Shown here one piece after another: positions 1 through 41,627 of a stretch of 41,627 nucleotides of DNA; the stretch's first letter is position 1; each line of letters begins with the position of its first letter. The stretch covers positions 1 to 41,627 of the IMG/VR virus record IMGVR_UViG_3300036804_000040; one strand, given 5' to 3'. A program made the position numbers and the translations under genes. A model generated the notes under the pieces. That model was given only the letters and a program-made list of their open reading frames with translations, was not told the origin of the DNA and made no database searches. This stretch comes from a virus.

Positions 1-127
1 AAAGAAGATTAATCAGGACGCGGCGCCGAAGTAATGGGCAATTTGGGCGCGATGATTCAAAAGCTTTTAGGCGGCAAAAAGCCTAAGAGTTACGCGGAAG
101 CCAAAAAGAAAAAGTGAACGCGATTCA
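1..127. repeat. Terminal direct repeat, left copy (contig closure)
   Basis: These 127 bases are identical to the last 127 bases of the window (41501-41627). An exact overlap of this length at both ends is what an assembler leaves when a circular or circularly permuted genome closes on itself, so the unit genome is 41,500 bp. Headful packaging, as in P22, would produce such circularly permuted DNA. A true 127-bp terminal repeat is less likely because the copy lies inside a string of overlapping genes. Confidence 0.93.
34..117 (+). CDS. Small lysine-rich protein (27 aa)
   Basis: A 27-residue ORF starting MGNLGAMIQKLL and ending in a lysine-rich tail. It starts on the TAATG overlap with the stop of the preceding gene (complete at 41328-41534) and its stop overlaps the GTG of the GroES-like gene (GTGA). 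This tight coupling in a chain of late genes is the main evidence that it is translated. No family is recognised. The gene occurs again at 41534-41617 because of the terminal repeat, so it is a single gene in the circular genome. Confidence 0.5.
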   Translation: MGNLGAMIQKLLGGKKPKSYAEAKKKK

Positions 128-515
128 AGCCGGTACCCGTGTGCTTAACGACACGGTTACGCGCATTCCTGCGAGTGCGAAAGTGCGCCCGCTGCGCAAT
201 GGCTTGGTAGTTGAGCCATTGGACTGGCATCCATCCAATATTTTAAACGTGGTGTATTACGGGCAACCGTTGCGCGGCATCGTGCGCGCCGTTGGCCCGG
301 GCAAATACCCGAAGCGCTACAACGGTCGCAAGGGCCAGCGCACCAAGTCTTGGGATTCAAGCCACTTTGTACCCACTGAGACAAAAGTTGGCGATCACGT
401 AGAGCTAGGCGGCTTGGAACTGCGCGGCTATTTGTTTCAGTCTTTTCTGTGGGGTACGCGCCGCTGCATAAATTGCACTGAAGATGATGTCGCATTTATT
501 CGTGAGGCGCCATGA
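114..515 (+). CDS. GroES-like co-chaperonin protein
   Basis: 133 residues with a GroES-type beta-barrel pattern: VRPLRNGLVVEPL near residues 25-37 (cf. IRPLxDRVLVxxL), then GIVRAVGPGKY near 55-65, a KVGDHVELGG turn near 90-99, and a C-terminal CTEDDVAFI segment resembling the EDDIL(A/G)VI strand of GroES. The GroEL-binding mobile loop is expected between residues 38 and 50. It starts with GTG overlapping the previous stop. No GroEL is encoded, so the protein would have to work with host GroEL, perhaps for capsid folding. Its position directly before the terminase genes fits that. Family assignment is by motif; the role in capsid folding is inferred. Confidence 0.8.
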   Translation: MNAIQAGTRVLNDTVTRIPASAKVRPLRNGLVVEPLDWHPSNILNVVYYGQPLRGIVRAVGPGKYPKRYNGRKGQRTKSWDSSHFVPTETKVGDHVELGGLELRGYLFQSFLWGTRRCINCTEDDVAFIREAP

Positions 516-886
516 CTGAGCCGAAACCAAAAAAGAAACTCCCCGCTGCTATGGAAGCTTGGAAATTTAAACCCGGGGAAGTGCGCAATCCTGGCGGTAA
601 GCCAGTGGGCGCGCGCAATCGCTTGCAGGGATCTTTTTTAAACGCGCTTGCGGATGACTTTGACAAGCACGGGCGCGGCGCTATCGATTACTGCCGGCGC
701 AATGATCCAACCGGGTACGTAAAAATTTGCGCAAATTTGATGCCCAAGCAATTCGAGCAGCTATCGCCATTAGAGGAACTATCAGACGGTGAGCTTACCG
801 CCATCCTTGAGCATATTAGATCCGCGCGTAGAGGAAATATTGACGCGGGAACTGGAGAAACGGAAAGCCCGCAATCGATTAATTGA
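512..886 (+). CDS. Putative small terminase subunit (DUF5681-type)
   Basis: 124 residues. The N-terminal WKFKPGEVRNPGGKPVGARN segment (residues 17-36) matches the DUF5681 signature (FKPGxSGNPGGRPKGxRN) found in many phage proteins encoded next to the large terminase. The following helices contain ALADDFDKHG and a MPKQFE segment. Its place immediately upstream of terL supports a DNA-recognition role in packaging. The ATGA start overlaps the GroES-like gene, and the 3' end overlaps terL by 98 bp if the GTG start of terL is right. The family is recognised; the small-terminase function is inferred from position. Confidence 0.7.
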   Translation: MTEPKPKKKLPAAMEAWKFKPGEVRNPGGKPVGARNRLQGSFLNALADDFDKHGRGAIDYCRRNDPTGYVKICANLMPKQFEQLSPLEELSDGELTAILEHIRSARRGNIDAGTGETESPQSIN

Positions 887-2231
887 CTATAAGCCGTACC
901 CGAAACAGTTAGAGTTTCACGCCGCCGGCTTGGACTACCGCGAACGGCTTTTGATGGCAGGGAACCAGCTGGGCAAGACCCTTGCCGCCGGCATGGAAAC
1001 CGCCATGCACTTAACCGGCATGTACCCGGAAGGCTGGACCGGGCGGCACTGGCGCCGGCCCGTGGTGGGTTGGGCAGCTGGCGTAACCGGGGAATCCACG
1101 CGCGACAATCCGCAACGGATTTTATTGGGCCGGCCCGGCGAGTTTGGCACGGGCGCGATCCCAAAAGATCGCATCATTGAGCATAGTTCTAGCCGTGGAT
1201 TGGCGGACGCACTCGATACGGTAAAAGTGCGCCATATATCGGGCCAAGTTTCTACGCTGCAATTTAAAGCGTACGAGAAGGGCCGCGAAAAGTGGCAGGG
1301 CGAAACGCTGGATTTCGTTTGGTTTGATGAAGAACCGGACCAAGATATCTACACGGAAGGGTTAACCCGCACCAATGCCACGGGCGGGATCACGTATATA
1401 ACCTTTACGCCGCTGAAAGGAATAACCGGCGTAGTGCGGCGCTTCATCATCGATAAGGCCGCCGGTACTCACGTTACCGTCATGACTATCGAAGATGCGA
1501 TGCACTACACGGAAGAACAGCGCGCCGCAATTATTGCCTCATATCAAAGTTATGAGCGCGACGCGCGAACGCGCGGCATTCCACAATTAGGAAGCGGGCG
1601 AGTGTTTCCAGTTAACCAGGACGATATTAGCTGCAAGGGATTTCAAATCCCTGAACATTGGCCGCAAGTTGGTGGACTGGATTTTGGCTATGACCATCCA
1701 AGCGCAGCGGCGCGGCTCGCGTGGGATCGCGATAACGATATTTTGTATGTCACTGCATGCCAGCGTGCGCGCGAACATACCCCGATGATGTTCGCCCCCG
1801 CCGTGAAAGCTTGGGGGCCATGGATTCCAATCGCTTGGCCGCATGACGGTTTGCAGCATGATAAGGGGTCCGGGGATCAGCTGGCGCAGCTGTACCGGGA
1901 TGCCGGCTTAAATCTTTTGAAAGTGCGCGCCACATTCCCGGATGGGAGTAACGGCGTAGAGGCAGGAATCGCCGAAATGTTGGACCGTATGCAGTCCGGG
2001 CGCCTCATGGTGTTTGAACATCTGGCGGACTGGTTCGAGGAATTTAATTTGTACCATCGCAAAGAGGGGCTAATCGTCAAGTTGAATGACGATTTAATGA
2101 GCGCGACGCGCTACGGCATGATGATGCGCCGCTTTGCTTGCACCAAGCCCAAACCGATCAAGGGGCCGGGATTGTTTACGGAATCACTCGGACGCACCAC
2201 GCGCGCAGATGGACTAGGCTGGATGCAATAA
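789..2231 (+). CDS. terL: Terminase large subunit
   Basis: 480 residues (P22 gp2 has 499). It is the ATP-driven DNA packaging motor with a headful nuclease. The N-terminal ATPase has a Walker A, AGNQLGKT, at residues 57-64 and a Walker B with catalytic glutamate, VWFDEE, at 177-182. The C-terminal RNase H-like nuclease shows GLDFGYDHP at 297-304 (first metal-binding Asp) and WPHDG near 350-354, followed by an acidic LNDDLMSATRYG segment. The GTG start at 789 has an AGAGGA about 12 bases upstream and gives a 98-bp overlap with the previous gene; a later TTG or GTG start cannot be excluded. It is followed after 3 bp by the portal gene. Confidence 0.95.
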   Translation: MSLPPSLSILDPRVEEILTRELEKRKARNRLIDYKPYPKQLEFHAAGLDYRERLLMAGNQLGKTLAAGMETAMHLTGMYPEGWTGRHWRRPVVGWAAGVTGESTRDNPQRILLGRPGEFGTGAIPKDRIIEHSSSRGLADALDTVKVRHISGQVSTLQFKAYEKGREKWQGETLDFVWFDEEPDQDIYTEGLTRTNATGGITYITFTPLKGITGVVRRFIIDKAAGTHVTVMTIEDAMHYTEEQRAAIIASYQSYERDARTRGIPQLGSGRVFPVNQDDISCKGFQIPEHWPQVGGLDFGYDHPSAAARLAWDRDNDILYVTACQRAREHTPMMFAPAVKAWGPWIPIAWPHDGLQHDKGSGDQLAQLYRDAGLNLLKVRATFPDGSNGVEAGIAEMLDRMQSGRLMVFEHLADWFEEFNLYHRKEGLIVKLNDDLMSATRYGMMMRRFACTKPKPIKGPGLFTESLGRTTRADGLGWMQ

Positions 2232-2234
2232 ACT

Positions 2235-4400
2235 TTGCCAGAAATACCGCGCGAGTTAGAAAAGACGGCAATTACGGATCAGGAAATATTTTTAGAGTGC
2301 GCGGAGCGGTTGCGCATTGCGACGGAAGCGGAAAACGAAAACCGCGCGAAAGGAATTGAGGCGCTTGAGTTTCGCGACGGGATGCAATGGCCCGATGATT
2401 TATACAATCAGCGCAAAATTGACCGGCGTCCATCGCTAGTTATCAATCATACGAATACTTTTGTTCGCCGCGTAGTAAACAACATGCGCCAGCAACGGCC
2501 GCGCATCAAGGTACACCCGGTAAGCGATGGGGCTAACGTTGCAGTTGCCGGCGTTATTTCCGGCTTGATTCGCCACATTGAGAACATCAGTAACGCCTCA
2601 ATCGCGTATGACACGGCCGGCGAATCTGCCGTAACGATTGGTTGGGGTTACTGGCGTATCTGCTCCGATTTTGTCGAGGATTCCATGGACCAGGAATTAC
2701 AGATAAAACCGATACGCAACCCTTTCACTGTTTACTTTGATCCCTCTAGCGTGATGCCGGCCGGCGAGGATGCCGATTGGTGCATCATCACGGAAAAGAT
2801 GAAGCGCGAGGATTACCGGCGCGAATATCCGAATGCGGAAAATATCGAATTTCAGCGCACGGGTAACGGCGATGAAATGAGCGAATGGGAAAGCAAGGAT
2901 GAAATACGCCTAGCCGAGTATTACCGCATTCGCAAAGTCAATGACACGCTGTACAAGATGTCCAACGGCATGGCGCTCTATCAAGATCAGATAGACAAGC
3001 TCAAGCCGGAACTTGCCGCCGCAAAAGTCACCATAGCGCAGGATTCGGCCGGCAAGGATATTAAGCGCACCGCCACGCGGCAAAACGTTGAATGGTACAA
3101 ATTGAACGGGCGCGCAGTGGTGGACAAGCGCGCCAAAGGCGCGGACCCGCTGCCGGATAAGTGGATACCCATTATCCGCTGCGAGGGCAACGTACTCGAT
3201 CTTAATGGCCGCATCCATCGCAAGGGCATGGTTGCGGATTTGATGGACCCGGCGCGCATGTATAACTATTGGCGCACCATGGAAACGGAGCTATTGGCCC
3301 TCGCGCCAAAGGCGCCGTTTATTGTGGCGGCTGGCCAGTTGGACGGACATCCAGAATGGAAGGATGCCAATCAGCGGCCCTATTCGGCGCTTGTGTACGA
3401 GCCGGTATTTTTAGAGCAGCCAGACGGCAGTAAGCAGTTACTCCCGCCGCCGATCCGCATGCAGCCGATACCGGTGCCGGCGGGCGCCGTGCAAGCGGCG
3501 CAAGGCGCGCAGCAAGATCTAATGGCAGTTGCCGGCATGCCGCATGATCCGGTTGCGGATGTGCCGGGCGCGGCCATTTCTGGCGTGGCACTGGCCCGCC
3601 GGCAAGCGCTTAGCGATATCGGGCACTTTCAGTTTTATGATAATCAGACGCGCGCGATTAGCCATACCGGGCGCGTGTTATTGCAGCTGATCCCGTTTTA
3701 CTACGATACGCAGCGCATGCAGCGAATCATTGGGGAAGACGGCGTGCCGTCCATGGTTGGCGTCAATCAGCCGATGCCCTCTAGCGATGGTACGGCGGTA
3801 ATGACGGTTAAGAATGATCTAACAACCGGCCGTTATGATGTCGTTATGGACACCGGTCCCGGCTATGAGACTAAGCGCATGGAGGGCGCGGAATCGATGA
3901 TCGAATTGCTTAAGACCCCGCTAGCGGAACCCATCGTCAAAGTGGGTTCCGATTTGGTGGTGCGCAATATGGATTTTGCCGGCGCATCGGATCTTGCCGA
4001 CAGATTGGCGCCGCAGTCACCGCAAGGCATGCAGCAATTAATCGCGAACTTGCCGAAAGAAGCGCAAGGCGTGGTGCAAAACCTGATGCAACAAAGCCAG
4101 CAGAAAGACGCCACCATTGCGCACTTGCAATTGGAAATTAAGTATAAGTCCGCCATAGAGCATGGCTGGCAGCAAGTGGAACGCGAAAAGACGCTATCCA
4201 AGTCTCACGAGACGCAAGTCAAAGCGGAAACGGCGCAAATCGATACGCACGTAAAAGCGACCACCGCGCTACATGTTGCGGAAATAAATCAGGCGGGCAA
4301 GTTACTCGACACGCACGCGGAAGCGGCGCATGAAACAGTAGCGCGGCGCGAAACACTCGCCGCCGCAGAGAGAGCCGAGAAGCCTAACGGCGCGGCTTAA
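2235..4400 (+). CDS. Portal protein (P22 gp1-like)
   Basis: 721 residues, close to P22 gp1 (725). It forms the dodecameric ring through which DNA enters and leaves the capsid. The N-terminal region has the P22-portal pattern FRDGMQWP (near 46-53), followed by RPSLVINHTNTFVRRVVNN and RPRIKVHPV. The C-terminal quarter is rich in Gln, Ala and charged residues and predicted helical, consistent with the long barrel helices of P22-type portals. It starts with TTG three bases after the terL stop. The assignment rests on length, N-terminal motifs and position. Confidence 0.93.
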   Translation: MPEIPRELEKTAITDQEIFLECAERLRIATEAENENRAKGIEALEFRDGMQWPDDLYNQRKIDRRPSLVINHTNTFVRRVVNNMRQQRPRIKVHPVSDGANVAVAGVISGLIRHIENISNASIAYDTAGESAVTIGWGYWRICSDFVEDSMDQELQIKPIRNPFTVYFDPSSVMPAGEDADWCIITEKMKREDYRREYPNAENIEFQRTGNGDEMSEWESKDEIRLAEYYRIRKVNDTLYKMSNGMALYQDQIDKLKPELAAAKVTIAQDSAGKDIKRTATRQNVEWYKLNGRAVVDKRAKGADPLPDKWIPIIRCEGNVLDLNGRIHRKGMVADLMDPARMYNYWRTMETELLALAPKAPFIVAAGQLDGHPEWKDANQRPYSALVYEPVFLEQPDGSKQLLPPPIRMQPIPVPAGAVQAAQGAQQDLMAVAGMPHDPVADVPGAAISGVALARRQALSDIGHFQFYDNQTRAISHTGRVLLQLIPFYYDTQRMQRIIGEDGVPSMVGVNQPMPSSDGTAVMTVKNDLTTGRYDVVMDTGPGYETKRMEGAESMIELLKTPLAEPIVKVGSDLVVRNMDFAGASDLADRLAPQSPQGMQQLIANLPKEAQGVVQNLMQQSQQKDATIAHLQLEIKYKSAIEHGWQQVEREKTLSKSHETQVKAETAQIDTHVKATTALHVAEINQAGKLLDTHAEAAHETVARRETLAAAERAEKPNGAA

Positions 4401-4449
4401 GTAGTTGGGTTTGAAAAGTTTAGGCGCTTAACTGCGCAGAGGATTCCTT

Positions 4450-5484
4450 TTGCCAAAAGTTGTCACGTCTCAGGGTTTGAATGAATTTGTATCGACAGGC
4501 AAACATGAAGACTTCAAGGCCGATCCTAAGCCTACCAAAAAGGCCGAAGCCGCCCCCCTTGAAGTAGAAAAGCCTAAGCCGGTTGTCGATCCTGGTGAAC
4601 GCGAAAAGGAACCGGAAGCGCCAGCCGAAGACACGGCGGACGATGAGGATACAAAGGCGGCAGTTGCGCAGAACGAAAAACTGCGCGATGCGATATTACG
4701 CAAAAATACGGTAATCAACCGCAAGCACCGCGAAATGCGCCAGGCGCGCGAAGCGGCAGAGGAAGCGGACCGTTTAGCCGAATCACAATTTAATCGCGCG
4801 CGGCTTGCAGAGGATGCGCTGACAGCCACGCAACGCGAATTAGCGGAATTGAAAGCAAAGGCGGCGCCGGCCGCGAAGACGGAAGAAAGTAAGAAGCCAG
4901 ACGCGAAGAATTATTACGACGATAAAGGGCAGTTCAAGGCGTTTGAATACGCAGAGGATTTAGCGGCGTTCTCAGCAGAGAAAGCCGTTAGGACGGATCG
5001 CGAGAAACAATTGGCCGATGCGCGCGCGCGAGAAGCCGCCGCCGCAGAGGAAGTAGCTAAAACACGGGTCGCAAAGTCACGAGAGAAATACGCGGACTTT
5101 GACCGGGTAATGACAGCTGACGAAACGCAGCTATCGCAACCGGTATTGGCTTACCTATCGACTAGTGAATACATCGGTGATGTTAGTTACTACATCGCGA
5201 CGCACAAAGATTTTGCGGAAAAGATTTCCAAATTAAATCCTCTCAAGGCAATAGCCGAGATTGGAAAACTTGAACTTTCTTTCGAGCCGAAGAAAACGGA
5301 CACGGCTGTAACTGAAACAGTTACGGACCCGGCGAAGTTGGCAGCGGTTACGAAAGTTTCAGGGGCGCCGGCGCCTATCAAAACCTTAAATACTCAAGGG
5401 TCCGCGAACATAAACACGGACCCCGCAAAGATGAGTTTTCAGGAATTGAGGGCTTACGAACGGTCACGCGCAAAAAAGCGCTGA
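4450..5484 (+). CDS. Scaffolding protein
   Basis: 344 residues, highly charged and predicted mostly helical (P22 gp8 has 303). Residues 25-75 are rich in Pro, Glu and Lys and look disordered. Residues about 75-190 form a long coiled coil with repeated Arg/Glu/Ala heptads. The basic C-terminus ends in ERSRAKKR, matching the positively charged coat-binding end of P22 scaffold. It lies between portal and coat, the expected place. TTG start at 4450 with AGAGGA about 9 bases upstream. Function is inferred from composition and synteny rather than from a specific motif. Confidence 0.8.
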   Translation: MPKVVTSQGLNEFVSTGKHEDFKADPKPTKKAEAAPLEVEKPKPVVDPGEREKEPEAPAEDTADDEDTKAAVAQNEKLRDAILRKNTVINRKHREMRQAREAAEEADRLAESQFNRARLAEDALTATQRELAELKAKAAPAAKTEESKKPDAKNYYDDKGQFKAFEYAEDLAAFSAEKAVRTDREKQLADARAREAAAAEEVAKTRVAKSREKYADFDRVMTADETQLSQPVLAYLSTSEYIGDVSYYIATHKDFAEKISKLNPLKAIAEIGKLELSFEPKKTDTAVTETVTDPAKLAAVTKVSGAPAPIKTLNTQGSANINTDPAKMSFQELRAYERSRAKKR

Positions 5485-5528
5485 TCTTGCCGCGCTCCTA
5501 ATTAAAACCCTTTTAGGAGTAAATCGCT

Positions 5529-6887
5529 GTGCCTAATAACCTGCTCACTATGAGCTATATCACCAATGAGGCATTGGTGGTGCTTGAGAACGAATTGGTT
5601 ATTGCCAACCGCGTGGAACGTCAGTACTCGAATGAGTACGCACAGACTGGCGCAAAAGTTGGCAATACTGTAAACATCCGCCGCCCCCCGCGTTACATCG
5701 GCACGTATGGTCCGCCGCTCAACGTAGAAGACTCAAACGAAACTTTCACACCGGTAGTTCTTAACTACCAATTCCACGTGGACGTACAGTTCACTACGCA
5801 AGATCTCGCGCTGTCCATGGACATGTTTAAAAAGCGCATCTTGCGGCCGCAGATTGCAACGGTGGCGAATCGTATCGATTCCGATACCGCGCAATATGCC
5901 TTCCTCAATACGGCGGCAACGCTGGGCCAATTCGGCACCACGCCGGCATCATACAAAATCTTCTCTGATGCCAACGCCGTGCTGATGTCCGAAGCTTGCC
6001 CCACGGAAGGGGAACGCAATTGCGTTCTCGATCCAATCACCAATTCTGCCGTGACTGACGCGGTTAAGGGACTGTTTAACCCTCAAGCGAAAATCGGCGA
6101 TTACGTGGAAAAAGGTCTAGTTGCGAAAGACTTTGCCGGGCTTGATTTTTGGGTTGACCAAAACATCCCCACGTTTGTTACCGGCGCACAGGGCGGCGCT
6201 CCAGTGCTGACGAACCCGGCAGCGGGTACGGCACTCATAACCACGGGCTGGGCAGCTTCCGGCACGCTTGAAACCACCGGCTGGACTGCAAGCACGGGTG
6301 TAATCAAGGTGGGCGATACCATCCAAATAGCCAATGTCTTCCCGGTCAATCCGCAGAACCGCTTGCAGTACGGCAAGACTTTGCGGCAGTTCGTAGTATT
6401 GCCGCCGGGCGGCTTCCAATCACCGCCGAATGGTGCCGCGACCACGGGCATTTATTACGCGCCCGCAACGCTGGCCCATGGCACGTTCAATAACCTGACT
6501 GGCGTGTATACGTCCGGGTCCGGTGCTGGCGCGCTGACTTTGACGATTGGGGACGCGGTTATATCTTCTGGCCAATTCCAGAACGTAACCGCCGCGCCGG
6601 CCAATAGCGCAGTGATCACGGTCAACGGTGGCAGCGCGTTTGCCAGCACGACTAGCCCGCAAGGCTTAGTGTTTCATAAATACGCCTACGCACTCGCGTT
6701 TGCGGATTTGCCATTGCCGCAAGGCGTTGAAATGGCGGTACGTGCTTACGACGATGAAGACGTCGGCATGTCCATACGCTGCGTTACGCAATACACCATC
6801 AATAACGATTCTGAGCCAACTCGCGCCGATGTGCTGTATGGGCCGGCAAGCCTGTACCGTACTTTGGGTCTACGCATTGCCGGCTAA
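5529..6887 (+). CDS. Major capsid protein (P22 coat gp5-like)
   Basis: 452 residues (P22 gp5 has 430). The N-terminus MPNNLLTMSYITNEALVVLE and the segments GNTVNIRRPPRY (near 44-55) and VQFTTQDLALSMD are characteristic of the P22 coat family, which has an HK97 fold with an inserted I-domain. Residues about 205-370 are Gly/Thr/Ala-rich and probably correspond to the inserted and peripheral domains. The C-terminal part has LPLPQGVEMAVRAYDDEDVGMSIR, also typical. GTG start with a strong AGGAG 10 bases upstream, consistent with high expression. Several hundred copies are expected per virion. Confidence 0.93.
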   Translation: MPNNLLTMSYITNEALVVLENELVIANRVERQYSNEYAQTGAKVGNTVNIRRPPRYIGTYGPPLNVEDSNETFTPVVLNYQFHVDVQFTTQDLALSMDMFKKRILRPQIATVANRIDSDTAQYAFLNTAATLGQFGTTPASYKIFSDANAVLMSEACPTEGERNCVLDPITNSAVTDAVKGLFNPQAKIGDYVEKGLVAKDFAGLDFWVDQNIPTFVTGAQGGAPVLTNPAAGTALITTGWAASGTLETTGWTASTGVIKVGDTIQIANVFPVNPQNRLQYGKTLRQFVVLPPGGFQSPPNGAATTGIYYAPATLAHGTFNNLTGVYTSGSGAGALTLTIGDAVISSGQFQNVTAAPANSAVITVNGGSAFASTTSPQGLVFHKYAYALAFADLPLPQGVEMAVRAYDDEDVGMSIRCVTQYTINNDSEPTRADVLYGPASLYRTLGLRIAG

Positions 6888-6902
6888 TAGGAGTATCAAA
6901 AC

Positions 6903-7376
6903 ATGCCTTCAGTAAATCCGGGGCCGGCAAGTACGCAGACGTCTAACAGCGTTGCGGTTGTTACGCCTCAAAATGCAAATACCAACTCCACCCCGCAAGG
7001 AAGCAATGCGCTGCGTCTGCTAGGCGTTGCGAAGGGGGTTTCCGGGAATGCAACCGGCGATGCGGCAGTGATGCCAATCATTAACTCTACATCCTGGCTA
7101 CCCGTAAACATGGTTACCGCAAATGGCCAAGTGAGCGGGGCGGGAAGTTCGATTGCAACGTTGGCCATAGGTTTGTTTACAGCTGCCGCCGCTGGCGGGA
7201 CTGCGATCAAAGCTAATGCCGCATTGGGGTCTAACTCCGCAGTAGGTTCTGCGATTGTCACGGCAACCACGATTACCGCGCTTGCCGAAACTGCGCAGAA
7301 TATCTTTATTAACGTAGGGACCGCGTTAGCCAATTCGACCGTCGATGTTTATCTGTACGGCTACGATTTGAGCTAA
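6903..7376 (+). CDS. Putative capsid decoration or minor head protein
   Basis: 157 residues, rich in Ala, Thr, Ser, Asn and Gly with alternating beta-strand patterns and no Cys. The first 40 residues are a low-complexity tail with NTNSTPQGSN. It follows the coat gene after 15 bp with a good GGAG ribosome binding site, and a strong terminator follows it at 7400-7435. Small beta-rich proteins in this position are often decoration or head-fibre proteins. No specific family is recognised, so the structural role is inferred from position and composition. Confidence 0.6.
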   Translation: MPSVNPGPASTQTSNSVAVVTPQNANTNSTPQGSNALRLLGVAKGVSGNATGDAAVMPIINSTSWLPVNMVTANGQVSGAGSSIATLAIGLFTAAAAGGTAIKANAALGSNSAVGSAIVTATTITALAETAQNIFINVGTALANSTVDVYLYGYDLS

Positions 7377-7399
7377 TCGTTTTCTTGCCATGAAAATTA

Positions 7400-7435
7400 G
7401 CGCCGGGGACTTCAAACCCGGCGCACTCTTTTTTT
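7400..7435 (+). terminator. Rho-independent terminator after the capsid genes
   Basis: Perfect 8-bp stem GCGCCGGG / CCCGGCGC (7400-7407 and 7417-7424) with a 9-base loop, followed four bases later by seven T residues. It sits inside the late operon just after the coat and decoration genes, so it may attenuate downstream expression and keep coat protein in excess. A late antiterminator could override it. Confidence 0.85.
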
Positions 7436-7448
7436 AGGAGTTAGATAA

Positions 7449-7802
7449 ATGCCAGGCAGCGCCACCGCATTACGCGGCAACAATATTTTTATGCAGTCCC
7501 TCTATGTCGCTTTGGTTGCGGTGCCCGCCACTGTGACCGCAAGCGATACCGTCAATAGCACGCTGACAGTTAACGGCGTGCAAGTGGGGGATCTTGTAAT
7601 AGCGAATTTGCAATCCACCACGGCAGGGCTTTTCATTGCCGGCGCTTTTGTCAGCGCGAATAACACGATTACCATTCAATGGGGTAACGTCACGGTTGCG
7701 GATATCACCGCCACCGCCGCGCAACCGGTCCAATTCGCAATTCTGCGCCCCGAAAACGTCGCGGAAAGCGGTCAAACCGCGCTGCCATCCACGGTATTTT
7801 AA
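7449..7802 (+). CDS. Putative structural protein (117 aa)
   Basis: 117 residues with beta-strand-rich, Thr/Val/Ala-rich sequence (for example VNGVQVGDLVIANL and AGAFVSANNTITIQWGN). The pattern 'GDLVxxN... AGIxIxGAxVSAxNTxxIxxxN' is common in small phage structural proteins encoded after the coat gene. ATG start with an AGGAG ribosome binding site 9 bases upstream, directly after the 7400-7435 terminator. A capsid-decoration role is possible but not proven. Confidence 0.6.
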   Translation: MPGSATALRGNNIFMQSLYVALVAVPATVTASDTVNSTLTVNGVQVGDLVIANLQSTTAGLFIAGAFVSANNTITIQWGNVTVADITATAAQPVQFAILRPENVAESGQTALPSTVF

Positions 7803-7803
7803 A

Positions 7804-8139
7804 ATGGCACGCTCGCGCCATTTCACTACGGTGAACGGAACCCCGGTAGCCACGCAACTAGTAAGCGCATCGGACTTTATCGCGGTGTTTGCCACCAATG
7901 CCGAAGATGCCGCCTATTACATCAAGCTTTGGTGGTCCGGGAATTCCAGCGCCGCGCCGGTTGTCGGCACTACGCATCCAAGTCTTACTATTCCCGTGCC
8001 CACCGCCGCTACCGGATTATCACTGACATTCCCACTGAATAACGGCGGCAATCTTTATTGGTGGGCGACGTTAGCGCAAGGCGACGCGGACGCAACCGCG
8101 CTTACCGGCGGTGATGTCATCACGTTTGTTTACGATTAA
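7804..8139 (+). CDS. Hypothetical structural protein (111 aa)
   Basis: 111 residues starting MARSRHFTTVNG. The open frame extends upstream over the previous gene, but the ATG at 7804, one base after the previous stop, is the natural start. The sequence has aromatic-rich beta segments (AAYYIKLWWSGN, NLYWWATLAQGD). Its stop overlaps the ATG of the gp4-like gene by one base. The position between the coat and connector genes suggests a head-completion or decoration role. No family is recognised. Confidence 0.6.
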   Translation: MARSRHFTTVNGTPVATQLVSASDFIAVFATNAEDAAYYIKLWWSGNSSAAPVVGTTHPSLTIPVPTAATGLSLTFPLNNGGNLYWWATLAQGDADATALTGGDVITFVYD

Positions 8140-9125
8140 TGGCAAGCACGGCGCTTGATATCATTCAAGGCGGGCTACTCAATCTTAATTCGTATAGCCC
8201 TGGCGAAACATTAAACCCCGCTGATGCCAATGTAGGCTTAAGCGCGTTGAATGATTTGCTTGAGTCCCTCGCCAATGATGAATGCTTCATGTATACCCAA
8301 ATGGAAACCATTTTCCCTTGGGTAGCGGGCCAGTATCAGTACAGCGTTGGGAACCCTATCGGCGGTAAGTTCTTAGGTACCGTGACCGGCGCCTCTAATG
8401 TCATCACTGGCGTGACATCGATCCCAGCTGATTTAAAGATCGGCGCCACCATCACAGATAATCAAAACGTGATCCCGCAAGGGACCAATATCGCGCCGTT
8501 TCCGAATCTTGTAACCGCATTCGATCCTGTCGCGCAGACGGTTACCTTTAGCGCGCCCGCCACTGCGACCCCCGCCATTAATCCCGATCAAATAACGTAC
8601 ACGGTCCCGGGGGATATTCCCATCGCGCGCCCGTTGCGTTTTCGTGATGGCTTCACGCGCGCCAATTCGAGCGGCGGAAATTCTAATCTCGATTACACAT
8701 TCGAGATGATTTCATTTGACCGCTACAAAGAAGAACTGCTTAAAAACGTACAGGGACCATGGCCCTATGTGGCGGCGTACCAGCCTAATTTCCCATATGG
8801 CCAGCTGTACGTTTATCCGGCGCCAGGCTCAGCCTATACCGGGCACATCTTCACCGATTTCATTATTACCGCTTATGCGGACACATCAACTTTTTACGCC
8901 TTGCCGCAAGGCTATTCTCGCGCGTTGAAAAAGTTGCTGGCGCTTGAGCTTGCGCCAATCTTCGGCAAAGTGCCTAGCCCACAATTGATTATGCAGGCAA
9001 AGGAAGCCAAGGATTTAATTAAGGGGACCAATGATACCCCGGTAGTTACGCTGCGCTTTGATTCCGCATTGGTGCGAACGCAAGTCAATGATGCCGGCTG
9101 GATCATACGCGGCGGGTTCTATTGA
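8139..9125 (+). CDS. Head-to-tail connector, P22 gp4-like tail accessory factor
   Basis: 328 residues. The N-terminal ~75 and C-terminal ~170 residues resemble P22 gp4: an ALDIIQGGLLNLNSYSPGE start, a GLSALNDLLESLANDE helix, and a C-terminal PQGYSRALKKLLALELAPIFG helix. P22 gp4 has only 166 residues. The extra length is mainly an inserted beta-rich domain at about residues 77-155 carrying VIPQGTNI, similar to an insert in the next gene. In P22, gp4 binds below the portal and starts tail assembly. It starts on a TAATG overlap and abuts the gp10-like gene. Confidence 0.8.
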   Translation: MASTALDIIQGGLLNLNSYSPGETLNPADANVGLSALNDLLESLANDECFMYTQMETIFPWVAGQYQYSVGNPIGGKFLGTVTGASNVITGVTSIPADLKIGATITDNQNVIPQGTNIAPFPNLVTAFDPVAQTVTFSAPATATPAINPDQITYTVPGDIPIARPLRFRDGFTRANSSGGNSNLDYTFEMISFDRYKEELLKNVQGPWPYVAAYQPNFPYGQLYVYPAPGSAYTGHIFTDFIITAYADTSTFYALPQGYSRALKKLLALELAPIFGKVPSPQLIMQAKEAKDLIKGTNDTPVVTLRFDSALVRTQVNDAGWIIRGGFY

Positions 9126-10847
9126 ATGTATCAAGGGGACGATTTTGGCTTTGTAGGTCCATCCTATGAAGCGCCGATGGTATTGCAGGATGCACAGCGC
9201 CTTATCAATTGGTACATAGAGCAAGACCCAAACCCCTATGCCAAGGAAGCGCTTGCGCTCTTAGGATGTCCGGGACTAAATCCGGTGGTAAGCACCACTA
9301 ACGCGCAAGTGCGCGGTATGTGGGTTCTCCCCGGATCGGCCGGCGCGTTGGTGGTCGCAGGTAACAAAGCCTACCTGATGACTATTACGGTCCCCGCAAC
9401 GCAGACATCGATTCCACAGTATGCGGTTTCTCAAGTGGGCACGCTGCTCACCAATTCCGGCCCGGTCACGATTCGCGATAACGGCGTATTGCAAAACGGC
9501 TTGGGCGGCTTCGCGGTAATTGTCGATGGGCAATTTGGCTATTACTACTTGCTTTCCGGTGCGCCGCAAACAGTGGTTTTTGGTGGCAGTTTAAGCATTG
9601 GTAGCCCTACGATTACCCTGCCGATGCTATTGCCGGCGGGGCTGCTCGTATCATCGGCGGCAACTCTGACAGACACGGGCGGCGTGATCCCCGCAGGGAC
9701 CACCATCGCATCAATTGACACGATTGGACTCACTATCACCATGTCGGCGAATGCGACGGGTAATAGTTTTACCGACACGATTACGCTAAATATTCCCATC
9801 TTCGGGCAAATCACGGACCCCGGATTCTTGGGCGCGCAGCGCATCGCATTTATTGAAGGCTGGCTAATCTTCAATGAGCCAGGCACGCGGACTTTTTATA
9901 CCACGGGGCCAACGCCGTACACACTGCTATTCCCGGGGTTGTTCTTCGCGCTGAAGGATTCGAGTACCGATAACCTCATTACGTTGTTCGAGAACAATCG
10001 CGAAGTCTGGTTAGTCGGCGAGCGCACATCGGAAGTATGGTTTAACGCGGGTGGGGCTAACTTCGCCTTTCAACGTATCCCCGGCGTGGGGCCGCAAATT
10101 GGTTGTGCTGCGGTCAATTCGATCACGCGCACGGGCGCCGCCTTGATGTGGCTTGCCAGGAATGAGCAGGGCCAAAACGTTGTAATCATGACGAACCAAT
10201 ACTCTTTTACGCGCGTGAGTACGCACGCAATAGAGCATGCCATAGCAACATATCCCGTTGTCGATGATGCGATTGGCTACGGGTACGAGGAAGACGGGCA
10301 TTTATTTTATATGCTCACCTTCCCAACGGCCGATGCTACTTGGTGCTTTGATTTAACGGCCGGCGTATGGCATCAGCGCGCGAGTTTTTCCGGCGGCATC
10401 TTTCATAGGCACCGCTCAAATTGCTTTATGGACTTTGGCGATGTGCGCCTAGTTGGGGATTACCAAACCGGGCAAGTGCATCAGATGTCACGCATGATTT
10501 ATTCCGATGCCGGGAACCCGCTGGTATGCGTGCGGCGCACGCCGCATTTATGGAACAAGGCTAACCGCGAACGGGTTTTCCATTCGCAATTGCAGATTGA
10601 GTTTACCCCCGGCGTAGGGCTGCAAACGGGCCAAGGGCAGAACCCGCAAGTAATGCTTAGATGGTCCGATGATGGGGGCTTTACGTGGAGCAATCAGCAC
10701 TGGACCACCATAGGCGCCGCCGGGCAGACAAAGAACCGCGCCATATGGCGCCAGCTGGGCCGCGCGCGCGATAGGGTCTATGAGGCTTCTTTTAGCGATC
10801 CGGTAGCGCGCGACATCATCGGCGCAACGCTGTACGCGGATAGGTAA
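9126..10847 (+). CDS. Packaged-DNA stabilisation protein, P22 gp10-like
   Basis: 573 residues (P22 gp10 has 472). The opening QDAQRLINWYIEQDPNP and the following GCPGLNPV with a GMWVLPG strand are typical of the gp10 family, a beta-propeller that plugs the tail tube. The C-terminal half has propeller-like repeats (VWLVGERTSEVWFNAGG, MLTFPTADATWCFDL, DVRLVGDYQTGQVHQM). An insert at about residues 150-222 carries VIPAGTTI and resembles the insert in the preceding connector. Its ATG follows the previous TGA with no gap. Confidence 0.85.
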   Translation: MYQGDDFGFVGPSYEAPMVLQDAQRLINWYIEQDPNPYAKEALALLGCPGLNPVVSTTNAQVRGMWVLPGSAGALVVAGNKAYLMTITVPATQTSIPQYAVSQVGTLLTNSGPVTIRDNGVLQNGLGGFAVIVDGQFGYYYLLSGAPQTVVFGGSLSIGSPTITLPMLLPAGLLVSSAATLTDTGGVIPAGTTIASIDTIGLTITMSANATGNSFTDTITLNIPIFGQITDPGFLGAQRIAFIEGWLIFNEPGTRTFYTTGPTPYTLLFPGLFFALKDSSTDNLITLFENNREVWLVGERTSEVWFNAGGANFAFQRIPGVGPQIGCAAVNSITRTGAALMWLARNEQGQNVVIMTNQYSFTRVSTHAIEHAIATYPVVDDAIGYGYEEDGHLFYMLTFPTADATWCFDLTAGVWHQRASFSGGIFHRHRSNCFMDFGDVRLVGDYQTGQVHQMSRMIYSDAGNPLVCVRRTPHLWNKANRERVFHSQLQIEFTPGVGLQTGQGQNPQVMLRWSDDGGFTWSNQHWTTIGAAGQTKNRAIWRQLGRARDRVYEASFSDPVARDIIGATLYADR

Positions 10848-10850
10848 GCC

Positions 10851-11189
10851 GTGGCGCAGTTCCGCACGGTTCCTACCTTTACCCAAGCGTGGACCCCGGG
10901 CAATAAAAACGATTCTTATTGGTACCGTTACTTTCAAGCGGCTGAGGAAGGGCAACCACCTTCCGGTGAACTGCCGATTACCGTGCAAGGTTCGCCCTTT
11001 ACGTTCACGGCTACAAAAAAAGGCTTCGTGGTTATTTCTGGCGGCACGGTCACAAGTGTGATGTTTAGCCGCACGCCAGGCACTTTTTATTTGATGGGCA
11101 CAACCGCCGGGGCTTTCCCCATGGCGCAAAACGACATGCTCAAGGTTACCTATACCGGTATGCCGGTAATGACGTTTGTTCCCACATGA
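10851..11189 (+). CDS. Hypothetical tail-associated protein (112 aa)
   Basis: 112 residues; beta-rich with TFTATKKGFVVISGGTVTSVMFSR and a C-terminal YTGMPVMTFVPT. GTG start 3 bp after the gp10-like gene. It occupies the place where P22 has its tail-needle gene gp26, but it lacks the long coiled coil of gp26 and is half its length, so it is not called a needle. Its sequence suggests a small beta-sandwich. Stop overlaps the next ATG (ATGA). Confidence 0.55.
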   Translation: MAQFRTVPTFTQAWTPGNKNDSYWYRYFQAAEEGQPPSGELPITVQGSPFTFTATKKGFVVISGGTVTSVMFSRTPGTFYLMGTTAGAFPMAQNDMLKVTYTGMPVMTFVPT

Positions 11190-11476
11190 AAGACGAAACA
11201 TATTTATTGGAACTGATCTTGGGCCAGCTGGAACGCCTCAATAGACAAATGGCGGATTTGCTTTGCTTGCAAAAGCTTCAAGGGTTACGAAATGGAAAAT
11301 CAGATAATCCCGCAGTGGGATCAATTCCCGGAATTAAGCTGGAAGGAAAAGATAGCGTTCTTAACGTACCAATTCCTACAGCTGCCGCAAACCCCGTGCC
11401 CTGTGACGCACACTTGGGAATCAGGTTTGTACATCCGGGAAATGGTGATCCCGGCGCAGACATTGTTCCTTGGTAG
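11186..11476 (+). CDS. Small coiled-coil ORF overlapping the next gene
   Basis: 96 residues. The first ~35 are a good amphipathic helix (LLELILGQLERLNRQMADLL). The start is coupled to the previous gene by ATGA, and without this ORF there would be a 102-bp gap in an otherwise gapless operon. The last 60 residues overlap the cupin-like gene in another frame and look less protein-like (Gly/Pro/Asn-rich). Either a genuine overlapping pair or a short gene that lost its stop. Confidence 0.45.
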   Translation: MKDETYLLELILGQLERLNRQMADLLCLQKLQGLRNGKSDNPAVGSIPGIKLEGKDSVLNVPIPTAAANPVPCDAHLGIRFVHPGNGDPGADIVPW

Positions 11477-11786
11477 GGCGCATCGCTTAGGGCACCGCTG
11501 CGAATTAGTTTCCGGTTCACTCATACAAATTCTGCCTGATAAAAAAATCCTCTTTGATAAGCCGCATGAAGTCACAACGGAACCAGGATTCCACATGGTT
11601 GTATTTGCGTTAACTGATGTAGTGGGGCGCACGTACCATCCGAACCCGTTAGGAATTACCGACACGGACCTATTAGAGGATTCGATCTTTGAACCTGTGG
11701 CGGACTTGGAGCGCTTAGGCTTTCAAATCGCGGTGAACCGCAACATGTACCGTAACTTAGAGGGCGCGGAAGCGCTCAACGCATGA
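11292..11786 (+). CDS. Cupin-like phage protein
   Basis: 164 residues. The central region has the cupin pattern seen in a group of phage proteins: HTWESGLYIREMVIPA, then GRAHRLGHRCELVSGSLIQIL (near 60-80, with the HxHxxH-like element partly replaced), then a PGFHMVVFALTDVVGRTYHPNP strand pair. ATG start with AAGGG 7 bases upstream. It sits where P22 encodes gp14 and is of similar length, but homology to gp14 is not claimed. Possible roles are virion structure or small-ligand binding; neither is demonstrated. The stop overlaps the ATG of the first ejection protein. Confidence 0.65.
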   Translation: MENQIIPQWDQFPELSWKEKIAFLTYQFLQLPQTPCPVTHTWESGLYIREMVIPAQTLFLGRAHRLGHRCELVSGSLIQILPDKKILFDKPHEVTTEPGFHMVVFALTDVVGRTYHPNPLGITDTDLLEDSIFEPVADLERLGFQIAVNRNMYRNLEGAEALNA

Positions 11787-12550
11787 CCGGCGTAGCTTCC
11801 GCGATAGGCGCCGCCGCAGTGGTTGGTGCCGGGGCTTCTATTTACTCCGCGAATCAGCAAGCCGGCGCCGCGAAGAACGCGCAGTCACTCGCGTACCAGC
11901 AGCAACAACAAAATATTGCCCTCGAACAGCCTTACAACAATGCCGGCGTTGAGGCTACGGGGCAGTTGCAAAACCTCTTAGGGCTGGGCACCGCGCCCGC
12001 ACCGGGCACGGCCGGCGCCTCTACCTTCGGCAGCCTTAATCAGCAGTTCAACGCGGATGATTGGAAGCAACTAAGCCCAAGCTATGGCTTTCAGTTACAG
12101 CAAGGGCAGCAAGGCGTTTTAAATCAGGAAACGGGAACCGGTGCGCTATCCGGCGCCGCGCTCAAAGATCTCACCAGTTTTAACCAAGGGCTTGCGAGTA
12201 CGTCATTTAATAATGCTTTCAATATGTACCAGCAGCAACAAAACCAGACTTACTCACGCCTTGCGAACCTGGCGAACTTGGGCCAAAACGCGGCGAGCAT
12301 GACGGGCCAGCAAAATACCTCACTTGCCGGCACGCAAGCGCAAGCGGCGCAGAACATCGGCACGGCGAACGCGGGCGGTGCGGTTGGCGTGGCTAACGCC
12401 TTGGGCGGCGGTGCGACTAATGCCGCGATGTGGGCGCAGTATGGCGGCGGCGGTGGGGGGACTGGCTTTGTTCCGAACGATTACGGCACGCCAGAAGTTG
12501 ACCCCGGCTTACCTAGCACCATTCCGCTTAACTTGAATATTCCGAGTTAA
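11783..12550 (+). CDS. DNA ejection protein 1 (P22 gp7 position)
   Basis: 255 residues (P22 gp7 has 229). It starts with a hydrophobic Ala/Gly helix (ASAIGAAAVVGAGASIYSA) followed by long Gln/Asn/Ala-rich helical sequence with many QQQQ runs, and ends in a Gly-rich tail. This composition is typical of ejectosome proteins that leave the capsid with the DNA and form a channel across the cell envelope. It is the first of three such genes, in the same order and sizes as gp7, gp20 and gp16 of P22. Confidence 0.8.
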   Translation: MTGVASAIGAAAVVGAGASIYSANQQAGAAKNAQSLAYQQQQQNIALEQPYNNAGVEATGQLQNLLGLGTAPAPGTAGASTFGSLNQQFNADDWKQLSPSYGFQLQQGQQGVLNQETGTGALSGAALKDLTSFNQGLASTSFNNAFNMYQQQQNQTYSRLANLANLGQNAASMTGQQNTSLAGTQAQAAQNIGTANAGGAVGVANALGGGATNAAMWAQYGGGGGGTGFVPNDYGTPEVDPGLPSTIPLNLNIPS

Positions 12551-12556
12551 AAAACC

Positions 12557-14086
12557 ATGGCTGACGGACTAGGCGGGATAACTCCAGTTGCGGCGCAAGT
12601 CCAAGCGCCAGACGTTACCGGCACGCTTAACTCCATTCTTGGCATTCAAAATAAAAAACAACAGCTGGCGATTCAGGCGCAGACATTACAGCAGCAACAA
12701 TTCGCCACCGCGCAGACGCAAGGCTTAAGCGATTTTTTTAAATCTTGGAATCCGCTAGACCACATTGCGCCAGACGGAACCACCGACATGGACGCGGTAC
12801 ACCAATCCGACGCATACAAAAATGCGGGACTTGCCAAACCGCTGATTGACGAACAGCTGCAAAAGATCACTAGCGGGCAAATCAAAAATAAAACTGACAT
12901 GATGAGTCTTGGCCAGCAAGGCTTAGGCGTTGTCGGCGGCGTGGTGGGCCGGCTGGCTACTGATCCTGATGTAGTTGCCGGCAATGAAAACGGGCGCACC
13001 AAAGTTAACCAAGCGCTAGCGGATATCGCGACGCAGTTCCCCGCCGCGAAGCCGCAAACCGAAATAATGCGCGCACATATAAACCAAATCGATCTAGCCA
13101 AAAATCCCAAGGATTTGGGCCGCTCCGTATTCCAAGCTCAGTTGCAGGGCCAAGACGCGGCGAAGCAATTAGAAATAACCAAGCCGGGCGGCGGCTCCGT
13201 ACAGACGGACAAAGGCGTACAGCAGATAAACTTAAACCCGTACGCGGCGCAAGGCGTTGGAACCACGGTAGGCGAGGCAGTAAAAAATGTGCCAGCGCCG
13301 GGGATTGTTACCTTGCCTGGCGGATCGGTCGCGCGCACCGCTGGCAATACCGCAACGCCGCTTACCGTTACGGGCGGCGCGGGGACTGCGGCGGCACCGC
13401 CGGGCAAGTTGCAGCCGATCCAGCAACCGGACCAAAACGCGCCCGAAGCGGCGCAGACGCGCTACAAGCAAATAACCGCCGACAGTACCAAGCACGTGCA
13501 AGATGTGAGCGCGGCGGCAAATGACATACAGAACGGCGTTGCGGCTTCGCGCTATCGTAACGGCGAGATTATCCGCCTAACCGACGTCGCGCCAACCGGT
13601 CCCGGCAAAGAGACATGGAACCATATCGCATCACAGTTCCCCGGCGAGAGTGGCACGGCATATCAAAAGATCGGGCATTACCTTGCGCAAAGTAGCGCCG
13701 CTATCGCCAACAAAATGGGAGTGCCAAACACCAACATGGGCGCAGAGACGGCGGCGGCGAGTGCCGGCAATACTGCGCAAAATCCTGGCGCCATCAAAGA
13801 AATTACTAAGGTTAATGATGCGCTGAATACTGGGCTTGATTTGTATAACCGTGGATTAGCGAAAGCCACTAACAACGGCGCCGATACCAGCAAAGTACCG
13901 GCATTCCGCCAGGCATGGGGCCAGAACTTTGATGTAAACGTGATGCGCTATGACGATGCGGTGAGGCGTGGCGATAAAGCAGAAATAGACGCACTTAAAA
14001 CCAAGCTGGGCGCAGACGGATTAAAGCGGCTGGGCGCAGAGCGCAAGGTATTACATTCACTGTCCGAAACCGGCGATTTGCCATGA
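12557..14086 (+). CDS. DNA ejection protein 2 (P22 gp20 position)
   Basis: 509 residues (P22 gp20 has 471). Gln/Ala-rich helical N-terminus (LAIQAQTLQQQQFATAQTQ), then a Gly-rich GLGVVGGVVGRLA segment that may insert in membrane, and a helical C-terminus. It starts 6 bp after the first ejection gene and ends in an ATGA overlap with the third. The call rests on composition, size and order. Confidence 0.75.
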   Translation: MADGLGGITPVAAQVQAPDVTGTLNSILGIQNKKQQLAIQAQTLQQQQFATAQTQGLSDFFKSWNPLDHIAPDGTTDMDAVHQSDAYKNAGLAKPLIDEQLQKITSGQIKNKTDMMSLGQQGLGVVGGVVGRLATDPDVVAGNENGRTKVNQALADIATQFPAAKPQTEIMRAHINQIDLAKNPKDLGRSVFQAQLQGQDAAKQLEITKPGGGSVQTDKGVQQINLNPYAAQGVGTTVGEAVKNVPAPGIVTLPGGSVARTAGNTATPLTVTGGAGTAAAPPGKLQPIQQPDQNAPEAAQTRYKQITADSTKHVQDVSAAANDIQNGVAASRYRNGEIIRLTDVAPTGPGKETWNHIASQFPGESGTAYQKIGHYLAQSSAAIANKMGVPNTNMGAETAAASAGNTAQNPGAIKEITKVNDALNTGLDLYNRGLAKATNNGADTSKVPAFRQAWGQNFDVNVMRYDDAVRRGDKAEIDALKTKLGADGLKRLGAERKVLHSLSETGDLP

Positions 14087-16077
14087 TGGCTGACGCGGCG
14101 CAGGATTTCTTAGATTCCGGCGGTGATACCTCAGTCCATCCGCTGGCCCCCGCGCCGGCCGCGAATGATGCAACCGTGTCCGCCGATCCCGCGCAAGCTT
14201 TCTTGGAAACCGGCGGCGGCAGTTCGCATCCGGTGAAGGAAAAGCCGAAAGAAGCCGCGAAGCTGCCTTGGTGGGCCGCAACGGGCGACACGGAAGGCGA
14301 CGTCGCGCGAGGGCTTGCCGCCGGCACGGAAGGCGCACTTAGCACGGCGAGCGGCGGCGTTGGTGCGCTGGGCGGTGGTCTAACTTACCTTGGCACGCTT
14401 GCGGCAACCAAGGGCGATACAAAAGCCGCCAAAGCCGTACAGGAAGCGACGCAAACGCGGCTCACCATTCCCACATTTACCGGTGAGGGCGGCGCGGTAG
14501 CTGATGTATTGGGCCAGGGCGCCGCATATACCGGACAGCGCGAGGGCGAAGCGGCGGGCGATTGGGTACTGGATAAAACCGGGTCCCCGGTTCTGGCATC
14601 TGCCGCAAATACACTTGCCAATGTCCCGCAGTTTTTAGCGGGCGGCGAGCTTGCACGGCGCGGCGCACCGCGCCTAACGGAAACCGGTGCGCCGGCCGCA
14701 GAACCTAAGCCAGCTGCGCCAGCCGAAGCGGCGCCAGACTTAGGGATAAAGACCGAACGCGAGGAAGCCGGCGGCAATACCGGCGAACTTACGCCAGAAC
14801 AGCAGCAAGCACGCATAGCTTTGGCCAAGCGCGTGGGGCTTACCGAAGTGCGCAAAAGCGCTATCGAGGGCGACGCGCAAGCGGCGGCGGATGACTATGA
14901 CGCCAGCAAGTACACCGGGGAACCGGTAGGCGAGCAGATGCGCGCCACCATTGCAGCGGAGCGCAAGGGCATGATTAAGCATGCTGAGGGCATCGTAGAG
15001 GATGCCGGCGGCGAACCGGGGCGGGATCAGACAAGCGACATCCAAACCGGGCGAACCATTGCGCAACCGTTTGATGATTTGCAGGCACATATCGAGGCGC
15101 AAAAAAATGCCATGTATGCGGCCGGCAAAGCGCGGCTTGGCGATACTGGCGTAGAGACGCCAGAACTTGAAGCGGCGCTCAATGATCGCACGCTAAAAAA
15201 TAGCCTAATGGCGCAAGGCAAAACCGGATTTTTGGATAGCGTCAAAGATCAGCTAGAGGCGTTTAAGGAAAACAACGGCGGCAAGTTGAACGTTGGCACG
15301 GCTGAGCAGTTCCGCCAGTTTGTTAACACGCTTTGGAGTACCGATAAAAACGCGGTAGGCAAGATCAAAGCCGCGCTTGACAATGATGTGGGCCGCGCAG
15401 CTGGCGAGGATGTTTTCGCGCCCGCGCGTGCAATGCACGGGCTTGGTAAAGATTTACTAGAGAACCCGGACGGCGTGCGCCAGTTATTCGACCGTGACCC
15501 CAAGACCCCGATTAATCGCACCACGGCTTACGAGGATATCCCTGACAAACTTAGCAACATGGACAGCGCGCAGTTTAACAACGTTATGGACACGCTGGAC
15601 AAAATGCCGCCAGAGTTATCGCAGCAAGCGCAAGCCGCTAAGGATGCGATCCGCGCGCACTTTGCAAACCGCTTGCTTGAGACTGGTTCAAAGACAGAAA
15701 CGCAATGGAACAAAAACGGCGTTAACAAAGAACTGAAAGCCAACGCCGCGAACTATGAGCGCGCGTTCAAAGATCGGCCGGACTTGGCCGCGAAGATTCA
15801 GGACATGAAAGACGCGGGCGAAATGCTGCGCTTTAATTCGAGCTATCGCGGCGCGCACGCGCAAGCCTCCAACATGGTCCGCAAAGGCTTAGGCGCCGGG
15901 GCGCAAGCGGCCGGCGCCAGTATCGGCGGAACTGTGGGCGGGATTGTTGCCGGGGTCCCCGGCGCCGGCTATGGCGCGATTGCGGGCCGGGCGGCGGTAG
16001 CAAAGGGGATGAGCGCGTTAGATAAAAGCGCCGCCAAAAGAGCAGCGGCGGCGCGCGTGATATCACTCAAGGATTAG
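14083..16077 (+). CDS. DNA ejection protein 3 (P22 gp16 position)
   Basis: 664 residues (P22 gp16 has 609). The N-terminus has a duplicated motif, AAQDFLDSGGD near residue 4 and PAQAFLETGGG near 39, found in several phage internal virion proteins. Two Gly/Ala-rich hydrophobic stretches (near 85-110 and 600-650, GASIGGTVGGIVAGVPGAGYGAIAG) could cross membrane. The middle is charged and helical. No lysozyme or transglycosylase motif was found, so it does not supply the missing muralytic activity. Its stop overlaps the convergent gene at 16074 by 4 bp. Confidence 0.75.
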   Translation: MMADAAQDFLDSGGDTSVHPLAPAPAANDATVSADPAQAFLETGGGSSHPVKEKPKEAAKLPWWAATGDTEGDVARGLAAGTEGALSTASGGVGALGGGLTYLGTLAATKGDTKAAKAVQEATQTRLTIPTFTGEGGAVADVLGQGAAYTGQREGEAAGDWVLDKTGSPVLASAANTLANVPQFLAGGELARRGAPRLTETGAPAAEPKPAAPAEAAPDLGIKTEREEAGGNTGELTPEQQQARIALAKRVGLTEVRKSAIEGDAQAAADDYDASKYTGEPVGEQMRATIAAERKGMIKHAEGIVEDAGGEPGRDQTSDIQTGRTIAQPFDDLQAHIEAQKNAMYAAGKARLGDTGVETPELEAALNDRTLKNSLMAQGKTGFLDSVKDQLEAFKENNGGKLNVGTAEQFRQFVNTLWSTDKNAVGKIKAALDNDVGRAAGEDVFAPARAMHGLGKDLLENPDGVRQLFDRDPKTPINRTTAYEDIPDKLSNMDSAQFNNVMDTLDKMPPELSQQAQAAKDAIRAHFANRLLETGSKTETQWNKNGVNKELKANAANYERAFKDRPDLAAKIQDMKDAGEMLRFNSSYRGAHAQASNMVRKGLGAGAQAAGASIGGTVGGIVAGVPGAGYGAIAGRAAVAKGMSALDKSAAKRAAAARVISLKD

Positions 16078-16265
16078 CGCAGCCGAATTACCCGCGCATC
16101 AGCCGCACGGCGAGCGGCGGAAAGTTTGGCGGCGCGGATCGCAGTGCGCAGCGCGGCGGCAATGCCGATTAGAAACAGCGTAAGCGCGGCGCTGATCGCA
16201 AATTCCCCGGATAGCAAAAAGAGCGCGGGGAAGACTATTGCAAAAAAAATCGCGTTGAATTTCAT
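16074..16265 (-). CDS. Small membrane protein, opposite strand
   Basis: 63 residues, with two hydrophobic segments (about 4-20 and 24-40) and a strongly basic C-terminus (RAAKLSAARRAADARVIRLR). The reverse-strand ATG has an AGGGA ribosome binding site 7 bases upstream. Its stop overlaps the convergent ejection gene. It is the only minus-strand gene inside the late region, so it needs its own promoter. The two-helix, basic-tail form would suit a small holin-like or lysogeny-expressed superinfection protein, but neither is shown. Confidence 0.5.
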   Translation of the reverse strand: MKFNAIFFAIVFPALFLLSGEFAISAALTLFLIGIAAALRTAIRAAKLSAARRAADARVIRLR

Positions 16266-16337
16266 GAACGTTTCCCTGTTTTGAACCAGCGCTAATTATG
16301 CGCCTTTTAAGTATCGGAGTTAAGTGAACTAAAGCAC

Positions 16338-18269
16338 ATGACTACAGCTTTTCTCGCCCCAAATGCCGTTTTTCGCGCTGTGGGCGGGGATGGCTTGGCT
16401 TTGGTTGGCGGGCAACTCTTTACATATGCGGCGGGGACTACTACCCCCATTGCCACCTATACGGACAATACCGCCGGCACGCCTAACACCAATCCTATTA
16501 TTTTGAATTCGAGGGGCGAGGCTAATGTTTGGATACTGCCGAACGTCGGTTACAAGTTCCAACTTGAAGACGCAACGAGCAACATTATTTGGACAGTTGA
16601 CCAAATCTTTAACTCACAGCTTCTTACCCTTTTCGGCGGGGTCGATACTGGATCAGCTAATAATTACATCCTTACATTTTCAACGCCGTTTACGAGTTAC
16701 ACCAACGGCGAAGTAATTTACTTCATTCCGTCATTTACCAATTCCGGGCCATCTACCTTAAACGTTAATGGTCTAGGCGTAATTCCGATTGTAAATATCA
16801 ACGGTACGCCGTTGGGCGCCGGGCAAATCACTGCCGGGCAAACCACGCAAGTGATGTATTACAACGGGTCTTTCCAGCTGCTTAGCATTGGCTCATTTAC
16901 TGGCGTAACCATTGGCACATTTGGCGCGGAAGCGCCGATAGCGAGCGCAAGCACCACGGATCTAGGAACGCTGCCGGCGCATGTCGGACTCATTACCGGC
17001 ACTAACACAATTACGAGTTTTGGAAACTCCGCGAATACTTCCGCGCCTATTTATCACGTGCGCTATACGAGTGCGCTAACCGTTACCTTCAATGCGGTTT
17101 CTTTGATCCTGCCGGGCAATGCCGACATTGTGACGCAACCGGGCGATGCGATGATTTTGCAGTACCTTGGCAACGGCAATTGGAAGTGTACCTTTTACCA
17201 AACCACCACCGGATCAGGCGGCGGCGGACAAAATTCCAAAATCAAGCCGGCTGACACGGTACTAATCAGTACGTCCACGCTGACACCGGACCCGGACTTG
17301 CAAAGCAATATGCTAGCGCTGGGCCGCTATTCCTATGCGCTCTATTTGGTTTTTGATTCGGTGAGCGCTGGCGCCGGCTTTAAGTTCACGAATGACGGCA
17401 GCGCAACGGACTCGCGCGGCTTTGTCCCGGGCTTAACCAGCGGTTTTATAAATAACCTTGCCTATGGCCCGAAGTCTGAAACTTTCTATGGCGCCACGGT
17501 TGTATATCCAACCGTATCTACTGCAATTGACGGCAATCAGGTTCTTTATACCGGATCAATCCTGGTAGGGGTCCCCGGCACGTTTGGAATCAGCTGGGCG
17601 CAAAACGCAAGCACGGGATCGGCTACCACGCTGCGCGCCGGCAGCTATCTAATTCTTACGCTGCTATCGACTGGCAGTAGTCAGAACGTCATCACGCATG
17701 TTTATTCGACCCCCGGAACATTCGTAGAAACAATTCCCACAGGCTTTACAACCGCAACTATTGAAGTGTGGGGCGGTTCAGGCGGCGGCGCTGCAAAGTT
17801 TGTATCGGGTCCAAACACTGCCGGCGGTGGCGGTGGCGCTTCGGGTAGCTACGCCGTGTCTACTTATTCGGTCACGGGGCTTGGTGGAGACACGCTTAAT
17901 TTCACCGTAGGCGTTGCCGGCGTAAATGGAACCGGCCCCGGCGGCGATTCATCGGTGAGCAGCGGCACCATGACTATAGCCACCATGACCGGCCCGGGCG
18001 GCCCCAATGGCAGCAACGCGGTAAGCCCTGGCGTGGGCGGTGCGGGCGGCGTAGCGCCGGCAATCGGGACCGGCGGCACGGTCAATAACGTGCAAGGCAA
18101 TGCCGGCAGCGCTGGCGCTTCCTTCGGCGGTGGTCCGCCAATCGGCGGCAATGGTGCCAACGGCATCCCCGGCATAAACGGCGGCGGAAACAGCGGCGGA
18201 CACGGCGCCGGCAATGCCGCGCTGACAGACGGCGGCGTTGGCTTCGTCATCTTCTCTTACTCACCTTAA
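16338..18269 (+). CDS. Tail fibre protein 1
   Basis: 643 residues. Residues about 8-75 form a domain shared with the next gene: NGLALVGGQLFTYAAGT, TPIATYTDNTAG, NPIILNSRGEANVW and a WTVD end; this domain probably attaches the fibre to the tail. The middle is beta-rich. Residues about 450-643 are a glycine-rich adhesin-like domain beginning STPGTFVETIPTGFTTATIEVWGGSGGG, resembling the protein at 20270-20875. The Gly-rich end probably forms the receptor-binding tip. ATG start after a 70-bp gap following the minus-strand gene. Product name is inferred from domains and position. Confidence 0.8.
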   Translation: MTTAFLAPNAVFRAVGGDGLALVGGQLFTYAAGTTTPIATYTDNTAGTPNTNPIILNSRGEANVWILPNVGYKFQLEDATSNIIWTVDQIFNSQLLTLFGGVDTGSANNYILTFSTPFTSYTNGEVIYFIPSFTNSGPSTLNVNGLGVIPIVNINGTPLGAGQITAGQTTQVMYYNGSFQLLSIGSFTGVTIGTFGAEAPIASASTTDLGTLPAHVGLITGTNTITSFGNSANTSAPIYHVRYTSALTVTFNAVSLILPGNADIVTQPGDAMILQYLGNGNWKCTFYQTTTGSGGGGQNSKIKPADTVLISTSTLTPDPDLQSNMLALGRYSYALYLVFDSVSAGAGFKFTNDGSATDSRGFVPGLTSGFINNLAYGPKSETFYGATVVYPTVSTAIDGNQVLYTGSILVGVPGTFGISWAQNASTGSATTLRAGSYLILTLLSTGSSQNVITHVYSTPGTFVETIPTGFTTATIEVWGGSGGGAAKFVSGPNTAGGGGGASGSYAVSTYSVTGLGGDTLNFTVGVAGVNGTGPGGDSSVSSGTMTIATMTGPGGPNGSNAVSPGVGGAGGVAPAIGTGGTVNNVQGNAGSAGASFGGGPPIGGNGANGIPGINGGGNSGGHGAGNAALTDGGVGFVIFSYSP

Positions 18270-18275
18270 AACCCT

Positions 18276-20273
18276 ATGGCATCAGCTGGACTATCACCGC
18301 CCCCGAAATTTCGCGGGGTGGACAATAACGGCTTAGCGTTAGTTGGCGGGCAGCTATTCACGTTCGCGGCCGGCACTTCTACGCCGCTCGCCACTTATGT
18401 GGATAGCTCCCACACCACGGTCAATACCAATCCCATCATTTTGGACTCGCGCGGCGAGTGCAATTTATGGCTAGACACCACGCTAGCTTATAAGTTGGTG
18501 CTTGAGGATTCCGCCGGCAATCTGATTTGGTCCGTGGATGAAGTGACGTCCGGCGGATCGGGCGGCGGCGGGACATTGGTCGCGCCCGTCACCTTGGGTC
18601 CGCCGGCATTCGCCGCTACTACGCTTACCCTACTTAACTTTGCCGGATCAGACGGGCTAGACATTGTGCCGTTTCTCTCTGGCGGCATCGCAATCAAAAT
18701 CAGCGGCTCAATTCCTGGCGCGCTAGACGGCGTTTTTGTCGGCAATACAAACCCCGGCGCTACAGCGATTACCCAAGGGGTAGTAATTGGCAATGATACT
18801 GGGCGCACTTTTAATTTAGGAAAAACCTCAAGCCTGTTTAGCGGGGCATTTATCGCCAACGGGCCAACCGGCGAAATTTGCTTTATTCAAGCCGGCGGAC
18901 AGATTCCGATTGTTTTTGGCAGCGGCTCGACTACTAATGTTTTTATTGACGGCCAGGGCGGGGTAACGATTAATGCGCCGCAAGTGGCGCAATCCGCGCT
19001 AAATGTTTTGGGCTTCGCCAATCAAGCGGCAGTCAATGCGATTGGAAGCGGCGCGAGCGGTACGGCAATCACCGCGCAAGGATCTAATCTTCTAGGCACT
19101 AGCTCCAGCCACTTCAATACGATGGCTGGAACGGTCACCATGACTGGCCCGGTAACCGGGGTTACTTGCACCATTGACGGGCCATCTAGCAGCGGAACGG
19201 CGTTGCAGGTTTCAGGCTCGCAATTGGTTGGCACTCCCACGGGCGGGGACAAGGGCGCCGGTTCCATTAATGCGGTCAGTTTGTTTGTAAACGGCATTGC
19301 GGTTTCTACCGCTAATCTTTTGCCGCTTAATAACACTTGGACCGGCACCAATACATACACGCCTGGCAGTGGCATCGCGATTACTGCAAACGGCGTTGCC
19401 GGTTCCGATACCGTAAAAATCATTGCGCCAAATAGCGCCGGCAATAGTTTTGGGCTGGTAATTCAAGCTGGCACTAATGCTAGCGATTTCGCGCTAGTCG
19501 TTAATAATGCTTCCGGGTCGCAATCGTTTTTTACTATCGGGGGAGACGGGCACTTTAGTTTAGGTCCGGTAACTAGCGGTGTAAATGCGATTACATGCAC
19601 GGTCAACGGAAATGTTGCCATACAAATTCCGGCAACGGGAACGCCGCTCACAGTTCTAGGCTCAACTAACGCAATTGCGGCGGTAATTGGTTTGCTGACA
19701 ATTACTACCGGCGCATCGCTGGTTAACGGCACCGCAGAACTTCTATCTGTGGGCCAGGCTTTAAACTTGGGCACTACAAGCTCAAGCCCCGTTGGACTAT
19801 ACACAAGCGCATTACAGCGCATAGCAATCAATGCCGCCGGCAATATCACAATTAACACGCCTAGCAGCGGCACCGCTCTCACCGTCAACGGCGTATCAGG
19901 CACGCATAGTACGCAAATAGCCGACAGTGCCACCGCGCTTCACAACGCGGGATATTTGGAAGTTCCGCAAAACAATGTCAATCCGCCTTACACATTAGTT
20001 CTCGCTGATAGCGGTAAACACATATTAAATAATTCAGGCGGTGCCGGTACTTATACAATTCCTGCTAATGCATCTGTCGCATATCCGTTAGGGACCGTGC
20101 TAACTTTTTGTTGCATCGGCGCGGCAACAATGTCGATTGCAATAAACACAGATACGCTTGTACTTGCCGGGACATCCACCTCCGGGACGCGCTCACTTGC
20201 AGTTAATGGTATAGCTACTGCAATTAAAGTTGCTTCGACGCAATGGCAGATTAGCGGTCCAGGCTTGTCTTGA
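18276..20273 (+). CDS. Tail fibre protein 2 (paralogue of the previous N-terminus)
   Basis: 665 residues. Residues 14-82 repeat the attachment domain of the previous gene (NGLALVGGQLFTFAAGT, TPLATYVDSS, NPIILDSRGECNLW, IWSVDE). The remaining ~580 residues differ: a long repetitive beta region rich in Gly, Thr, Ser and Asn with recurring ALTVNG / AVNAIGSGASGTAI units, like trimeric beta-helical fibres, and a C-terminal LVLADSGKHILNNSGGAGTYTIP element. Two fibres sharing an anchor suggests both dock at the same tail site or form branched fibres. Confidence 0.8.
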   Translation: MASAGLSPPPKFRGVDNNGLALVGGQLFTFAAGTSTPLATYVDSSHTTVNTNPIILDSRGECNLWLDTTLAYKLVLEDSAGNLIWSVDEVTSGGSGGGGTLVAPVTLGPPAFAATTLTLLNFAGSDGLDIVPFLSGGIAIKISGSIPGALDGVFVGNTNPGATAITQGVVIGNDTGRTFNLGKTSSLFSGAFIANGPTGEICFIQAGGQIPIVFGSGSTTNVFIDGQGGVTINAPQVAQSALNVLGFANQAAVNAIGSGASGTAITAQGSNLLGTSSSHFNTMAGTVTMTGPVTGVTCTIDGPSSSGTALQVSGSQLVGTPTGGDKGAGSINAVSLFVNGIAVSTANLLPLNNTWTGTNTYTPGSGIAITANGVAGSDTVKIIAPNSAGNSFGLVIQAGTNASDFALVVNNASGSQSFFTIGGDGHFSLGPVTSGVNAITCTVNGNVAIQIPATGTPLTVLGSTNAIAAVIGLLTITTGASLVNGTAELLSVGQALNLGTTSSSPVGLYTSALQRIAINAAGNITINTPSSGTALTVNGVSGTHSTQIADSATALHNAGYLEVPQNNVNPPYTLVLADSGKHILNNSGGAGTYTIPANASVAYPLGTVLTFCCIGAATMSIAINTDTLVLAGTSTSGTRSLAVNGIATAIKVASTQWQISGPGLS

Positions 20274-20875
20274 GTGGCGTTCTTAATATATTGGCTGCCC
20301 TGAAAAGTACGGGCGGCGCATTCGTGCCCGTTACCACGCAATTTACAACCGCTGGCGCGCATACAGTCACGATTCCAACCGGCGCTACTACAATGACGTT
20401 GGAAATATTTGGCAGCGGCGGTGGCGGCGGCGGTTCGAGTACAACGGTAGTTGGCCAGGGCGGCGGTTCCGGCGGGCGGTGCGTGACCATACTCACGGTT
20501 ACCGGACACGCTGGGCAAACCGTCACGCTTACCTGTGGCGCCGCGCCGGTATCTACCGGGGTTCCGCAAAACAATGGCCAGACTGGCGGCGCATCCACGG
20601 TTGTCAGCGGCACATTCACCATTACCAGTATGAGCGCGGGCGCGGGGGCCGGCGGCGCAGCCACGCTAGGCGGCGGCGGTGCCGGCGGCGCCTCATCTGG
20701 CGGCAATACCACCAATACAACCGGCAACGCCTCTAGCGGCCAGACTGGCGGCGCGGGGCTAACCGGCACGTTTATAAACGGTTTAAACGGGCAAACCGGG
20801 GCCGCTCATCCTGGCGGCACATCTGAGCCAGACGTAACAGGCACGGTCGGCGTAGGCGCCGTTCACTTCGCTTAA
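20270..20875 (+). CDS. Glycine-rich adhesin-like tail protein
   Basis: 201 residues. It starts with TTG overlapping the stop of the second fibre and consists almost entirely of a Gly/Thr/Ser-rich domain whose opening (TTAGAHTVTIPTGATTMTLEIFG) parallels the C-terminal domain of tail fibre 1. It looks like a stand-alone fibre tip. It may bind the end of fibre 2, which lacks this domain. Start codon is not certain because no strong ribosome binding site is visible. Confidence 0.65.
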   Translation: MSGVLNILAALKSTGGAFVPVTTQFTTAGAHTVTIPTGATTMTLEIFGSGGGGGGSSTTVVGQGGGSGGRCVTILTVTGHAGQTVTLTCGAAPVSTGVPQNNGQTGGASTVVSGTFTITSMSAGAGAGGAATLGGGGAGGASSGGNTTNTTGNASSGQTGGAGLTGTFINGLNGQTGAAHPGGTSEPDVTGTVGVGAVHFA

Positions 20876-20890
20876 AAGAGGTTTAAACAA

Positions 20891-21133
20891 ATGGACATGG
20901 ATCGCGCAGTAGTAAAGATCGCGCAAGACCCGGCAACATGGGGCGCGGTGCTAATGGGAATCTTGAGCCAGATAGCGCCGGTCTTACCGGACCTGTTAGC
21001 CAAGCTAGGGCTGCATGCCGGCACGGTTCAATGGGTAGGCGGGGTCTTTGCCTTGATTATTGCGGGGCTTCGCGTCTTCTCAATCAAGAAAGAAGCGGCA
21101 GCGGTTGACCCGCCGCCGCCAACGGTAACCTAG
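20891..21133 (+). CDS. Small membrane protein, holin candidate
   Basis: 80 residues. A short amphipathic N-terminus with [22 protein letters not shown] is followed by a clear transmembrane helix, [18 protein letters not shown] (about 47-64), and a charged, proline-rich C-terminus. AAGAGG ribosome binding site 9 bases upstream. Position at the end of the late operon, after the fibres, is common for lysis genes, but no endolysin is recognisable next to it. It overlaps the convergent csrA stop by 4 bp. Confidence 0.6.
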
Positions 21134-21306
21134 CCTGCCTGTTTTTCTTCCTGAATTTTGTTATAGATTTCTTCACGGTGGACCGTGACGTTAGGCGGCG
21201 CGCTTATGCCTACGCGCACTTGTCTGCCATTAACTCCCATGATGGTTACTGTAATCCCGTCCCCGATAATCAACGACTCACCTACTCGCCTTGTCAGAAT
21301 TAACAT
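21130..21306 (-). CDS. csrA: Carbon storage regulator CsrA/RsmA
   Basis: 58 residues beginning [16 protein letters not shown] and continuing with [20 protein letters not shown] and [11 protein letters not shown]. This is a full-length, unmistakable CsrA (E. coli 61 aa), with the RNA-contacting LTRR of strand 1 and the VHREE of strand 5 both intact. CsrA dimers bind GGA motifs in mRNA leaders and repress translation or alter stability. It is the last gene of a minus-strand operon after the triple-HTH gene, separated by 17 bp. It probably rewires host mRNA regulation in the lysogen or during infection, or controls phage mRNAs; this is inference. Confidence 0.95.
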
Positions 21307-21307
21307 G

Positions 21308-21323
21308 CGTCCTAGCTCCTTGT
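21308..21323 (-). promoter_or_regulatory. csrA leader with two GGA motifs over the ribosome binding site
   Basis: Between the preceding stop and the csrA ATG the transcript reads ACAAGGAG, CT, AGGAC. The first block matches the CsrA-binding consensus ACARGGAU in 7 of 8 bases and is itself the Shine-Dalgarno sequence; the second GGA lies 3 bases downstream. CsrA bound here would block ribosome access, as in known csrA autoregulation. Confidence 0.6.
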
Positions 21324-22151
21324 TTACTCGCCCGATAAACTACGAAGCGCCTGCAATACCAGCAGTTCCACTTCGCCCAATTTCTTGATTTTGCCCGCGT
21401 TCAATTGCACGTAAATAGCCGATTCCGCGTGTTTCAGCAGCGATACCGCGTCCCTCACTTGCGCCGGCAGATGCGCCACCACCGCATAGGGCGGCGCATC
21501 CTTGCCAACCGCAACCCCTAAGCCATTTGCTTTTAAGTTCGGCTGCCCCTTCTTGCCAAAAGCCCCCGTTTTAAGCGCCTTTGCTTTCCTTGTCTTGCTG
21601 ATCCAGTCATAAATATTTGCAACTTGTATCCCCAAAGCCTTGGCCGCTTTTTTTGGTGTCTCGCCCTTGGCAATTCTCGCAAGCGCCGCTTTTTCAAAGC
21701 GCGCGCGTATAGTCTGTTTTTTAAACATTTTGACTTTTGGCACTGGTAGCGCCTCCTTACGTTTTTGATCTTCCTTAAGCCTCTTAGCGAATCGTCTTTT
21801 CCACGCGGATATCATCCCTGACGAAACGCCTAACTCCCTTCCAACCGCGCGCCAATTCTCGCCAGATGAAACGCGCCGCACGGCATCCATTTTCAGTTCA
21901 TCCGTGTAGTTACGGCGTGGTGCGGACGCGCTCATATCTTCGCCGCGCGACCAACGTCTAATGCTGGTTGGATGGGCGCCGGTTTCCTTTTGAAGGCTGG
22001 CGCTACTCTCCCCAGCCTGAAAGCGTGCCCCAATCGCCGCCTTGAATTCGCGCGAGTAGGTCCGCTTGCCATTGTTGTCAATTGTCCAATTTGGTTTTGG
22101 CTTCCCTTCTGTATGTCCTGCCTCACCATTCCCTAGCGTTGTCTCTGTCAT
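21324..22151 (-). CDS. DNA-binding protein with three tandem helix-turn-helix domains
   Basis: 275 residues. Three similar helix-turn-helix units of the transposase/HTH-8 type lie in a row: about 31-70 (YSREFKAAI... TSIRRWSRG), 81-124 ([10 protein letters not shown]... [10 protein letters not shown]) and 148-188 ([13 protein letters not shown]... ANIYDWISK). Each has the pattern of a first helix, a GE-x-x turn, then an IxxW recognition helix end. The C-terminal ~65 residues ([24 protein letters not shown]...) are helical and may dimerise. No catalytic DDE residues are visible, so it is not a transposase. A transcription factor or nucleoid-type protein recognising a long site is likely. ATGA overlap with the upstream zinc-finger gene. 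Confidence 0.75.
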
Positions 22152-22387
22152 CTACTACCCCTCCTTTGTTTCTTCGCTTTCCTGAAACTAGCTACCGCTT
22201 GGTCCGCGCTCAGCGCATCCAAATGCGTTAGGCGATATAGGGACCGTTCGCGCTTGTAGATCACTAGCACCACTTCGGCCGGCCGGCGTTTGGCCCAATA
22301 GGAGCGCACGGCACGGCACTTATAACAATATTGCTTTCTTCCGTGAACGGGCAGTATTTCCTCACATCGGGGGGTCGGGCATTTCAT
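22148..22387 (-). CDS. Small zinc-finger protein
   Basis: 79 residues. CPTPRCEEIL and YCYKCRAVRS near residues 3-26 give a Cys-x4-Cys ... Cys-x2-Cys zinc-ribbon-like pattern, followed by a basic helical C-terminus ending [10 protein letters not shown]. It is the first gene of the minus-strand operon that continues into the triple-HTH and csrA genes. A nucleic-acid-binding role is likely but the family is not recognised. Confidence 0.6.
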   Translation of the reverse strand: MKCPTPRCEEILPVHGRKQYCYKCRAVRSYWAKRRPAEVVLVIYKRERSLYRLTHLDALSADQAVASFRKAKKQRRGSR

Positions 22388-22786
22388 TTTGCAGCGGGTT
22401 CCTTCTAGCTGTGTTTTTACTTAAGCAAGCTTATAACCTACCGCCGGCTTTGAAAACCCCCCTAACTCATTGAAAGTTATTTGTAATTACTCTAAATGAC
22501 CCAAGCTCGAACCAAATCGCTACCAGGGGTCGCGTAAGTGATTGATTTCACACCGCGTATAAATAGCGGTTGTCAATCGCCAGGACAGCAATGTATTATT
22601 TTACCTGATCTTACGTGATTCAAACCTCTAGAAACATAGCGTTTCGGTAAGGCAAATAACGGAAGATCATGCAGAGTAATTTTTTAGGTGTTACCAAATC
22701 GTTACCAATTGGAGCAAGCTAAAACTCTGGTAACGATTTTGGAAAAAACAGCGTAAAACATAGGCTTTCATAAGGAGACTTAAGTC
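22388..22786. other. Integrase upstream region with repeated motif, attP candidate
   Basis: A 399-bp stretch without a gene. It holds the minus-strand promoter at 22419-22435. ACCAAATCGCTACCA at 22511-22525 recurs with one change at 22693-22707, and the core AAATCGTTACC recurs inverted at 22729-22739, giving a perfect 11-bp inverted repeat with 22696-22706. A second pair, GTAAGTGATT (22534) and TTACGTGATT (22611), is similar. Such repeats beside an integrase are typical of arm-type binding sites and attP, or of an operator for int. The att core cannot be defined without the host sequence. Confidence 0.5.
22419..22435 (-). promoter_or_regulatory. Putative promoter and operator of the zinc-finger/HTH/csrA operon
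   Basis: On the minus strand this reads TATAAGCTTGCTTAAGT. TATAAG (22435-22430) is a good -10 box 43 bases before the first gene. The adjoining AAGCTTGCTT differs by one base from the AAGCATGCTT operator found at 27444-27453 and 27915-27924. No good -35 box is seen at 16-18 bp, so activation or an extended -10 may be needed. Confidence 0.5.
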
Positions 22787-23842
22787 ATGGCGACGGTAGT
22801 AAAACGAGGTTCTAAGTTCCGCGCGATAGTGCGCAAAGGGGTCGCGGTTCCCCTCACAAAAACCTTTGACACGCGCAAAGAAGCCCAAGAATGGGGCGAT
22901 TCGCAAGATGTTCAAATCACGCAGCGCGCGAAGTTTGGCTGCGCTCATAAACTGGGCGAGATAATTCAGAAGTTCTCCGCGCACTTGCTGGAAAAGCGGC
23001 CGTATAAATCGGACGTCACGGAAACGCACTTGCGCATGTTGGCGCGCAATTTCTCGCATGTAGACATTGCCAGCATTGACGCGGATTGGTGGATCAAAGC
23101 CGTTGAGGGGTTCAATGTTGGCCCGTCCAGCGCAAAGCGTTACATCGGGTATGTAAAAAGCGCGCTGAAATTGGGCGAAGTTAAATGGGGGGTTTCCGTC
23201 GATTGGGACGGGTACCGCAAGGCGCGCGCGCAAATGGATCAGGTCAATATGTGCGCGGACTCCGAAGCGCGCGATAGGCGCTTAGAGCCGGGCGAACTGG
23301 AGCGCATCAAGGGCCAGTTTAAGACCGTGTTTCCCATGGGCGACATCGTAGACTTTGCGCTTTTAACGGCGCTTCGCTTGAACGAACTTTGCACTATCAA
23401 ATGGGAAGAACTGGACCGCGAACAGCGCATGATTTGGGTTCGCAGCCGCAAGCACCCTAAAAAGAAGATGACTAATCATTCCCATTTGCCGCTGCTGGGC
23501 AACGCGCTTGATATCATCATGCGCCAGCCGCGCCGCGTCCAGGCGGACGGCACGCCAGAACCGCGCATCTTTCCGTTTAACTCGCGTTCCGTTGCCGATG
23601 CCTTCCGCGAAGCCTGCAAGCGTGCGGAAGTTAAAAACTTTCATTTTCACGATTTGCGGCATGAAGCGATCAGCCGGCTATTTGAGCAGGGCTTCGCAAT
23701 TCCAGAAGTTGCGTTAGTTTCAGGACATCGGAACTGGAAAAACTTGCAGCGCTACACGAACTTGAAACCGCACAATATTCATAATGGCCCGATGGCCCAC
23801 CGCGAGAACGTGCTTAAGTTTCAGCGCAAGGCGGCAGCATGA
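22787..23842 (+). CDS. int: Tyrosine integrase
   Basis: 351 residues. The N-terminal part (about 1-65) is an arm-type/AP2-like DNA-binding region, 66-150 a SAM-like core-binding domain, and 165-351 the catalytic domain. Active-site residues are in place: Arg197 (LTALRLNEL), a hairpin lysine near 222-227, His288 and Arg291 (HDLRHEAISR), His314 (SGHRNW) and nucleophile Tyr323 (LQRYTNL). ATG start with AAGGAG 9 bases upstream. It catalyses site-specific integration and, with an excisionase, excision. Stop overlaps the next small gene (ATGA). Confidence 0.95.
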   Translation: MATVVKRGSKFRAIVRKGVAVPLTKTFDTRKEAQEWGDSQDVQITQRAKFGCAHKLGEIIQKFSAHLLEKRPYKSDVTETHLRMLARNFSHVDIASIDADWWIKAVEGFNVGPSSAKRYIGYVKSALKLGEVKWGVSVDWDGYRKARAQMDQVNMCADSEARDRRLEPGELERIKGQFKTVFPMGDIVDFALLTALRLNELCTIKWEELDREQRMIWVRSRKHPKKKMTNHSHLPLLGNALDIIMRQPRRVQADGTPEPRIFPFNSRSVADAFREACKRAEVKNFHFHDLRHEAISRLFEQGFAIPEVALVSGHRNWKNLQRYTNLKPHNIHNGPMAHRENVLKFQRKAAA

Positions 23843-24027
23843 ACGACGCAAATCAAGTTCGCGCAGTTCTCGCGCAGTTCTACGTCAATAGCGCTTTCGA
23901 TCACAAGGCGTTTTTAGACGAAATGGAAGCGCGCGCCAAATTGAACGGCACTAAACTCACCAAAAAGCGTCAATGCCTTTTGGCGCGCATTGTCGCGGCG
24001 TATGTTGCCGAAAGAGAGGCAGCATGA
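23839..24027 (+). CDS. Small protein after the integrase (62 aa)
   Basis: 62 residues, helical and charged (FLDEMEARAKLNGTKLTKKRQ). Translationally coupled to int by an ATGA overlap. No family recognised. Small coupled genes in this place may assist recombination or be lysogeny genes. Confidence 0.55.
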   Translation: MNDANQVRAVLAQFYVNSAFDHKAFLDEMEARAKLNGTKLTKKRQCLLARIVAAYVAEREAA

Positions 24028-24167
24028 ATGCCGCCGATACGGTCCGCACGCGGGCGATCCGCGAAGCTGACAAGCGCGCCAAGCTCGCCCGCATTCGGCG
24101 CATGCTCCGGTTGCTTAGGGGCATGCGCCAGCACATGGAAGTAATGCGAAAGCTGCGATTGTCTTAG
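24024..24167 (+). CDS. Small arginine-rich protein (47 aa)
   Basis: 47 residues with 14 Arg or Lys, predicted to be one or two basic helices (ADKRAKLARIRRMLRLLRGM). The natural start is the ATG at 24024 overlapping the previous stop (ATGA), although the open frame extends upstream. The composition suggests nucleic-acid binding. It ends 8 bp before a strong hairpin. Confidence 0.5.
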   Translation: MNAADTVRTRAIREADKRAKLARIRRMLRLLRGMRQHMEVMRKLRLS

Positions 24168-24173
24168 TGAAAC

Positions 24174-24431
24174 TCAAGCGGCGCCGTTCTGGCGCCGCTT
24201 TCTTTCCCGCCGCTTAGGCGGGTTATCTTCCAAAGTCTTCAAGCCCCGCGCTTTCTGCGCAGCGAAATACGCATTCATGACATCTTTGTCGATCACGCGA
24301 TTTTTCCCAAGCTTGTACGTGTCCACGGGGAACCGCCCCTCTGATACGGCATTCTTTATGCTGTCCCAAGACATGCCGAACATGGGCGCCGCGTCTTTCA
24401 GCAGCAACCAAGGCTGATCGTCTTTCGTCAT
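24174..24431 (-). CDS. HTH protein, excisionase-like
   Basis: 85 residues. WLLLKDAAPMFGMSWDSIKNAVSEGRFPV (about 8-36) is a winged HTH of the HTH-17/AlpA type, followed by YKLGKNRVIDKDVMNAYFAAQ. This layout fits phage excisionases and AlpA-like regulators. Last gene of the minus-strand recombination operon, next to the integrase genes. AAGGA ribosome binding site 9 bases upstream. Excisionase is the likeliest role but a transcription regulator is equally compatible. Confidence 0.65.
   Translation of the reverse strand: MTKDDQPWLLLKDAAPMFGMSWDSIKNAVSEGRFPVDTYKLGKNRVIDKDVMNAYFAAQKARGLKTLEDNPPKRRERKRRQNGAA
24176..24200. terminator. Hairpin terminator between the int genes and the recombination operon
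   Basis: A perfect 10-bp stem AAGCGGCGCC / GGCGCCGCTT with a 5-base loop, followed on the plus strand by TCTTTC. It lies between converging genes and overlaps the last codons of the minus-strand HTH gene. It likely ends transcription of the integrase genes; the T-run is modest, so it may be leaky. Confidence 0.7.
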
Positions 24432-24432
24432 G

Positions 24433-25302
24433 TTAGTAAATCCTTATTCTTTGGTCTTCATCCTGGCGAATGCGGATAGTGCTGGCGCTTGCGCCGCCCT
24501 GATTGCGGCGCTTCCAATTCCAGCCTTTTATCGCCATACGCATGCGGATGGACAAAGGGTATTTGGCCATGCGCTCCGCGTTCGTGATGAAGGCAGAGCG
24601 CAGTAAGTATTCCGGGTCGGTGCGGGTCAGTTCTTCGCCAGTGTAAAGCCGACGCATAAAATCGTCTGCTTGGTCTTGGTGCTTGCGGTTAAACATCTCA
24701 TACAGCGCGACCCCGCAACCCAAAGACAAGGGGCGCGCATCATGCGGATAACCGTTCAAGGTTTCCGCACATTGCAACATGGAGGGATGCGCTTGCACGT
24801 AGCCGATCACATCGGTATTGGACAGGCGCACGCGCGCATTAATGGCGCCGCGTTCAATCTTATTGCACCACTGCGCGGCGGTGGCGCAAGCGCGCACCGC
24901 GTACTGATGGCATTCATGGAAATGCAGCGCCAAGGCATCGGCGCCGGTCCGCACCGCGCCCGTGTCGATGGTCTTAAACGCATCGGGGGTAATGCCATAG
25001 ACAACCAATGTCTGTATAGATTTGCCGGCTTCGATAATAGCAAAGAGCCGATGCTGACCGTCTAGGACTTGCTCATCGTCGGCAATGACGATTGCCTGCC
25101 CGTTCACTTGCCAATTCCCGTTAGTTATTTCCTCAGCCAGAAACGCCACATGATTTTTGCGTATCGGCCGGTTGATCTTATTGCACTTAAGCCATTCGGT
25201 GGCATCGCGCGGGGTAATGGTCATTACTTCCGCAACTATGTCGCGGTTGGTGCCGTAGATTTTTGCCGCGTTTGGAAACTTTATTATTTTGGGTTGTGCC
25301 AT
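24433..25302 (-). CDS. DGQHR/ParB-type domain protein
   Basis: 289 residues from the ATG at 25302, which has AAGG 7 bases upstream; an in-frame TTG two codons earlier is also open. Residues about 45-110 hold a ParB/DndB-like core: NRPIRKNHVAFLAEEITNG, GQAIVIADDEQVLDGQHRLFAI, with the DGQHR signature at about 80-84. The C-terminal half is helical. Related proteins occur in phages near recombination genes; DndB relatives regulate DNA phosphorothioation, but no other dnd gene is present. The function is unknown; a nucleotide- or DNA-binding role is likely. Confidence 0.65.
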   Translation of the reverse strand: MAQPKIIKFPNAAKIYGTNRDIVAEVMTITPRDATEWLKCNKINRPIRKNHVAFLAEEITNGNWQVNGQAIVIADDEQVLDGQHRLFAIIEAGKSIQTLVVYGITPDAFKTIDTGAVRTGADALALHFHECHQYAVRACATAAQWCNKIERGAINARVRLSNTDVIGYVQAHPSMLQCAETLNGYPHDARPLSLGCGVALYEMFNRKHQDQADDFMRRLYTGEELTRTDPEYLLRSAFITNAERMAKYPLSIRMRMAIKGWNWKRRNQGGASASTIRIRQDEDQRIRIY

Positions 25303-25349
25303 GTTCAATCCTTACAAGCCCTTTGTTTACCGAATATTAAAGGTCTATT

Positions 25350-25613
25350 CTAAAATGGGATGTCATCATCAAAATCAATTTGCGGCTTTACGTCCGCTTG
25401 CGGGCGCGAGGGCGGCGCCGTTTCGGTCTTGAGCTTGAAGCGCAGACTCATGAACTTTTCGCCCGCTTTGGATGTGTTTATCCACGCATCCAAAAAATAT
25501 TGGATGCCGTTTACTTCCGCGCTGCCGCGATAGTCCGCGCGCTGTGGCACTCCTTCCTTATCATTCTTGAACAGCACGCCGCGCATATTGTTTTCGTAAC
25601 GTGTACTAGCCAT
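25350..25613 (-). CDS. Single-stranded DNA-binding protein-like (SSB-type tail)
   Basis: 87 residues. A compact beta-rich body (RGVLFKNDKEG, ADYRGSAEVNGIQYFLDAWIN, KFMSLRFKLK) fits a short OB-fold, followed by a Pro/Gln-rich linker and the acidic tip DFDDDIPF. That tip is the hallmark of bacterial and phage SSB proteins and docks partner proteins. It sits in the recombination operon with an exonuclease and an ERF annealing protein. It is shorter than standard SSB (about 110-170), so the fold is a minimal variant. Overlaps the exonuclease gene by 8 bp. Confidence 0.75.
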   Translation of the reverse strand: MASTRYENNMRGVLFKNDKEGVPQRADYRGSAEVNGIQYFLDAWINTSKAGEKFMSLRFKLKTETAPPSRPQADVKPQIDFDDDIPF

Positions 25614-26259
25614 AAGCGCTGTCCATGATTAGGTGATAATGGGTATCAACTTCCGCGAGGAACGCCGTAGCGGCTTCCGCGTACTCTTTAATGCCTGCGT
25701 CATACGCTTCAATGCGAACCTTTATAAATTGCTTGTCCGGTGGCATGCGATTATCAAAGCTGACTAGATCGCAAAACGCCGCGCCCGTGATCCATAGGTT
25801 ATGGCTGACTTGCGGTAAGTAATCTATGCGCAGCTGATCCCGGTCCGCGAGGTAAGCTAGATGCGTTGCCATTTTTGGGCACTTCAATTCCAAGATGCCG
25901 GAAAAATTCCCCACATCCCCATCAAGCGAACAGCCAGCCATGACCGTGTTATGCGCGAGAAACCCCGTCTTGCGTACTAGCTGGCCCGTCAAGGATTCGT
26001 AGTGCGCGAAGGCAAGCGGCTCGATATCAACGCCGCGCTGCATTTCTTGCGTCCAAAAAAAGTTATCTTGGGATTCGCCCGCGATGCGCTCAGAAATTAG
26101 TTGCAGCCGATAATCGCGGCGCACTTTGCTTTCTTCGCCTTTCTTGCGCCCTTGCATCAAGATGGTATGTGCCATGGACCCGGTAAGCCGGCCGGCGCGC
26201 GCAATGCGCCATTCTGGCGAACGCTGAGGCGCATTTATGACAGTGAAATTTACAGCCAT
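25606..26259 (-). CDS. YqaJ-type viral recombinase / 5'-3' exonuclease
   Basis: 217 residues from the ATG at 26259; the frame is open 21 codons further, but that extension overlaps the upstream gene. Lambda-exonuclease fold features: QRSPEWRIARAGRLTGS (near 10-26), the QEMQRGVDIEPLAFAHYE helix, and the catalytic core with CSLDGDVGNFSGILELKCPKM, giving Asp and ELK metal/catalytic residues, then PQVSHNLWITGA. It degrades one strand of dsDNA to give the tail that the ERF protein anneals. Partner genes are directly adjacent. Confidence 0.85.
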   Translation of the reverse strand: MAVNFTVINAPQRSPEWRIARAGRLTGSMAHTILMQGRKKGEESKVRRDYRLQLISERIAGESQDNFFWTQEMQRGVDIEPLAFAHYESLTGQLVRKTGFLAHNTVMAGCSLDGDVGNFSGILELKCPKMATHLAYLADRDQLRIDYLPQVSHNLWITGAAFCDLVSFDNRMPPDKQFIKVRIEAYDAGIKEYAEAATAFLAEVDTHYHLIMDSAYG

Positions 26260-26429
26260 AACGTAACCCCAATCCAGAAGCCAAAACCAACGTTGCAAAT
26301 CATTCCCACTAAATCGTGCCATTGCTGCTTGGTTTCTTGCCGTGGGTATTCGTCAAGCAGCAAATTCCCAAAATTGATCAAAAATAAAATCGTATTGCAC
26401 CAGAAATAAATTATGAGAATCGGACGCAT
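26250..26429 (-). CDS. Small membrane protein (59 aa)
   Basis: 59 residues from the ATG at 26429, which forms a TAATG overlap with the ERF stop. Two hydrophobic helices: RPILIIYFWCNTILFLINFG (about 2-21) and CNVGFGFWIGVTLWL at the end, with a charged connector. Frame is open upstream but the overlap start is natural. No family recognised; encoded between the ERF and exonuclease genes. Confidence 0.55.
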   Translation of the reverse strand: MRPILIIYFWCNTILFLINFGNLLLDEYPRQETKQQWHDLVGMICNVGFGFWIGVTLWL

Positions 26430-27193
26430 TATTTTTTCTCTAGTTTTTCTGCCGCTGCTTTTAGCGCTGTCCATTCGTCATTGTGATGAAGGTTAATAAT
26501 CTGCCGCGTCTCTTTGGAGAGCGCGCGCCATGCGCCGGCAAGCGCGTCATTGCTTTCTTTCGCCGCATCGCGCAGGCTGACCCACGCATCCACGGGCACA
26601 TCCGGCACATCGGTTTTAATTACGCGCTCGTCCGTGTCTGGCTGCATGGAATCGCCGCCCGATAAACCGGTGATGGCAAGCAATGTGTAGCGTTCGAGAT
26701 AGGTGATAGCGCTCGCAATGGCTTGAATGGAATTCTTGCCGCCCGATTCATCCGCATGCGCGCGGATCGCGACGGATTCGGCGAAGCCGCGCACGTGGGT
26801 AAGCGTGCAAGTAACTTCTATGCTAGTGCCGGCATCGGACTGCGCAACGCGCCAGGCATGCGTAATGCCGTTTGCCGCCAAACTTTCCGTGATCTTGCCG
26901 ACCACTTCGGCGTGCGTGGCGTGATCGTATTCCGTCCAGCCGCGCGCGGTTTGAAACTTCACGTGCTTATTTTGTTGGATGCGCGGCGGTGAACGTTTGA
27001 ACGCCGCCATGGCCGCGTAATATTCGTTCTTCGCTTCCGATGCTTCCCAGCGCTCTTTAAGTTCAAGGAGCTTAGTCAATCGCTCTACATCAAAATCAGG
27101 GGCATTCGCTGCCCGCTCGATAATGTGCATCAGCGTGACTTGCGGCGGTGCGGCGCCGGGGGAGAGCGCCGGCAATGTTTCTTGCGCTACCAT
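26429..27193 (-). CDS. ERF-family single-strand annealing protein
   Basis: 254 residues. The ERF core is visible: AMAAFKRSPPRIQQNKHVKF near 60-80, WTEYDHATHAEVVGKITESLAANGIT (about 86-112), CTLTHVRGFAESV, and a GKNSIQAIASAITYLERYTLLAITGL helix with GGD (about 151-180). It coats single strands and anneals complementary DNA, as P22 Erf does in circularising the genome after infection. The N-terminus is Pro/Ala-rich and the C-terminus helical and acidic. Together with the YqaJ exonuclease and SSB-like gene it forms a complete recombination set. Confidence 0.9.
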   Translation of the reverse strand: MVAQETLPALSPGAAPPQVTLMHIIERAANAPDFDVERLTKLLELKERWEASEAKNEYYAAMAAFKRSPPRIQQNKHVKFQTARGWTEYDHATHAEVVGKITESLAANGITHAWRVAQSDAGTSIEVTCTLTHVRGFAESVAIRAHADESGGKNSIQAIASAITYLERYTLLAITGLSGGDSMQPDTDERVIKTDVPDVPVDAWVSLRDAAKESNDALAGAWRALSKETRQIINLHHNDEWTALKAAAEKLEKK

Positions 27194-27390
27194 TGCTTAA
27201 CCCTAGCGCTGTCAAAACTCATCATGCGGCGCTTAAGCGCCGCTTGGATTCGGCGCGAATGCCGGATATTTGCCACTGCAATGGCGATACACGCGGCGAT
27301 AATTGCGGCGGCAAATATGCCGATTAGGGCCACCGCTCCCCATAGTGCAAAGTGCGCTGACAAGTCTCCCCCCGTTCGCGTGGCACTCAC
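27187..27390 (-). CDS. Small single-pass membrane protein
   Basis: 67 residues. One long hydrophobic helix, FALWGAVALIGIFAAAIIAACIAIAVA (about 14-40), and a basic C-terminus with KRRMMSF. GTG start at 27390 without a clear ribosome binding site; a TTG at 27363 just after GGGGGAG is an alternative. First gene of the recombination operon, as kil/cIII-type small genes are in lambda. Function unknown. Overlaps ERF by 7 bp. Confidence 0.55.
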   Translation of the reverse strand: MSATRTGGDLSAHFALWGAVALIGIFAAAIIAACIAIAVANIRHSRRIQAALKRRMMSFDSARVKQW

Positions 27391-27423
27391 GCAAAATGAC
27401 CAAGAATGATTGGACGGACTTTA

Positions 27424-27460
27424 CAGCATGCTTATAGAAATTCAAGCATGCTTAAGTCAA
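27424..27460 (-). promoter_or_regulatory. Promoter of the recombination operon with two operators
   Basis: On the minus strand: TTGACT (27460-27455), an 18-bp spacer, TATAAG (27436-27431). The palindrome AAGCATGCTT fills the spacer at 27444-27453 and a second AGCATGCT overlaps the -10 at 27425-27432; centres are 20 bp apart, on the same face of the helix. This is the counterpart of lambda PL with its operators. Confidence 0.75.
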
Positions 27461-27608
27461 GGGCTTGACGGGTTAGGCGGGGTGCCCGATTGTTGCAAAC
27501 AGAAGGAAAATTTTACAAGCCATAGCCAAAGGATGTCGGGCCATGACTAAGGATTATCTAAACCACTTCACGTTCAGAACTGAGAACGTTGTATGGGTTG
27601 ACTTTGTT

Positions 27609-27827
27609 TTATTTCGCCAGCGGCGGGATGGTCTTGCGACCCCAAACCAAGAAGCAATGATCAACGCCGAACAAATCGAGAAGCCGCGCAAATGGTTCCG
27701 TTTTAATATTCTGCGTCGCCCCTGATTCCCACTGATTCACGGCGCTGAAAGAAACGCCAACGCGGTCCCCTAGCTCAGTTTGAGTTAAGCCGGCTTGCTC
27801 GCGCAGCGCACGTATGCGCTCGCCCAT
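27609..27827 (-). CDS. CI-like repressor, short XRE-family
   Basis: 72 residues from the ATG at 27827: MGERIRALREQAGLTQTELG, then VGVSFSAVNQWESG, an XRE-type HTH. There is no C-terminal protease/dimerisation domain, so it is half the size of lambda CI. The frame is open to an upstream ATG at 27920 (103 residues), but that codon lies inside an operator palindrome and would leave only 18 bp to the divergent cro start, so the shorter form is preferred. Neither start has a clear ribosome binding site. It probably keeps the lysogenic state by binding the AAGCATGCTT sites. Without an S24 domain it cannot self-cleave after DNA damage, so induction must differ from lambda. Confidence 0.75.
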   Translation of the reverse strand: MGERIRALREQAGLTQTELGDRVGVSFSAVNQWESGATQNIKTEPFARLLDLFGVDHCFLVWGRKTIPPLAK

Positions 27828-27900
27828 CGTATCGGCGGTGCTGATACCGCCACCGTCACCAATAATCACGGGATCGCGGAAGCGACTAAGCCCTATGCTC

Positions 27901-27938
27901 TTACTTTTTGTTTTAAGCATGCTTATATTTATCCGCCC
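27901..27938. promoter_or_regulatory. Overlapping cro and repressor promoters at one operator
   Basis: Plus strand: TTACTT (27901-27906), 17-bp spacer, TATATT (27924-27929), placing the start near 27936, two or three bases before the cro ATG, so the cro message would be leaderless. Minus strand: TTGCTT (27950-27945), 17-bp spacer, TATAAG (27927-27922), start near 27915, toward the repressor. Both -10 boxes overlap each other and the perfect 12-bp palindrome TAAGCATGCTTA (27914-27925), so the two promoters exclude each other. Confidence 0.6.
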
Positions 27939-28148
27939 ATGTTAAAGCAAGAATGTTTAGATCATTTTGGATCATGCAAAGCCATTGCGCAAGCGCTACG
28001 GATCTCGGAAAGCGCTGTAAGCCAATGGGGAATTGCCGTGCCAGAGGGCACCGCATACAAGCTGCAAGTACTCACGGGCGGGAAATTACAAGTGAATACA
28101 GCGCTGTACCAGAAGCCGCCCGCGCCAGTGGCGCAAGGGGGGCGATAA
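27939..28148 (+). CDS. Cro-like HTH regulator
   Basis: 69 residues. MLKQECLDHFGSCKAIAQALRISESAVSQWG is a Cro/YdaS-type HTH: the 'LxxFGsxxxiAxAlgis.savSqWg' pattern is characteristic. It continues with VPEGTAYKLQVLTGGKL. The open frame extends upstream, but the ATG at 27939 directly follows the predicted transcription start and gives the expected Cro length. No Shine-Dalgarno is present, in line with a leaderless mRNA. It would repress the lysogeny promoter and turn down early genes. TAATG overlap with the replication gene. Confidence 0.8.
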   Translation: MLKQECLDHFGSCKAIAQALRISESAVSQWGIAVPEGTAYKLQVLTGGKLQVNTALYQKPPAPVAQGGR

Positions 28149-29029
28149 TGGGCGGTTGGATAAAGCTAGAAAAAGACTTACTCACCGATCCGCGCCTAGT
28201 GCGCGCGGCCATGGAATGGGAAGAACGCGAAGGGATTAGTAACGGTCCACCGTTACTAGGTGTAACGGTCCTGTTAGGCGCACTCGCGCAACTGTGGATT
28301 CTCGCCGATACACATATCGGAAATGATGACACGCTTGCGCTTAACGTCGATCAAATAAACAAGATCATTGGGGTTAAAAATTTCTGCGCGCTCATCCCAG
28401 ATGATTGGCTTGAGGTTCTCGACGGCAACCGCGTAAAACTCCCGGAGTATCACAGACATAACGGCACCATTGCGAAAGAGTCCGCGCAAAACGCGCGCCG
28501 CCAATCTAAGCACAGAAAGCGCGTAACGGTAAGGCGTTACGCAAAACAGACACGGCGTAACGGTGGCGCGTTACCAGACCAAGACCAAGACCAAGACCAT
28601 ATAAAGACAAAAGACAATGCGCCCCTGCCGGGGCTTGATTTGCTGGCTTGGAATGCCTGGCGGACCTACCGCGCGGAAGTTCTCAAAAAACCGATTCGCG
28701 CCGGGAGCGCATGCGCTGCCATGAACGCACTGCAAAAATTCGGTGATGCGCAAATGTCGGTGGTGCAAAACTCCATCGCAAATGGCTACCAGGGATTATT
28801 TGCGCCAAAGCCCACGTTCAACGGCAACGGCGCGACGTCCGCACGGCCGCGAATCGAAGCGGCCGAACTTGCCGAACTTGAGGCGCACGCCAAAGCAATC
28901 GGCTTTCGCGCCAAATTCCCGCTTGAGTCCATCGGCGCATATCGCACCGATTTGAAAATGTTTGAAACCAAGCCGCCAGGATTTCGACTGGCGGATGTGC
29001 AAAAACGTGCGCAAGGTTCAGTCACATGA
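28148..29029 (+). CDS. Replication initiation protein (lambda O/DnaD-like)
   Basis: 293 residues. The N-terminal ~95 residues (WIKLEKDLLTDPRLV, VLLGALAQLWILADTHIG, LALNVDQINKIIGV, CALIPDDWLEV) form a winged-helix replication-initiator domain as in phage O-type proteins. A basic linker (ARRQSKHRKRVTVRRYAKQTRR, about 115-138) and a DQDQDQD repeat follow. The C-terminal half has NAWRTYRAEVLKKPIRAGS and a helical region. It follows cro directly, as O follows cro/cII in lambdoid phages. No helicase or loader gene was identified, so host DnaB recruitment is inferred. It contains a repeat cluster that may be the origin. Confidence 0.75.
   Translation: MGGWIKLEKDLLTDPRLVRAAMEWEEREGISNGPPLLGVTVLLGALAQLWILADTHIGNDDTLALNVDQINKIIGVKNFCALIPDDWLEVLDGNRVKLPEYHRHNGTIAKESAQNARRQSKHRKRVTVRRYAKQTRRNGGALPDQDQDQDHIKTKDNAPLPGLDLLAWNAWRTYRAEVLKKPIRAGSACAAMNALQKFGDAQMSVVQNSIANGYQGLFAPKPTFNGNGATSARPRIEAAELAELEAHAKAIGFRAKFPLESIGAYRTDLKMFETKPPGFRLADVQKRAQGSVT
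28237..28600. other. Candidate replication origin inside the replication gene
   Basis: GTAACGGT occurs at 28239, 28262, 28523 and 28557 and inverted at 28249; the first and inverted copies form a 10-bp perfect palindrome TAGTAACGGT-CC-ACCGTTACTA (28237-28258). GCGTAAC (28521-28527) and GTTACGC (28536-28542) form another. The cluster ends in a GACCAA hexamer repeated nearly four times (28577-28598) and an A-rich stretch after 28599. Iterons inside the initiator gene followed by an A/T-rich part is the lambda-ori layout. The octamer also occurs singly at 10924, 13364 and 17079 (inverted), so the clustering, not the motif alone, is the evidence. Confidence 0.5.
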
Positions 29030-29328
29030 AGTCACCTAAAGTCATTAAGCCGCAAGGCGGCGGCGGGCATCGGGCAGCGGCCAAGGCGCGGCGCAAATCT
29101 TATTACTCTGGATTACCGCCGATTACTTTAACTAATTTAAAAAGATCGAGAGCGCGACACATCCGAAATTTTCCGGGCGACGTCAAGGCGCGCGAAATGT
29201 TCGCCGAAAAGTACGGCGAAGGCGCGCTAACTTCGCCGGCATGCCAAGTGCGGCCGAGAATGGCACGCAAACATGCGCGAAAAACGAAAGCTAAGCGCCG
29301 TCATGCGGCGATCTTGTCTAACCCATAG
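29026..29328 (+). CDS. Basic hypothetical protein (100 aa)
   Basis: 100 residues with a strongly basic composition: GGGGHRAAAKARRKSYYSGL near the start and KHARKTKAKRRHAA near the end. ATGA overlap with the replication gene, so probably co-translated with it. Possibly DNA-binding; no family recognised. Confidence 0.55.
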   Translation: MKSPKVIKPQGGGGHRAAAKARRKSYYSGLPPITLTNLKRSRARHIRNFPGDVKAREMFAEKYGEGALTSPACQVRPRMARKHARKTKAKRRHAAILSNP

Positions 29329-29343
29329 TGAGCTAGCGGGTAC

Positions 29344-29664
29344 ATGCCAAGATCGGTTCACAGGGCAGATTCAAACCAGAAAAAAATCGTGAAGGAATTG
29401 CGCGCGCAGCATTTTAGCGTCGCATTACTTTCAATGGTTGGCGATGATTTTCCAGACTTAATAATTGCCAGAAGCGGTTTTACGGCATGCGTGGAACTGA
29501 AAAGTAAGCGCAGCGCCAATACGTGGGCTGCGCTCACCGATGGACAGGCAAAGTTTGCGCGTGAGTGGCGCGGCGCGGTGATCTTGGGTTACACCGCTGA
29601 GCAAATCGTAAAAGATTTTTTGTTATTCATGCGCCGCTACATTGGCGGCAGTTTTGGCGAATAG
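29344..29664 (+). CDS. VRR-NUC-like nuclease
   Basis: 106 residues. The PD-(D/E)xK pattern is clear: N-terminal ADSNQKKIVKELRA helix with Gln/Glu, then GDDFPDLIIARSG (Asp near 40) and CVELKSKRS (Glu and Lys near 53-55), followed by LTDGQAKFAREWR. This is the usual layout of small phage VRR-NUC proteins, probably structure-specific nucleases acting on replication or recombination intermediates. It lies next to the replication genes. Confidence 0.75.
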   Translation: MPRSVHRADSNQKKIVKELRAQHFSVALLSMVGDDFPDLIIARSGFTACVELKSKRSANTWAALTDGQAKFAREWRGAVILGYTAEQIVKDFLLFMRRYIGGSFGE

Positions 29665-29695
29665 TTCCACGGGAAGCAAAACGGGGGTTTTGATC

Positions 29696-29887
29696 ATGAT
29701 AACTATGCTGCTGACTGTCTTTATCGTGCTGTGCATTGTGGGGTTGATCATTTGGGGAATAAACCAAATCCCCGGCATCCCGCCAATAATCAAAGTAGTT
29801 TTTTACGTGGTGGTTGGCTGTCTGATTCTGCTGTGGCTGCTGAGCATAGTCAGCGGCGGCGGGCATTTTTCTTGGTCGCTGCGATGA
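29696..29887 (+). CDS. Two-helix membrane protein (63 aa)
   Basis: 63 residues from the ATG at 29696. Two transmembrane helices: LLTVFIVLCIVGLIIWGI (about 5-22) and VVFYVVVGCLILLWLLSIV (about 33-51), joined by a Pro/Ile turn. The frame extends upstream but the leading part overlaps the nuclease gene. ATGA overlap with the next short gene. Many phages carry similar small proteins of unknown function here. Confidence 0.6.
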   Translation: MITMLLTVFIVLCIVGLIIWGINQIPGIPPIIKVVFYVVVGCLILLWLLSIVSGGGHFSWSLR

Positions 29888-29982
29888 AAAGCTGCGCCAA
29901 TAATTGCAAATCCTTAGCGATGCTTGGGCACATCTTTTGCCGCGCGTGTTTTCTGGCGCTAGGCGGATGGTTGCGGCGCTAA
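29884..29982 (+). CDS. Very short cysteine-rich protein (32 aa)
   Basis: 32 residues with MKSCANNCKS near the start and a FCRACF element, giving CxxxC and CxxC pairs that could bind zinc. Start is coupled by ATGA to the previous gene, and the stop abuts the methyltransferase ATG. No other evidence of function. Confidence 0.4.
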   Translation: MKSCANNCKSLAMLGHIFCRACFLALGGWLRR

Positions 29983-30753
29983 ATGCTAACGGTTTTAGAT
30001 TTATTCAGCGGCATAGGCGGATTTAGCTTAGGACTTGAGCGCACGGGCGGCTTTCAAACGGTGCAATTTTGCGAGATTAATCCGTTTTGCAGAAAAGTAC
30101 TGGCAAAGAATTTTCCGGGGATTCCGATCCATGATGACATCAGAACGTTTAAACCCACCTATGCAGATATCGTGGTTGGAGGATTCCCCTGTCAAGACAT
30201 TAGCTTTGCAGGACGGGGCGCCGGCTTGGCTGGCGCGCGTTCGGGGCTATGGTCCGAAATGCTTAGAATTATTCGCGAGGTTCGACCCCGATACGCAATT
30301 GTGGAAAACGTCGCAGCGTTGCTTAATCGAGGGATATCAAACGTGGTCGCAGACTTGGCCGCGCTCGGGCTTGATTCGGAATGGCATTGCATACCGGCTT
30401 GCGCCGTTGGTGCCCCTCACAGACGTGACAGAGTGTGGATTGTGGCCTACCCCAATTGCGCGCGACGCGCGCAGCCGCAAAGGAGCGCGAAGGTCCAAGA
30501 ATGCGCAAGGATCGGAGCCATTGAGCGTACAAGTTTGGGCTACGCCGACAGTACACGGGAATTACAATCGCAAAGGCGCGAGTGCGACGAGCGGGGACGG
30601 GCAAGCTGGTGGAGCATTGAACCCGACATGGGTCGAGTGGCTTATGGGGTACCCCGCCGGGTGGACAGACTTAGAAGTCTAGGGAATGCGGTGGTTCCGC
30701 AGATTGTGGAAATATTGGGCAGAGAAATATTGAAATATGAGCAAGCCGCGTGA
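29983..30753 (+). CDS. C5 cytosine DNA methyltransferase
   Basis: 256 residues. Motif I LDLFSGIGGFSLGLE (5-19), motif IV GGFPCQDIS with catalytic Cys70 (66-74), motif VI ENV (108-110), motif VIII HRRDRVWIVA (146-155) and motif X GNAVVPQIVE (234-243) are all present. The target-recognition region between VIII and IX is only about 60 residues, much shorter than usual, so specificity may be relaxed or supplied elsewhere. No cognate restriction enzyme is seen, so it probably protects phage DNA from host restriction. From about codon 60 to 233 another frame is open and protein-like (30161-30682). Confidence 0.92.
   Translation: MLTVLDLFSGIGGFSLGLERTGGFQTVQFCEINPFCRKVLAKNFPGIPIHDDIRTFKPTYADIVVGGFPCQDISFAGRGAGLAGARSGLWSEMLRIIREVRPRYAIVENVAALLNRGISNVVADLAALGLDSEWHCIPACAVGAPHRRDRVWIVAYPNCARRAQPQRSAKVQECARIGAIERTSLGYADSTRELQSQRRECDERGRASWWSIEPDMGRVAYGVPRRVDRLRSLGNAVVPQIVEILGREILKYEQAA
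30161..30682 (+). CDS. Overlapping protein encoded inside the methyltransferase gene
   Basis: 173 residues in a different plus-strand frame, entirely within the methyltransferase gene. The frame is open from 30035; ATGs at 30131, 30134 and 30161 are the plausible starts. Its sequence has features I recall from a family of phage and bacterial proteins encoded with cytosine methyltransferases: a SWLEDSPVKTLAL opening, FDPDTQLWKTSQ, TWPRSGLIRNG, GLWPTP, WATPTVHGNYNRKG and a C-terminal NPTWVEWLMGYPAGWTDL. That order of conserved Trp/Pro motifs is not what a random shadow frame gives. Function unknown; it might assist or specify the methyltransferase. Recognition is from memory and needs a search. 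Confidence 0.65.
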   Translation: MQISWLEDSPVKTLALQDGAPAWLARVRGYGPKCLELFARFDPDTQLWKTSQRCLIEGYQTWSQTWPRSGLIRNGIAYRLAPLVPLTDVTECGLWPTPIARDARSRKGARRSKNAQGSEPLSVQVWATPTVHGNYNRKGASATSGDGQAGGALNPTWVEWLMGYPAGWTDLEV

Positions 30754-31091
30754 TCGATTATTTATTTGTATGCAGTGCCAACTTGCAGCGCTCGCCAACC
30801 GCCGAACATGTCGCGCGCCTGATGGGCTACAAAGCCTCCAGCGTTGGCAGCGTGCCATTTTATAGCCCGGTGCGATTATTGAACCGCGATGCTATCGAGT
30901 GCGCGGAGCATATTGTCTGCATGCAGGAAGAACATGCATCAGCTGTGCGCGCCATGATCAACTATTATCGTATGCAGGTATGCGGCGATATCGAGGTATG
31001 GGATATCCCGGACGATTTCAGCTATTGCGAACCTGCCTTGATAAAATTGATTGAGGCAAAGCTGCCAAAGCGTGTATTAAGTGACGGATGA
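30750..31091 (+). CDS. Low-molecular-weight phosphatase-like protein
   Basis: 113 residues. FVCSANLQRSPTAE at 6-19 is the C-x5-R-S phosphate-binding loop of LMW protein tyrosine phosphatases and arsenate reductases (Cys8, Arg14). A late WDIPDDFSY segment supplies the expected general-acid aspartate. Shorter than cellular enzymes (about 150), as usual for the phage version. It could remove host protein phosphates; substrate unknown. GTG start overlaps the methyltransferase stop. Confidence 0.8.
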   Translation: MIDYLFVCSANLQRSPTAEHVARLMGYKASSVGSVPFYSPVRLLNRDAIECAEHIVCMQEEHASAVRAMINYYRMQVCGDIEVWDIPDDFSYCEPALIKLIEAKLPKRVLSDG

Positions 31092-31387
31092 AATACCCGC
31101 CATGGATTTGCGAGCGCTGCGGCAAGAAATACGGCGCACATCTGCGTGAGTCCACATGGCATATCCCTGATAAAACTAACCACGCCGATGTATGCGGCTG
31201 GTGTAATACCGATAACGAACCACTAACGGAACCGCGCGACTATGGATACCCAGCCTGCCCCGATGAACTTGCCGGCGGAACAGCTGCAAAGACTGCAAGG
31301 CGAAGTGCGACAGCTGAAACTATTGCTGGGCCGGGTACTGCCGTGCCTAAATCCGCGATTGCACAGCGGCTTGATGAAGACGATTAG
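31088..31387 (+). CDS. Zinc-ribbon protein
   Basis: 99 residues. CERCGKKYG (8-16) and CGWCNTD (36-42) give two CxxC knuckles, a zinc ribbon in the first 45 residues, as found in many phage proteins next to methyltransferases. The C-terminal half is Ala/Thr-rich and low-complexity and overlaps another plausible short ORF (31242-31406), so the natural protein may be mainly the ribbon. ATGA coupling to the phosphatase-like gene. Confidence 0.6.
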   Translation: MKYPPWICERCGKKYGAHLRESTWHIPDKTNHADVCGWCNTDNEPLTEPRDYGYPACPDELAGGTAAKTARRSATAETIAGPGTAVPKSAIAQRLDEDD

Positions 31388-31406
31388 CGCGGCGATCCGT
31401 GAATAG
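31242..31406 (+). CDS. Short leucine-rich coiled-coil ORF (54 aa)
   Basis: 54 residues: LPAEQLQRLQGEVRQLKLLL forms a clear heptad coiled coil, and the rest is helical (LHSGLMKTISAAIRE). It overlaps the end of the zinc-ribbon gene in another frame. It looks more protein-like than the overlapping part of its neighbour. No strong ribosome binding site. Confidence 0.4.
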   Translation: MDTQPAPMNLPAEQLQRLQGEVRQLKLLLGRVLPCLNPRLHSGLMKTISAAIRE

Positions 31407-31429
31407 TTATCAGTTCGCAGGGAAAGCGG

Positions 31430-32110
31430 ATGCTTGAGGTGATCGGCAATGCTCATCTGTACTTTGGCGACTGTCTGGAAATACTCCCGACGCTCAGCAA
31501 GGTCGATGCCGTCATTACTGACCCGCCTTACGGGCACGGTTGGAGCGGAATCAGCCACACCGCCAATCCAGGCGGTGTTCTATGGGGCGAACGCCGCGTG
31601 AGTGGGGCAATCGTCGGTCACGACAAGCCGTTCGATCCAGCGCCATTCCTAGCCCTGGCCGTGCCCTGCATATTTTGGGGAGCGAATCACTTTGCCGACC
31701 GGCTGCCAGCAAGCCCCGCGTGGTTCGCCTGGGATAAGCGCGAGGGCACGACTAGCAACTATCAGTCAGATTGCGAGCTTGCCTGGTGCAACGTGGGCGG
31801 CTCCGCGCGCATGTTCCACCATCTTTGGAATGGGCTGAGCATGAAATCCGGCAGCGAAGAAACGAAACGCACTCGCGGTGCACTGCCGCGTCTTCACCCG
31901 ACGCAGAAGCCCGTAGCCCTCATGCGGTGGTGCGTCGATAAGATCGAGGGCGACACCATTTTGGATCCTTACATGGGCAGCGGCACTACGGGAGTCGCTT
32001 GCGCGGATATGGGGCGAAAGTTCATCGGGATTGAGATTGATCGCAAGTACTTCGATATCGCGTGCGAACGCTTGGAGGCTGCCAATGCTCAAACAAGACT
32101 ATTTACCTGA
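31430..32110 (+). CDS. DNA adenine/N4-cytosine methyltransferase, beta class
   Basis: 226 residues. DPPY (31-34) is motif IV; DPYMGSGTTG near 179-188 is motif I, and IGIEIDRKYFDIA follows. Motif IV before motif I defines the beta class. HPTQKPVALMRWCVD precedes motif I, as usual. The recognition region between them is compact. It methylates the exocyclic amino group of adenine or cytosine. AGGGA ribosome binding site 7 bases upstream. With the C5 enzyme, it gives the phage two independent DNA modifications and no restriction partner. Confidence 0.9.
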   Translation: MLEVIGNAHLYFGDCLEILPTLSKVDAVITDPPYGHGWSGISHTANPGGVLWGERRVSGAIVGHDKPFDPAPFLALAVPCIFWGANHFADRLPASPAWFAWDKREGTTSNYQSDCELAWCNVGGSARMFHHLWNGLSMKSGSEETKRTRGALPRLHPTQKPVALMRWCVDKIEGDTILDPYMGSGTTGVACADMGRKFIGIEIDRKYFDIACERLEAANAQTRLFT

Positions 32111-32153
32111 CAGCGCAGATGTAAAGCCGCGCGTACATGTTCACGATGAATAA
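32085..32153 (+). CDS. Possible 22-residue peptide
   Basis: A 22-codon ORF beginning MLKQDYLPDS with GGAGG 7 bases before the ATG, the strongest ribosome binding site in this stretch. It lies across the end of the methyltransferase gene and overlaps the next gene start. It could be a small protein or serve to couple translation of the next gene. Confidence 0.35.
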   Translation: MLKQDYLPDSADVKPRVHVHDE

Positions 32154-32337
32154 CATTCCAAAGCTAATTGAGCGGCTGCGCAATTTGAGCGCCTACGGCT
32201 GCTGTCTTGAAGCCGCTGAGGTCTTGGAACGCTGGACGCAGCCGCAAGGAATAGTGGTTACAGACTTGGCCGATGCGCTCACCGTCATTAGTCAACTGCA
32301 AGCGCGCGTGAATGCCGCAGAAAACCCCAAGCCGTAA
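32146..32337 (+). CDS. Hypothetical helical protein (63 aa)
   Basis: 63 residues from the ATG at 32146; an ATG three codons earlier (32137) is also possible. Helical with IPKLIERLRNLSAYGCCLEAAEVLERW and LADALTVISQLQARVNAAE. Such short phage proteins are common. The C-terminus overlaps the next gene by 26 bp. Confidence 0.5.
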   Translation: MNNIPKLIERLRNLSAYGCCLEAAEVLERWTQPQGIVVTDLADALTVISQLQARVNAAENPKP

Positions 32338-32515
32338 AGAAGTGCGCGCCGTGCGGTGCCCGATGTGCGGCGCATCCCCTGGCCATCCTTGCGTATACGT
32401 CAAGAAGACCGGGCACCATGGCAAACACTTTGGAGCAATACGCGGCAGTAATCACAAGGAGCGCGCCTTTGATTGGCGTGCGCTTGCCGTGTTGCGTAAG
32501 GATAGCCGTTACTAA
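32312..32515 (+). CDS. Zinc-finger protein of the CPxCGAxPGxxC type
   Basis: 67 residues. RCPMCGASPGHPC with HHGKHFGAIRGSNHKERA gives Cys-x2-Cys and a downstream Cys and His set, the pattern of a common small phage/actinobacterial zinc-finger family. Likely binds nucleic acid or protein; function not known. Confidence 0.6.
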   Translation: MPQKTPSRKEVRAVRCPMCGASPGHPCVYVKKTGHHGKHFGAIRGSNHKERAFDWRALAVLRKDSRY

Positions 32516-32527
32516 TAAGCTAGCTTC

Positions 32528-32746
32528 ATGGGCTTTCTATACGATTCAGCAAGCTTCACTGAGCCGAACAATAGCGATGCGGATATCATCCGCGAATACT
32601 TGAGGCTATTGGAATGGTCGCAGCATTACGCCGCTAGTCAGTTAGAAATAGAAGTGCGCTTATTTCGTACCTATTGCACGATGCAAACCGGCGTGCCCAT
32701 GTACGTATTTTACGCACTCGAACATCTGAAAGAGCGCAACCGCTGA
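32528..32746 (+). CDS. Small HTH-like protein (72 aa)
   Basis: 72 residues. ADIIREYLRLLEWSQHYAASQLEIEVRLFRTYCTMQTGVPMYVFYALEHL fits the XRE-type helix arrangement used by phage regulators, with an unusual first turn. Stop overlaps the next ATG (TGATG). Likely a paired regulator with the following gene. Confidence 0.55.
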   Translation: MGFLYDSASFTEPNNSDADIIREYLRLLEWSQHYAASQLEIEVRLFRTYCTMQTGVPMYVFYALEHLKERNR

Positions 32747-32970
32747 TGCCGATCCGCAAACGTCCCCGAATCGATAGGGCAGATCAGCTGCGCAACTTGT
32801 TGCACGAAACCGGCTTGAGCCAATCAGCCGCCGCATGGGGCATTGGCATACATCGGACTTCCGTATGGCGTTGGTGCAATCGCCGCGCCTGCGTCCCCTC
32901 ATGGGCTTTGATAGCCATTCGCGGCTATGCCAGAGAGAAGCAAGAAGCAGAAGCAGAGAGCAGCAAGTAA
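32746..32970 (+). CDS. Small HTH-like protein (74 aa)
   Basis: 74 residues from the ATG at 32746, which overlaps the previous stop. DQLRNLLHETGLSQSAAAWGIGIHRTSVWRWCNRRACVPSWALIAIRGY is a helix-turn-helix similar in layout to the preceding gene, suggesting a duplicated pair. Last gene before a large non-coding region. Confidence 0.6.
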   Translation: MPIRKRPRIDRADQLRNLLHETGLSQSAAAWGIGIHRTSVWRWCNRRACVPSWALIAIRGYAREKQEAEAESSK

Positions 32971-33527
32971 AGGGCAGAAGGCTGCGCCCCATGGGGGAAC
33001 GAGCGCAGACGGTGGCTAGCGCGTGACCCTGCATTATGTTGCATGACTGTGCGTGATCGAACATGCTGCATTGCGATTGTTACCACGTGCGTTACCAGCC
33101 TAGCCCAACCCCTTGATATGCCTAGGCAAATCCTGGCGAGTGATGTCATAGCCTAGGACACAGGCCCATGTATTCGAGCCCTCCCCCTCGCAGGCTCTAC
33201 CGATCAGGGGGGCTTAACCTTAATTTTGGGCGGGGTACCCCGGGTCTTAGTTGGGGTGGTCACTCGCACTAATTTTTTTTTGGTTTGGACTTCCGCCGGC
33301 TCGGTATGTGGGCACTGTCGGCGTTTCAGAAGAACGAACTAGCGCGCGAGATTACACAGGCGCTCTCGCGCGGACAGCTTAAAAACGCTTTAGTTCAATT
33401 TTTTTTCTGATCGGTGAGGGTTTTTGATTTGCTTTGTCGCTTTCCGTTTCTAATGAGCAAAATTTTTCTGCGTAAGAAAATCGCGCACCACTCACGGCGC
33501 TTTGTTATTTTCGTACAAGGAGTCCGC
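32971..33527. other. Large non-coding region with structured elements
   Basis: 557 bp without a convincing gene. It contains two CCTAGG copies about 45 bp apart (near 33120 and 33152), a perfect GGGGTACCCC palindrome at 33232-33241, runs of nine T (33273-33281) and eight T (33399-33406), and a 9-bp inverted repeat CGCGCGAGA / TCTCGCGCG (33343-33351 and 33364-33372) upstream of the second T-run. Base composition is less coding-like than the neighbours. Terminators, a small RNA or a packaging/replication site are possible; none is shown. Confidence 0.45.
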
Positions 33528-33659
33528 GTGAAAGCCGCCCTTACTTTGCTCCCCAGTTTTGTAAGGGTTCGCGGGATGTCTCGACGTTTAAACCGTTGCT
33601 CCGGGATCGGCGTTGAGATGTTGGGCCGAATTAACGGCCGCTCCGATTACTTTGCGTGA
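33528..33659 (+). CDS. Short basic protein (43 aa)
   Basis: 43 residues from a GTG with AAGGAG 6 bases upstream, a strong signal. Sequence MKAALTLLPSFVRVRGMSRR and on is basic and not low-complexity. It stands alone in the non-coding region before the accessory operon. The ribosome binding site is the main support. Confidence 0.45.
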   Translation: MKAALTLLPSFVRVRGMSRRLNRCSGIGVEMLGRINGRSDYFA

Positions 33660-33715
33660 TCGAATCTAAAATTGACCGTTGCATGGTCAAAATTTCACCG
33701 CAGTTTTAATAAATC

Positions 33716-33754
33716 TTTTCTTTCACTGCTGACCGAATATAAGTAAGCTTAAGT
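33716..33754 (+). promoter_or_regulatory. Putative promoter and operator of the accessory operon
   Basis: TTTTCT (33716-33721, weak -35), 16 bp, TATAAG (33738-33743, good -10), fused to an AAGTAAGCTTAAGT element (33741-33754) that differs by two bases from AAGCATGCTTAAGT at 27444. A wider inverted repeat ATAAGT / ACTTAT brackets it. It would start transcription about 40 bases before the GTG at 33788. TTGACC / GGTCAA at 33672-33688 is a second inverted repeat upstream. Confidence 0.5.
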
Positions 33755-33787
33755 TTCACTTATTACAGACCCCCGAAGGGCTAGCCC

Positions 33788-34015
33788 GTGGACCATAACG
33801 ACATGCTTGCGGCCGTGGCGCGCACCATGGCTTGGAACAATCTACGTAAGCACCCTATTTTTGATCAGGCTTACGCGGACGTGTTGCCCAGGCTCACCGA
33901 TTCAATGCGCCAGGATTTGGGCGAAGCGCGGGCGGACGCGGTTCTTATCGGCATGGTCACGGCGTGGATAGTCGGCTTTACCTACGGCACGGGTCTTAAG
34001 AAAAATGCCAATTGA
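33788..34015 (+). CDS. Hypothetical protein (75 aa), first gene of the accessory operon
   Basis: 75 residues, helical, with a hydrophobic AVLIGMVTAWIVGFTYGTGL segment near the C-terminus. GTG start with GAAGGG 7 bases upstream. Overlaps the next gene by 11 bp. No family recognised. Confidence 0.6.
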   Translation: MDHNDMLAAVARTMAWNNLRKHPIFDQAYADVLPRLTDSMRQDLGEARADAVLIGMVTAWIVGFTYGTGLKKNAN

Positions 34016-34259
34016 CGCGGATAAATTTCACGCCGCTTGCAAGGCGGTTTCTCTCGCCATGGAAGGGGTTCTAAATTCCGAGTCTTGCAAAGGCTTGGAC
34101 ATCATTTTTTTGACCCTGTTCTCCCATACCGGCGAGGGCGACCCGCGCCTATGCGCAACGTTCTCGAATGCTTCCATGGATACGGCCAAGGAAATGCTTA
34201 GGGTTCAGTCGCGCATCTTGGATGAGTTCACGCAAGACGGCGAGAAGGTAACGCACTGA
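34005..34259 (+). CDS. Hypothetical protein (84 aa)
   Basis: 84 residues. A central LDIIFLTLFSHTGEGDPRLCATFSN segment suggests an alpha/beta fold, followed by a helix (DTAKEMLRVQSRILDEF). Overlaps both neighbours (11 bp, and TGATG). No recognised family. Confidence 0.55.
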   Translation: MPIDADKFHAACKAVSLAMEGVLNSESCKGLDIIFLTLFSHTGEGDPRLCATFSNASMDTAKEMLRVQSRILDEFTQDGEKVTH

Positions 34260-34723
34260 TGAGCGTAGAGGATCGCATAGCGGATTTAAATACCCGGCTA
34301 GATGGCTTAGGCGAACAGCTGGCGGGCAGGGATAAGGAAATAGGGCGCTTGCTTGCCGTGCTTGTCGCCGCGCGCGAGGCGCACGAAATTATCCAAAATG
34401 GTTTGCGCGAAGAATTGGCCGATATAAAGGTAGAAGAAGCGCACGCCTATGAATTGGTGCAGCGCCAGGGCGATATCTTGCGCGACGTCGCGAACGCCTT
34501 GCACGGCGGACCCCTAGAAGATGGGCTTTGGTCGCACCATGACTTAGGAACCATTGCGCAAGCCTTTAGGCTCGCGCTGGATGCCATTTATGCACTTGGT
34601 AAAGAGTCATGGGCGGAAAGTTACAAAGAACCTATGCCCGATGATTTCTATTTCAAGATCAATTTTAATTGCGGGCAGATTTGCGGCTTGGCTTCCAAAG
34701 CATTAGAGGCAGCGAAACGGTGA
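34259..34723 (+). CDS. Coiled-coil hypothetical protein (154 aa)
   Basis: 154 residues. The first ~90 are a strong coiled coil (DRIADLNTRLDGLGEQLAGRDKEIGRLLAVL... LREELADIKVEEAHAYELVQRQGDIL), and the C-terminal third is mixed with PMPDDFYFKINFNCGQICG. Start overlaps the previous stop by one base. May oligomerise; function unknown. Confidence 0.6.
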   Translation: MSVEDRIADLNTRLDGLGEQLAGRDKEIGRLLAVLVAAREAHEIIQNGLREELADIKVEEAHAYELVQRQGDILRDVANALHGGPLEDGLWSHHDLGTIAQAFRLALDAIYALGKESWAESYKEPMPDDFYFKINFNCGQICGLASKALEAAKR

Positions 34724-35388
34724 AAGCCTACCGGGCCGGCTTGCCGCCGTTGCCTTCGCGCATGGGCCATCTGCCCCGCGATGAGCGCGGCTACCCGGTG
34801 CCGTGGTTCGTCAAATGGCTTGAGGGCAAGCCGGATTTTCGCATCGTCGACGGCGATAAATTTAGGCAAGCAATCCGCTTTGGTAACTGCTGGATTTGCG
34901 GCGAACCTTTGGGCCGCTTAAAAACCTTTGTTTTAGGCTCCATGAATATAGTTAATCGGGTAACGAGCGAACCCGGCAACCATCTGGAATGTGCCGACTA
35001 CGCCGTAAAGGCATGCCCCTTCCTTTTGCTACCGGCGGCGAAATATCGCAAAGCCGAACTGCCGGCGGGCACGCGGGTTCCGCCGCAGATGAATAGCCGC
35101 AACCCCGGCGTCACCGCGCTTTGGACTTGCGTCAGCGCCAAATTATTGCGCTACCCCAATAACCAATATTTGTTGCGGGTCGGCGATCCGGTGCACGTGG
35201 ATTTTGTCCGCGAAGGCAAGCTCGCCACGCGAGAACAGATTTTGGAGTCCATAGACGGCGGCTTTGCGAAACTTTGGAATGATTGCGGCGCGGAATTGGG
35301 CGAAACATTGCCGCTGGCCCGCGCCCGCATCGATACGTTGGTGGAACTGGAAAATATGTACGCGCGCGCAATGGAGTTAGTGCCGTGA
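34720..35388 (+). CDS. Conserved phage protein with zinc-binding CxxC centre
   Basis: 222 residues from the GTG at 34720, which overlaps the previous stop (GTGA); the frame is open further upstream. The core NCWICGEPLGRLKTFVLGSMNIVNRVTSEP followed by HLECADYAVKACPFLLLP (about residues 55-110) matches a widespread phage protein family with Cys-x2-Cys and Cys ... Cys, probably one zinc site. Family function is unknown to me. Its recurrence in such accessory clusters suggests host takeover or DNA metabolism, without direct evidence. Confidence 0.7.
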   Translation: MKAYRAGLPPLPSRMGHLPRDERGYPVPWFVKWLEGKPDFRIVDGDKFRQAIRFGNCWICGEPLGRLKTFVLGSMNIVNRVTSEPGNHLECADYAVKACPFLLLPAAKYRKAELPAGTRVPPQMNSRNPGVTALWTCVSAKLLRYPNNQYLLRVGDPVHVDFVREGKLATREQILESIDGGFAKLWNDCGAELGETLPLARARIDTLVELENMYARAMELVP

Positions 35389-35654
35389 GAATCTATAAGC
35401 CGCAAGCGATCCTTTTGCAGCATAAATATTACGTGAAGCGTGATTTGCTGATTTGGACCATGTACGAGCGGCCAAGGGATTTTCCAAATTCCTTTATTTG
35501 CCGGCCCTTTTCTTCCAAGAATGGCGCCGAACCGCTGCCCGAATACATGCAAGCCGATTCTTTAAAGGAATTGCGCGCACAGCTGCCCGATGGGCTTACC
35601 TGCATGCAACGCCATCCCAATGATGATGCAAACATAGTGGAAACCTGGCTATGA
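35385..35654 (+). CDS. Conserved phage hypothetical protein (89 aa)
   Basis: 89 residues. WTMYERPRDFPNSFICRPF, SLKELRAQLPDGLTCMQRHPNDDANIVETWL follows the pattern of a small phage family with 'YDRPxDFP' and 'LPxGLxxxxRxPxDDxxIVExW'. GTG start overlaps the previous stop. Function unknown. Confidence 0.7.
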   Translation: MRIYKPQAILLQHKYYVKRDLLIWTMYERPRDFPNSFICRPFSSKNGAEPLPEYMQADSLKELRAQLPDGLTCMQRHPNDDANIVETWL

Positions 35655-36187
35655 AAACTATTGCTTATCGCACTATCGATAAATCCCTGTGGGGACCCGG
35701 CCCATGGATGAATGAGCCGGATAAAAAGCAGTGGCAGGACAAGGCAACCGGCTTGCCGTGTCTCATCGTGCGAAATGGGCGCGTAACTGGCGCACTGTGC
35801 GGCTATGTCGGCGTGACCAAGGGACATCCGTTGTTTGGCAAACAATACGAGAATGCCAATTTAAGCGTGCATGGCGGCATTACGTTTTCTAACTTTTGCC
35901 ATCCCGAACCCGATGAAACGCGCGATATTTGCCACGTGGTGGAAGCCGGCGAAGATGACAAAGTTTGGTGGCTAGGCTTTGACTGCGCGCACGCGGGGGA
36001 TTTATCCCCGGCGCTTGAAGCCAACATGAAAAGCATTCCGGCGATTGTCGCAATGCGCGCCAAAAATCCCTTTAGAGAATTTGGTCGCTTTGCGGACCGA
36101 TATCGCACGATTCGTTACGTGAAAGCGCAGTGCGAACAGCTGGCGCAGCAATTGGCGGCAATGAAAAAGAAGCGGCGCAAGAAATGA
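35651..36187 (+). CDS. Conserved phage hypothetical protein (178 aa)
   Basis: 178 residues. GALCGYVGVTKGHPLFGKQY, VHGGITFSNFC and VWWLGFDCAHAGDLSP are hallmark motifs of a phage family widely seen in siphoviruses and podoviruses; conserved His and Cys suggest metal binding. C-terminus is basic (KKKRRKK). ATGA coupled. Function not established. Confidence 0.75.
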   Translation: MKTIAYRTIDKSLWGPGPWMNEPDKKQWQDKATGLPCLIVRNGRVTGALCGYVGVTKGHPLFGKQYENANLSVHGGITFSNFCHPEPDETRDICHVVEAGEDDKVWWLGFDCAHAGDLSPALEANMKSIPAIVAMRAKNPFREFGRFADRYRTIRYVKAQCEQLAQQLAAMKKKRRKK

Positions 36188-36549
36188 AAATCCTTGTTTG
36201 CGGCGGACGCGAGTACGCAGATAAGGAATTTTTGTACGAGTATTTAGACAAGTTTTTGGAAGTCTGGCAGTGGGGAGAAGTGAAAGTAACTCATGTAATA
36301 CACGGCGACGCGCGCGGCGCGGACCACTTGGCGCACGGCTGGGCGGTAACGCGCGGCGTGCAACCGGTCCGCGTGCCGGCGCTTTGGGATCTTCACGGGC
36401 CAAAGGCTGGCGCGATGCGAAACGCGGCCATGCTCGCGCTTTTGGACGTCGAGAAGGATCAGGTTATTGCATTCCCCGGCGGGGCGGGGACTGCGCACAT
36501 GGTGAAACTGGCTGTAAAAGCAAAGGTAAAAGTAGTGGTGATCCCGTAA
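36184..36549 (+). CDS. DUF2493 / SLOG-family nucleotide-binding protein
   Basis: 121 residues from the ATG at 36184 overlapping the previous stop. MKILVCGGREYADKEF at the N-terminus, HGDARGADHLAHGWA (about 40-54), PALWDLHGPKAGAMRNAAML, and VIAFPGGAGTAHMV are the DUF2493/YAcAr signature, a Rossmann-like SLOG fold related to DprA. SLOG proteins bind nucleotides or ligands. Here it may sense or modify nucleotide derivatives; the substrate is unknown. Confidence 0.8.
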   Translation: MKILVCGGREYADKEFLYEYLDKFLEVWQWGEVKVTHVIHGDARGADHLAHGWAVTRGVQPVRVPALWDLHGPKAGAMRNAAMLALLDVEKDQVIAFPGGAGTAHMVKLAVKAKVKVVVIP

Positions 36550-36571
36550 AAAACCGATGAGGGCAAGAAAG

Positions 36572-36727
36572 ATGAACAGATACGAAATGCTGATGAAAAC
36601 GGCTGATGCGATTGAGCAGAACCCACAGCGTTATAGTTTTCCGACAACCGAAATCCCCAAAGGGCCATTAGATCCCGCGTGTTTGCTGGGCGAGATGTGG
36701 CGCCAGGCGGGTTTAGTGGCGGCGTAA
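36572..36727 (+). CDS. Small hypothetical protein (51 aa)
   Basis: 51 residues beginning MNRYEMLMKTADAIEQNPQR and ending LLGEMWRQAGLVAA. GAGGG about 9 bases upstream. Looks like a folded helical miniprotein seen in other phages with an 'AxxIExxPxxyxf' pattern. Function unknown. Confidence 0.5.
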   Translation: MNRYEMLMKTADAIEQNPQRYSFPTTEIPKGPLDPACLLGEMWRQAGLVAA

Positions 36728-36747
36728 ATCTGCCGTTGCCGTTTGAT

Positions 36748-36939
36748 ATGCACAATCCAACGTTGGTTGTTCCGGCGGTGCGCGCGCTGGCGAAAAGATT
36801 TCAGGGCATCCCGGATGATGTCATGGCCATTTTCAAAAATGCCAAGCACATGGACCGGCCCATAGTTAGCAACGGCGGGCCGATACTTTCTCATTACGCC
36901 GTAAGCATTGAACCGATTTGCCAACCGACGGCGGCGTAA
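36748..36939 (+). CDS. Hypothetical protein (63 aa or longer)
   Basis: 63 residues from the ATG at 36748 (MHNPTLVVPAVRALAKRFQG). The frame is open from 36679 (GTG) and a TTG at 36736 is also possible; the part before about 36730 overlaps the previous gene and is less protein-like. No strong ribosome binding site decides the start. No family recognised. Confidence 0.45.
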   Translation: MHNPTLVVPAVRALAKRFQGIPDDVMAIFKNAKHMDRPIVSNGGPILSHYAVSIEPICQPTAA

Positions 36940-36962
36940 AGAATTTCGAGCAGATAAGAAAA

Positions 36963-37199
36963 ATGGCAGAGCAATTAAAAACCGATCCGCACCGAATTGG
37001 CAGACATCAGGACGCTACAGGGATTTACGTGAAAGCCAAGGGACCGCAGGGATTCGACACATTCGACATTGCAGAGCTAAGCAGGGAATCGCTTATTGCA
37101 TGGCTGCGCAGCCGTGGCGGCGCCAATGATTGGGCCGAGAATGTTGTATTAATCCTGCTGGGCTACCCGGCAAAACCTATCAAGGAGGGCGAAACATGA
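36963..37199 (+). CDS. Conserved phage hypothetical protein (78 aa)
   Basis: 78 residues from the ATG at 36963; the frame extends to 36918 (TTG). The FDTFDIAELSRESLIAWLRSRGGANDWAENVVLILLGY segment resembles a common phage family ending 'FDiaeLdaesLLaWLrsRGG.n.wAEnvv..LLGh'. Function unknown. Overlaps the next start (ATGA). Confidence 0.6.
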   Translation: MAEQLKTDPHRIGRHQDATGIYVKAKGPQGFDTFDIAELSRESLIAWLRSRGGANDWAENVVLILLGYPAKPIKEGET

Positions 37200-37243
37200 A
37201 ATTTTTAGCCGCGCTTTTTGCCGCATTGGGAAAAGCGCTATGA
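37196..37243 (+). CDS. 15-residue hydrophobic peptide with a strong ribosome binding site
   Basis: MKFLAALFAALGKAL, read from an ATG preceded by AAGGAGGG, one of the best Shine-Dalgarno sequences in the window. It overlaps the previous stop and its own stop overlaps the next gene (ATGA). It may be a real amphipathic micropeptide or mainly a coupling device that brings ribosomes to the next gene. Confidence 0.45.
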   Translation: MKFLAALFAALGKAL

Positions 37244-37755
37244 AAATAATCGAAGGCATGAAACAAATTAAAGATCTAAGTATCAAGGCGAGCGATTTGC
37301 GCGATAAGGTGGGCAAGTTCTGCGCAGACTTGAGCATTGAGACGCCAACATACCCGGACGGCAAGGCGCAAATAGCCGAATGGATACAGGCGCACCATGA
37401 CATCTTGAAGGAAATTCTGCGTCTTCGCGTGGCGATCCAGAAGACCAACATTGCCACTGATGTGGCGATCTTGATTGACGGGCAAACGGTTACCAAACCC
37501 ATTGCTGCATGGATTCACCGCCGCAGGGATTTGGCTACGCTTGATATGAATATGTGGCAAAAACTCTCTGATAGGGGATTGAAGGAACAAAATCTGCAAA
37601 CCGCGCAAGGCGGCACGGTTACAGAAGTAAGGATACGGCGCTATTTCGATCCGGTTGAAAGGGATAAAAAGCATGAACTTTATAGGAGTGAGCCGGCGCT
37701 GATCGATGGCACGTTAGAAGTTACCAACGCTGTCACCGATCTTATAGAGGGTTAA
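37240..37755 (+). CDS. DIP1984-like hypothetical protein
   Basis: 171 residues, helical. KIIEGMKQIKDLSIKASDLRDKVGKFCADL at the N-terminus, HHDILKEILRLRVAIQKTNIAT (about 50-71), PIAAWIHRRRDLATLDMNMW and the C-terminal ALIDGTLEVTNAVTDLIEG match the layout of DIP1984-type proteins, a four-helix family of unknown function in bacteria and phages. Translation is coupled to the 15-residue peptide. Confidence 0.6.
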   Translation: MKIIEGMKQIKDLSIKASDLRDKVGKFCADLSIETPTYPDGKAQIAEWIQAHHDILKEILRLRVAIQKTNIATDVAILIDGQTVTKPIAAWIHRRRDLATLDMNMWQKLSDRGLKEQNLQTAQGGTVTEVRIRRYFDPVERDKKHELYRSEPALIDGTLEVTNAVTDLIEG

Positions 37756-37853
37756 TTTTGGGGTCCGACGCACAGAGTAAAACTGGAAAGGATAGAACGC
37801 CTCACATGCGTAATGTGAAATTTGTAAACATCATCTTGAAAATGATGAACCCT

Positions 37854-37928
37854 GGCGGGTTAGCTCAGCGGTTAGAGCTATGCACTTTAATGCGTAGGTC
37901 ACAGGTTCGATTCCTGTATTCGCCACCA
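37854..37928 (+). tRNA. tRNA with 6-base anticodon loop (apparent anticodon UUA)
   Basis: Full cloverleaf: acceptor GGCGGGT / ATTCGCC (37854-37860, 37918-37924), D-arm GCTC/GAGC, anticodon stem ATGCA/TGCGT (37880-37884, 37891-37895), T-arm ACAGG-TTCGATT-CCTGT (37901-37917), discriminator A and encoded CCA (37926-37928). The anticodon loop is CTTTAA, six bases. It equals the usual Lys loop CTTTTAA minus one T. Counting from U33 the anticodon is UUA, which would read the stop UAA; counting as a damaged Lys tRNA it would be UUU minus a base. An extra T-A pair (37879/37896) extends the stem. Only tRNA in the genome. Confidence 0.85.
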
Positions 37929-37994
37929 TGTAAATAAAGTCTTAAGCCTTAAGGTGTAAGAGTGGACAGGTTCAAAAATTATCAAGGTTGCAAG

Positions 37995-38411
37995 ATGAAA
38001 GCGCGCAAGGCTGGGCCGGTCAATCGGCAAAATCCTGGCTCGCCAGTTAGAACTTCTATCGCTATCGGTCTGTACAGGCTTCCCGTTGCGGGCGGACTTC
38101 CTTTGATGACAATCGATGAAATTGCAAGCCATGAGAAAGACTCGCGCAAATGGCTGCGCACTTGGACTTGGCACGTTCACTTAATCGCAATGTGCGGCGT
38201 TTGGAATGTCGCCTTTTTTGTTTGGGATTACGTGCGTAGCTACGATCTTTTAATGTTGGCAATGCTGGCGCTATTTATCGTCAATGCGATTAATTTTCGT
38301 ACCGCGTGGCGCTGGCGGCGCTTTTGGAAACATCAATATATTTTTTGGAGTAAACATCATGCCTTTATTCGAGGTTGCAATTTTGAGAATGCCGACAAAA
38401 AAGGAAATTGA
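37995..38411 (+). CDS. Two-helix membrane protein
   Basis: 138 residues from the ATG at 37995 (AAGG 7 bases upstream); GTG 37962 and ATG 38106 are alternatives. Two transmembrane segments: WHVHLIAMCGVWNVAFFVWDYV and LLMLAMLALFIVNAIN, then a basic Trp-rich stretch FRTAWRWRRFW. The last ~17 residues overlap the next gene. The upstream ~35 residues are less protein-like. Function unknown. Confidence 0.5.
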   Translation: MKARKAGPVNRQNPGSPVRTSIAIGLYRLPVAGGLPLMTIDEIASHEKDSRKWLRTWTWHVHLIAMCGVWNVAFFVWDYVRSYDLLMLAMLALFIVNAINFRTAWRWRRFWKHQYIFWSKHHAFIRGCNFENADKKGN

Positions 38412-38565
38412 GGAAGGCGTAGGCAAGGAAGAGCTTTTATTTGGGCCAAAGTATGTGCTGGCGCGCGATGAGCAAAGCGCCGGCATTGTCGCGGTAACCG
38501 GCAAGGATGCGCCGCAGGGCTTGGACATGGCGCGCGCGGACATCCAAATCCGCCCTTTTGCGTAA
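38359..38565 (+). CDS. Conserved phage hypothetical protein (68 aa)
   Basis: 68 residues from the ATG at 38359 with GGAG 8 bases upstream; a longer frame exists but lacks this signal. MPLFEVAILRMPTKKEIEEGVGKEELLFGPKYVLARDEQSA... DIQIRPFA matches a small phage family 'MPLFEVAIikkPTKKEaEeG...lifGPk'. Function unknown; common in accessory early genes. Confidence 0.7.
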   Translation: MPLFEVAILRMPTKKEIEEGVGKEELLFGPKYVLARDEQSAGIVAVTGKDAPQGLDMARADIQIRPFA

Positions 38566-38588
38566 AGCCTGCCGATAGGGCGCGCAGC

Positions 38589-38795
38589 TTGCCAAGGAAG
38601 GCAGCTGACGTACCGATTCGGCAGGCTATAGCGGCGGCATTTCCGGCGGCGAAGATCACGGCGGCGGCGGATTGGGCGGACTCGCAGAGCGCGCAAAACG
38701 GCATCAAGTACTTAAATTCGCTAAACACGACAAAAACGTATAGCGGCGCCGCGTTTGCAAATAGCATTGGCGCCGGGGGCGGTGGCACGCTGTGA
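38589..38795 (+). CDS. Hypothetical protein (68 aa)
   Basis: 68 residues from a TTG. AAAFPAAKITAAADWADSQSAQNGIKYLNSL suggests a small helical domain, ending in a Gly-rich tail. The last 14 bp overlap the next gene. Start uncertain. Confidence 0.45.
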   Translation: MPRKAADVPIRQAIAAAFPAAKITAAADWADSQSAQNGIKYLNSLNTTKTYSGAAFANSIGAGGGGTL

Positions 38796-39123
38796 GGGGT
38801 ACGCAAAGAAAAGGGCGGTTCTTATTGCGTACTTGCGGGAAAAGACTGATGAGGGCGACTGGCACGGCGTTTCCGATGCGGCGAATGATCTTAGGGTGTT
38901 AGAGGCTGATCAGAGCGCCAGAATTGAACTAGGGAAGGGTTTTGAACGTGGAAAAGTTGGATATAAAGGAAGAAAGCGGCTACACGGGCGCATTCACGCG
39001 GCAAAGCGCAAAGCAAGCGCTGTACCGCAACGGCGCGCGCGTGGTCAAAGTAAACGGCGAAGCCGGGGACGTCACGCCAACCGGAACGGCCGGCACGGTC
39101 TTAGGGTCGATTTACGTCCCTAA
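38782..39123 (+). CDS. Hypothetical protein, C-terminus overlaps the next gene
   Basis: 113 residues from the GTG at 38782. The first ~50 (AVLIAYLREKTDEGDWHGVSDAANDLRVLEAD) resemble a small phage family with 'YLrxKxdegDWHGVaDAAmDlRelE'. The last ~55 residues are extremely basic and overlap the next gene in another frame. Probably the functional protein is the N-terminal part and a stop was lost by an indel near 38935, or the tail is genuinely dual-coding. Confidence 0.5.
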   Translation: MARCEGYAKKRAVLIAYLREKTDEGDWHGVSDAANDLRVLEADQSARIELGKGFERGKVGYKGRKRLHGRIHAAKRKASAVPQRRARGQSKRRSRGRHANRNGRHGLRVDLRP

Positions 39124-39211
39124 AGAAGGCACGGGCTATTTTATCGAATGGGATACTAGCCCGCGTCTTGCCATCTTCATTATTGAAAACCGATTAGCGG
39201 CGGTGCAATGA
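38948..39211 (+). CDS. Hypothetical protein (87 aa)
   Basis: 87 residues from the GTG at 38948, which has GAAGGG 8 bases upstream; a TTG at 38942 is too close to the signal. EESGYTGAFTRQSAKQALYRNGARVVKVNGEAGD and GTGYFIEWDTSPRLAIFIIE suggest a small beta-barrel. ATGA coupled to the next gene. Confidence 0.55.
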   Translation: MEKLDIKEESGYTGAFTRQSAKQALYRNGARVVKVNGEAGDVTPTGTAGTVLGSIYVPKEGTGYFIEWDTSPRLAIFIIENRLAAVQ

Positions 39212-39477
39212 GGTTTCGAGAACATCGCGGCGGTTTGCGCCAGGCAATGGAAACATTAGCATTTGTGCAAGATCGCGCGGAATTGGTAAAACTTTTAAAT
39301 GAACGCTATGACTATCTTTGGGGATTTCCGCGCCAATATGCGCCACAGCTGACAGTGGAAACAATCGTAATTGCGCCATACGTGGATGAACCCGATGAGC
39401 GGATAGGCTGGGAGAAAACCTATATTGTTTCCCTCCCCGGTTACGGCGTGCTTGGCTTCACGGATGGGCCGCTATGA
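39208..39477 (+). CDS. Conserved phage hypothetical protein (89 aa)
   Basis: 89 residues. MRFREHRGGLRQAMETLAFVQDRAELVKLLN, and WEKTYIVSLPGYGVLGFTDGPL, follow a phage family pattern of 'FR.hrGgl.eSm.t...v.dr.eL...l' with a 'GVlGFtdGp' end. Function unknown. Overlaps both neighbours by ATGA. Confidence 0.65.
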   Translation: MRFREHRGGLRQAMETLAFVQDRAELVKLLNERYDYLWGFPRQYAPQLTVETIVIAPYVDEPDERIGWEKTYIVSLPGYGVLGFTDGPL

Positions 39478-39674
39478 GCGAAGAAAAAGACAAGCCGTAC
39501 CTTGCGGCGATTGTCGATTATCTGGACCGTGGACCGCAAACCATCAAGCGCGCGATCCACTATCCAATAACACGCATAGAACTGTTTTCCGCAATGAGCC
39601 AAGAAAACCCCGAAGGCAAGCCCACGCGCGTTTTTATCGCTGGCGAGGATGGCTTTTGGCACGAAACACAATGA
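39474..39674 (+). CDS. Hypothetical protein (66 aa)
   Basis: 66 residues. DYLDRGPQTIKRAIHYPITRIELFSAM is a small helical domain with a winged-helix-like look (PQTIxRAI), which could bind DNA. Coupled by ATGA to both neighbours. No family recognised. Confidence 0.55.
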   Translation: MSEEKDKPYLAAIVDYLDRGPQTIKRAIHYPITRIELFSAMSQENPEGKPTRVFIAGEDGFWHETQ

Positions 39675-39994
39675 AATATTTTGGCTGGCTGCATAACGCG
39701 CCGATCTATCAGGATATGGAATTAGCCGCCCGCCCGATGGGCGAGAAGTGCGGGCATTGCGGCGAAGTAATCGCGGACACGGATGACGGCTTTATCGTGC
39801 CGGGGTTTGGTAGCGGTGCGACGCCGTTTCATCGTGCGTGTTTCTTGCGCGGCATCATTGGCAGCGTTGCGCACCAACAAAGCCGCTGTATGTGCTTTGT
39901 TCCCGGCAGCACTGCCGAAGATGACCCGGCATTGACGCCACGCCAGGCAGCGGAAGCGGCGCTTGCGTACTTTGATCATGGCAAAAACCATTGA
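39671..39994 (+). CDS. Zinc-binding conserved phage protein
   Basis: 107 residues from the ATG at 39671 overlapping the previous stop. MKYFGWLHNAPIYQDMELAARPMGEKCGHCGEVIADTD, then PFHRACFLRGIIGSVAHQQSRCMC and LTPRQAAEAALAYFD match a phage family with CxxC ... HxxC, likely one zinc site. Function unknown. The natural start is clear from the overlap. Confidence 0.7.
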   Translation: MKYFGWLHNAPIYQDMELAARPMGEKCGHCGEVIADTDDGFIVPGFGSGATPFHRACFLRGIIGSVAHQQSRCMCFVPGSTAEDDPALTPRQAAEAALAYFDHGKNH

Positions 39995-40403
39995 CCATGG
40001 GCGCACGCCAAAAATGAGTATTGATCTAACAGAGCGCACCATTTGTATTTGGTACGTCGAGATGCCAAAGCAGCAAGCTAATTATCTAGGCGCACTCGAA
40101 CGGCTTGACGATGACTATCTGCAATACACTTTCCGATTCCGCTATAAGCGGGACAAAAAAATCTTTGATAGCGAAGATGAGAAAAACTGGTATTCATTTA
40201 AAACGAAATGCGCGCGGGGCGAAGAACATAGCGCAATTACAAAAATCCGCATGGTTACGCGCTTGATTGCCGACAAGGAGGGCGGCGAGTTTTACGAGCT
40301 ATTGCGCGGCGCCGGCACGCTTGAGCAGTTCTTTAGTCAATTTGCGGCGCTGCCATTCGTTCACGGAAAACTAGAGAAGATCACGGAAAATAACGCAAAA
40401 TAA
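39978..40403 (+). CDS. Hypothetical protein (141 aa)
   Basis: 141 residues from the ATG at 39978; an ATG at 40014 is also possible. Charged with LQYTFRFRYKRDKKIFDSEDEKNWYSFK and a C-terminal helix. Last gene of the accessory operon. No family recognised. Confidence 0.5.
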   Translation: MAKTIDHGRTPKMSIDLTERTICIWYVEMPKQQANYLGALERLDDDYLQYTFRFRYKRDKKIFDSEDEKNWYSFKTKCARGEEHSAITKIRMVTRLIADKEGGEFYELLRGAGTLEQFFSQFAALPFVHGKLEKITENNAK

Positions 40404-40420
40404 TTATTAGCCGCAGTTCT

Positions 40421-40473
40421 TTGAAAGCCTTACAAATTTAATTTAGGCTCCCCGGTAGTCATTCCCTTACCGG
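40421..40473 (+). promoter_or_regulatory. Possible late-control region upstream of the Q-like gene
   Basis: The 84-bp gap before the antiterminator-like gene has TTGAAA (40421-40426), 17 bp, TAGGCT (a poor -10), and an inverted repeat CCGGTA / TACCGG (40452-40457, 40468-40473). It may be a promoter with an operator or a weak terminator. Low confidence. Confidence 0.3.
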
Positions 40474-40487
40474 TTTGGGGCAACAAT

Positions 40488-40961
40488 TTGATATCAGAAA
40501 CGCGCCGACGTCTTAAGGAGTGGGGGGTATGGGCTTGCGGCGGTGATCCGTCATTGTCTTCAATGTTCAAAATGATGAATGGGCGCGGCGCGCAAGATTT
40601 GCGGGAAATGCCGCCACATATTCAAGAAATTGACCACATTATCTGTATAGCTCCTAAAGACATTCGTTACCTTCTGATCAATTATTACGGGCGCGGCGGT
40701 TCCTTTATGGACAAGTGCATCGCGCTTGGACTCGATAAGCGAACTTTGCGAAAACGGTTAGACCGGGCGGATTATCACGTCCATTCCGCCCTTGACAAGC
40801 TTCCCGAAAAAGTTGAAATTCTCGCGCAGAATGCGGCAAGCCGCCGCAATATCCCGGAAGGGCGGGTAAGTGAACCGGCGTCACGCTTGGCTCATAACCA
40901 TGAAAGGCGGTTCAACTCCGCATCCCGCTTCCAAACACTCATAGGAAATGTTGCAACATGA
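40488..40961 (+). CDS. Late antiterminator, Q/RinA-like regulator
   Basis: 157 residues. LKEWGVWACGGDPSL and GRGAQDLREMPPHIQEIDHII at the N-terminus, then IRYLLINYYGRGGSFMDKCIALGLDKRTLRKRLDRADYHVHSALDKL, a sigma-region-4-like helix-turn-helix as in phage Q/RinA-type late regulators. It lies directly before the late genes, which matches that role. TTG start. The C-terminus (from about 115) is polar and disordered. It would permit readthrough into the late operon, including the 7400 terminator. Confidence 0.65.
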   Translation: MISETRRRLKEWGVWACGGDPSLSSMFKMMNGRGAQDLREMPPHIQEIDHIICIAPKDIRYLLINYYGRGGSFMDKCIALGLDKRTLRKRLDRADYHVHSALDKLPEKVEILAQNAASRRNIPEGRVSEPASRLAHNHERRFNSASRFQTLIGNVAT

Positions 40962-41134
40962 AAGACGAAAATAAATCGTCCATGGCTGGTATGGCGCGCG
41001 CGCATAAGAGCGCAGGTTCCGAATCGATCCGCAGTGAGGAAAAGGTAGGCGGCAAGGGCGAAGGGTCGCATTCTTTCCGCATGCCTAAGCAAGTGACGGA
41101 TCATTCTTGCGTGCGTACCCCCGAGAAAAAGTAA
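40958..41134 (+). CDS. Small polar protein (58 aa)
   Basis: 58 residues, MKDENKSSMAGMARAHKSAG and on, rich in Ser, Lys and Gly, without hydrophobic core. ATGA overlap with the Q-like gene and TAATG overlap with the next. The tight coupling is its main support. Not recognised. Confidence 0.5.
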   Translation: MKDENKSSMAGMARAHKSAGSESIRSEEKVGGKGEGSHSFRMPKQVTDHSCVRTPEKK

Positions 41135-41328
41135 TGCCGAATACCCCGCCAATTGTGCGCGGCGACGAATCGCCAACTACGGCGGGCGAAGGATCGGGCG
41201 GACCAAAAATGCCGGCTTATAATCCGCAAGCGGTGGAAAAAGCGATTAATAGCGCCAGCCGCTATCAAGGCAAGGTAAGCAAGGGCGAGCGTACCGCGAT
41301 TCACAGGCTATTAAAGGGGCGGCGCTAA
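41134..41328 (+). CDS. Small protein (64 aa)
   Basis: 64 residues from the ATG at 41134 (TAATG overlap). N-terminal half disordered (PPIVRGDESPTTAGEGSGG), C-terminal half basic helical (VEKAINSASRYQGKVSKGERTAIHRLLKGRR). Could bind DNA near packaging. Not recognised. Confidence 0.55.
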   Translation: MPNTPPIVRGDESPTTAGEGSGGPKMPAYNPQAVEKAINSASRYQGKVSKGERTAIHRLLKGRR

Positions 41329-41534
41329 TGCCCCGCATGGATACCCCGGAGCGTTGCAACACGGCGAGCGGCAAACCGCGCGAGGCGCCGAACATTAAAG
41401 AATCCGGTACATCCTTGGTTGCCAAAGTTATGCGGCGCGAGGAAGCCAAGCCGGCGCCGTCCGGTGGACCGATGAAGTTCACCATTGGCGAAAACATGGC
41501 AAAGAAGATTAATCAGGACGCGGCGCCGAAGTAA
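41328..41534 (+). CDS. Small protein (68 aa)
   Basis: 68 residues, MPRMDTPERCNTASGKPREAP and on, polar and basic, ending NQDAAPK. TAATG overlaps at both ends. Its last part lies in the terminal repeat. Not recognised. Confidence 0.5.
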   Translation: MPRMDTPERCNTASGKPREAPNIKESGTSLVAKVMRREEAKPAPSGGPMKFTIGENMAKKINQDAAPK

Positions 41535-41627
41535 TGGGCAATTTGGGCGCGATGATTCAAAAGCTTTTAGGCGGCAAAAAGCCTAAGAGTTACGCGGAAG
41601 CCAAAAAGAAAAAGTGAACGCGATTCA
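41501..41627. repeat. Terminal direct repeat, right copy
   Basis: Exact copy of bases 1-127. It begins inside the end of the gene at 41328-41534, contains the whole 27-residue gene, and stops 14 bases into the GroES-like gene, so reading continues at base 128. Confidence 0.93.
41534..41617 (+). CDS. Second copy of the 27-residue gene (terminal repeat)
   Basis: Same gene as at 34-117, present here because the contig ends overlap. One gene in the circular genome. Confidence 0.5.
   Translation: MGNLGAMIQKLLGGKKPKSYAEAKKKK

Follow-up and report, generated by a model that had tools for sequence, protein, structure and literature searches.

A conserved gene overprinted on a phage C5-cytosine methyltransferase gene and its probable role as the second subunit of the enzyme

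The window analysed here is the whole of an IMG/VR virus record, 41627 bases in length. A sequence-only reading had pointed to a cytosine methyltransferase frame on the plus strand and to a second plus-strand frame inside it, and both were recovered. The first (hereafter alpha, 29983-30753) is open and carries the catalytic motifs I (29995), IV (PCQ, 30181), VI (ENV, 30304) and VIII (30409), followed by motif X (30679). The second (beta), in the +1 frame relative to alpha, is open over 30035-30682, which corresponds to 215 aa, and contains LWKTSQ (30299), TWPRSG (30353), GLWPTP (30437) and HGNYNRKG. The features of the locus are the following.

29983..30753, plus strand: alpha, candidate catalytic subunit of a C5-cytosine methyltransferase (PF00145, 3.4e-40; profile alignment; AF2 model)
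30131..30682, plus strand: beta, candidate second subunit, +1 frame; candidate ATG at 30131 or 30134, alternative ATG at 30161, frame open from 30035, stop codon at 30680-30682 (PHROG_1008, 4.9e-30; register in 185 of 189 loci; synonymous-shuffle tests)
30299..30400, plus strand: conserved beta block LWKTSQ...TWPRSGLIRNGIAYRL (beta consensus KTsQ...TWPrsG...nG..Y)
30437..30466, plus strand: beta GLWPTPIARD motif, on the same bases as the end of alpha motif VIII (WIVAYPN)
30467..30606, plus strand: putative target-recognition region in the beta frame, where alpha is a low-confidence linker
30617..30664, plus strand: motif IX-like segment of beta, LNPTWVEWLMGYPAGW (motif IX profile test; wobble-base test)
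30679..30702, plus strand: alpha motif X (LGNAVVPQ), immediately after the motif IX codons of beta

At the DNA level, the order of these elements is the canonical one, motif VIII, recognition region, motif IX and motif X, with the recognition/IX stretch sitting in the +1 frame. The N-terminal half of beta is overprinted on alpha motifs IV-VIII, its block LWKTSQ...TWPRSGLIRNGIAYRL falling between motifs VI and VIII, and a WATPT motif at 30536 lies within the putative target-recognition region. As the sequence-only reading had it, the two conserved C-termini come from the same DNA, beta LNPTWVEWLMGYPAGW (30617-30664) being overprinted on alpha EPDMGRVAYGVPRR (30619-30660). The alpha stop is overlapped by a gene (30750-31091) whose product resembles low-molecular-weight tyrosine phosphatases at their N-terminus (PF01451, 3.4e-4, slightly under the cut-off). 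Close downstream, at 31430-32110, a second DNA methyltransferase is encoded, of the N6/N4 type (PF01555, 2.3e-23).

Alpha is 256 aa long and matches PHROG_363 (4e-82) in addition to PF00145, the latter over profile positions 2-180 of 324 only. When its profile was aligned with canonical enzymes, alpha was covered over its full length, including LGNAVVPQ, which aligned to the canonical GNAVPVPV and thereby identifies motif X, with its C-terminal helix; the canonical motif IX (RRLTPRECARLQGFPDDF) was skipped. The motif IX profile run on alpha itself gave matches at chance level. The AF2 model of alpha was ordered at residues 1-160 (catalytic domain) and 226-255 (C-terminal helix), and the approximately 60 residues between them (about 161-225) were of low confidence, with a pLDDT of about 41-52 over 161-220. 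Judging from this model, the stretch between motifs VIII and X is probably disordered. The model matched M.HhaI with a Z of about 26 and 1.9-2.2 Å over about 197 residues, a match that leaves out most of the small domain. Alpha is a catalytic fold with motifs I-VIII and X, without motif IX and without an ordered recognition domain. A monomeric C5-methyltransferase combines motif IX and an ordered small domain in one polypeptide, and alpha does not.

The PHROG_1008 family, to which the product of the +1 frame belongs, was matched by 63 of 63 aligned betas. No family was found for beta in Pfam or NCBIfam, and a sequence search of the PDB returned no credible match; a match to Tako8 was set aside as a weak repeat artefact. 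Modelled alone in AF2, beta was poorly folded (pLDDT 59). When the canonical motif IX profile was slid along beta, its best ungapped match was the C-terminal LNPTWVEWLMGYPxGW in all 76 of the 76 betas, with p values for the window beta of 0.0007 (16-column profile) and 0.0034 (18-column profile). Aligning the main beta family with canonical enzymes by hhalign gave no significant match, so that the assignment of motif IX rests on the short ungapped pattern and on a divergent variant found in Pseudomonas. This variant (loci L248-L252, L254 and L255) is a diverged pair of alpha and beta that overlap in the same +1 register. Homology between its beta and the main family was found by hhalign (94%, 8.7e-8), and this beta ends in RWLSGSERLKMMGFASDW, a near-canonical motif IX (p 0.0005), where the main family has LNPTWVEWLMGYP.

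Relatives of beta were found in 120 phage records, 7 plasmids, at least 595 IMG/VR contigs, 353 stretches of bacterial or archaeal genome contigs, and 23 of 249 Pseudomonas genomes, some of these last matches being weak. The E. coli collection held only four relatives, among which the M.EcoHK31I sequence was not identified. Of 189 loci checked, which come from viruses, from bacterial genomes and from a single archaeal MAG, 185 have beta in the +1 frame relative to alpha; in the four others, alpha is broken by a frame change. Because these loci had mostly been picked for holding beta, 24 viral loci were also recruited with alpha alone, and beta was present in the +1 frame in every one of them, with a stop inside it in two. 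Canonical C5-methyltransferases fetched with PF00145 had no +1-frame beta, and no beta without alpha was seen among the loci examined. The pair is conserved across hundreds of loci in phages and bacteria. Mostly alpha alone is shown in the annotated records that we looked at, and no report of the wider distribution of the pair was found in the literature searched.

The second frame had been taken by the sequence-only reading for a separate protein family found beside phage methyltransferases. This part did not stand, as beta never occurred outside the alpha overlap in the loci examined and behaves as the other half of the same gene. A lack of homologues outside such overlaps had also been named as one of two findings that would speak against overprinting. 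None was indeed found in the loci examined, but this is predicted anyway for an obligate subunit encoded inside its partner.

Some loci are arranged differently. In L029 (1892-2968) and L189 (2171-2908), the N-terminal part of alpha (motifs I to about VI) and beta are in one frame and the C-terminal part of alpha (VIII, X) in the other, which is either a natural fusion or a sequencing error. In Mycobacterium phage Llama (L107), alpha and beta are both broken by one frame change near 2585, which may reflect decay or frameshifting; Llama and several related mycobacteriophages have two 'DNA methylase' genes annotated. A single stop between conserved blocks of the beta frame, present in L088 and L105, could be due to recoding, decay or error. 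Upstream of its main copy, locus L037 has a second alpha/beta copy (412-1074), which has diverged and whose beta C-terminus reads PIEWEWLLGFPIGWTDL. In the E. coli PT62 prophage (L266), alpha alone is annotated at the overlap, with another DNA cytosine methyltransferase gene some 2 kb upstream.

Beta might be real and overprinted and still have no part in the methyltransferase, acting on its own as, for example, a regulator or a host nuclease inhibitor. The main beta family has no significant profile match to canonical methyltransferases, and beta has no Pfam or NCBIfam family, as could be expected of such a protein. We nevertheless find it unlikely, given that neither motif IX nor an ordered small domain is found in alpha, that beta has a segment resembling motif IX at the corresponding position, that beta was never seen without alpha in the loci examined, and that M.EcoHK31I offers a precedent for a subunit. 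The sequence-only reading had ventured that the second product is a specificity partner, and the comparison of the two polypeptides points the same way: alpha has neither motif IX nor an ordered recognition region, and beta combines the motif IX-like segment with a variable region where a recognition domain would be expected.

A start codon in the beta frame (ATG, GTG or TTG) is present in 47 of the 50 loci that have at most 25 open codons upstream of the beta core, and the beta starts of several relatives are preceded by a Shine-Dalgarno-like sequence. In the window, GGGGATTCC precedes ATG 30131 and ATG 30134; it is not a strong Shine-Dalgarno sequence, and none that is strong was found at the beta starts of the window. 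Beta probably does not start at the TTG at 30035, since conservation begins only around ATG 30131/30134 or 30161. Across relatives, the start falls within a short zone and not at a single fixed codon. A conserved start at the alpha DD motif was considered and rejected, as an ATG is found there in only 29 of 73 loci. Instead of starting internally, beta could be made as a fusion to N-terminal alpha by programmed frameshifting, a reading in keeping with the single-frame arrangement of N-terminal alpha motifs and beta in L029 and L189, and with the beta frame of the window, open from 30035 with no stop before the beta core. It is very improbable, however, because in many relatives a beta-frame stop a short way upstream of the core is followed by a start codon, frequently accompanied by a Shine-Dalgarno-like sequence, and because of the start codons in nearly all loci with a short upstream frame.

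Selection on the beta frame was assessed by randomising the synonymous codons of alpha, keeping the alpha protein and its codon usage. In the window, such shuffles placed a mean of 6.3 stops in the 169-codon core of beta, and 0 of 200 stayed open. Over 76 loci, there was no stop in the real beta cores versus 5.09 expected per locus, and about 1% of shuffles were open. Against a held-out beta profile, trained on sequences less than 50% identical, the window beta scored 196.8 bits, versus a mean of 75.3 and a maximum of 104.4 for the shuffles, and real scores were above those of every shuffle in 17 of the 17 loci tested. As the shuffles retain some beta score, the similarity is in part a consequence of alpha.

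The sharpest test was provided by the shared C-terminal motif. There, NPxWVEWLMGYP is essentially invariant in beta, which fixes positions 2 and 3 of the alpha codons, and alpha codon position 1 is the free wobble base of beta. This base was strongly skewed so as to keep the alpha residue at AAC (104/109, background 0.50, p 4e-25), at GTC or GTA (106/110, background 0.41, p 5e-36) and at GAG (103/111, background 0.48, p 3e-24), these p-values counting related sequences as independent. At the last proline, where alpha is variable, CCG was used in 36 of 103 cases against a background of 0.31, which is not significant. Among closer relatives, changes at alpha four-fold sites amounted to 0.245 in the linker, 0.227 in motif IX and 0.280 in motifs IV-VIII, versus 0.340 outside the overlap; the reduction is modest overall, and per pair it is significant for the linker and motif IX but not for motifs IV-VIII. 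Codon-position rates, computed on 145 mostly saturated pairs, were uninformative on motifs IV-VIII.

The overlapping gene is real, and the alpha and beta frames are both under selection. The overprinted gene pair that had been proposed is thus borne out by the shuffle, register and wobble tests. There is next to no chance that the second frame is a shadow of alpha conservation and codon bias, with no product, a reading ruled out by the synonymous shuffles and the wobble test: shuffles do keep part of the beta profile score (a mean of 75 bits in the window), but the real scores beat them all in 17 loci, no stop occurs in 76 loci, alpha sets the wobble bases of beta while the first two positions of the beta codons stay invariant, and no such frame was seen in the canonical enzymes examined.

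We consider it very likely that the locus encodes one orphan phage C5-methyltransferase in the form of two polypeptides, of the M.EcoHK31I type, with beta contributing motif IX and probably target recognition. In frame 0, alpha would contribute the large domain (motifs I-VIII), which binds AdoMet and carries out catalysis, as well as the motif X helix at the C-terminus. Beta, presumably translated from an internal start in the +1 frame, would add motif IX and most likely also the part of the small domain that recognises the target. Both polypeptides are expected to assemble into an active heterodimer, as in M.EcoHK31I, and the phage enzyme would most likely guard phage DNA from host restriction.

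This two-polypeptide kind of enzyme is already known; the novelty lies in how broadly it is conserved, in the quantification of the constraint on both frames, and in a beta family that neither Pfam nor NCBIfam contains. To our knowledge, the overprinted arrangement is known from one studied bacterial enzyme. We see about even chances that overprinted C5-methyltransferases form a large, mostly unrecognised class in phages and bacteria, with the specificity domain in the alternative frame of the catalytic gene. If so, diversification of specificity would be tied to the constraint on the catalytic frame, and few same-strand overlapping gene pairs of prokaryotes would be as widely conserved. Long same-strand overlaps have, as far as we know, rarely been established in prokaryotes, and here dual-frame selection can be read directly from codon choice. 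Naturally split methyltransferases are starting points for targeted methylation tools (PMC3439449). If the two-subunit model is right, enzymes cloned as annotated, which mostly means alpha alone, would be inactive and their specificities mis-predicted.

In M.EcoHK31I (YGGCCR), the large subunit has motifs I-VIII and X with a predicted TRD, and the small subunit has motif IX (PMC3404938). The present pair is alike in that alpha has motifs I-VIII and X and no IX, and beta a motif IX-like segment. A further likeness is that a different frame within the gene of the large polypeptide encodes the small one, as Lee, Kam and Shaw reportedly described in 1995 for M.EcoHK31I, both polypeptides being said to be needed for activity. 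These likenesses are drawn from the descriptions of the subunits. The predicted TRD of M.EcoHK31I is in the large subunit, whereas recognition is here ascribed to beta, and M.EcoHK31I belongs to a restriction-modification system, whereas the phage enzyme is apparently an orphan. M.AquI (CYCGRG) is likewise one C5-methyltransferase in two polypeptides (PMC3404938). However, its break falls inside the variable region and its small subunit has both motif IX and motif X, whereas here X belongs to alpha and the genes share about 550 bp. With the monomers M.HhaI, M.HaeIII and other PF00145 members, alpha shares the catalytic fold and the locus the motif order in DNA, but alpha is without their motif IX and small domain, and the canonical genes examined, unlike this locus, have no +1-frame beta. 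The name of PHROG_1008, 'DNA methyltransferase', is an automatic cluster name, and nothing that we found marks the cluster as a second frame inside a methyltransferase gene. A related situation is possibly that reported for a prophage whose orphan C5-methyltransferase is predicted to have an M.EaeI/M.EagI-like specificity (PMC4722110).

What the first reader, a model, noticed from the sequence alone, without database searches (positions are those of the whole stretch)
37854..37928. tRNA with a one-base-short anticodon loop: ochre suppressor or defective lysine tRNA
All arms fold normally and CCA is encoded, but the loop is CTTTAA, the lysine loop CTTTTAA minus one T. Read from U33 the anticodon is UUA, complementary to stop UAA. 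Many genes here end in TAA, so wholesale reassignment is not in use; partial readthrough of particular TAA stops late in infection, or replacement of a cleaved host lysine tRNA by a nuclease-resistant variant, are alternatives. It is the only tRNA in the genome and lies in the accessory operon.
Basis: partly seen in the sequence, partly recalled or inferred. Interest (0 to 1): 0.75.

Follow-up and report, generated by a model that had tools for sequence, protein, structure and literature searches.

The report
Broken tRNA inside larger phage RNA
A phage tRNA gene that looks broken turns out to be one swappable piece of a larger, previously uncatalogued phage RNA that travels with the same neighbouring protein gene, so it is probably a tRNA look-alike used for something other than translation.

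Summary
In detail: 37854-37928 is the window's only tRNA and its anticodon loop has six bases, CTTTAA. The ochre-suppressor/lysine reading is not the best one. The tRNA sits inside a conserved RNA of about 340 nt (37760-38100) between a DIP1984-like gene (37240-37755) and the next gene. I catalogued 44 such RNAs, nearly all from uncultivated phages. The closing helices show strong compensatory change (covariation 0.814; 0.209 in shuffles). The tRNA-like piece is swapped freely: ordinary order, circularly permuted (5 RNAs), trimmed, or with a hairpin where the anticodon loop should be. Seven of 19 ordinary-order copies lack U33. Permuted copies resemble the tRNA-mimic module of bacterial Y RNA YrlA below Rfam's cut-off, but no Ro60 gene is present (0 of 21). 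A repeated AAG with 7-8-base spacing follows (174 spacings versus 16.6 in shuffles). RNA and DIP1984-like gene occur together: both in 1 and neither in 20 of 21 related phages. Best reading: a tRNA-mimic domain of a phage RNA that works with the adjacent protein. RNA-protein binding and function are inferred, not shown.

The parts
37240..37755 (+). 171-aa protein of the DIP1984/DUF6847 kind, partner gene of the RNA
   Evidence: NCBIfam NF038048 E 1e-6, 29 bits, cut-off 70; Pfam PF20935 E 2e-4, 21.7 bits, cut-off 27; AlphaFold2 model matches 3kdq, C. diphtheriae protein of unknown function, Foldseek E 2.2e-4, Z 9.7, 149 aligned, rmsd 5.8
37760..38100 (+). whole conserved RNA closed by helix P1 (343 nt as catalogued, 37759-38101)
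   Evidence: 44 homologues of 276-440 nt; 3' domain model R1 scores 43.7 bits at 38026-38095 (the window is in the model)
37760..37767 (+). P1, 5' strand GGGGTCCG
   Evidence: pairs with 38093-38100; covariation
37768..37789 (+). conserved 5' motif ACGCACAGAGTAAAACTGGAAA
37801..37818 (+). small hairpin CTCACAT/ATGTGA
37829..37847 (+). hairpin with 7-base loop CTTGAAA, also seen in L043 and L233
37854..37928 (+). tRNA-like domain, canonical order, encoded CCA
37885..37890 (+). 6-base anticodon-position loop CTTTAA
37937..38009 (+). AAG array: AAG at 37937, 37944, 37951, 37958, 37984, 37992, 37999, 38007
   Evidence: family-wide spacing of 7 or 8 bases
38015..38028 (+). hairpin Pa GCCG/CGGC
   Evidence: a hairpin found by a loose script in 37 of 44
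38034..38037 (+). Pb, 5' strand CCTG
   Evidence: pairs with 38075-38078
38075..38083 (+). Pb 3' strand CAGG followed by conserved CTTCC
38093..38100 (+). P1, 3' strand
38359..38565 (+). next gene (MPLFEV...), similar starts seen downstream of the RNA in L042 and L043
   Evidence: no family in Pfam or PHROGs or NCBIfam

Best explanation
The tRNA at 37854-37928 is a tRNA-like domain inside a larger structured phage RNA (37760-38100), not a free decoding tRNA. Shown by comparison: the RNA is conserved, closed by covarying helices, linked to a DIP1984-like gene, and its tRNA-like slot tolerates lost U33, 6-base loops, hairpin-capped anticodon arms, missing arms and circular permutation. Inferred: selection keeps the tRNA shape and not the anticodon, so the 6-base loop is drift in a non-decoding module. 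Inferred: the RNA binds the DIP1984-like protein, perhaps along the AAG array, and the tRNA-like domain recruits a host tRNA-binding factor (a nuclease such as PNPase, a modifying enzyme, or the ribosome), much as bacterial Y RNAs use a tRNA-mimic module.
For: Covariation on 44 RNAs: 93.8% of cells paired (shuffles 64.2), score 0.814 (shuffles 0.209, 0/500 as high; slid partners at most 0.153). P1 with the offset re-optimised: 7.05 bp on average against 3.97 with swapped tails, maximum of 2000 shuffles 4.73. Scan with a 3' RNA pattern, no protein used: 11 stretches, of which 9 lie on contigs already known from the protein scan, 1 on a new contig that also encodes the protein, and 1 in a coding region. 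In 21 terminase relatives the protein is in 1 and R1 in the same 1. U33 missing in 7 of 19 canonical-order domains. Five permuted domains: ARAGORN finds a tRNA in 0 of 5 in natural order and 5 of 5 when the halves are rejoined. GNRA-capped anticodon arms in L252 and L264. AAG pairs 7 or 8 apart: 174 against a mean of 16.6 and a maximum of 29 in 200 shuffles. Four of 5 permuted domains match YrlA at 34.5-43.7 bits.
Against: No expression, binding or function data. The window's own domain still looks like a usable tRNA (U33, cloverleaf, CCA). 11 of 19 canonical-order domains have a 7-base loop with U33. Single-sequence folding is not exceptional (z -1.45, 9 of 100 shuffles as stable). No sigma-70-like promoter in the region (0 found, 1.0 expected). 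The protein misses both curated family cut-offs. P1' and Pb positions were located by pairing, and nine of 44 rows were corrected by hand, which favours pairing; controls for this for P1 only.
Confidence: 0.78

Rival explanations
1. It is processed out and used as a tRNA: an ochre suppressor or a doublet/-1 frameshift decoder late in infection.
For: Near-canonical cloverleaf with U33 and CCA. Read from U33 the next three bases are UUA. In-frame openings of 500+ codons follow 3 of 17 TAA genes.
Against: Ordinary stop use. The slot in relatives carries unrelated anticodons, A34 anticodons (4 of 19: L044, L237, L253, L260), no U33 (7 of 19) or no anticodon loop.
Confidence: 0.07
2. The domain is a decoy or sensor for host anticodon nucleases or other tRNA-targeting defences; diversity of the anticodon-like loops reflects that conflict.
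For: Loops differ between close relatives. Hughes et al. suggest the YrlA tRNA-like domain could act as a competitive inhibitor of an anticodon nuclease (PMC7790460, passages read).
Against: Copies without any anticodon loop (L252, L264) or with trimmed arms persist. No such nuclease was sought in hosts, and hosts are unknown.
Confidence: 0.15
3. Assembly or sequencing error: an ordinary tRNA-Lys with CTTTTAA.
For: IME-SM1, an isolate with the same loop, has close relatives annotated tRNA-Lys at that place; YTTTAA is the commonest 6-base loop class in my scan (16 of 31, window included).
Against: Independent non-homopolymer loop defects at the same locus in L229 and L233. The tRNA context here is the larger RNA whatever the loop length.
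Confidence: 0.06
4. The large RNA is a packaging or capsid-associated RNA, near the terminase genes in the window's relatives.
For: In L040 the RNA lies about 3.2 kb upstream of the terminase match on the same contig.
Against: 20 of 21 terminase relatives lack it. L046 has amidoligase-type genes downstream instead. It behaves as an accessory cassette.
Confidence: 0.06

Closest known systems
Bacterial Y RNA YrlA (Rfam RF02553), partner of Ro60/Rsr
   Same: Non-coding RNA with a tRNA-mimic module; the YrlA model order (T-arm, capped acceptor hairpin, D-arm) is that of the permuted copies here; 4 of 5 permuted copies match at E 1e-6 to 5e-4
   Different: All below the Rfam cut-off (34.5-43.7 against 69); the outer Ro60-binding helix (role from recall) aligns poorly; no TROVE gene in 21 RNA-bearing records; different core, AAG array, DIP1984-like gene instead; the window's own copy is not permuted
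GOLLD and ROOL RNAs
   Same: Large structured phage RNAs of unknown function near tRNAs; [quoted passage not shown]
   Different: No Rfam match to either at gathering score in the window or in the loci given; about 340 nt against over 800 for many GOLLD and 659 for a ROOL example
Permuted tRNA genes of algae and archaea (recalled)
   Same: 3' half precedes 5' half; rejoining gives a cloverleaf
   Different: Here the permuted domain is embedded in a larger RNA and alternates with non-permuted copies at the same place; no processing evidence
DIP1984 family (3kdq)
   Same: Fold match over 149 residues
   Different: Below curated cut-offs; no RNA partner known for 3kdq in what I found; one gene over the family cut-off in a genome of the Synergistota sample showed no such RNA nearby by eye

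Membership tests
decoding tRNA | cloverleaf with standard arms | tested here: met
decoding tRNA | 7-base anticodon loop | tested here: not met
   6 bases
decoding tRNA | charging and use in translation | not testable with these tools
   needs RNA work
ochre suppressor tRNA | UUA anticodon in a 7-base loop | tested here: not met
   tRNA-Stop(tta) calls of ARAGORN appear in L005 for comparison
ochre suppressor tRNA | depleted or reassigned UAA | tested here: not met
   17 of 44 genes taken from the ORF list end in TAA
Y RNA YrlA | score at or above Rfam gathering | tested here: not met
   window region: no YrlA row up to E 10; permuted relatives 34.5-43.7 against 69
Y RNA YrlA | Ro60/TROVE partner gene | tested here: not met
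   0 of 21 records, some possibly fragments; one control genome rings
Y RNA YrlA | permuted tRNA-mimic module | tested here: inconclusive
   met in L240, L251, L262, L275; window is canonical order
GOLLD / ROOL | Rfam covariance match | tested here: not met
   at gathering; window region to E 10
tmRNA | tRNA-like domain plus tag reading frame | tested here: not met
   ARAGORN one search finds no tmRNA; Rfam only a 12.1-bit, E 4.7 match in the window region
DIP1984/DUF6847 protein | score over curated cut-off | tested here: not met
DIP1984/DUF6847 protein | fold of 3kdq | tested here: met
   Foldseek E 2.2e-4; Z 9.7 over 149 residues but rmsd 5.8, and unrelated helical rows reach Z 9.1 over 70

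The most novel reading that the evidence does not exclude
A new phage ribonucleoprotein: the DIP1984-like protein coats an AAG array of period about 7.5 nt on an RNA that carries an exchangeable tRNA-mimic module, in canonical or Y-RNA-like permuted form, making a counterpart of Ro60-Y RNA that redirects a host tRNA-binding enzyme or the ribosome during infection.
Probability: 0.4. Interest if true: 0.9.

Novelty: new variant of a known kind. Interest (0 to 1): 0.8.

Why it matters
It turns an apparently broken phage tRNA into a handle on an RNA family that I found in no Rfam 15 model and whose linked gene matches no phage of the INPHARED set. It gives natural cases where the tRNA shape is kept while the anticodon is dispensable, and where canonical and circularly permuted tRNA folds replace each other at one site. 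It also gives a genetic link for the DIP1984 family, whose solved structure is filed as functionally unknown. It warns that automatic tRNA calls in phages can be domains of larger RNAs.

Tried and rejected
Ochre or frameshift decoding: stop use and in-frame extensions gave no signal. Attachment-site remnant: the integrase is at 22787-23842, far from the tRNA. Group I/II intron, tmRNA, GOLLD or ROOL: no Rfam match except tRNA in the window region to E 10 beyond chance-level rows. Solved structures by sequence for the protein: nothing convincing. BFVD folds: best E 1.9e-3, not pursued. The Pa hairpin was located in 37 of 44 only by a loose script and is not used as evidence. Synergistota loci L277-L279 show a closing helix and AAG/ACG heptads by eye, but R1 does not find that place in them (L278 and L279 matches at 17.1 and 13.0 bits lie elsewhere), so they are left out of counts. 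The one R1 match in genome G034 on contig C96 (E 1.3e-4) lies on a different contig from its protein and is taken as chance. Promoter scan: none. Linked gene in bacteria: 1 of 199 genomes of one phylum and 3 of 185 of another, all four being genomes already known.

Rows left out of the 44: of 48 viral contigs, eight are not rows of their own: L228 (same contig as L041, whose RNA region is nearly identical to L040), L238, L248, L254, L266 and L267 (repeat stretches), L247 (weak R1 match, 16.5 bits; L248 repeats it), L256 (RNA upstream of the gene, 68.3 bits, found only with R1). Of 7 MAG loci, 3 are in the 44 (L274-L276). L260, L273, L250 and L264 were left out of the model alignment A4. Two of my patterns were wrong by one base: reads a 7-base loop; 5 hits, not used.

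Papers: PMC12286853 and PMC7790460, passages only. All others were seen as search listings. Not-in-print statements rest, a licence-limited library. U33 being needed for decoding, A34 being unusual in bacteria, the Ro60-binding role of the outer Y RNA helix, and algal/archaeal permuted tRNAs are from recall.

Full report
The observation. ARAGORN finds one tRNA in the window, 37854-37928, with a two-letter anticodon, meaning a 6-base loop. Rfam scores it 58.7 bits, the only gathering-level match in 41,627 bases. The window is a virus record with terminase, portal, major head protein and integrase. Similar CTTTAA loops exist in seven other viral contigs with paired stems, among them Mycobacterium phage Myrna, where it is annotated tRNA-OTHER, and Stenotrophomonas phage IME-SM1, whose close relatives are annotated tRNA-Lys there. 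None of these seven loci holds the RNA described below. So short loops occur elsewhere too; the surroundings decide what this one is.

The surroundings. Upstream is a 171-aa gene of the DIP1984/DUF6847 kind. Searching with it gave 12 viral contigs, and with an alignment of them 48 viral contigs and 7 MAG contigs. None of 50,697 annotated phage records matched. Between this gene and the next lies a conserved non-coding stretch: a 5' motif, small hairpins, a tRNA-like domain, a purine-rich AAG array, hairpin Pa, helix Pb with CTTCC, and a 3' strand that pairs with the 5' end. I catalogued 44 of these, 276-440 nt long. Counting repeat stretches and L256, where the RNA precedes the gene, 46 of 48 viral contigs carry a clear copy; the other two share one stretch with a weak match.

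It is an RNA. Over 11 pairs in two helices, 93.8% of cells pair (shuffles 64.2%), 157 cells have both sides changed (shuffles 42.2), and the covariation score is 0.814 against 0.209, with 0 of 500 shuffles as high and slid registers at 0.153 or less. P1' and Pb were located by pairing, so for P1 I re-optimised the offset in shuffles too: 7.05 bp against 3.97. Against this, the minimum free energy of the window's copy alone is unremarkable (z -1.45).

The tRNA-like slot. Nineteen of 44 hold a canonical-order tRNA by ARAGORN. Among these 19, U33 is absent in 7, four have A34 anticodons, and in L252 and L264 the anticodon arm folds as a hairpin capped by GCAA or GAAA. The window and L264 are given 6-base loops; L233, which ARAGORN does not call in natural order, also has one. 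Eleven of 19 still have a normal 7-base loop with U33, so decoding is not excluded copy by copy. Five RNAs (L049, L240, L251, L262, L275) carry a circularly permuted copy: anticodon arm, T arm and acceptor 3' strand come first, then acceptor 5' strand and D arm. ARAGORN finds nothing in 5 of 5 in natural order and a tRNA in 5 of 5 when the halves are rejoined. Junction-crossing hits in doubled sequence occur in 9 of 25 real regions and 0 of 150 shuffles. Of those 9, four are the strong permuted cases (L049, L251, L262, L275); L233 and L272 are canonical-order copies with weak acceptors, and L050, L236 and L243 give 1-3 windows. L240 is ambiguous, since its acceptor 3' strand can also pair upstream and ARAGORN calls a tRNA there with more 5' sequence. 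Other RNAs are trimmed (for instance L039, L046, L239, L245, L246).

Link with YrlA. With an E-value threshold, four of the five permuted copies match Rfam YrlA over the T-arm, capped acceptor and D-arm, at 43.7, 40.7, 37.5 and 34.5 bits (cut-off 69; E 1e-6 to 5e-4 in 31.6 kb); L049 does not. The outer helix aligns badly, and no TROVE gene was found in 21 RNA-bearing records. So the module works like that of YrlA in shape, but the RNA is not a member of that family by these tests.

The AAG array. In the last 95 bases of the stretch taken before the 3' domain, AAG occurs 330 times in 44 RNAs (194.7 in dinucleotide shuffles), and 174 pairs lie 7 or 8 apart (16.6; maximum 29 of 200 shuffles). A frequent pattern is 7,7,7,8, about 16, 8,7,8. 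A repeated protein contact is my guess.

Linkage. A scan with a 3' RNA pattern, independent of the protein, gave 11 stretches: 10 are this RNA, all on contigs that encode the protein; 1 is a coding match. Among 21 terminase relatives of the window, 1 has the protein and the same 1 has the RNA. The pair therefore looks like an accessory cassette that moves as a unit.

Conclusion. The six-base loop is best read as drift in a tRNA-like domain kept for its shape within a phage RNA that works with a DIP1984-like protein. That the larger RNA exists and that the tRNA belongs to it are well supported by comparison; that the domain does not decode is likely; protein binding and target are proposals.

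Noticed in passing
window 21130-21306, - strand: Phage-encoded CsrA homologue (Pfam PF02599, 86.2 bits); its RNA targets are unknown.
   Followed up: no
L032 836-907 (Myrna), L034, L313 431-499: Myrna-type mycobacteriophages carry a tRNA annotated tRNA-OTHER; in Myrna its loop is CTTTAA and a normal tRNA-Lys lies in the same array.
   Followed up: partly
L036 1458-1533 (IME-SM1): 6-base-loop tRNA where close relatives Yut3 and Moby are annotated tRNA-Lys: possible sequencing error or single-isolate change.
   Followed up: partly
L005 3878-3953 and 4375-4448: Two ARAGORN tRNA-Stop(tta) genes on one viral contig: candidate true ochre suppressors.
   Followed up: no
window 789-4400; 11783-14086; 16338-20273; 8139-10847: Neighbouring genes lie in the same frame with only a stop and a short gap between (three TAA, one TGA), for instance terminase then portal.
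   Followed up: partly
L277-L279 (Synergistota MAGs): Distant relatives of the protein gene followed by a possible distant form of the RNA (closing helix and AAG/ACG heptads by eye).
   Followed up: partly
L256 213-282: RNA 3' domain upstream of the protein gene, so gene order is not fixed.
   Followed up: no
window 36130-36549: YspA/cpYpsA-related SLOG domain protein (PF10686) in the same accessory region.
   Followed up: no
L046 7676-12034: COOH-NH2 ligase, amidoligase and aminotransferase-like genes next to the RNA cassette in a 66-kb phage contig.
   Followed up: no
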